From a virus, in the IMG/VR virus record IMGVR_UViG_3300017727_003125, positions 1-25,128 of that record: a stretch of 25,128 bases of DNA, one strand, 5' to 3'. Below, piece by piece: positions 1 through 25,128 of this stretch (positions are counted from its first letter, which is position 1; every line of letters begins with the position of its first letter). Below the pieces are notes generated by a model that was given only the letters and a program-made list of their open reading frames with translations, was not told where the DNA came from and did no database searches. The position numbers and the translations under genes were made by a program.

Positions 1-2529
1 ATTGATAATATTTTTTATATCAGGATTACGAGGGTCTGCTAATATACTCCTATTACCTAATGCACGATTACCACTTTCTGATTTACCTTGAAACCAACCT
101 ACAATCTTGCCATCTGCTATTGCTTGTGCTATCTCTTTATATGATGTTAATTTTTCATCACCTTTATATTCATATTCTTTACCAGCAAACGTTTTTGTTT
201 TATGAATATTTTTATTTAATACATAGTCAGCATGTTGATATGTTCCTAAAGCTTGACCCTCATCACCTACAGCAGGTGGTATAAAAACATTTTTATAATG
301 TTTTGTAAATTCTTCATTCATATATCCATTGTAAGCTACGCCACCGGCAACACATAAATTATCACAACTTTTTAAAGGATAAACAAATTCTTTTATCTTA
401 TCTATTGTAAATTTTTGTAGAGTAAACGCCAAATCATCTATACTATCTAATTTAATATGTTTAAAATGTTTTTGTTTTTTTTCTGTTATAGGTCCATCTA
501 AAATAGTTTCAAATATGTCATAATAGTATTGATTATATTTTCCATAACCAACTTTACCCATAAGTTTACTTGCGCCAAGTGTTCCAAATCCTGTTAAATT
601 TGACATATGATTCCATAACCATCCAATTGGTAACTTATCTGATAAATCTATTAAGTTTTGATTTTTGTCAAAGAATACACATCTATATTTTGATCCTATA
701 CCATCTATTGCTAATATATCAGATTGTTCAAAACCTGAATTAAGAAAGGCATATGTAGCATGTGATTGATGATGGTCTATAAAGTATATATCATCTTTGA
801 GATAATAGTCCCACAATTTTTTAGGCTCATAATTAAATATATCTTTTGGTAATAACTCTTTACAATTTCTAATACCACCATATGTGTAAGTAAATGCTAA
901 AATACCATTTGTTCCGTCTCGTTCAAGTTTATCCCAATAATCTAGCATAAATTCATTATTTAAACGATAGTCAGTAGGATTTAATATATCTGATTGATGA
1001 GCATACGCTTCTACTTTGTATGGTAGATTGTGTTTAAATCTAGTTTCTCTTTCTCTTTGATCATGCCATACACCATCATATGCATTATGATCATGTAAAT
1101 TTAAAGCTAATGAATATATTTTTTTCACTCTTTTTTTCTCATTATATTTTTTCAATTCAGGATACACATCAAATAAATTCATGTTCCATTTAGTATCTTT
1201 ATAATATTTATCCAATGATAATAAGTAGTCAATTGTGTCTAAATAAGATAATCCGTTATTGTCTTCTCTTAATACATTTTGTATATCAGGAAAGTTATTA
1301 TACTTTGGTATAAGTTTTTCTTTTATTTCATCAGGTAAAACATTAGCACATAACTTTGCTGGCCCTCTTATATTAGACCAGTTAATTTGTTTAAATAATT
1401 CTTTGTTGTTATCAAACCATTCTATAAGTTCGTAAAATCTCAAAACACTTAAAAAAGATATAGTCCCATTTACATTTATTTCTACATTAGGAAATTGTCG
1501 TATTGTTTTAATGTTATTAACTATATCTTCCCAATTTGATCTACGTCTAATATATTCATCAGCTTTTCCTATGCCATCAAGTGATACAGTAACTTCAAAC
1601 GTTTTAAAATATTTAATATAATCTGTAATTTTATATTTACCATGTCCTAAAACCGACATATTAGTTTGAAATTTTACTGTCATATGTTTAGTTAAACCTG
1701 TTTTTATTATTGCGTCAAGTAATTGATAATATTGTTTCATAACTAATGGTTCGCCACCAATTAATTTAAGATTATAAATGTAGGGGGAAATATCTACTAT
1801 TTGATCAATTATATCTTTAAGAGGTGCGCCTTTAATCTGATTAACTTTAGTCTTGTTGCCATTTTCAATACCGTATTTGTTGAATGTTGTTTGATCTTTT
1901 AGTTCATCAGAGTTCATTGTTTTAATTCTTGTAGATGAATCATAAGTATGACACATAAAACAATCTAGATTACATTGATTACCAAATGCTTTAATCTGTA
2001 CTTCAAAAATTTTATGTTCTAAATGACCTCTACCTGTATGTTTAAATGCCTCAACTGCCTTTGCCATTTCAGGCCATAATCCATCATTGTTACTTTGTAT
2101 TTTTAAAGAAGCCTGTCTCCTTGATCTGCCATATAATTTTTCTTGTTTAATACATGATACACACGATTTTTTTGTTAATTTTAAATCTGAACCGGGTGTT
2201 ATCATTTCATTTCGTAGTTGATTTAGTTTAAGATCATTTTCAAACCAATCTCTTATTGATGTATTTCTTATATTAGAACCAAATTGATTTACGTCAGCCC
2301 AAGAACATGGTGCAAAATCACCATTAACGTCTGTATATAACTGTTGAAAAGGAGCACTACAAAAATAAATGTCTTCTTCTTTAATTTGTTTTTCAAACGG
2401 ACCTAAATGTATTCTTTGATCCTCAAACCATTTAGATGTATCTACTTTACCATCTCCTAAAAACTTATCGCCAGGACCACCTTTAGTTAAATGTTCAGGA
2501 AGTTTATCATTAGGATTATCTTTAATCAT
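1..2529 (-). CDS. Radical SAM / carbamoyltransferase fusion protein, C-terminus cut by window edge
   Basis: The minus frame starting at ATG 2529-2527 is open for 843 codons to position 1; I read every triplet and found no stop. Residues ~60-150 form a SPASM-like domain (FCSAPF, APCSW, CVSC). A radical SAM core follows, with the [4Fe-4S] motif CNLDCFMC at C186, C190 and C193, then IGGEPL at ~257-262. After ELKKYNEKKR the frame continues from ~468 into a NodU/CmcH/TobZ-type carbamoyltransferase: HHQSHATYAF, then AIDG, then AGGVAYNGYMN, DEGQALG and GWFQGKSESGNRALGNRS. Carbamoyltransferases of this family move a carbamoyl group from carbamoyl phosphate, through an adenylate, to a hydroxyl of a sugar or natural product. 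The first ~465 residues resemble the 536-residue protein at 6852-8462, which ends where the fusion begins. The start overlaps the upstream stop by 8 bases (ATGATTAA). Substrate unknown; the C-terminal part lies outside the window. Confidence 0.9.
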   Translation of the reverse strand, partial: MIKDNPNDKLPEHLTKGGPGDKFLGDGKVDTSKWFEDQRIHLGPFEKQIKEEDIYFCSAPFQQLYTDVNGDFAPCSWADVNQFGSNIRNTSIRDWFENDLKLNQLRNEMITPGSDLKLTKKSCVSCIKQEKLYGRSRRQASLKIQSNNDGLWPEMAKAVEAFKHTGRGHLEHKIFEVQIKAFGNQCNLDCFMCHTYDSSTRIKTMNSDELKDQTTFNKYGIENGNKTKVNQIKGAPLKDIIDQIVDISPYIYNLKLIGGEPLVMKQYYQLLDAIIKTGLTKHMTVKFQTNMSVLGHGKYKITDYIKYFKTFEVTVSLDGIGKADEYIRRRSNWEDIVNNIKTIRQFPNVEINVNGTISFLSVLRFYELIEWFDNNKELFKQINWSNIRGPAKLCANVLPDEIKEKLIPKYNNFPDIQNVLREDNNGLSYLDTIDYLLSLDKYYKDTKWNMNLFDVYPELKKYNEKKRVKKIYSLALNLHDHNAYDGVWHDQRERETRFKHNLPYKVEAYAHQSDILNPTDYRLNNEFMLDYWDKLERDGTNGILAFTYTYGGIRNCKELLPKDIFNYEPKKLWDYYLKDDIYFIDHHQSHATYAFLNSGFEQSDILAIDGIGSKYRCVFFDKNQNLIDLSDKLPIGWLWNHMSNLTGFGTLGASKLMGKVGYGKYNQYYYDIFETILDGPITEKKQKHFKHIKLDSIDDLAFTLQKFTIDKIKEFVYPLKSCDNLCVAGGVAYNGYMNEEFTKHYKNVFIPPAVGDEGQALGTYQHADYVLNKNIHKTKTFAGKEYEYKGDEKLTSYKEIAQAIADGKIVGWFQGKSESGNRALGNRSILADPRNPDIKNIIN

Positions 2530-3121
2530 TATACGAAAGTCTTAATTGTTCAAATTTATCTGTCAAGTTTATATTAAATGATTTATGATCTTGTATATGT
2601 TCGTATAATTGTTTAAATCCATTGTAAGCTCTTTCAACTTGATTTACTCCTGGTTGTTCATATTCTGCACACATGGGTAAGTGTATTGTAGTATAAAATC
2701 CTAAATTTGACCAATGCACAGCACTAAATTCTTTTGCATTAACAACACAACCTCCTAAATTACAACCTCCTATAATTATTTGAGTTTTACTAGGTTTAAC
2801 TGTCCAACCTGTAACTTCAAATATTAAATCTGAAATTTTTTTAATAGAATATTTTCCGTCATCATTTGAATGAGGTTCATCAATTTGTAAAACATTAAAA
2901 TCATAATGTTGTTTGGCCATTTTTAATATTTCTGTTAATTTTGTATCGTAGTTTCTTTCCATATTTGAAACTATAATTGTTTTTTTTCTATCAATATTAT
3001 TACAAAGCACAAATCTTTGTAGTTCAGCGTATCTTCTATTATTTACATACTCATCACCTAATATAGGGTGTCCTAGAAAGTCAATTAGAAGTAAAACAGT
3101 ATATGATTTATTCAAATCCAT
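2522..3121 (-). CDS. Isochorismatase-like (cysteine hydrolase fold) protein, tentative
   Basis: A 199-residue protein with two features of the isochorismatase-like fold. There is an N-terminal hydrophobic strand ending in Asp (TVLLLIDF, D14), and a strand-glycine-cysteine segment (IIIGGCNLGGCVV) in which C125 sits where the nucleophile lies in G-x-x-T-x-x-C-V. Such enzymes hydrolyse amide or vinyl-ether bonds using an Asp-Lys-Cys triad; I could not place the Lys with confidence, and the usual Thr is missing. Its start lies one base after the stop of the preceding radical SAM gene (TAA-A-ATG), and its own end overlaps the start of the fusion gene, so it is an internal member of the operon. It could also be an unrelated Rossmann-like protein. 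The assignment rests on a few residues only. Confidence 0.4.
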   Translation of the reverse strand: MDLNKSYTVLLLIDFLGHPILGDEYVNNRRYAELQRFVLCNNIDRKKTIIVSNMERNYDTKLTEILKMAKQHYDFNVLQIDEPHSNDDGKYSIKKISDLIFEVTGWTVKPSKTQIIIGGCNLGGCVVNAKEFSAVHWSNLGFYTTIHLPMCAEYEQPGVNQVERAYNGFKQLYEHIQDHKSFNINLTDKFEQLRLSYND

Positions 3122-3122
3122 T

Positions 3123-3755
3123 TTATTTACCTTGAGTCCTATCTAAACTTAAATTTTTATTTGTAGGTCTCAAAGGATCACCTGGACCCATCCACCTTGA
3201 TGAATTAATTACTACAAATTTTACTCCTATTTTATCTGCCATATCTCTACATGCTTCAATATCATTTTCATTAAAGCTAAATACAATAAATTGCCATATA
3301 GGTGTATTCTTTAAATACTTAATACTATCTTTCATTATATTATATAATTTTTCACCGTCTTGATTAGTTCTATACTTATGACTATCTTTAGGAAAACCAT
3401 CTATACCAAACCACCATTGAGCTCTTGGATTTGCTTCAAAGGCTTTAGGATACCACTTTAAAGGTTTAGCTGCTGAAGCATGATGAATACTGGTTGTATG
3501 ATTTTTTCTTGCATATATCATTTCTAGTAATTGTATAAATTTTGGGTGATGAACAGGATCAGATACTTGACCACAAAAATTTATATGATTAAAAAAGTTA
3601 AGCACTTTTTCAAAATCTTCAATAGAAATGTCTTCGCCAGGAACTTTTAACCCCTTACTTGTAAATGAAGTGTATCTTTGACATCTTTTACATTCTAATG
3701 GACATCTATGTGTGATATCGATATTGATACCTCTTCTATTAAATAGAGTATCCAT
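3123..3755 (-). CDS. Radical SAM core protein without its own SPASM domain
   Basis: A 210-residue protein. INIDITHRCPLECKRC carries the radical SAM cluster motif CX3CX2C (C18, C22, C25), which binds the [4Fe-4S] cluster that cleaves S-adenosylmethionine. FCGQVSDP lies where the GGEP strand is normally found, and WWFGIDGFPKD resembles the beta-strand 4 segment of related proteins. It is short for the family and lacks C-terminal auxiliary-cluster cysteines. The gene transcribed just before it, one base away, encodes a lone SPASM-like domain, so the two probably act as a split enzyme. The next gene downstream also starts one base after this stop. The substrate cannot be read from the sequence. 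Confidence 0.8.
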   Translation of the reverse strand: MDTLFNRRGINIDITHRCPLECKRCQRYTSFTSKGLKVPGEDISIEDFEKVLNFFNHINFCGQVSDPVHHPKFIQLLEMIYARKNHTTSIHHASAAKPLKWYPKAFEANPRAQWWFGIDGFPKDSHKYRTNQDGEKLYNIMKDSIKYLKNTPIWQFIVFSFNENDIEACRDMADKIGVKFVVINSSRWMGPGDPLRPTNKNLSLDRTQGK

Positions 3756-3756
3756 T

Positions 3757-4107
3757 TTATGTATCTCTTACTCTTTTATCAAAGCCAGGTTCATATATTG
3801 TTTGTCTTTGAAACTTTGCCTCTTTTTTACATATTTTGTGGCATTGTGGAAACCCTTTTCCTTTTGCTAGATTTTTATTAAACTCAATCCACTCTGGTTG
3901 TAATAATATATCCTCTACACTATCATGGTCTTTAATATTACTAACTGATAATAGTTTTTGATATGTAGGATCAGTTCTATTGTTTTGATTATCTAACCAA
4001 CAACATGGTATTAATTCGCCTCTATTAGTAAAACCATAATTGTGTTGTCTTCGATCAAAACATTTTGGGTCTAATTCGTTTTTTTTATTATCGTCTTTTT
4101 TACTCAT
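3757..4107 (-). CDS. Stand-alone SPASM-like auxiliary domain protein
   Basis: I chose ATG 4107-4105 (MSKKDDN; 116 residues). It overlaps the upstream stop as ATGAGTAA, the same arrangement as at 4782-4789; an ATG nine codons earlier (4134) would overlap by 35 bases. The protein has the pattern of a SPASM domain without a radical SAM core: an early Cys (PKCFDRR), GELIPCCW, then SNIKDHDSVEDIL, and late cysteines (FPQCHKICKK). SPASM domains bind auxiliary Fe-S clusters in radical SAM enzymes that act on peptides or sugars. The N-terminal halves of the proteins at 6852-8462 and 1-2529 carry a similar pattern before their radical SAM cores. This gene is transcribed directly before the bare core gene at 3123-3755, so the order of domains is kept, but as two proteins. 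A partnership is inferred. Confidence 0.65.
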   Translation of the reverse strand: MSKKDDNKKNELDPKCFDRRQHNYGFTNRGELIPCCWLDNQNNRTDPTYQKLLSVSNIKDHDSVEDILLQPEWIEFNKNLAKGKGFPQCHKICKKEAKFQRQTIYEPGFDKRVRDT

Positions 4108-4789
4108 TATCGTCCTCAAATGAAAAGATATCACTAAATAGAGGACGAGTATCTTTTTTTAAACTGTCTTCACTCATATTTTGCCATTTATATAATTCTG
4201 ATCTACCTATTGTTTGTATTAGATACGGAAAATATTTAATAAACTTAAAATAATTTTCTTTTGTTTCCCATTTCGACAACTTCTTTGGAAAACAAATATT
4301 ATATGAAGTATCCCAGCCGTTGTCTAAAACGGATCCTGTAATTGCTTTAGCAATCATCCCAACTTCTATACTCCAACTTTCTCTCCCATGTGGTATAAAC
4401 CATTCTTCACCCATTTCCCACCTAGTGCCTGTTTTTTCACATTGTTCTCTAGCAAATTGATTACCTGGAGCAACTCTTGGTGTAAATATTAATGTCCAGG
4501 GTGCTGATGCTATATGAAACAGATTAGGATTTGCGTTATACTTTTTTCCTACATCTCCATCAAATTCTATTTTATTTCCTTCACACATTTTATATAGAGT
4601 AGCACTTCTTTCTTTATTTGGACCTAATACATGTGCTATATATGGAAAAGCATTTTGTTTTGATGTTGCTAATGGGTAACCTATTCTTAATATTTTTTCA
4701 ATTTCAAATCTATCAGGTATGTCTTCTATATTTGTTTTATAATTAACAACATGAGCTCTTTTTTCTAGTGCTTTTGTTATATTACTCAT
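4100..4789 (-). CDS. Nitroreductase-like flavoprotein, tentative
   Basis: A 229-residue protein whose segments follow the order of the nitroreductase fold. ITKALEKRAHVVNY resembles the N-terminal helix with basic FMN-contacting residues. EIEKILRIGYPLATSKQN resembles the I-L-x-x-A-x-x-A-P-S-x-x-N segment. FHIASAPWTLIF is a central strand, and WSIEVGMIAKAITGSVLDNG resembles the long helix that in this family precedes a Gly-rich stretch. Members reduce nitro groups or quinones; some oxidise azolines or remove iodine, all with FMN. The start overlaps the preceding radical SAM gene's stop by 8 bases (ATGAGTAA), and its end overlaps the next gene in the same way. A redox partner role in the operon's pathway is inferred. 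The similarity is by eye and weak, so another fold is possible. Confidence 0.45.
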   Translation of the reverse strand: MSNITKALEKRAHVVNYKTNIEDIPDRFEIEKILRIGYPLATSKQNAFPYIAHVLGPNKERSATLYKMCEGNKIEFDGDVGKKYNANPNLFHIASAPWTLIFTPRVAPGNQFAREQCEKTGTRWEMGEEWFIPHGRESWSIEVGMIAKAITGSVLDNGWDTSYNICFPKKLSKWETKENYFKFIKYFPYLIQTIGRSELYKWQNMSEDSLKKDTRPLFSDIFSFEDDNE

Positions 4790-5606
4790 TTAATAACCTC
4801 GCATACTTTCTCATTGGAAAATGACCCTTAGGTTGCACCCATTCAGTACAGGTTTTGCAATAGTTCTCATATTTGAACAATCTAAAGTTCATCATCTTAT
4901 CTACGTTCTCCTGCGTTAGGTCAAAGGTTTTAGAAAGTTCACTATTATTGGCAAACTTCTTACTACAATGTACAATATGTTTCTTTTCAAAGTCTATAAC
5001 AGGTACCATAGGGAAAGCTGCACACATTTTACGATCTATTTCAGCAGCTTGTAATACGTCTGTAAATTCTTTTGATCTACCATTAAATGCTTTCCACATG
5101 GTATTTTTGTGATCTAATTGTTTTACTATTTCAGGATACTTATGATTATAAGAGTAATAGTTTGGTGTTTTAACAACTACATTATAGTTGTTCATGTCAT
5201 TTTCAGGCACAAAATCAAAGTTACCAAGTTTAGTTACCTCATGTTCGTACCAATCCAATATATTATGTTCAACATATAATATATCTTTGTCTTCTAATAT
5301 ATAAGGATATCTCTTTCTAACAAATGAATTAGATAATACTGAACAAAAAAAATTAGGATTTTTCTTAATCTCATTAATTACTTCATCTAAATTTTTGATT
5401 AAACCAGGCTCACCACCTAATAGATTAACTCTTACTTTATAGTCTTTTAGAAATCCTAAAGTTTTTCTTAAAAAGTCCATATCTACGGTCAAGTTACGCA
5501 TTTCTAAAGTGTAACTAGTACAATAATGGCAATTCTTATTACACGACATAGATAAAAAGAAATCTATGGCCAAATATTCATTTTGTATTTCTTGTAAGTT
5601 TTTCAT
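4782..5606 (-). CDS. Radical SAM protein with C-terminal SPASM/twitch-like cysteines
   Basis: Starting at ATG 5606-5604 the protein has 274 residues; an upstream in-frame TTG at 5624 is less likely. No good Shine-Dalgarno precedes either start, and the gene lies over the end of the aminotransferase gene, so coupling probably drives translation. IDFFLSMSCNKNCHYC has the CX3CX2C motif (C22, C26, C29), and VNLLGGEPGL is the SAM-binding GGE strand. Towards the C-terminus, MCAAFP, VHCSKKF and NYCKTC give scattered cysteines that could hold an auxiliary cluster, as in SPASM or twitch domains. Its neighbours are a PLP aminotransferase and a nitroreductase-like protein, which suggests small-molecule or sugar chemistry. 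The reaction is unknown. Confidence 0.8.
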   Translation of the reverse strand: MKNLQEIQNEYLAIDFFLSMSCNKNCHYCTSYTLEMRNLTVDMDFLRKTLGFLKDYKVRVNLLGGEPGLIKNLDEVINEIKKNPNFFCSVLSNSFVRKRYPYILEDKDILYVEHNILDWYEHEVTKLGNFDFVPENDMNNYNVVVKTPNYYSYNHKYPEIVKQLDHKNTMWKAFNGRSKEFTDVLQAAEIDRKMCAAFPMVPVIDFEKKHIVHCSKKFANNSELSKTFDLTQENVDKMMNFRLFKYENYCKTCTEWVQPKGHFPMRKYARLLNE

Positions 5607-6852
5607 AAAATTTATTAAACGCAATCTTTAATTTTTTAGTATTTTTAAATGTTACTTCTTCAACATAACCTGGTGTTTGAAAACATTTCTCTATTATATA
5701 ATCATAAATAGGTTCATTAATTTCACCTATTAGACTTTTATCAATATAATCATCACCTATTAGTTTCTTCATGTTGTTTAAAAATTTAGTTTCTTCTTGA
5801 TCTAATACAATTAAAATTATATTGACAACTTTATTTATTTCAACATCTGTCATATAAGGATTAATTGGTAATGTCAATATTGTATCACATACTGTTTTAG
5901 AATTAAACATACTATCTTTTCTATGATAGATATTTTTATACATAATATTCTCAGATAAAGGCTTACTGTAGTGAACCTTTGCTTTTAGTTTTTCTTTTAG
6001 TTCATCTCTAATTTCTCTGTTTGGTAATCTGATAACATATTTGTGATAGTTATGATTAAGACCGTTTGTTGTTTGTTGAATAATTACACAATCTTTTAAT
6101 TGTTCATCATATTTTTTAGCAACTTCTTGTCTTTTTGTTTGGTAGCTATCTATTTTATTCAATCTATAATTTATAAAAGTAGCATTCATTAATAGCATTT
6201 TAGAGTTGTAACCTAACATCTCGTTGTCACCATGTTTTCTTAATTTTTTAATTGTATTAGCATATTCTTTATTGTCTGTTAATATAGCACCGCCACCTGA
6301 AATACCAGCAATTACTTTGTTTGCATTAAAACTTAATGTACTAATATCACCTATTGTACCTGCCTTAACATCATTTAAACTAGCACCTAATGATTGAGCA
6401 GCGTCTTCTATAAATGCTATATTTTTTTCTTTACAAAATTCTATTATATGTTTTGTTTCTGACATATTACCAAATAAATGAGGGTATACAATTGCTCTTG
6501 TCTTATCTGAATACATATTCTTTATACTATCAAGTGATAAATGATAAGATGAAATATCTATGTCACAAAATACAGGAGTAGCACCTACCATTGATATACA
6601 TGAAGCTGTAGATATCCAAGAAAAGTTGGTCGTAATAACTTCATCACCTGGTTTGATACCTAAACTTATTAATGAAAAGTGTAAAGCGTCTGTTCCATTA
6701 TTACATGCAATAGCATAATTTCTTCCAGTCAATTTAGTAAGACTTTTTTCTAGAAACTCGACATTAGTTTCCTGTTCTTTTTGCATAGTAACATCAAAAA
6801 GTTTTTGATATTCTTCTTTGTTTAGTATGTAATCTTTATGCCAACTATCCAT
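5578..6852 (-). CDS. DegT/DnrJ/EryC1/StrS-family aminotransferase with extra C-terminal region
   Basis: A 424-residue PLP enzyme. The N-terminal half carries ACNNGTDALHFSL (phosphate-binding loop), GDEVITTNFSWISTA, GATPVFCDID, FIEDAAQSLGA (Asp contacting the pyridine nitrogen) and SFNANKVIAGISGGGAIL, whose K179 is the Schiff-base lysine. This family typically transfers an amino group to a keto-sugar nucleotide or to a cyclitol. The usual domain ends near the conserved-looking TLPINPYMTD segment (~340). About 85 further residues (QEETKFLNNMKKLIGDD onward) look helical and are not part of the standard fold; I do not recognise them. The start overlaps the stop of the upstream radical SAM gene by one base (TAATG). 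It is the clearest sign that the operon makes an aminated product. Confidence 0.9.
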   Translation of the reverse strand: MDSWHKDYILNKEEYQKLFDVTMQKEQETNVEFLEKSLTKLTGRNYAIACNNGTDALHFSLISLGIKPGDEVITTNFSWISTASCISMVGATPVFCDIDISSYHLSLDSIKNMYSDKTRAIVYPHLFGNMSETKHIIEFCKEKNIAFIEDAAQSLGASLNDVKAGTIGDISTLSFNANKVIAGISGGGAILTDNKEYANTIKKLRKHGDNEMLGYNSKMLLMNATFINYRLNKIDSYQTKRQEVAKKYDEQLKDCVIIQQTTNGLNHNYHKYVIRLPNREIRDELKEKLKAKVHYSKPLSENIMYKNIYHRKDSMFNSKTVCDTILTLPINPYMTDVEINKVVNIILIVLDQEETKFLNNMKKLIGDDYIDKSLIGEINEPIYDYIIEKCFQTPGYVEEVTFKNTKKLKIAFNKFYEKLTRNTK

Positions 6853-8462
6853 TACTTATTTCTTTGATGTTTTGGTATATAATATTCTTTTAATTCTGGA
6901 AACACATCAAATAAATGTAATTCCCATTTAGTGCCTTCATAATATTTGTCAGCGTCAAGTAAATAATCAAATACTTCTTGAATATCTAATCCTTCTTCAG
7001 CAGGCATACGAAGTGCCTCTTGTATATCAGGCCATCCTTTGTATTTTGGTATTAAATCATCTTTTATTTTTTGAGGTAAGTTATTGGCTCTTAATAACGG
7101 AGGCGATTCTAACATAGCCCAATTTACTTGGTCAATCATATCTTTACCCTCAGTCATACACCAATCTATAACCTCATAAAATCTCATAACGCTAAGAAAA
7201 GAAACTAAGCCATTAAAGTCGGCATCTACATTATCATATTTGGCACACAAGGCAAGATTATCTTTAATTTTGTCCCAATTACATCTTCTTCTCATGTACT
7301 CAATGGTTTTACCTACACCATCAACAGAAGCAACCATAGAAACTCTTTTAAATTTAGGTATGTAATCAAATATATTATGTTTACCACCTTTTGTTTCTGT
7401 TAAGTTTGTTTGATATTTAAGATAGATATGTTTGGCGTGACCTGATGCTATTAACTTGTCTAATAACTCATAATGTTTTTTCATAATTAATGGTTCGCCA
7501 CCAATAATCTTTATACTTCTTATGTATGGTGCCAACTCTAAAGTTTGATCTACCATAGACTTTTTGTTTTGAATTTTTACTTGAGCTTTTAGTTTAGGTA
7601 TTACATAATCACCATGTTCATCTAGTTTTACATCTGGTTCTTTAATTATATTAGTTTTATCTCTAGTCACCCATTTAAAATGATCTAGTGTTTCTTTATT
7701 TAACTCTCCAAAAATAGCGTCATTCCATACACCATCATTAGCAACCTTTTGACGAATAGTAGAATTTTGGTGAGTACACATATAACAGTCTAAATTACAC
7801 TCTGATCCATAAACTTTTAATTGAACTTCTATAATTCTTTCGTCAAAATCAAATAGACCACTTGCTTTAAATAATTGTGCTGATCTATCTACTTTACCCC
7901 AAAAATCAAAATCGTTAGTATGAATTTTCATACAAGCAGTTCTTCTAGACTTACCATATCTTTTTTCATCTGAAACACATCTTACGCAATATTTGTTTAC
8001 GTTTTTAAATTCTTTTTCTTTGGGGTCAAGCATTTCTTTACGAATACCATTAAGAGCTTCACTATTAATCATCCATTCTTTCATTGATGTATTAAGTATA
8101 TTATGTTTACCGTCAGGTTTACCAAAACAACATGGTTGATAATTGCCATCTATTTCCATATATAATTGAGTAAAAGGAATATCGCAAAAGAAAATCTCTT
8201 TGTCTTTTGCTTGTTGAGCTATTGATCCTTTTTTAAGCAAATCTGGAATATAACTAAGTTTTTTACGACCTAAAGAATCATATTTTTTTTGAGGTTCTTG
8301 AAACCATGAATCAGTATTAACATTACCGCCAGTAGATTTATCTCCAGGACCGCCTTTAGTCATATGTTTAGGTAGTTCTTTATCCTGCTTTTTATCCTCA
8401 TCTAAAAAATCATAACGACTTTCTATATCTGTATCAGGCCAGTTGGGAAATTTTTCACTCAT
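6852..8462 (-). CDS. Radical SAM protein with N-terminal SPASM-like domain (paralogue of the fusion's first half)
   Basis: A 536-residue protein. Residues ~91-180 form a SPASM-like domain placed before the core: FFCDIPFTQLYMEIDGNYQPCC (C93, C111, C112), NILNTSMKEW, and YCVRC (C159, C162). The radical SAM core has ECNLDCYMC (C222, C226, C229) and IKIIGGEPLI. After the core comes KRVSMVASVDGVGKTIEYMRRR, then a conserved tail ending DVFPELKEYY. It matches the first ~465 residues of the protein at 1-2529 along most of its length, including the N-terminal LTKGGPGDK-like segment (MTKGGPGDK here), so the two are in-operon paralogues. Start and stop each overlap their neighbours by one base (TAATG). 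Radical SAM enzymes with this layout occur in marine T4-like phages from memory; the substrate is unknown. Confidence 0.88.
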   Translation of the reverse strand: MSEKFPNWPDTDIESRYDFLDEDKKQDKELPKHMTKGGPGDKSTGGNVNTDSWFQEPQKKYDSLGRKKLSYIPDLLKKGSIAQQAKDKEIFFCDIPFTQLYMEIDGNYQPCCFGKPDGKHNILNTSMKEWMINSEALNGIRKEMLDPKEKEFKNVNKYCVRCVSDEKRYGKSRRTACMKIHTNDFDFWGKVDRSAQLFKASGLFDFDERIIEVQLKVYGSECNLDCYMCTHQNSTIRQKVANDGVWNDAIFGELNKETLDHFKWVTRDKTNIIKEPDVKLDEHGDYVIPKLKAQVKIQNKKSMVDQTLELAPYIRSIKIIGGEPLIMKKHYELLDKLIASGHAKHIYLKYQTNLTETKGGKHNIFDYIPKFKRVSMVASVDGVGKTIEYMRRRCNWDKIKDNLALCAKYDNVDADFNGLVSFLSVMRFYEVIDWCMTEGKDMIDQVNWAMLESPPLLRANNLPQKIKDDLIPKYKGWPDIQEALRMPAEEGLDIQEVFDYLLDADKYYEGTKWELHLFDVFPELKEYYIPKHQRNK

Positions 8463-9259
8463 TATTTTACTTTCTTTAAAATTTGGTATTCTTCTAATAA
8501 CATATTTATCTTATCACAAACAGCTATATGTCCTAGTCCATTAGGGTGATTATCAAAATAAGATACTCTATTTAGTGATTGCTTATTTGACCATAAATCA
8601 AGTTTATCTTTTAATCTAAATCCGCCTAATTTTTTTACAGGAGGCCATCCCATAAATTTAGAAATATTTAATTTGTCTTCATATTTCATTATTGTTCTTA
8701 ATATAATTTTTTCATCTTGTTTTTCATTTCCTGGATATTTATCTTTAAAATTAGGATCTGCTCCTGACTCAATATCACTTTGACTTGGCATTAAACCTTC
8801 TAAATAATGTTCAAAAAGTTCTATCATTTGAAACTGAACATAAGTTAAATTATATCTTTCACATAGTATTTGAAAATCTAAATAATGCCCTAGAGACTTT
8901 TCAACCCAATAGGGTAGATTGCCATGTGTATTAATTCTTACTGCTCTCCAACCTTTTCTTCTATCATGTTTTAAATTAAGAACATTTAAGTCCTTGTAAT
9001 CTTGTCTTGGCGCTTGTGACCAAGCAGCAATAACTAAACCAATTTGACTTTTATCTTTTATTTTAATTATTTCATTTCGTAAAGTTGTGTAGATAAATTC
9101 ATTACCTTGAGCAGACAAAGCCACATTAATAGCTTTCATGCCTAGTTTTTCTGCTAATAATTCAGGCCATTTTTTATAACTAAAGTCCATATCAGGATGA
9201 GATATAGAATCAAAGTCATCAGTTGTATTACTATCTCCACTAACTATCAGATACTTCAT
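8462..9259 (-). CDS. SGNH/GDSL-type hydrolase or acyltransferase
   Basis: I chose ATG 9259-9257 (MKYLIVSGDSNTT), 265 residues. An upstream GTG at 9337 would add 26 residues lying over the upstream gene and placed before the first strand of the fold. KYLIVSGDSNT is SGNH block I, with the nucleophile S10. NVALSAQGNEF gives the Gly and Asn of blocks II and III. YFDNHPNGLGH near the C-terminus holds the D-x-H pair (D236, H238) of block V. Such enzymes remove or transfer acyl groups on sugars, lipids or polysaccharides. No signal peptide is seen, so the enzyme is likely cytoplasmic. It sits second in the operon, overlapping the PP-loop gene by 20 bases. A role in adjusting acylation of the pathway product is inferred. 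Confidence 0.75.
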   Translation of the reverse strand: MKYLIVSGDSNTTDDFDSISHPDMDFSYKKWPELLAEKLGMKAINVALSAQGNEFIYTTLRNEIIKIKDKSQIGLVIAAWSQAPRQDYKDLNVLNLKHDRRKGWRAVRINTHGNLPYWVEKSLGHYLDFQILCERYNLTYVQFQMIELFEHYLEGLMPSQSDIESGADPNFKDKYPGNEKQDEKIILRTIMKYEDKLNISKFMGWPPVKKLGGFRLKDKLDLWSNKQSLNRVSYFDNHPNGLGHIAVCDKINMLLEEYQILKKVK

Positions 9260-10088
9260 TAAATGCCCAATCTTTTTCATAACACCAAAAACATTGCCAA
9301 CACCATTCAGTGAAATTGTTTGTTTGATTTTTACCACCTACGCATGATCTCGTTATAGGATATAAATCTTTCATTAAATTTTCTTCTTTAAATACACCTG
9401 CAACAAATCTTTTATTTACATTTAAAAAAGGTTGATACACATTGTAACGCAATTCAGGTTTATCAAACACATCACGCCTTGGTTCACCTTGTACTCTTTC
9501 AATTTCAAAAGAACCCCATTGTTTAGGCCAATGATAGTTTCTCATTTTATCTGCAAAACCCATTCTAATTTTTACTGGTGGATTAGCTGTCATACCATCA
9601 AGTCTTAAAGGTTTACCTATCTTTTTCATAAAAGCATTATTCTGATCATCTATTGAATTGACTTTTGACATTTGAACTAAATTAAGACTTTTATATTCAT
9701 CTCTACTCTTTATCATTTTTTCCGCTCTATGATAAGTTGTTGGATCTAAATCATTATATGAACCTACCTCTATATCATTAATCTTTGAATGAGGAAAACG
9801 GTTCTTAATAAATTTTGATATTTCAATGGCTGCGTCAGCGTCTTTAGGAGCATTTACATCTCTTAATGTTAATGGATATATTTCTATATCAGGAAAATAT
9901 TTAGCTGTTAGAAAAAAGGCTGATGCTGAATCACAACCACCTGATAATGAAACTACAACTTGTTTAGGTATGCCATTATCATCATAATCAACGTCTGTTA
10001 ATGCTCTTTGTTTATAAGGTGATATACTAATTAAAGATTGTATTTTAGTATAAAAATCAACTGTTTGGTTTCCGTATTTTAAAATCAT
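9240..10088 (-). CDS. PP-loop ATPase with QueC-like four-cysteine site
   Basis: A 282-residue protein, first gene of the leftward operon. VVVSLSGGCDSASAFFL is the PP-loop (residues 49-54 SGGCDS), which binds ATP and adenylates a carboxylate or carbonyl oxygen. The C-terminus carries PITRSC and WCWQCFWCYEKDWAF; C249, C263, C266 and C269 match the zinc site of QueC, which ends similarly with a Cys-rich stretch and a basic residue then Gly/Ala-Phe. QueC makes 7-cyano-7-deazaguanine from CDG. The middle of the protein does not read as a typical QueC, so a sugar- or peptide-directed relative (for example asparagine-synthetase-like) remains possible. Two late promoter boxes lie 26-45 bases upstream; the Shine-Dalgarno is weak (AAAGAA). 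Confidence 0.7.
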   Translation of the reverse strand: MILKYGNQTVDFYTKIQSLISISPYKQRALTDVDYDDNGIPKQVVVSLSGGCDSASAFFLTAKYFPDIEIYPLTLRDVNAPKDADAAIEISKFIKNRFPHSKINDIEVGSYNDLDPTTYHRAEKMIKSRDEYKSLNLVQMSKVNSIDDQNNAFMKKIGKPLRLDGMTANPPVKIRMGFADKMRNYHWPKQWGSFEIERVQGEPRRDVFDKPELRYNVYQPFLNVNKRFVAGVFKEENLMKDLYPITRSCVGGKNQTNNFTEWCWQCFWCYEKDWAFNEVSDS

Positions 10089-10113
10089 AATTCTTTTATA
10101 AATTCAATATGTA

Positions 10114-10121
10114 TATTTATA
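10114..10121 (-). promoter_or_regulatory. T4-type late promoter box for the leftward operon
   Basis: The minus strand reads TATAAATA, the T4-like late promoter -10 element recognised by the gp55-type sigma factor. The predicted +1 lies six bases on, near 10108, giving a leader of about 20 bases before the PP-loop gene's ATG at 10088. Confidence 0.7.
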
Positions 10122-10125
10122 TGAC

Positions 10126-10133
10126 TATTTATA
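10126..10133 (-). promoter_or_regulatory. Second T4-type late promoter box for the leftward operon
   Basis: A second TATAAATA on the minus strand, 12 bases upstream of the first. Its predicted +1 is near 10120. Tandem boxes may raise output or allow two start points for the ten-gene operon. Confidence 0.65.
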
Positions 10134-10138
10134 AACGT

Positions 10139-10146
10139 TATAAATA
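10139..10146 (+). promoter_or_regulatory. T4-type late promoter box, predicted leaderless transcript
   Basis: TATAAATA on the plus strand. If it spans -13 to -6 as in T4, +1 is 10152, which is the A of the start codon of the next gene. With the two minus-strand boxes it forms a compact divergent control region in the 63-base gap. Confidence 0.7.
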
Positions 10147-10151
10147 ATAAT

Positions 10152-10796
10152 ATGAATGATAATGATAAAGCTCTATTGAGATTGAGTACAATGTGTGATT
10201 GGATTGAATTTCCAGGTTTTAAAAAAGACAAATTATTAGAAGAATTAAGACCTTTTGAAAAAGACTGGAAAAGATATAATTACAATACAAAAAAACCAAA
10301 TAATCGTTGGGGATTAAGTGTAACAAGTATTGACGGAGGACTTCACGGTATTCCTGATTTATCAAGTTTAAGAGAATGGGAAGTACATACAGGTGAAGTA
10401 GTACACAACCACGATATAAATGTTCCTACAGACGTATGGAAACAATGTCCTACTTTACAATCAATATTAGAACCATGGAAACCTTGGTTAGGCCGTTGTC
10501 ACTTTTTACGGATGGACAGAGGCAGTTATTTTCCTGAACATTTTGATATTAATAAAGAAGACTATAGTTATGATGAAGTTAGATTTGTTGGATTTGTTAG
10601 ATGTAATGAAAAAGATTTTAAATGGATTTATGATGATAAAGTTATCAAAGGCAATCAAGGTTCATTATGGTATTTCAACGGCAATAAAAAACATAGTGTT
10701 TTTTCAATGATTGACGGTGTAATTATATTAGTAATGTGTTTAAAATTTGATAAACATTTATTTCAGAAAATTTTGGATTATGGTAAAGTAAAATAA
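10152..10796 (+). CDS. 2-oxoglutarate/Fe(II) oxygenase-like (Asp/Asn hydroxylase type) protein
   Basis: A 214-residue protein. GRCHFLRMDRGSYFPEHFD contains an H-x-D pair (H130, D132), followed about 50 residues later by WYFNGNKKHSVFS with H181. Together these give the HxD...H iron-binding facial triad of a double-stranded beta-helix oxygenase. The R-x-x-x-G-x-x-x-P-x-H-x-D wording is closest to the aspartyl/asparaginyl beta-hydroxylase group. The 2-oxoglutarate-binding Arg is not certain. The ATG at 10152 has no Shine-Dalgarno and lies six bases past a late promoter box; the next in-frame ATG (10191) has no convincing ribosome site either. The stop overlaps the TctA gene's start (TAATG), so the two are co-translated. 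The hydroxylated substrate is unknown. Confidence 0.55.
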   Translation: MNDNDKALLRLSTMCDWIEFPGFKKDKLLEELRPFEKDWKRYNYNTKKPNNRWGLSVTSIDGGLHGIPDLSSLREWEVHTGEVVHNHDINVPTDVWKQCPTLQSILEPWKPWLGRCHFLRMDRGSYFPEHFDINKEDYSYDEVRFVGFVRCNEKDFKWIYDDKVIKGNQGSLWYFNGNKKHSVFSMIDGVIILVMCLKFDKHLFQKILDYGKVK

Positions 10797-12064
10797 TGTT
10801 ATCTATATTATGGTGTTTGTTGGGTATTTTAGCAGGTGTAATTTTTGGTACTATACCAGGTGCAGCTGCCTTTCTTGCAATCGCAACATTTTACCCTTTA
10901 CTCTATACATTAGATCCATTTAATATATTGTTATTTTATATTGCTCTTCTTATTACTTGTAATTATACTAACTCGGTTACAGCAATCCTATATGGTATAC
11001 CGGGTGACGCAACAGCAGTGGCAACTGCAAGGCATGGTCATAACTTATTATTAAAAGGTAAAGGTCATCTTGCTGTAAGTAGTAATGCAATCTCTAGTAC
11101 AATTGGTTCTATATTTGCCATAGGTTTATTCTTAATATTTTTTTCTAGTATTTACAGCATATTTCAGTTTTATAATAGCACAATACAATTGGCAATTATA
11201 TCTTTAGCAGTCATATTGTTAACTGTATTATCAAAACAAAAAACTTGGCATACTATAATTCTTTTTATAATAGGAGGAGTTTTAGCTAAGATAGGATTTA
11301 ACAATGTGACTTATTCGACATGGGGAACATTCGGTATAGATTATTTAACATTAGGCATACCGTTTAGTGCTGTAATGATTGGCTTGTACATAGTACCTGA
11401 ATTATTAAAATTTAGGGGTGTTGAATTTAGTTTTAGAAAAAGCATAAAGAAATTTGGTTATTCATCAAGCACATTACCTGCAACAGGTATAGGTAGTTTT
11501 GTTGGTTTTTGGTGTGGTTTAATACCTGGTGCAACCAATGTTTTAGGAAGTTATTTAAGTGCTAATTTAGTTAAAACAGATATTAAGAAGATAGCGGCCG
11601 CAGAATCAGCAAACAATAGTGGCGCTTTAAGTTCTTTATTACCATTAATAATATTAGGTATACCTATTGTTGGTAGTGAAGTGTTAATTTATTATTTGAT
11701 TGTAAGTAAAGGATTTACTTTTGGTTTAGATACAATAGGATACTTCACCAATATACTTTACTATATTCCAATTATATTAATTGCTTGTTTGATATTATCA
11801 TGGGGGTATTTTAACATATTAGGAGGTCTAACTAGTCTTTATGAAAAGCATAAGAATATATTTACGATAGGTATTGTTATATTCATATCTGTAATGAGTA
11901 CATACATATATCCTGTCAAAGAATGGTTGTTGTTATCATTAATTGTATTAAGTATATTTGGTTTCTTTTTAAGAAAGTTTGATACATTTCCTATATTATA
12001 TGGATATTTTTTAACAGATTTGTTTTGGGATAACTTAATGAGAGTTATAGTGATATACGGATGA
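10796..12064 (+). CDS. tctA: TctA-family permease of a tripartite tricarboxylate transporter
   Basis: A 422-residue integral membrane protein with about ten or more hydrophobic segments. The N-terminal GVIFGTIPGAAAF and YTNSVTAILYGIPGDATAVATA match the first signature of the TctA family. The second signature is present at GFWCGLIPGATNVLGSYLSA and AAAESANNSGALSSLLPLIILGIPI, which follows the family's E-x-A-N-N-A then P-L-x-x-L-G-I-P-G. TctA is the large subunit that moves citrate-like or other carboxylates across the inner membrane with ion coupling, using TctC for capture and TctB as small subunit. Family members are usually near 500 residues, so this one is compact. No TctB gene is visible; a TctC-like gene lies at 13232-14011 on the other strand. 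It overlaps its neighbours by 1 and 4 bases (TAATG, ATGA). Confidence 0.85.
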   Translation: MLSILWCLLGILAGVIFGTIPGAAAFLAIATFYPLLYTLDPFNILLFYIALLITCNYTNSVTAILYGIPGDATAVATARHGHNLLLKGKGHLAVSSNAISSTIGSIFAIGLFLIFFSSIYSIFQFYNSTIQLAIISLAVILLTVLSKQKTWHTIILFIIGGVLAKIGFNNVTYSTWGTFGIDYLTLGIPFSAVMIGLYIVPELLKFRGVEFSFRKSIKKFGYSSSTLPATGIGSFVGFWCGLIPGATNVLGSYLSANLVKTDIKKIAAAESANNSGALSSLLPLIILGIPIVGSEVLIYYLIVSKGFTFGLDTIGYFTNILYYIPIILIACLILSWGYFNILGGLTSLYEKHKNIFTIGIVIFISVMSTYIYPVKEWLLLSLIVLSIFGFFLRKFDTFPILYGYFLTDLFWDNLMRVIVIYG

Positions 12065-13245
12065 AAACTTTAGTATTAGGATATCCTAGAGGTTGGAATA
12101 AATGGAAGTGTATTGTAAAAGCACTAGAGAATATTGGTCACGAAGTAGATACAGTTATTGAAAATTATGATGATATTGAAGGACCGTATGATAGAATTTA
12201 TACGGTTGCAGAAAGTCTATTACCCATACAAGCAAAATTAGAAAAACAATGGGGTATAAAAAATGTATCAGAAACAGCAGCTGATATATTATCTAATAAG
12301 AAAAAATTTGATGACATGTGTATATCTCTAGGCCTAGAAAGCTTAATTCCTTTTAGTGTAATACCAACACAACCAAAAGATTTAGATATATTTAAAGATA
12401 TTCCTTTTATAATAAAACCAGTTATAGGTTCAGGCAGTAAACCTGGCGGTATGAATTATATATCTTTTAAAAATAAGAATGAATTTTTATTATCTGTTGC
12501 AGAAACAGACTTACAGTTTTTTAAGAACAATAAAAGAGGTAAAGAAGATCCTGAATTTAATAATCGTATTAATTTTTATATGGCACAAGAACAACTTATG
12601 TCAATGCGTATGTGGAATCCATATTATTATGTTAATAATACAGGTGATATTAAAGAACTTGCATGGTTAAAAACTACAAATACATATAATCAAATTGATC
12701 AGTATAAATTTCAAACCAGAAATAATGAATTAATAAGTGTTAGTAAAGATGAAGTACCAATAGAAGTTAGAGAAAAGGCACATATATTTTTTGATAAAAT
12801 AATTAATAATTTAAAATTAAGAAATATGATATTTTCTGGACCTGATTTCTATAAAGTAGAAGATAAAATAAAAATGATAGATTGCAATCCTAGATTAGGT
12901 CAGGGATTACAACAATTAGATGATGTGCATAATAATGAAATATTACCTAAGATATTAAAAGACGAACCTTTTTCTTTTGATAAGAAAATATTATGGAAAA
13001 TGGCAAATTTAAAACCTGGTAAAATAAAGTCAGTTAAAGATACTTCTCATTTAAAAAAATATCTAGTAAAGACTAACAATGATAAATTAAAACCTAATGA
13101 AACTATAGCTAAGTATGTACATATAAACCAAGAACACAAAGCGCCTAAGGTGGGATTTCTAATAACTGGCACTAACGAGTCCGATATGCAAAAAACATAT
13201 CAGATCGTTAATGACCAATTACAAGAGTGTATTAGTTACTATTAA
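12061..13245 (+). CDS. ATP-grasp ligase-like protein
   Basis: A 394-residue protein. The N-terminus (MKTLVLGYPRGWNKW) looks like a pre-ATP-grasp Rossmann-like domain. FIIKPVIGSGSKPGG (~118-132) supplies the ATP-binding lysine and glycine-rich loop, MAQEQLM the hinge region, and KIKMIDCNPRLGQG (~272-285) the acidic/Asn magnesium-binding motif (D-x-N-P-R). These enzymes join a carboxylate to an amine or thiol through an acyl phosphate. The substrate is unknown, but a ligase next to a hydroxylase-like protein and a carboxylate permease suggests carboxylic acid chemistry. The start overlaps the TctA stop by four bases. The end runs 14 bases into the 3' end of the convergent TctC-like gene. Confidence 0.75.
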   Translation: MKTLVLGYPRGWNKWKCIVKALENIGHEVDTVIENYDDIEGPYDRIYTVAESLLPIQAKLEKQWGIKNVSETAADILSNKKKFDDMCISLGLESLIPFSVIPTQPKDLDIFKDIPFIIKPVIGSGSKPGGMNYISFKNKNEFLLSVAETDLQFFKNNKRGKEDPEFNNRINFYMAQEQLMSMRMWNPYYYVNNTGDIKELAWLKTTNTYNQIDQYKFQTRNNELISVSKDEVPIEVREKAHIFFDKIINNLKLRNMIFSGPDFYKVEDKIKMIDCNPRLGQGLQQLDDVHNNEILPKILKDEPFSFDKKILWKMANLKPGKIKSVKDTSHLKKYLVKTNNDKLKPNETIAKYVHINQEHKAPKVGFLITGTNESDMQKTYQIVNDQLQECISYY

Positions 13246-14011
13246 GAATAATAGCAGCTTCAACTTTATTTACAAGTGAAGTTGCATTGTTATCATTTAA
13301 CACATAAGTTTCTGTACCAGCAAAGGCAGTTTGCCATGCTTCAGAAGCTGATAAATCTGTTAAGACATTTCTTAACTCTTCAACAGTTCCGTTTTCAGCG
13401 TTTACAGTTACAATGACATCAACAAATGCAAAGTCTATATCACCTTTAGAACTAAAGGCAAAACAATTACCATCTGCTTCTACTTTAGCCTGTTTAGTTT
13501 GAATTGTAAAGATAGTATCAGCGTCTTTACCTAGATAACCTCTAGTAGTAGCACCACTACCATCATACGGTACAATTTCAAAATCAAAGTTATTTGATTT
13601 AGCTAAGTCAGTTAAAAATTTCTCAACAGCAGGTGATTTACCCCATGTTGCAATTTTAAGCATTTCACCATTCATATCTGATAGTGAATTATATGTACGA
13701 CTACAAAGTATTGTTTCATATGCTGTAACACCGACAATAGTATTTTTATCCATAGTTACAGACGGAAGAGATGAATCTCCTGGCCATTCTGTAGACCATA
13801 AAGTAAGTACATTACTTTTGTCAAAGTGTGTACCTGCTACAACTGGATTGTTTGCCTGAATGTAATTAGTGTTATCTAATTTTTCAGAAATCATTGTAAG
13901 CATTTGATGAAATGCACCAGTGTCACTACCTGCGTTAACTACAGTTGTGTTACCAGCGTATGACGTATTTGCAAATACGAACATCAAAAATGCTATAATA
14001 TATTTTTTCAT
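13232..14011 (-). CDS. TctC/Bug-like periplasmic solute-binding protein
   Basis: A 259-residue protein. MKKYIIAFLMFVFANTSYA is a clear signal peptide with predicted cleavage after SYA, so the product is exported. The mature part has AGSDTGAFHQMLTMI near the start, a central ILCSRTYNSLSDMNGEMLKIA, and FEIVPYDGSGATTRGYLGKDAD. The last matches the V-P-Y-x-G-x-x-x-x-x-x-x-x-L-G segment of the Bug/TctC family, which binds carboxylates such as citrate in the periplasm. It is shorter than usual (~300 residues). A strong Shine-Dalgarno AGGAG (14018-14022) lies six bases before the ATG, and a late promoter box precedes it. It probably supplies TctA (10796-12064), from which it is separated by one gene and a strand change. 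Confidence 0.65.
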   Translation of the reverse strand: MKKYIIAFLMFVFANTSYAGNTTVVNAGSDTGAFHQMLTMISEKLDNTNYIQANNPVVAGTHFDKSNVLTLWSTEWPGDSSLPSVTMDKNTIVGVTAYETILCSRTYNSLSDMNGEMLKIATWGKSPAVEKFLTDLAKSNNFDFEIVPYDGSGATTRGYLGKDADTIFTIQTKQAKVEADGNCFAFSSKGDIDFAFVDVIVTVNAENGTVEELRNVLTDLSASEAWQTAFAGTETYVLNDNNATSLVNKVEAAIILNSN

Positions 14012-14046
14012 TATATACTCCTATAATATTATAAGTTAATTAAATT

Positions 14047-14054
14047 TATTTATA
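14047..14054 (-). promoter_or_regulatory. T4-type late promoter box for the TctC-like gene
   Basis: The minus strand reads TATAAATA; the predicted +1 near 14041 gives a leader of about 30 bases that includes the AGGAG site. It shows that the binding protein has its own late promoter rather than being an antisense artefact. Confidence 0.7.
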
Positions 14055-14087
14055 ACAGTAATATAACATCTTTTTTGGAGAATGTCA

Positions 14088-14108
14088 ATGGCCAGGCTTT
14101 ATAAATAA
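14088..14108 (+). other. Six-codon mini-ORF (MARLYK) ending inside a late promoter
   Basis: ATG at 14088 follows GGAG (14077-14080) with seven bases between. It encodes MARLYK, and its last codons, TAT AAA TAA, form the TATAAATA box. An in-frame ATG at 14082 would add MS; an in-frame stop at 14064 rules out a longer gene here. Four bases separate its stop from the next start (14113), close enough for reinitiation. It may be a leader peptide or the scar of a lost gene. Confidence 0.35.
14100..14107 (+). promoter_or_regulatory. T4-type late promoter box, predicted leaderless transcript
   Basis: TATAAATA with exactly five bases before ATG 14113, the same spacing as at 10139-10146. The predicted +1 is the A of the start codon. 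Confidence 0.75.
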
Positions 14109-14112
14109 TAGC

Positions 14113-14457
14113 ATGGCGGCAATAGCAAATTTAAGTATAGATCAAGGAGCATCCTTCAGTTCGGCAGTAACAGTAAAAAATGCTGACGGAACAGGTTTTA
14201 ATTTAACTGGTTATTCAGCAGCTGCAAAACTGGCATTAGGATATAATTCTACAAGAACTAGAACAGCTATGACAACTTCGATTGCAGGTGATCCTACAAC
14301 AGGTGTTGTGACTTTATCACTTACACCTACTCAAACATCAGCTTTGGATGCCCCAGCACGTTATGTTTTTGATGTAGAAATTACTCAAACCTCATCAGGA
14401 GACGTAACAAGAGTAATAGAAGGAATTATTTCAATAAGACCACAAGTTACTATATAA
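14113..14457 (+). CDS. Virion/fibre-associated structural protein
   Basis: A 114-residue protein, beta-rich and Thr/Ser-rich, opening ANLSIDQGASFSSAVTV. It contains FNLTGYSAAAKL and ends with DVTRVIEGIISIRPQVTI. This layout, with a SIDQG start, a GY-A-KL strand and a final V-E-G-x-I-x-I-x-P, is familiar from small baseplate or fibre-attachment proteins (BppU N-terminal-like) that sit before tail-fibre genes in marine T4-like phages; the match is from memory. The start has no Shine-Dalgarno of its own and lies six bases past a late promoter box. Its stop codon TAA forms part of the next late promoter (14453-14460). It probably sits at the base of a fibre. Confidence 0.6.
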   Translation: MAAIANLSIDQGASFSSAVTVKNADGTGFNLTGYSAAAKLALGYNSTRTRTAMTTSIAGDPTTGVVTLSLTPTQTSALDAPARYVFDVEITQTSSGDVTRVIEGIISIRPQVTI

Positions 14458-14460
14458 ATA
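14453..14460 (+). promoter_or_regulatory. T4-type late promoter box overlapping a stop codon
   Basis: TATAAATA contains the TAA stop (14455-14457) of the preceding gene. The predicted +1 is near 14466. The leader begins with the 12-base palindrome AACATATATGTT (14468-14479), directly followed by AAGGAG (14480-14485) and ATG 14493. Confidence 0.75.
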
Positions 14461-14492
14461 GATGAACAACATATATGTTAAGGAGATAAAAT

Positions 14493-14789
14493 ATGAGTAG
14501 TGAATTGAACACGAAAACAACAGAAAATGCACCCCAGGTGCCAAGTATCTTTATCAACGGTAAAGAATATAAACAAGACAAATTATCAGCAGATTGTTTA
14601 AATGCTATTGCAGTAAGACAAGACTTACAGGCAAATAGAATGAGACATGTAGTAGAAGTAGAGAAAATTGACGTTCTTACTAAACACTATGATGCTAAAA
14701 TTGAAAAAGAACTTGAAAAAGTTGACGGTCCTAAAACTGAGGAAGCCTCAAACGTAGCGACTGCTAATTCTGCTGACACAGCAAAATAA
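14493..14789 (+). CDS. Small hypothetical virion-module protein, charged and helical
   Basis: A 98-residue protein. After a polar N-terminus, PSIFINGKEYKQDKLSADCLNAIAV forms a beta-hairpin-plus-helix unit of the 'I-N-G-K-x-Y' type seen in small proteins near cyanophage fibre genes. A long charged helix follows (RHVVEVEKIDVLTKHYDAKIEKELEKV), probably a coiled coil, then a disordered Ala/Ser/Thr tail. It starts at ATG 14493 behind AAGGAG with seven bases of spacing, downstream of its own late promoter. Its function is not known; an assembly factor or minor virion component is a guess from position. Confidence 0.65.
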   Translation: MSSELNTKTTENAPQVPSIFINGKEYKQDKLSADCLNAIAVRQDLQANRMRHVVEVEKIDVLTKHYDAKIEKELEKVDGPKTEEASNVATANSADTAK

Positions 14790-14824
14790 TTTTCACAAAA
14801 CACAACATACACCCCCTTTCACTA

Positions 14825-14832
14825 TATAAATA
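14825..14832 (+). promoter_or_regulatory. T4-type late promoter box (first of a tandem pair)
   Basis: TATAAATA; predicted +1 near 14838. It lies at the top of the hairpin described at 14806-14862, so its transcript does not contain the left arm. Confidence 0.7.
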
Positions 14833-14833
14833 T

Positions 14834-14841
14834 TATAAATA
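14834..14841 (+). promoter_or_regulatory. T4-type late promoter box (second of a tandem pair)
   Basis: TATAAATA nine bases after the first box; predicted +1 near 14847, leaving a leader of about 13 bases with GAGAGGG just before ATG 14860. Confidence 0.7.
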
Positions 14842-14859
14842 TAGTAGAAGAGAGGGTGT

Positions 14860-15123
14860 ATGTCAAACTATACTGCAAGAATTAATCAAACAACTAATCT
14901 TACGGCAAGTGTAAATGCTACTACAGCACCTGGACCAAAACAGGTATCTGTAACAACCCCCTCGGCAACGACAAATTTAGGTAATTTAGAAGATGTAAAC
15001 GCAACTTCTTTAGCTGATGGCGCATTATTACAATATGATAATAATACTAAAAAATGGACAAGTCGAAATGAAATAATAACCGACACAGGTGGAAATTTGA
15101 TATTAAACGGAGGCACATTTTAG
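14860..15123 (+). CDS. Small tail-fibre-module protein
   Basis: An 87-residue protein, Thr/Asn/Ala-rich. Its C-terminal half contains LGNLEDVNATSLADGALLQYDNNTKKWTS, the 'L-x-D-V-x-x-x-x-L-x-D-G-x-L-L-x-Y-D-x-x-x-x-K-W' pattern that recurs in tail-fibre proteins of marine T4-like phages. Here it stands alone as a small protein. The ribosome site (GAGAGGG) is short-spaced, and start and site can be hidden in a hairpin unless transcription begins at the late promoters inside the loop. Its stop TAG overlaps the AGGAG of the next gene. It likely attaches to a neighbouring fibre or baseplate protein; no enzyme motif is seen. Confidence 0.65.
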   Translation: MSNYTARINQTTNLTASVNATTAPGPKQVSVTTPSATTNLGNLEDVNATSLADGALLQYDNNTKKWTSRNEIITDTGGNLILNGGTF

Positions 15124-15133
15124 GAGAGAATAA

Positions 15134-16777
15134 ATGGCAACAATAATAAAAATAAAACGAACTACCGGCGCTACCGCCCCTAGTGGTTTAAATCAAGGAG
15201 AGTTAGCCTATGTTTACGATACCTCAGCTGCTAGTGCAGGTGCAGGTGGTAATGGTTTACGTTTATTCATAGGTGATCCAACTTCAACATCAAATTCACC
15301 AATCGAAATTGCAGGTGAATATTTTACAAATCTTTTAGATCACTCACACGGTGTAGCAACGGCTTCTTCAAGTGTCTTGCTAGATTCAAATAAAAAAATT
15401 GACGAGTGGAGTGTAGATAATTTAAAATTAGACGGTAGAATTTTATCATCAACAGACACTAACGGTAATATAGAAATTACACCAAATGGTACTGGTAAAT
15501 CAGTTATTAAAAACATATTTGTTGATAACGCTAGCACATCTTTACAAGAATACATTGAAGATATTTCTGGTGGTTCTGTAACTGCTGGTGAGGGTATTGA
15601 TGTAACTTATGATGACGCTGCCGGTACAACTACAATTTCAGGCGAAGACGCTACAGATTCAAATAAAGGTATTGCTTCTTTTAGTGCAAATGATTTTTCT
15701 GTTTCATCTGGTGCTGTAACTGTAAAAGCTGGTGGTATATCAAATACACAACTTGCTGGTTCAATTGCAATTTCAAAACTTGCAACTAGTTCACTAACTA
15801 TTGGTTCTGATACAATTTCATTAGGTGGTACACAAACAGATTTAAATGGTATTACTTCTCTTGATGTAGATAATATTACAATTGACGGTAACACCGTTTC
15901 AACAACAAACTCAAACGGTAACATAGCTCTTGCTCCGAACGGTACAGGTTCAGTTACAGTTCCTTCAGGTTATGAAGCACGTGCTGGGTTTAGTTCAGAT
16001 TCACTTGTAAATAAAACTTATGTTGATAGTGTTGCAAATGGACTTGATGTCAAAGCATCTGTTCGTGTAGCTACTACAGCAAACTTATCTGTTAACTATA
16101 ATAACGGCGCTGGTACTTTAACAGCAACATCAAATGGTGCAATCGCTATTGATGGTGTAACTCTTTCATTAAACGATAGAGTTCTTGTAAAAAATCAATC
16201 AGTAGCTGCTCAAAACGGTTTCTATAAAGTTACAACAACAGGTAGTGGTAGTGCTGTTTTTGTTTTAACTAGAACACCAGACGCTGACGCTGCTTCTGAA
16301 TTAACTTCAGGTGCATTTACTTTTACCGAAGAAGGTACTGCTAATGCTGATAACGGTTATGTATTAAGCACAAATGGTGCAATTGTACTTGGTACAACAT
16401 CAATAAATTTTGAACAATTTTCTGGTGCAGGTCAAATTTCAGCTGGTAACGGTTTAACTAAATCAGGTAATACAATTGACGCAGTAGGTACAGCAGATAA
16501 AATTTCTGTAAGTGCTGATGCAATTACTATTGCTAATACATATGTTGGACAAACTTCAATTACAACTTTAGGTACTATAGCAACTGGTACTTGGAATGGT
16601 TCAGTAATCGGAGAAGTTTATGGTGGTACTGGACAATCTTCTTACACTACTGGTGATATTTTACATGCAAGTGGATCAAACACTCTTGCTAAATTAGCAT
16701 TAGGTGTAAATGGTAAAATTTTACAATCCAATGGTACTAATGTAACTTATGGAGATATTGACGGCGGAACTTACTAG
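15134..16777 (+). CDS. Tail fibre protein
   Basis: A 547-residue protein. The N-terminus (IIKIKRTTGATAPSGLNQGELAYVYDT then LRLFIGD) matches the virion-binding beta domain found at the head of many phage fibres and of Bordetella phage Mtd. The middle has repeated beta-strand units such as NGNIEITPNGTG and NGNIALAPNGTGSV. A later block carries YVDSVANGLDVKASVRVAT, LNDRVLVKNQ, NGFYKVT, and FVLTRTPDADAASELTSGAFTFTEEG, typical of T4-like cyanophage fibres. It ends GTWNGSVIGEVYGGTGQSSYTTGDILHA and a short Gly-rich tail. AGGAG (15122-15126) gives a good start at 15134, and the gene ends with two stop codons in a row. It has no chaperone domain of its own; host binding is inferred from the family. 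Confidence 0.85.
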   Translation: MATIIKIKRTTGATAPSGLNQGELAYVYDTSAASAGAGGNGLRLFIGDPTSTSNSPIEIAGEYFTNLLDHSHGVATASSSVLLDSNKKIDEWSVDNLKLDGRILSSTDTNGNIEITPNGTGKSVIKNIFVDNASTSLQEYIEDISGGSVTAGEGIDVTYDDAAGTTTISGEDATDSNKGIASFSANDFSVSSGAVTVKAGGISNTQLAGSIAISKLATSSLTIGSDTISLGGTQTDLNGITSLDVDNITIDGNTVSTTNSNGNIALAPNGTGSVTVPSGYEARAGFSSDSLVNKTYVDSVANGLDVKASVRVATTANLSVNYNNGAGTLTATSNGAIAIDGVTLSLNDRVLVKNQSVAAQNGFYKVTTTGSGSAVFVLTRTPDADAASELTSGAFTFTEEGTANADNGYVLSTNGAIVLGTTSINFEQFSGAGQISAGNGLTKSGNTIDAVGTADKISVSADAITIANTYVGQTSITTLGTIATGTWNGSVIGEVYGGTGQSSYTTGDILHASGSNTLAKLALGVNGKILQSNGTNVTYGDIDGGTY

Positions 16778-16798
16778 TAGTCGTCACAAACAAAAATT

Positions 16799-17005
16799 AT
16801 GGCGACTGTTATTAAATTAAAAAGAAGCGAGACTGCAAGTTCAGTTCCAAGCACATCTGATTTGCAAGTAGGCGAATTAGCTATTAATACGTCTGATAAA
16901 AAAATTTATGTGAAAGATAGTGGTAACAATATTGTTGAAGTTGCAAATCAATCAACGGGTGCTACTGTAGATGACGCAACAGCTTTAGCAATTGCGCTAG
17001 GATAA
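16799..17005 (+). CDS. Stand-alone Mtd-N-like fibre attachment domain
   Basis: A 68-residue protein. TVIKLKRSETASSVPS, LQVGELAINTSDKKIYVKDSGN and VEVANQ correspond to the same N-terminal beta domain that opens the fibre at 15134, but here it ends after a short helix (DDATALAIALG). It is thus a free copy of the virion-docking module. There is no visible Shine-Dalgarno before ATG 16799, only an A-rich leader, so translation may depend on the fibre gene ending 21 bases upstream. A connector or spare docking subunit is the likely role; this is inferred from the domain. Confidence 0.65.
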   Translation: MATVIKLKRSETASSVPSTSDLQVGELAINTSDKKIYVKDSGNNIVEVANQSTGATVDDATALAIALG

Positions 17006-17008
17006 ACC

Positions 17009-17344
17009 ATGGCAAATACTTTTAAACTTAAAACAAAAACTGGTGGAAGTACAGCTGCTAATACAGCAATTACAGTATATACAACACCCTCATCTACAAC
17101 AGCTATAGTTTTAGGTCTTACTCTCTCAAACATTACAACATCAAATATTGAGGTTACAGTTAATTTAGAAAATGGTGACGGAGACAATGTGACTATTGTA
17201 AAAAATGCTGAAGTTCCTGCAAAAGCTTCTTTAGAAATTATGTCAGGAAATAAGTATGTAATGGAGACTACAGATATTTTAAAAGTTCAATCTAACACTT
17301 TAAATAGTTTAGATACAACTTTAAGTATAATGGAGATAACGTAG
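17009..17344 (+). CDS. Small beta-rich virion structural protein
   Basis: A 111-residue protein: an N-terminal TFKLKTKTGGS, then YTTPSSTTAIVLGLTLSNITTSNIEVTVNL, then VPAKASLEIMSGNKYVMETTDILKVQSN. This beta-sandwich-like pattern, with an 'S-L-E-I-x-x-G-x-K-x-V-L/M-x-x-x-D-x-L-x-V-x-S' segment, is familiar from small virion proteins beside fibre genes of cyanophages. AGGA (17000-17003), next to the preceding gene's stop, serves as ribosome site, and only three bases separate the genes. The stop lies one base before the giant fibre's start, so the three genes are coupled. No enzyme motif; a fibre-base or neck component is likely. Confidence 0.65.
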   Translation: MANTFKLKTKTGGSTAANTAITVYTTPSSTTAIVLGLTLSNITTSNIEVTVNLENGDGDNVTIVKNAEVPAKASLEIMSGNKYVMETTDILKVQSNTLNSLDTTLSIMEIT

Positions 17345-17345
17345 G

Positions 17346-20300
17346 ATGGCTACTTATCTTGGAAAATCACCTGCTCGTCTGGCAATCGTAACAGACGACA
17401 CTATCACATCATCAAAAATTTTAGATAATACAATTACGTCAGCTGATATACTTAACGCAACAATCACAGGTGCTGATTTAGCCTCAGATATAACAATCAC
17501 AACAACAAGTAATTTAACTTTTGGTGCAAACGGTCATATACTAGGTTCTCATGGAGATCAGATTAAAATAGGTAAAAATGCTTTATCTCTTAACAATCAA
17601 GGTTTAGGTAATATTGCTTTAGGTTTTGAAGCAATGAAAGCCAATGTTTCTGGTTGTTATAATACTGCCGTAGGTCACCAAGCGTTAACAGCCAATGTTT
17701 CAGACGCTGGTTCTTACAATACTGCTCATGGATATCAAGCACTTTATAATAATACTACAGGTGAAAAGAATACTGCTATTGGTTACCATAGTATGTATGC
17801 TAACACTACAGGTGAATACAATGCAGCCATTGGTACCGACTCTTTGAGAGCAAATACAACTGGTGAACAAAACGTTGCTCTTGGTCATAATTCACTTTAT
17901 AATAATACTTTTGGTAATGGTCAAGTAGCTGCTGGTTACAAATCATTATTTAATAATACAACAGGTAATTATAACGTAGGTCTTGGTGCTTACAATTTAG
18001 AATTTAATACTGTTGGTTCTTGTAATGTTGGTATTGGTTATCAATCATTAAACAAAAATACAACAGCAAGTTACAACGTTGCAATAGGTTATCAAGCTTC
18101 AGCATGTAATACAACAGGTGAATTTAATGTTGCAGTTGGTTTTAGTGCTCTCTGTTTAAATACAATTGGTTGTCAAAACGTTGCTATTGGTTATGAAGCA
18201 ATGACACTTAATACAACAGGCTCATTTAATACTGCTGTTGGTAGACAAGCTTTAAGAAACAATACAACAGGTCAGTATAATGTTGCTATAGGATATAGCA
18301 CTTTAAGACCTAATACAACAGGTCAGTATAATGTTGCTATAGGTTTCCAATCTTTGACAAATAATATTACAGGTATGAGAAATACTGCTGTAGGTTATCA
18401 AGCATTAGCATCAAATAAAGCTAATGATAATGTTGCTGTAGGTATTAATACTTTATATTCTAACACAACAGGTTTTAGTAATGTAGCTGTAGGTTATAGT
18501 ACCTTGTATGCTAACACAACTGGCTCTTATAATGTTGCCTTAGGACAACAGTCTTTAGGTGCAAATACCACAGGTCAATTTAATGTTGGTGTAGGTTATC
18601 ATGCATTGAGATGTAATACTACTGGTAGTAGTAACGTAGCTCTTGGTTATTTTGCAATGCGATCAAATACTACAGGAGAATTAAATATTGCAATTGGTCG
18701 TGAAACTCTTTATACAAACACAGTTGGAGTAAGAAACGTAGCAATTGGACGTAGAACATTATATAGTAACACTACAGGTAGTTACAATGTTAGTCTTGGT
18801 CAAGAATCTATGTGTCATAACACAACGGGTGCTAATAATGTTGCTGTTGGTTATGAAGCTTTAAGAAGTAATACGATAGGTCAATATAATAATGCTTTGG
18901 GTTATAGAGCTTTGTATGCAAACACTACAGCTAATTACAACTCAGCAATTGGTTTTGAAACAATGATGTGTAATACTACAGGTCAACATAATATTGCATT
19001 AGGTTTCAGAGCTTTAAAATGTAATACTACAGCGTCATCTAATATTGCTATTGGATATGAAGCATTACTTAAAAACACTACTGGTACATGTAACGTAGCA
19101 GTAGGTCATTGTTCTATGACTTGTAACTTAACAGGTTCATATAACACAGGTCTAGGTAGACAAGCTTTAAGGTTAAATACAATTGGTTGTAATAACGTTG
19201 CTATAGGAAATTCAGCGTTACAAGTAAACACAACAGGTAACTTTAATACAGCAGTTGGTTCGTCTGCGTTAGCTCTAAACACAATTGGTCAAAGAAATAC
19301 TGCCCAAGGTGTCTTTGCTTTATATAAAAATACTACAGGAACAGATAACGTAGCAGTCGGACTATGTGCTATGTGTAATAGCACTATAGGTAGTTTTAAC
19401 ACAGCAGTAGGTAGAAAAGCTATGCTTTCAAACACTACAGGTGGTTGCAATACAGCAATAGGTAATTCAGCTTTATTTGCAAACTCAACAGGTATATTTA
19501 ATACAGCTGTGGGTAATTCGTCTTCACAAAATACTACAACAGGTAGATATAATACAACATTAGGTTCTCAATCACTCTATTCAAATACTACAGGTGGATG
19601 TAACGTTGTTATAGGAAAATGTGCAGCTCGTAATTATACGAAAGACAGTACAATTGCTATTGGGTTTGAAGCTATGTGTGCCAATGATGTAGGATTATAT
19701 AACACTGCTATAGGTTATCAAGCCATGAAGAATACAAATTCTGCAGCTGGTTCTTATAACACTGCTCATGGATATCAAGCATTACTTAACAACACAACTG
19801 TAGAAAAAAATACTGCTATAGGTTACCAAAGTATGTACGCTAACACTACTGGAGAATATAACGCTGCTATAGGTACTGACTCTTTAAGAGCAAATACGAC
19901 TGGTGAGCAAAACGTAGCATTAGGTCATAATTCACTTTATAATAATACTTTTGGTAATGGGCAAGTTGCTGCTGGTTACAAATCGTTGTTCAATAATACT
20001 ACAGGTAATTATAACGTAGGTCTTGGTGCTTACAATTTAGAAGCTAACGTTTCTGGTAGTTGCAATGTTGCTATAGGTTATTGTGCATTAAATAAAAGTA
20101 CAAGTGCTAATGTAAATGTTGCTGTAGGTTATTTATCTCTAGCATGCAACACAACAGGAACTCTTAACGTTGCAGTCGGACATAAAGCGTTATTTACTAA
20201 TACAACAGGTGAAAAAAATGTCGCTATAGGTAGTAATGCAATGGATGGTAATACTACTGGAAGAATGAATAATGCAATCGGATCTGGTGCATTGCAACAA

Positions 20301-23300
20301 AATACTGGCGGTAGCTTTAACATTGCAATGGGTGAACAGCCTTTATATTTTAATAGTACAGGAAATGATAATGTTGCATTAGGACAAAACGCTTTATATA
20401 AAAATACAACAGGTGCTCGTAACATAGCAATTGGTAATCAATCTTTGTTTTGTAATACAACAGGTCATGATAATATAGGAATAGGTAAAAATGCTTTAAG
20501 ACTTAACACAGAAGGAAGATATAATATTGGAGCAGGAAATCAAGCTTTGTGTGCTAATACAACAGGTAAATATAATGTAGCTATAGGATTTGAATCGGCA
20601 CAAAAAAATACAACAGCAGAATATAACGTAGCATTTGGATTTAGAGCTGCACAAAATAATACAACTGGTTCAGTAAATGTCGCAATTGGTTCGGAGGCAT
20701 TGAAAACCACTACAACAGGTGTTAGTAATGTTGCAATAGGTTTTGATACCATGAAATTATTTCTTGGTCCATCAAGTAACGTAGCATTAGGTAGAGCAGC
20801 CTTATGTCTAGGCACAGGTGGACAAAATAACGTTGCAATTGGATCTTATGCAATGTCAGGCACTGCTTTATGTAACTCACATGAAAATGTCGCAATAGGG
20901 TATAATACTGGTAAAGATATGTGTGGTGGTGATAGAAACGTTTTAGTTGGTAGCGCTGCTGGTTGTAAAGTTGGACATGGATGTTTTAATACTATGCTTG
21001 GTCACGCTGCTGGTTTAACATCAGCAAATGTATATGGTAGTGTAATTATAGGATACAATACAGGTAGATGTAATTGTGGTTCAAATGCAATTTTAATCGG
21101 AAGTTGTGCAGGTTGTGGTGTATCAGGATCCAATTCAGGCAGTTCAGTTTTTATAGGAGGATGTTCTGGTTGTTCTATAACATCTGGTGCTAATAACGTA
21201 TATGTAGGAGCTAATTCTGGTAAATCAACAACAACAGGTAGTAATAATACTGTTTTTGGAAATAATGCTTTTTTAAATAATACAACAGGTTGTAGTAATA
21301 TCGCAATCGGAGCTTTAGCTTTAGACGCAAACACAACAGGTGTAGATAATGTAGCAATAGGTACTTGTTCTCTTACTGCTAACACAACTGGAATTGATAA
21401 TACTTCCGTAGGTCATAGGGCATCTTTTTCAAATTCTGGAGGTAGACGTAATACAACTTTAGGAAGAGATGCTGGTTTCACAATTACTACAGGTCAAAAT
21501 AATGTTATTCTAGGTTATGACTCACAAGCCTCTTCAGCAACAACTAATAATGAAATAACATTAGGTAATAGTAGTATTGCTTGTTTTAGAATACCGGGAT
21601 TAAACTTTGGTATTGGTAATGCTGGTGATGTAACTTTAGCAAACGATAAGAAAGTAATATTTGGTGACGCAGGAGAACATATCGCAGGTGACGGTTCACA
21701 GTTACAAATAACATCAAGTGCTGATATTAATATAATGCCAGGATCGGGTCACAGAATTGGTATAGGTACAAATAATGCTACTTGTCAAGTTCACATAGCT
21801 AATAGTGCAGCTAATAAACCATTTATAAGATTAGAAACTACAGATGGTGGAAATAAAAGATTAGATTTAAGCATTCAAAGTTCTAATGGTGTAATTGAGG
21901 CAAGACAGTCAGCTCAATGTTTAATTTTTGATGCTACGACAGCTGTAATATCAAAAGTAAATGGAACTGAGAGAATGAGAATTTTCTCTGGAGGTAATGT
22001 TTCTTTTGGAACTACACAAGACCAAGCAAAAGTTCAAATTACTACAGCTAGTAGTGGAGTAAGTGTTAATGCAAATGCTGATGAATTATTTGTAGAAGGC
22101 AGTGGAAATTCTGGAATTACTATTGGCTCTGGAACATCTGGTGCAGGTCAACTTGCTTTTGGAGATAGTGGAGATAATGATAAAGGAGCAATAGCTTATT
22201 TACATGATGTAGATGTAATGAGATTTTCTGTTAATGGCCCAGAAAAAATGCGTATCACAAGTGGTGGAGATTTACTAATAGGTAAAACAAGTAATGGTAT
22301 TGGTACAGCAGGATTTGAAGTTACAAGTGGTGGTGATTTTTATGCTACTAAATCTGGTAGTACAATCGCACAGTTTAATAGATTAACAAATGATGGAGAT
22401 GTTGTTAGAATTAAAAAAGATGGAACTACAAAACATGTATTTACAACAACTGCTTTAGGAATAAATCAATCTTCTCCAAGTGCAACATTAGATGTAGTAG
22501 GTAACGCAGAGATTAATGGAACTATTTATAATAATGGAAAATTAAATATTAGAAAAGATGGTGCTTCTGAAAGAGAACATTTAGTTCTTACTAATGAAAC
22601 TAATGGAACTAATGCTTCTCCTACATTTACAGATTTACATTTTAATGGTTACTCAGGAAAAGACAGAGGTAGAATAAGTGTAGGTGATAGATCAAACAAT
22701 AAAGTCGGCGGTATTATGAAAATTCAAACCGCAGGAAGTGAATCTACAGATGGTTCTGGTCTTCAAACTAGAATATTTTTAGATAATGATGGAGATATTT
22801 TCTTTTACGAAGATACTGGAACAACAGCTAAAGTTAAGTGGGATGCTATTAATGAAAGATTTGGTATTGGAACTACATCGCCTAGTTCTACTTTAACTGT
22901 AAGTGGTGGCTCAAACAGTACAGTTGCTACTTTTAATAATGATGTTTCAGCAACAACTACTATATCTGATATATTATTGCTTCAAAATAATACTACTGGT
23001 ACAGCAGGAGTTGGAACTGGTTTAAGTATAGCTTTTAATGGAGAAAGAAATGATGGTAATGTTCAAAGATTTGGTAATATTGGATTTCAAGCATCACTCA
23101 ACTCTGGTACATCTTTAAATACAGATTTTTTTATTAAACGTTATCTTGGTACTGAAGTATTTAGAATAAGTCATGGTGGTAGAATTACTAGAGATACAAC
23201 TTCAACAGCAAGTGGTCATGGAAATTTTGTAGGAGAAGTTGGTGCTAGTTATAGAGCATTAGCTTTTGAGCATACTAATGGTGGTGGAATTGTTGGAAAT

Positions 23301-23633
23301 GTTAAAACTGCTAGTTCTTCCGTTCAATACCTCTCAGCTTCAGACTACAGACTTAAAGAAAATATAGATTATAACTTTGACGCAACAACAAGATTAAAAC
23401 AATTAAAACCTGCAAGATTTAATTTTAAATCAGATACGAATACAACAGTTGATGGTTTCTTAGCACATGAAGTATCAAGTGTAGTACCAGAAGCAATCTC
23501 TGGAGAAAAAGATGCAGTTAATGAAGATGGTACACCAGATTATCAAAGTATCGACCAATCTAAATTAGTACCTTTATTGGTCAAAACAATTCAAGAACTA
23601 GAAGCTAGAATTAAAGCGTTAGAGGATGTATAA
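17346..23633 (+). CDS. Giant tail fibre with YadA-like 17-residue repeats and S74 endosialidase-type chaperone
   Basis: A 2095-residue protein. Residues 1-85 (YLGKSPARLAIVTDDTITS, then D-x-T-I-T-S-A-D-I-L repeats) form a fibre N-terminus of cyanophage type. Residues ~89-1411 are about 75-78 copies of a 17-residue unit, roughly N-[TV]-A-[IV]-G-x-x-[AS]-L-x-x-N-T-T-G-x-[YF], like the beta-roll of trimeric autotransporter (YadA) heads. Residues ~1412-1990 hold several GIGT-x-x-P-x-x-x-L-x-V and E-[KR]-M-R-I fibre units. The C-terminus is an S74 intramolecular chaperone: SDYRLK (S1999, K2004) is the self-cleavage motif, GFLAHEV the conserved core, and VKTIQELEARIKALE the final coiled coil. The chaperone helps three chains fold, then cuts itself off, freeing 97 residues. 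GGAG (17332-17335) precedes the start by ten bases. The stop codon lies in a late promoter. Confidence 0.92.
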   Translation: MATYLGKSPARLAIVTDDTITSSKILDNTITSADILNATITGADLASDITITTTSNLTFGANGHILGSHGDQIKIGKNALSLNNQGLGNIALGFEAMKANVSGCYNTAVGHQALTANVSDAGSYNTAHGYQALYNNTTGEKNTAIGYHSMYANTTGEYNAAIGTDSLRANTTGEQNVALGHNSLYNNTFGNGQVAAGYKSLFNNTTGNYNVGLGAYNLEFNTVGSCNVGIGYQSLNKNTTASYNVAIGYQASACNTTGEFNVAVGFSALCLNTIGCQNVAIGYEAMTLNTTGSFNTAVGRQALRNNTTGQYNVAIGYSTLRPNTTGQYNVAIGFQSLTNNITGMRNTAVGYQALASNKANDNVAVGINTLYSNTTGFSNVAVGYSTLYANTTGSYNVALGQQSLGANTTGQFNVGVGYHALRCNTTGSSNVALGYFAMRSNTTGELNIAIGRETLYTNTVGVRNVAIGRRTLYSNTTGSYNVSLGQESMCHNTTGANNVAVGYEALRSNTIGQYNNALGYRALYANTTANYNSAIGFETMMCNTTGQHNIALGFRALKCNTTASSNIAIGYEALLKNTTGTCNVAVGHCSMTCNLTGSYNTGLGRQALRLNTIGCNNVAIGNSALQVNTTGNFNTAVGSSALALNTIGQRNTAQGVFALYKNTTGTDNVAVGLCAMCNSTIGSFNTAVGRKAMLSNTTGGCNTAIGNSALFANSTGIFNTAVGNSSSQNTTTGRYNTTLGSQSLYSNTTGGCNVVIGKCAARNYTKDSTIAIGFEAMCANDVGLYNTAIGYQAMKNTNSAAGSYNTAHGYQALLNNTTVEKNTAIGYQSMYANTTGEYNAAIGTDSLRANTTGEQNVALGHNSLYNNTFGNGQVAAGYKSLFNNTTGNYNVGLGAYNLEANVSGSCNVAIGYCALNKSTSANVNVAVGYLSLACNTTGTLNVAVGHKALFTNTTGEKNVAIGSNAMDGNTTGRMNNAIGSGALQQNTGGSFNIAMGEQPLYFNSTGNDNVALGQNALYKNTTGARNIAIGNQSLFCNTTGHDNIGIGKNALRLNTEGRYNIGAGNQALCANTTGKYNVAIGFESAQKNTTAEYNVAFGFRAAQNNTTGSVNVAIGSEALKTTTTGVSNVAIGFDTMKLFLGPSSNVALGRAALCLGTGGQNNVAIGSYAMSGTALCNSHENVAIGYNTGKDMCGGDRNVLVGSAAGCKVGHGCFNTMLGHAAGLTSANVYGSVIIGYNTGRCNCGSNAILIGSCAGCGVSGSNSGSSVFIGGCSGCSITSGANNVYVGANSGKSTTTGSNNTVFGNNAFLNNTTGCSNIAIGALALDANTTGVDNVAIGTCSLTANTTGIDNTSVGHRASFSNSGGRRNTTLGRDAGFTITTGQNNVILGYDSQASSATTNNEITLGNSSIACFRIPGLNFGIGNAGDVTLANDKKVIFGDAGEHIAGDGSQLQITSSADINIMPGSGHRIGIGTNNATCQVHIANSAANKPFIRLETTDGGNKRLDLSIQSSNGVIEARQSAQCLIFDATTAVISKVNGTERMRIFSGGNVSFGTTQDQAKVQITTASSGVSVNANADELFVEGSGNSGITIGSGTSGAGQLAFGDSGDNDKGAIAYLHDVDVMRFSVNGPEKMRITSGGDLLIGKTSNGIGTAGFEVTSGGDFYATKSGSTIAQFNRLTNDGDVVRIKKDGTTKHVFTTTALGINQSSPSATLDVVGNAEINGTIYNNGKLNIRKDGASEREHLVLTNETNGTNASPTFTDLHFNGYSGKDRGRISVGDRSNNKVGGIMKIQTAGSESTDGSGLQTRIFLDNDGDIFFYEDTGTTAKVKWDAINERFGIGTTSPSSTLTVSGGSNSTVATFNNDVSATTTISDILLLQNNTTGTAGVGTGLSIAFNGERNDGNVQRFGNIGFQASLNSGTSLNTDFFIKRYLGTEVFRISHGGRITRDTTSTASGHGNFVGEVGASYRALAFEHTNGGGIVGNVKTASSSVQYLSASDYRLKENIDYNFDATTRLKQLKPARFNFKSDTNTTVDGFLAHEVSSVVPEAISGEKDAVNEDGTPDYQSIDQSKLVPLLVKTIQELEARIKALEDV
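17658..18057 (+). repeat. Large internal duplication, copy 1
   Basis: This stretch matches 19698-20097 at an offset of exactly 2040 bases, which is 40 repeat units of 51. The proteins are identical over 71 residues (from SMYANTTGEY to GAYNLE). The DNA differs mostly at third codon positions. Confidence 0.85.
19698..20097 (+). repeat. Large internal duplication, copy 2
   Basis: Second copy of the block at 17658-18057, including the irregular 19-residue unit before AGSYNTAHGYQAL and the atypical NNTFGNGQVAAG unit. The block is therefore a real duplicated segment rather than a chance match of repeat units. Confidence 0.85.
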
Positions 23634-23636
23634 ATA
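23629..23636 (+). promoter_or_regulatory. T4-type late promoter box overlapping the fibre stop codon
   Basis: TATAAATA includes the TAA stop (23631-23633) of the giant fibre gene. Predicted +1 near 23642; the leader carries AAGGAG (23650-23655) eight bases before ATG 23664. Confidence 0.75.
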
Positions 23637-23663
23637 GTATAAAAATATTAAGGAGAAAATAAA

Positions 23664-23951
23664 ATGGCAACAACATACGAATGGTCTTTCCCAAATTTTG
23701 AGACAGACGCAGATGACAAAGTAAAAAATATCCACTGGAGATATTCAGCAGTTGATGGAGATAACGCAGCTGACATATATGGCTCTTGTGCTGGTGAAGA
23801 CATGGATTTTGATTCTATGACTAAAGCAAATGCTACTGCGTGTGTATTAACAAGTTTGGATAAAACCGAAGCTGAGTTAAAGACACAACTTGACGCAGAT
23901 ATAACTGCTCAAAAAACACCTGCTCTTACGTCAAAAACTAAATCTTGGTAA
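23664..23951 (+). CDS. Small conserved phage protein following the fibre gene
   Basis: A 95-residue acidic protein. TTYEWSFPNFETDADDKVKNIHWRYSAVDGDNAADIYGSC forms the conserved-looking half: a Y-x-W strand, then H-W-R-x-S-A-x-D-G, then Y-G-x-C. A helix with LTSLDKTEAELKTQLDADITAQKTP follows. Similar small proteins sit next to fibre genes in marine T4-like phages, as far as I recall; their function is not known to me. It has its own late promoter and a strong AAGGAG site, so it is probably made in quantity with the virion proteins. Confidence 0.7.
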   Translation: MATTYEWSFPNFETDADDKVKNIHWRYSAVDGDNAADIYGSCAGEDMDFDSMTKANATACVLTSLDKTEAELKTQLDADITAQKTPALTSKTKSW

Positions 23952-23968
23952 TTTATATTTTATAATCA

Positions 23969-23976
23969 TATAAATA
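23969..23976 (+). promoter_or_regulatory. T4-type late promoter box for the glycosyltransferase-like gene
   Basis: TATAAATA; predicted +1 near 23982, with GGAG (23989-23992) five bases before ATG 23998. Confidence 0.7.
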
Positions 23977-23997
23977 TAATTATATAATGGAGATATT

Positions 23998-24903
23998 ATG
24001 GAACTAAACACTTATATAGTGGAAGGTGGCGTAGGTAAATGTTCAGCATTTACAGCCTTGATTGATAAACTTGCCAAAAAGGCAGGTCAAGCAATTCAAG
24101 TCTATACACCTTATGTACAAAGCTTTGCAAACAATCCAAATGTTAAAATGGTATTTGAGCAAACCTTACCTTTAAACGATAAACGTATTATGGATTCGAA
24201 TAACATATATTATTCGGAACCATATAAATCAAACTTTCAATTTGGTAATCAACATTTAATAGAAGCATATTCAAAACTACATGATGTGGAATTTGATGTA
24301 ACTATGCGACCTAGTATGTTTACTAAAAATTTAAAACCAGCAGTTGATGATTGGAAAAGAAAACATAAAATAGTTGGTGATTATATACTTGTACAATTTA
24401 CAGGTGGTCAAAGTGGTTGGAGTGGTGGTGCTGTAAATACACCTTATAATAATATCAATCCTGGTAGAATATATCCTCAGTGGTTAGCACAAACAGTAAT
24501 CAATACAATTAAACAAAAATATCCTCAATGTACTATTATTGATTGTACATTACCAAATGAACCAGGTTATGCAGGTACAATTAAATGTGATTTGCATTGG
24601 TCAGGTCTACACGAATTATTAAAAGACGCTAAAACATATATTGCAATTGATTCTTGTTTACAACACTTTGCAGCTTCTGTTAAGAAAAGAGGTATTGTAA
24701 TATGGGGCAGTACAAAGTGGACACAATTTGGTTATACTCATAATACTAATTTACATTATCACATGGGTGCTAAATGGAATGATAATAAATTTGACGCTAA
24801 TGATCCTAGAAATATAATGGTAGAACCTGAAAAAGTTTTTAATTGCTTTGAGTCATTATATAATAACTATAAAGAAAAAGAAGTTAAATGTGCTAAAGAA
24901 TAA
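23998..24903 (+). CDS. Glycosyltransferase family 9 (heptosyltransferase)-like protein
   Basis: A 301-residue protein with a two-domain layout. The N-terminal half has GGVGKCSAFTALIDKLAKKAG, where the Gly-rich loop and helix correspond to the G-x-G-D/K acceptor-domain start of GT-B enzymes. VGDYILVQFTGGQSGWSGG lies at the domain junction, like the I-x-x-x-P-G-A/T-x-x-x-x-K strand. TYIAIDSCLQHFAASVKKRGIVIWGST matches the GT9 donor-site motif D-S-x-x-x-H-x-A-A/S then x-x-L-x-G-x-T. These enzymes add heptose or related sugars to LPS cores. Placed behind the fibre gene under a late promoter, it may glycosylate virion protein or alter the host surface; which one is not shown. It overlaps the next start by one base (TAATG). 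Confidence 0.65.
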   Translation: MELNTYIVEGGVGKCSAFTALIDKLAKKAGQAIQVYTPYVQSFANNPNVKMVFEQTLPLNDKRIMDSNNIYYSEPYKSNFQFGNQHLIEAYSKLHDVEFDVTMRPSMFTKNLKPAVDDWKRKHKIVGDYILVQFTGGQSGWSGGAVNTPYNNINPGRIYPQWLAQTVINTIKQKYPQCTIIDCTLPNEPGYAGTIKCDLHWSGLHELLKDAKTYIAIDSCLQHFAASVKKRGIVIWGSTKWTQFGYTHNTNLHYHMGAKWNDNKFDANDPRNIMVEPEKVFNCFESLYNNYKEKEVKCAKE

Positions 24904-25128
24904 TGTGGAAAGAAGAAATTGATGGCATATTTTGGACTAATTATAGTTTTTTAGATGATGAATATATTGATAAAGTTTTAAACTATAGCCAAAAACATAG
25001 TCTAATTGAAATAGAACAAAAAGATACTCATTATGAGGCCTACGCAGACTCATTAAGATATAAACCTGAATTTACTACACCCATAATATCTAAACTAAAT
25101 GAACAATATAAGATATTATTTAATAAGC
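24903..25128 (+). CDS. Unidentified protein, 3' part outside the window
   Basis: ATG 24903-24905 overlaps the glycosyltransferase-like gene's stop (TAATG), and the frame stays open for 75 codons to the window edge. The visible part reads MWKEEIDGIFWTNYSFLDDEYIDKVLNYS and then a charged helical stretch. The 'F-L-D-D-E-Y-I-D-K-V' start is like the first helix of prolyl-4-hydroxylase-type 2-oxoglutarate oxygenases, but no iron-binding residues are in view, so I leave it unnamed. Coupling implies a function linked to the glycosyltransferase-like protein. Confidence 0.6.
   Translation, partial: MWKEEIDGIFWTNYSFLDDEYIDKVLNYSQKHSLIEIEQKDTHYEAYADSLRYKPEFTTPIISKLNEQYKILFNK

Follow-up and report, generated by a model that had tools for sequence, protein, structure and literature searches.

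An in-frame fusion of a radical SAM protein and a NodU/TobZ-type carbamoyltransferase in viral operons, with a putative role in sugar tailoring

Radical SAM proteins of marine phages have been listed as auxiliary genes without a function. The viral contig IMGVR_UViG_3300017727_003125 raises the question of why one such protein should share a reading frame with a carbamoyltransferase, and whether that frame is genuine. The window analysed here is the whole stretch of 25,128 nt, and the gene in question lies at its left end (1..2529, minus strand), where it encodes an N-terminal-twitch radical SAM protein followed by a NodU/TobZ-type carbamoyltransferase. An initial annotation had reported both components in a single frame without naming a strand. 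Our reading of the ORFs bears this out on the minus strand, with an ATG at 2529 and 843 codons that meet no stop before the contig end cuts the gene. As the annotation had proposed, the frame could be completed beyond that end: the near-identical contig L004 gives a full form of 966 aa with a conserved C-terminal domain at its end. At the junction L004 has a single residue change relative to the window (E for K), and a second contig, L003, is identical to the window at the residue level.

Both halves are complete and under purifying selection

The first 465 residues of the fusion form a complete N-terminal-twitch radical SAM protein. The NCBIfam model N_Twi_rSAM (NF033640) matched residues 56–462 (1144..2364, minus strand) with 296 bits against a cut-off of 170, and the Pfam model Radical_SAM matched residues 182–345 (34.8 bits, cut-off 29.5); the Pfam SPASM model covered residues 57–113 with 18.8 bits, slightly below its cut-off of 21.5. 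The N-terminal twitch/SPASM-like domain (2152..2361, minus strand) contains Cys 57, 75, 123 and 126, and the radical SAM CX3CX2C motif, CNLDCFMC (1951..1974, minus strand), contains Cys 186, 190 and 193. All seven cysteines are invariant in an alignment of 45 family sequences, every one of which matched NF033640 at E 1e-10 or better. The unfused paralogue at 6852–8462 also belongs to this family, and its 536 aa product (aligned through its L003 copy) corresponds to fusion residues 3–462, in agreement with the earlier proposal that the radical SAM partner is full length. The NF033640 model stops at the junction, whereas in the fusion a carbamoyltransferase continues in frame.

The carbamoyltransferase half (1..1128, minus strand) has a complete N domain (Carbam_trans_N, PF02543; 62.5 bits, cut-off 24) and a C domain beginning at residue 801 (Carbam_trans_C, PF16861; 54.2 bits, cut-off 27), which is cut after 43 of 170 profile positions in the window and is complete to residue 966 in L004. 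The radical SAM domain and both carbamoyltransferase domains, which the initial annotation had suggested searching for, thus all scored above cut-off. HH..HA is the metal motif of these carbamoyltransferases, and that of the fusion aligns to TobZ, GdmN and NovN. Both domains are shared with TobZ, NodU, GdmN and NovN, the nearest solved structures by sequence and fold; unlike the fusion, the solved TobZ-type enzymes have no radical SAM domain.

Purifying selection acts on both halves. In all 55 pairs of 11 fused genes, dN/dS was 0.19–0.35 for the radical SAM half and 0.08–0.22 for the carbamoyltransferase half, and the seven cluster cysteines, the GGE motif and HH..HA are invariant in ten distinct fused proteins. 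Both halves look like functional enzymes. A full-length structure model (pLDDT 67, 32 rows), too weak for the placement of domains or active sites, retrieved TobZ, NovN and GdmN as top matches in a fold search.

Fused, split and solitary forms

We examined the best-ranked 80 of 199 confirmed viral loci; the ranking favours long matches, and hence the counts give no frequency. The two halves were fused in one frame in 22 of these best 80 loci (L001 and L002, which are pieces of the window itself, were excluded), adjacent with an 8-bp overlap in three, and about 2.9 kb apart in one (L080). At the other 54 of the best 80 loci the fetched stretch contained the carbamoyltransferase and no fusion-type radical SAM gene. 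Scanning with the radical SAM family brought in five more fused contigs and a further adjacent pair. In total there are 27 fused contigs, which by their contig names come from 25 IMG datasets, and four adjacent overlapping pairs. The commonest state is a carbamoyltransferase by itself.

The presence of the same frame in 27 contigs from 25 datasets rules out an assembly or frameshift artefact, and the architecture was found in other IMG/VR viruses as the initial annotation had envisaged. That annotation had also raised the prospect of a missed stop or frameshift at the junction, and of homologues whose halves are always separate genes. All 21 fused genes examined are open across the junction, and the fusion recurs, though separate halves are common. 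Since separate halves are common, fusion cannot be essential to either activity.

Among 50,697 GenBank phage records, no single place covered 80% of the fused protein, and the radical SAM half had only three relatives, all of <29% identity. In one of the three, the marine virus AG-345-D19, a distant carbamoyltransferase and a distant N_Twi_rSAM protein are adjacent in the opposite order. Of 26 longer records with the carbamoyltransferase, four in which it is unfused have a fusion-type radical SAM gene (56–60% identity) 26–44 kb away; three of the four (G013, G015 and G018) have equal scores and look like near-copies. Pelagibacter phage Mosig EXVC030M, a complete isolate genome, encodes a carbamoyltransferase (Mosig_00089) that is 76.5% identical to that of the fusion and, unlike in the window, is unfused; no close relative of the radical SAM half was detected in this genome at E 1e-5. 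Given that the halves are often separate and that Mosig lacks a close relative of the radical SAM partner, the pairing is optional.

A fusion derived from a host was considered and rejected, as no cellular fusion was seen in our scans. A scan of genome contigs with two peptide patterns, both from the carbamoyltransferase half, returned three loci, all of them carbamoyltransferase alone. In the SAR11 (Pelagibacter-like) family, 176 of 297 genomes matched the fused protein; all of the matches listed include the carbamoyltransferase half, and their frames reach at most 680 aa. Most NodU-type carbamoyltransferases of this family are about 550–620 aa long and roughly 35–55% identical over part of the phage enzyme. 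NF033640 scored above cut-off in one of 385 genomes of one class, in a frame of 452 aa.

Both domains are known; in the open-licence full-text literature that we found, no account of the two joined in a single protein appeared, which agrees with the initial annotation. Two viral proteins in BFVD resemble the radical SAM half, A0A1B1IWZ6 (471 aa, 53% identity) and A0A1B1IX00 (974 aa, 36% identity); the latter is long enough for a fusion, so an unannotated deposit may exist. Neither accession was named in any paper text found in the open-licence full-text literature.

The split form in L026 permits a detailed view of the junction. There, the end of the first gene and the start of the second both lie within ATGAGTAA; in the fused form this overlap is replaced by a slightly longer A-/G-rich stretch that restores one frame. 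The junction codon of the window, GTG (Val468; 1126..1128, minus strand), lies one codon past the start of the split L026 carbamoyltransferase. It is GTG in all 21 fused genes examined, which are related to each other, and is preceded by a purine-rich stretch. By comparison, GTG accounts for 22 of 377 Val codons in 16 genes of the window, and among 17 invariant Val columns only two are encoded by the same codon throughout. Weighing against an internal start, besides the relatedness of these genes, is the unexceptional level of synonymous conservation at the junction, the best conservation window there ranking 26 of 946. In the window itself the purine-rich site is also a weak one (-2.7 kcal/mol, with about 30% of codon positions equally good), and the site reaches -5.1 or better in 19 of the 21 fused genes. 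It is possible that the GTG is a retained internal start of the carbamoyltransferase.

The fused carbamoyltransferase halves are not a clade (p-AU 0.00055; 33 sequences, 10 fused and 23 alone), which suggests that the cassette and its partner recombine; on this tree the fused or solitary state changed at least three times, and most simply five times. The fused radical SAM halves form one well-supported group, which also holds the split L026 and separate L080 proteins and stands apart from the paralogues of the 6852–8462 type. Synonymous divergence is unequal between the halves, at 0.64 versus 0.24 for the pair L016–L021 and 0.33 versus 0.79 for L006–L007. Recombination near the junction or repeated fusion would explain the mixed states and unequal divergence, and we favour recombination because the junction sequences are similar.

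A modular operon around the carbamoyltransferase

In the window the fused gene stands at the contig end of a run of minus-strand genes, several of which overlap. B199 (2522..3121), a recurrent cassette that overlaps the fused gene by 8 bp, has a conserved GG.N..GC motif. Family searches assigned B199 to no family; by eye we had the impression of an isochorismatase-like fold, which the search did not support. Gene C (3123..3755) encodes a radical SAM core alone (210 aa) and gene D (3757..4134) a twitch domain alone (125 aa). The two are separate neighbours here and occur as C-D or D-C in other viruses; together (3123–4134) they may be a two-subunit twitch radical SAM enzyme. Further upstream lie E229 (4100..4789), a divergent nitroreductase-like flavoprotein that, in 16 of 17 fused loci, separates the fused gene from F; F (4782..5624), a small radical SAM protein; and G (5578..6852), a DegT/DnrJ-type aminotransferase whose nearest solved relatives act on sugars or cyclitols. 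They are followed by H, the unfused N_Twi_rSAM paralogue (6852..8462); by I (8462..9337), a recurrent upstream gene with no family match that we read as an SGNH-like hydrolase; and by J (9240..10088), a PP-loop ATP pyrophosphatase-like protein with an SGG.DS motif, all on the minus strand.

Comparison of loci indicated which of these genes are constant. At 55 loci with F and an unfused carbamoyltransferase, F is the immediate upstream neighbour in 49 and overlaps the carbamoyltransferase by 8 bp in 44; cassettes separate F from the carbamoyltransferase in the remaining 6/55 unfused loci and in 17/17 fused loci. Downstream, a methyltransferase-like gene and two glycosyltransferase-like genes follow in a row at 65 of the 66 loci for which 3 kb or more of downstream sequence is available, the sole exception (L043) having none of the three. 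The family evidence for this trio is weak for each gene singly: in one glycosyltransferase-like family, three of nine members reach Pfam GT8 (E up to 0.01), and the other glycosyltransferase-like protein matches a phage glycosyltransferase family. The order aminotransferase, F, carbamoyltransferase, methyltransferase-like and two glycosyltransferase-like genes is constant, and it recurs in Mosig, where the downstream three are 56–74% identical to their counterparts. These neighbour counts establish the carbamoyltransferase as a constant, near-universal member of the operon and the radical SAM part as an optional module before it. The initial annotation, which had the second domain joined to a complete radical SAM protein, was therefore right about the completeness of that protein but not about the direction of the joining, the radical SAM cassette being the part placed in front.

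Other neighbours have been joined as well. J is fused to an H-type N_Twi_rSAM protein in L135 (6617–8902, 761 aa) and to a C-type radical SAM core in L119, L120, L247 and L249 (three contigs; in L119 at 7655–9031, 458 aa), and L030 encodes C and D as a single chain (10153–11205). The protein x290 has a gene of its own downstream in L004; in the upstream part of six loci (L200, L201, L204, L205, L224 and L229) it shares a frame with an H-type radical SAM protein. Family searches gave no family for x290; its C-terminal part resembles a GT-B glycosyltransferase in our own reading. These islands habitually join genes that are neighbours in the operon, and such repeated fusions support a common pathway.

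The genomic setting recalls the host recognition cluster of pelagimyophages (Zaragoza-Solas 2020, PMC7029224), a hypervariable island between VrlC and gp14 that contains tail fibres, glycosyltransferases and radical SAM cassettes, and that was read as altering the host O-chain against coinfection or superinfection. The islands studied here resemble it in these kinds of gene, whereas the fusion is not described, and the word 'carbamoyl' does not appear, in the main text of that paper. The Mosig cluster sits between tail-fibre genes and VrlC. Tail-fibre-like genes were seen in the window, one of them with a Peptidase_S74 domain; neither VrlC nor gp14 was identified in it.

Candidate substrates and pathway

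The operon looks like one for building a glycan or an unusual sugar. The superfamilies concerned allow for radical chemistry at a C-H bond and for the carbamoylation of a hydroxyl. We lean, with moderate confidence in the statement as a whole, towards a bifunctional phage enzyme for two-step sugar tailoring, encoded in a modular operon of pelagimyophage-like viruses. The aminotransferase and the small radical SAM protein F would prepare an unusual amino sugar or cyclitol. The radical SAM half, with its auxiliary cluster, might then oxidize, epimerize or otherwise alter the sugar, and the E229 flavoprotein that usually lies beside the fused protein could take part in this radical step. The TobZ-like half would move the carbamoyl group from carbamoyl adenylate onto a sugar hydroxyl, and the methyltransferase-like and glycosyltransferase-like proteins would methylate and attach the sugar. 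The product would probably alter a host surface glycan, protecting against superinfection, or decorate the virion. The initial annotation's suggestion of a common substrate for the two activities is consistent with the operon; the chemistry, the shared substrate, the glycan target and the biological role are our inferences.

Fold comparison gave no particular pointer to sugars for the radical SAM half. Its model (pLDDT 88) had similar Z values against many radical SAM folds; BlsE (Z 11.8, 205 aligned residues, 3.5 Å) was tied with others, and the closest folds include the peptide maturases SuiB, SkfB and CteB, viperin and nucleoside enzymes. BtrN, a twitch enzyme acting on an aminocyclitol, was absent among the fold matches listed, and nothing follows from that absence. 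A prokaryotic viperin was rejected as an identification, with 23.7 bits against a cut-off of 180 for the NCBIfam viperin model and just 26.4 bits for PADLOC pVip.

The main rival to sugar tailoring by a bifunctional enzyme, tentative yet deserving of weight, is that two neighbouring enzymes of different steps in one pathway were fused at their gene ends, so that the tether fixes stoichiometry or coupling and there is no shared substrate. Fusion needs little, given the 8-bp overlaps in most pairs of F and carbamoyltransferase genes and the few bases by which L026 differs from the fused form, and fused carbamoyltransferases are intermixed with unfused ones on the tree. On the other hand, the fused frame persists in 27 contigs, its two halves are both conserved, and the same radical SAM family is fused to other partners elsewhere.

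Two other rivals concern the substrate. Modification of a protein or peptide such as a phage tail fibre, as by radical SAM peptide maturases, seems improbable to us: the island adjoins tail-fibre genes and the maturase folds named above are among the closest, but the proteins scanned contained no precursor peptide or recognition domain, and the constant neighbours are an aminotransferase and methyltransferase-like and glycosyltransferase-like proteins. We give still less credence to nucleic-acid modification, which would draw on the likeness of the carbamoyltransferase half to a 5-hydroxymethylcytosine carbamoyltransferase. Another phage enzyme of the superfamily has the proven activity of making 5-carbamoyloxymethylcytosine (MetaGPA, PMC8670742). 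According to the published account, however, what led to the recognition of that enzyme was a thymidylate synthase homologue as its partner, rather than radical SAM or sugar genes, and Pfam searches found no thymidylate synthase or dCMP hydroxymethylase among the 20 window proteins scanned. Sugar tailoring remains the likeliest reading because the neighbours point to an amino sugar and the published view of the pelagimyophage island concerns the O-chain (PMC7029224).

A bolder extension of the sugar-tailoring reading, which we offer as speculation, is a combinatorial line: recombination would exchange the radical SAM modules inserted into a constant chain that runs from aminotransferase to glycosyltransferase, and these modules would repeatedly be welded to partners (the carbamoyltransferase, the PP-loop ATPase and x290), coupling the radical step to the next. 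The carbamoyltransferase might retain its own GTG start and so yield both a fused and a single enzyme, and the resulting glycan would be lineage-specific. The fusion ties one radical SAM family to carbamoylation, and the operon ties both to an amino sugar and glycosyl transfer; together they yield the first concrete proposal of a function for a radical SAM family seldom met in the cellular genomes that we searched. If it is true, viruses that infect abundant marine bacteria would vary surface sugars through a shuffled set of radical enzymes.

Elsewhere in the window, a phage-borne TctA, the membrane subunit of a tripartite tricarboxylate transporter, is encoded at 10796–12064 on the plus strand (193 bits), accompanied by a possible secreted protein at 13232–14011. 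The plus-strand gene at 17346–23633 encodes a 2095-aa protein with many short degenerate repeats and a terminal Peptidase_S74 chaperone domain, which is probably a giant tail fibre.

Follow-up and report, generated by a model that had tools for sequence, protein, structure and literature searches.

The ten genes that fill the minus strand of the window (the whole stretch of viral DNA that was analysed, 25,128 nucleotides of IMG/VR record IMGVR_UViG_3300017727_003125) from position 10088 to position 1 are one version of a modular cassette that is carried by hundreds of viral contigs. With moderate confidence, we read this operon as the end portion of a cassette with which the phage would tailor an amino- and carbamoyl-modified sugar and use it in glycosylation. 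The likeliest acceptor would be the virion fibre, given that the genes are expressed late, encode cytosolic proteins and adjoin the tail-fibre genes. The original prediction had likened the set to a sugar- or antibiotic-tailoring cluster, and this likeness is supported. The ten-gene set that it described is real but is only one end of a larger cassette, which has a methyltransferase-like gene and glycosyltransferases beyond the window.

Organisation of the operon

The junctions between the ten ORFs are overlaps or 1-bp gaps (Table 1). Gene J is interrupted by the contig end, and the actual operon extends further than the window. The late operon of abutting genes that had been proposed was borne out, with two T4-type late promoters standing ahead of it. 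Among the TATAAATA sites, 10 of 11 lie at most 70 bp upstream of a start codon on the correct strand (binomial P about 2e-14), while permuted letter orders score 5 at most. That the ten genes form a single late transcription unit is supported. Purifying selection acts on all ten (pN/pS 0.11-0.60), and the catalytic residues were conserved wherever they were tested. No tRNAs or known RNA elements were found in the window, and the PDB search gave no match for a signal-peptide protein at 13232-14011. Whether gene K belongs to the cassette is uncertain; one of its relatives (L043:14338-14955) matches PF05118 at 0.0028.

Table 1. Features of the operon and its surroundings, with positions given within the window.
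Feature	Positions	Strand	Assignment	Evidence or remark
A	9240..10088	-	PP-loop ATPase, optional module	PF02540
B	8462..9280	-	SGNH/GDSL hydrolase-type (putative O-acyl esterase or transferase), core	PF13472 family matches
C	6852..8462	-	Radical SAM with N-terminal twitch domain, optional module	NF033640 294.4 bits, cut-off 170
D	5578..6852	-	DegT/DnrJ/EryC1/StrS PLP aminotransferase, core	277.9 bits, cut-off 19.8
E	4782..5606	-	Radical SAM, core	34.5 bits, cut-off 29.5
F	4100..4789	-	Nitroreductase-fold flavoprotein, optional	Family profile against 3gfa 1.8e-7, other nitroreductases also matched
G	3757..4107	-	Small twitch/SPASM-like protein, partner of H	Five invariant Cys
H	3123..3755	-	Radical SAM core protein without its own twitch domain, partner of G	Cys retained
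I	2522..3121	-	199 aa, optional and rare	Isochorismatase-fold likeness by eye only
J	1..2529	-	N_Twi_rSAM fused to NolO-type carbamoyltransferase	NF033640 296 bits, cut-off 170; cut by contig end
K	10152..10796	+	Aspartyl/asparaginyl beta-hydroxylase-like	Family recurs beside the cassette, 22 loci
T4-type late promoter boxes (TATAAATA)	10114-10121 and 10126-10133	-		26 and 38 bp upstream of gene A
Tail-fibre gene block (context)	14113..23633	+		Flanks the cassette in many relatives

Conservation and extent of the cassette

The contig L021, which is 100% identical to the window genes, continues past gene J with f10-f15-f27-f18-F-GTx-epimerase-tail protein. The operon there runs on, beyond the window, into one methyltransferase-like and four glycosyltransferase-type genes. 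The f15 family matches PF01501 (GT8), and the GT8 of the window lineage is seen in L021, past the window edge. Neither GTx nor the GT8 family had a match in the PDB profile search, but a structure prediction settled the identity of GTx: the model (pLDDT 91.5) aligned over its full length to GT-B glycosyltransferases (PimA, BshA; Z 15.3). Conserved D-x-D motifs are present in f27 and f18, and the methyltransferase match of f10 is weak (0.039).

For the gene-neighbourhood analysis, which the original prediction had called for and whose outcome was positive, the independent bait was E, a radical SAM gene with relatives in 298 viral contigs; 31 of these contigs, which have 5 kb on either side of E, formed the flanked set. 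D, GTx, f10, GT8 (f15) and f27 each occurred in 31/31 of them, the carbamoyltransferase, alone or fused, in 30 and B in 29. After the contigs had been dereplicated by their E genes (95% nucleotide identity), 23 remained, with D, GTx and GT8 in 23, the carbamoyltransferase in 22 and B in 21. The core order GTx-SGNH-DegT-E-carbamoyltransferase-methyltransferase-GT8-GT was violated in nine of 1189 gene pairs, and all 532 core genes lay on one strand. The genes therefore co-occur with conserved order and strand, which supports a functional linkage. Two fusions, the twitch radical SAM with the carbamoyltransferase in J and D with its extension d, would further tie steps of the pathway together. The core consists of the SGNH, DegT, E and carbamoyltransferase genes with the methyltransferase-like and glycosyltransferase genes, and the PP-loop, twitch radical SAM, H+G, F and I genes are optional modules. 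No membrane segments were predicted in the core families. In one distant contig, the twitch radical SAM, SGNH and carbamoyltransferase genes are joined with those for an NDP-sugar epimerase, a dTDP-sugar isomerase and a GT7.

Features of the individual genes

Most gene assignments of the original prediction (PP-loop, SGNH, the radical SAM proteins and the split pair, DegT, nitroreductase, carbamoyltransferase) held, but the carbamoyltransferase is not a separate gene in the window. Because of the fusion in J, it forms a single gene with one of the radical SAM proteins. The complete J, 966 aa, is present in L021. Its carbamoyltransferase part resembles the NolO/NodU O-carbamoyltransferases in having PF02543 (62.5 bits) and PF16861 (51.4 bits), and its phage relatives correspond to PHROG 1601; it differs in scoring 42 bits against the NodU equivalog, whose cut-off is 1000, and in being fused to a twitch radical SAM. 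In other phages, the carbamoyltransferase is a separate gene. Both C and the N-terminal half of J lie far above the curated cut-off of N_Twi_rSAM, which was exceeded in only two of 369 Gammaproteobacteria genomes.

For D, the nearest families in the profile search were the LegC/PseC/ArnB sugar aminotransferases, and the PLP lysine motif is kept in 59 of 61 relatives. Its C-terminal extension occurs in other phages as a standalone protein of about 106 aa (d). The start of B, inferred to be at 9280 or 9259, lies within an ORF that opens at 9337. PF13472 was matched by 5 of 11 members of the B family (best 1.6e-4); the window copy had no Pfam match of its own and the PDB profile search returned nothing for B, and the S, GN and D-x-H blocks are invariant in the family. 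Gene F is often present in duplicate. The isochorismatase-like label given to I is unsupported, as neither a Pfam nor a PDB profile match was obtained; Asp14 and Cys125 are invariant in its family, with no invariant Lys ahead of the Cys.

All 59 relatives of E have CX3CX2C and four further conserved cysteines, a pattern that is predicted to hold one auxiliary cluster in a BtrN-type layout. In BtrN, the auxiliary cluster is held by four cysteines (PMC9012708). E is similar to BtrN of butirosin biosynthesis in its CX3CX2C, its four-Cys single auxiliary cluster and its coupling to a DegT aminotransferase, with D-E or D-d-E adjacency in most E-bait contigs. It differs in that its twitch part shows no significant similarity in sequence: in the PDB profile search, BtrN (4m7t) matched only residues 14-82 of E with a non-significant E-value of 0.14, and viperin outscored BtrN on the N-terminal half. 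A search for a bacterial donor cluster for E gave one weak match among 385 Alphaproteobacteria; a second search, which had no positive control, gave no match among 296 genomes from the G005 phylum.

The predicted start of G lies within an ORF that opens at 4134. A frameshift artefact that would have split H and G was rejected because G is found on either side of H (after it only in 91 cases, before it only in 26, on both sides in 7 and on neither in 27) and both retain their cysteines. H is present in at least 504 viral contigs, but about 85,000 species genomes gave just 15 contigs with a confirmed H, several of which resemble phages; the H+G pair is nearly virus-specific. We tentatively suggest, as a somewhat unlikely refinement, a pathway that evolved in viruses, in which H+G would be a two-protein radical SAM enzyme whose auxiliary iron-sulfur cluster is supplied in trans by the small protein G, and which together with E and the carbamoyltransferase would build a sugar that is not known in cellular life and that phages put on their fibres. 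If this reading is right, H+G would be a new type of split radical SAM enzyme.

Proposed pathway

The acceptors of glycosyltransferases are not readable from sequence, and we infer the substrates, the order of the steps and the acceptor from the predicted functions of the genes. D would aminate a keto-sugar that is probably nucleotide-linked. No enzyme that forms a keto-sugar was found within the window, and the starting sugar could come from the host or from the neighbouring NAD-dependent epimerase. By analogy with BtrN, which acts after its DegT partner, E might next oxidise or otherwise rearrange the amino-sugar. The carbamoyltransferase would add an O-carbamoyl group; the SGNH protein may be responsible for acylation or deacylation and the methyltransferase-like protein for methylation. 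Transfer of the product to its acceptor would fall to the GT-B and GT8/GT-A proteins. H+G, C or the N-terminal half of J, F, A and I may be exchangeable tailoring modules, through which the product would differ from phage to phage.

Alternative explanations

A possible, if on balance doubtful, alternative is that the same sugar pathway targets the host envelope, where the nascent LPS core or O-chain would be remodelled, for instance against co-infection or against virions sticking to debris. The cytosolic GT8 and GT-B proteins could modify the LPS core before export, and a 2020 paper proposed modification of the O-chain for the glycosyltransferases of the pelagimyophage host recognition cluster, GT8 enzymes being typical of LPS synthesis (PMC7029224). 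However, late promoters beside tail-fibre genes would act late for the exclusion of competitors, and membrane proteins of the flippase, polymerase or acyltransferase kind are missing from the cassette.

It is less probable, and in our view unlikely, that the radical SAM proteins (H+G, C and E) act like SPASM peptide maturases on amino-acid residues in a virion protein, for example the repetitive fibre, which the transferases would then glycosylate. H+G and the twitch radical SAM have weak profile matches to SPASM-type maturases, H+G lies between capsid and tail-tube genes in a different phage group that has neither D nor E, and the aspartyl-hydroxylase-like K recurs adjoining the cassette. Nevertheless, the invariant core of DegT, carbamoyltransferase and glycosyltransferases suits sugars better, and no leader-binding domain was recognised. 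The earlier observation that the operon contains no precursor peptide gene was confirmed, as no non-overlapping gap in 1-10088 exceeds 1 bp. A RiPP cluster with its precursor inside the operon was therefore ruled out for lack of room, and any precursor would have to be encoded at a distance.

A decoration role was supported, but of the three targets originally suggested (virion, host envelope or DNA), DNA is unlikely. A nucleobase or nucleoside pathway, in which the QueC-like PP-loop protein and the radical SAM proteins would supply DNA, tRNA or protein with a deazaguanine-type product, is very improbable. Gene A resembles the QueC/QatC/Cap9 family in its SGGxDS loop, which is present in 17 of 18 relatives (SxGxDS in the remaining one), and in its C(x)nCxxCxxC zinc motif. 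Its AlphaFold model aligns to TilS, QueC, LarE and Cap9 with Z of about 12 (QueC 12.0, Cap9 11.5), but TilS and LarE match as well as QueC and Cap9 and the fold search does not separate them. Canonical QueC has a C(x)8CxxCxxC zinc motif along with YxQxHxxE, VPxRN and YPDC (PMC13329287). In contrast, the zinc motif of A is the variant C(x)13CxxCxxC, with a spacing of 13 or longer among the relatives, and the other three motifs are missing in all 18 of them, by which an identity of A with QueC proper was ruled out. Moreover, A was found in just 8 of the 31 flanked contigs, the ten genes include neither FolE nor QueD nor a transglycosylase, and late expression is ill-suited to DNA modification.

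Independent, partly decayed cargo brought together by chance has a negligible probability: single modules are gained and lost between phages, but the conserved order on one strand, the two fusions, the pN/pS values and the retained catalytic residues together reject both unlinked cargo and inactive fragments.

Isolated phages and the host recognition cluster

Among isolated phages, close relatives of the cassette were found only in the cultured Pelagibacter phage Mosig EXVC030M (host HTCC1062, of the abundant marine SAR11 bacteria), where it sits between the tail-fibre genes and the VrlC/baseplate genes. The 2020 paper had already reported glycosyltransferases and "radical SAM gene cassettes" in a "host recognition cluster" (PMC7029224), and calling the pathway undescribed was therefore too strong. 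The cassette resembles that cluster in its location in the tail-fibre region and in its GT8 genes. The available text of the paper gives the island and general gene classes and differs in having no ordered DegT-radical SAM-carbamoyltransferase-glycosyltransferase pathway, no H+G pair and no mechanism; as far as that text goes, the ordered pathway appears not to have been defined previously.

A fixed gene order, a carrier in culture and specific enzymes are now available. If the sugar-tailoring reading is true, phages of SAR11 and its relatives bring their own radical-SAM sugar chemistry to the virus-host interface, a chemistry that would be largely missing from the cellular genomes searched. 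These phages are among the most numerous marine viruses. Annotations in the Mosig EXVC030M genome such as "molybdenum cofactor biosynthesis enzyme" are also corrected. The phage HTVC008M carries a lone carbamoyltransferase.

Results

Within this complete 25,128-base IMG/VR viral record, ten minus-strand genes (A to J) extend from 10088 as far as the edge of the contig and are joined by overlaps or 1-bp gaps, which agrees with the original prediction of a late operon coupled almost without gaps. They include a PP-loop ATPase (A), an SGNH protein (B), a DegT aminotransferase (D) and a nitroreductase-fold protein (F); the proposed isochorismatase-like identity of I was not supported. Each of the radical SAM proteins, of which there are four (C, E, H and J), has the CX3CX2C motif. 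C and J belong to NF033640 (N-terminal-twitch radical SAM), with a NolO-type carbamoyltransferase fused on in the case of J. The T4-type late promoter box TATAAATA occurs 11 times in the window, a total close to chance expectation, and 10 of the 11 copies precede a correct-strand start codon by at most 70 bp (binomial P ~2e-14); rearranged orders of the same letters scored at most 5. Two boxes upstream of A-J belong to the operon, as expected from the predicted late promoters, and because no further minus-strand copy was found within 1-10088, the simplest reading is that A-J is a single late transcription unit.

The operon extends past the window end. In contig L021, whose proteins are identical to those of the window, it carries on beyond J with the families f10, f15, f27, f18, a second F and GTx, followed by an NAD-dependent epimerase and then a tail gene on the opposite strand. 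Here, f15 is a GT8, f27 and f18 are GT-A-like with a conserved DxD, and there is weak evidence that f10 is methyltransferase-like. GTx had no sequence-level match in the PDB; its predicted structure (pLDDT 91.5) could be superposed end to end on GT-B glycosyltransferases, for example BshA and PimA (Z 15.3).

The gene-neighbourhood check that had been suggested for the operon was run on viral contigs and revealed linkage, with relatives preserving both gene content and gene order. When H served as the bait, H itself was present in 118 loci; the loci compared included 111 with its small partner G, 81 with twitch/carbamoyltransferase proteins, 64 with B, 63 with D and 60 with E. The radical SAM gene E was an independent second bait, for which the count covered 31 contigs that extend 5 kb to either side of E. 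D, GTx, f10, f15 and f27 were each present in 31/31, the carbamoyltransferase (alone or fused) in 30/31, B and F in 29/31 each, H in 20/31, A in 8/31, a separate twitch radical SAM in 7/31 and I in 2/31. Dereplication at 95% identity of E left 23 contigs and the picture unchanged. The order was violated in 9 of 1189 gene pairs, and all core genes (532/532) were on one strand. The ten window genes therefore split into a core (B, D, E and the carbamoyltransferase) plus a set of optional modules (A, C, F, G+H and I).

That several of the genes might be inactive fragments, a possibility raised at the outset, was not borne out: pN/pS between the window and the related contig L028 was 0.11-0.60 across all ten genes, and catalytic-type residues were kept across relatives. 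The SGGxDS-type loop and C249/263/266/269 of A are invariant (zinc-type motif in 17/18 wider relatives), as are S, GN and D-x-H in B. The PLP lysine motif was found in 59/61 D proteins, the radical SAM and four auxiliary Cys in 59/59 E proteins, CX3CX2C in 151/151 H proteins and five Cys in 131/131 G proteins. Two fusions (twitch-radical-SAM~carbamoyltransferase and DegT~d) exist as separate genes in other phages. The cassette genes are functional components of a single system.

In most of its copies, the radical SAM core protein H adjoins the small twitch-like G, in either order, and the simplest reading of these sequences is a putative enzyme of two proteins that receives its auxiliary cluster in trans. 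Other loci carry the pair but lack D/E; there it lies between capsid and tail-tube genes or next to a baseplate gene (structural labels by eye). At least 504 viral contigs encode H, but among 84,980 species scanned it could be confirmed in no more than 15 genome contigs, pattern-based scans being prone to miss distant relatives.

Coordinates of features in the window and in related contigs
Feature	Location	Strand	Observation
d fused as C-terminus of D	window 5578-5800		~106 aa; without known domain; fusion in the lineage of the window
d as separate gene	L073 7607-7966		between D and E
TctA tricarboxylate transporter subunit	window 10796-12064	+	full length, in phage (PF01970, 192.9 bits); flanked by aspartyl-hydroxylase-like K and a 394-aa protein resembling ATP-grasp enzymes by eye
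259-aa protein	window 13232-14011	-	apparent signal peptide
2095-aa fibre	window 17346-23633	+	many NTTG-YNVAIG-type (YadA-like) repeats; S74 chaperone domain at end
GT9-type (heptosyltransferase-like) glycosyltransferase	window 23998-24903	+	downstream of fibre genes (PF01075, 24.7 bits)
H+G, another phage group	L031 9881-11204 (and ~15 similar loci)		between genes resembling major capsid protein and tail tube; D and E absent; 2OG-type hydroxylase-like gene nearby
Related sugar cluster, contig in gammaproteobacterial MAG	L217 1-12000		GT7-lectin fusion, twitch radical SAM, SGNH, carbamoyltransferase, epimerase, dTDP-sugar isomerase, ThDP enzyme
Second, divergent run of small enzymes opposite cassette (Mosig EXVC030M)	L043 8702-14955		two Asp hydroxylases, GNAT, methylase, TauD dioxygenase, peroxiredoxin, FMN reductase, aminotransferase, FA desaturase

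Discussion

Carbamoyltransferases of the NolO-type family act on sugars and natural products, and butirosin biosynthesis pairs a BtrN-like enzyme with a DegT aminotransferase. In the cassette, D groups with sugar aminotransferases (best LegC/PseC/ArnB). E combines a single radical SAM cluster with the Cys needed for a single auxiliary cluster, a layout that it shares with BtrN, which is a twitch enzyme and acts by oxidising an amino-cyclitol (PMC9012708). A sugar as the probable substrate class is supported by a distant contig in which an NDP-sugar epimerase, a dTDP-sugar isomerase and a GT7 accompany a twitch radical SAM, SGNH and carbamoyltransferase. The glycosyltransferases, constant companions of the set, would provide a destination for the product; we infer every substrate and the sequence of reactions.

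A simple hydropathy test predicted no membrane segments in the core families, expression comes late, and the cassette has tail-fibre genes at its flanks (such a neighbour in 42/71 E-bait contigs); we therefore favour a virion fibre as the likely acceptor, with the 2095-aa fibre as a candidate for decoration. A serious rival is that the island's GT8 enzymes modify the O-chain of the host, as proposed by Zaragoza-Solas et al., who described the island under the name host recognition cluster (PMC7029224).

The full core is carried by the cultured Pelagibacter phage Mosig EXVC030M, in which most of its genes bear the annotation 'hypothetical' or 'molybdenum cofactor biosynthesis'; the announcement of this phage does not discuss the core genes. 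No description of the ordered cassette was found in the open-access literature, and we rate it as a glycan island of phages that is unusual in its radical-SAM content. The 259-aa protein, which had no match in Pfam or the PDB, is possibly a TctC-like binding protein paired with the phage TctA.
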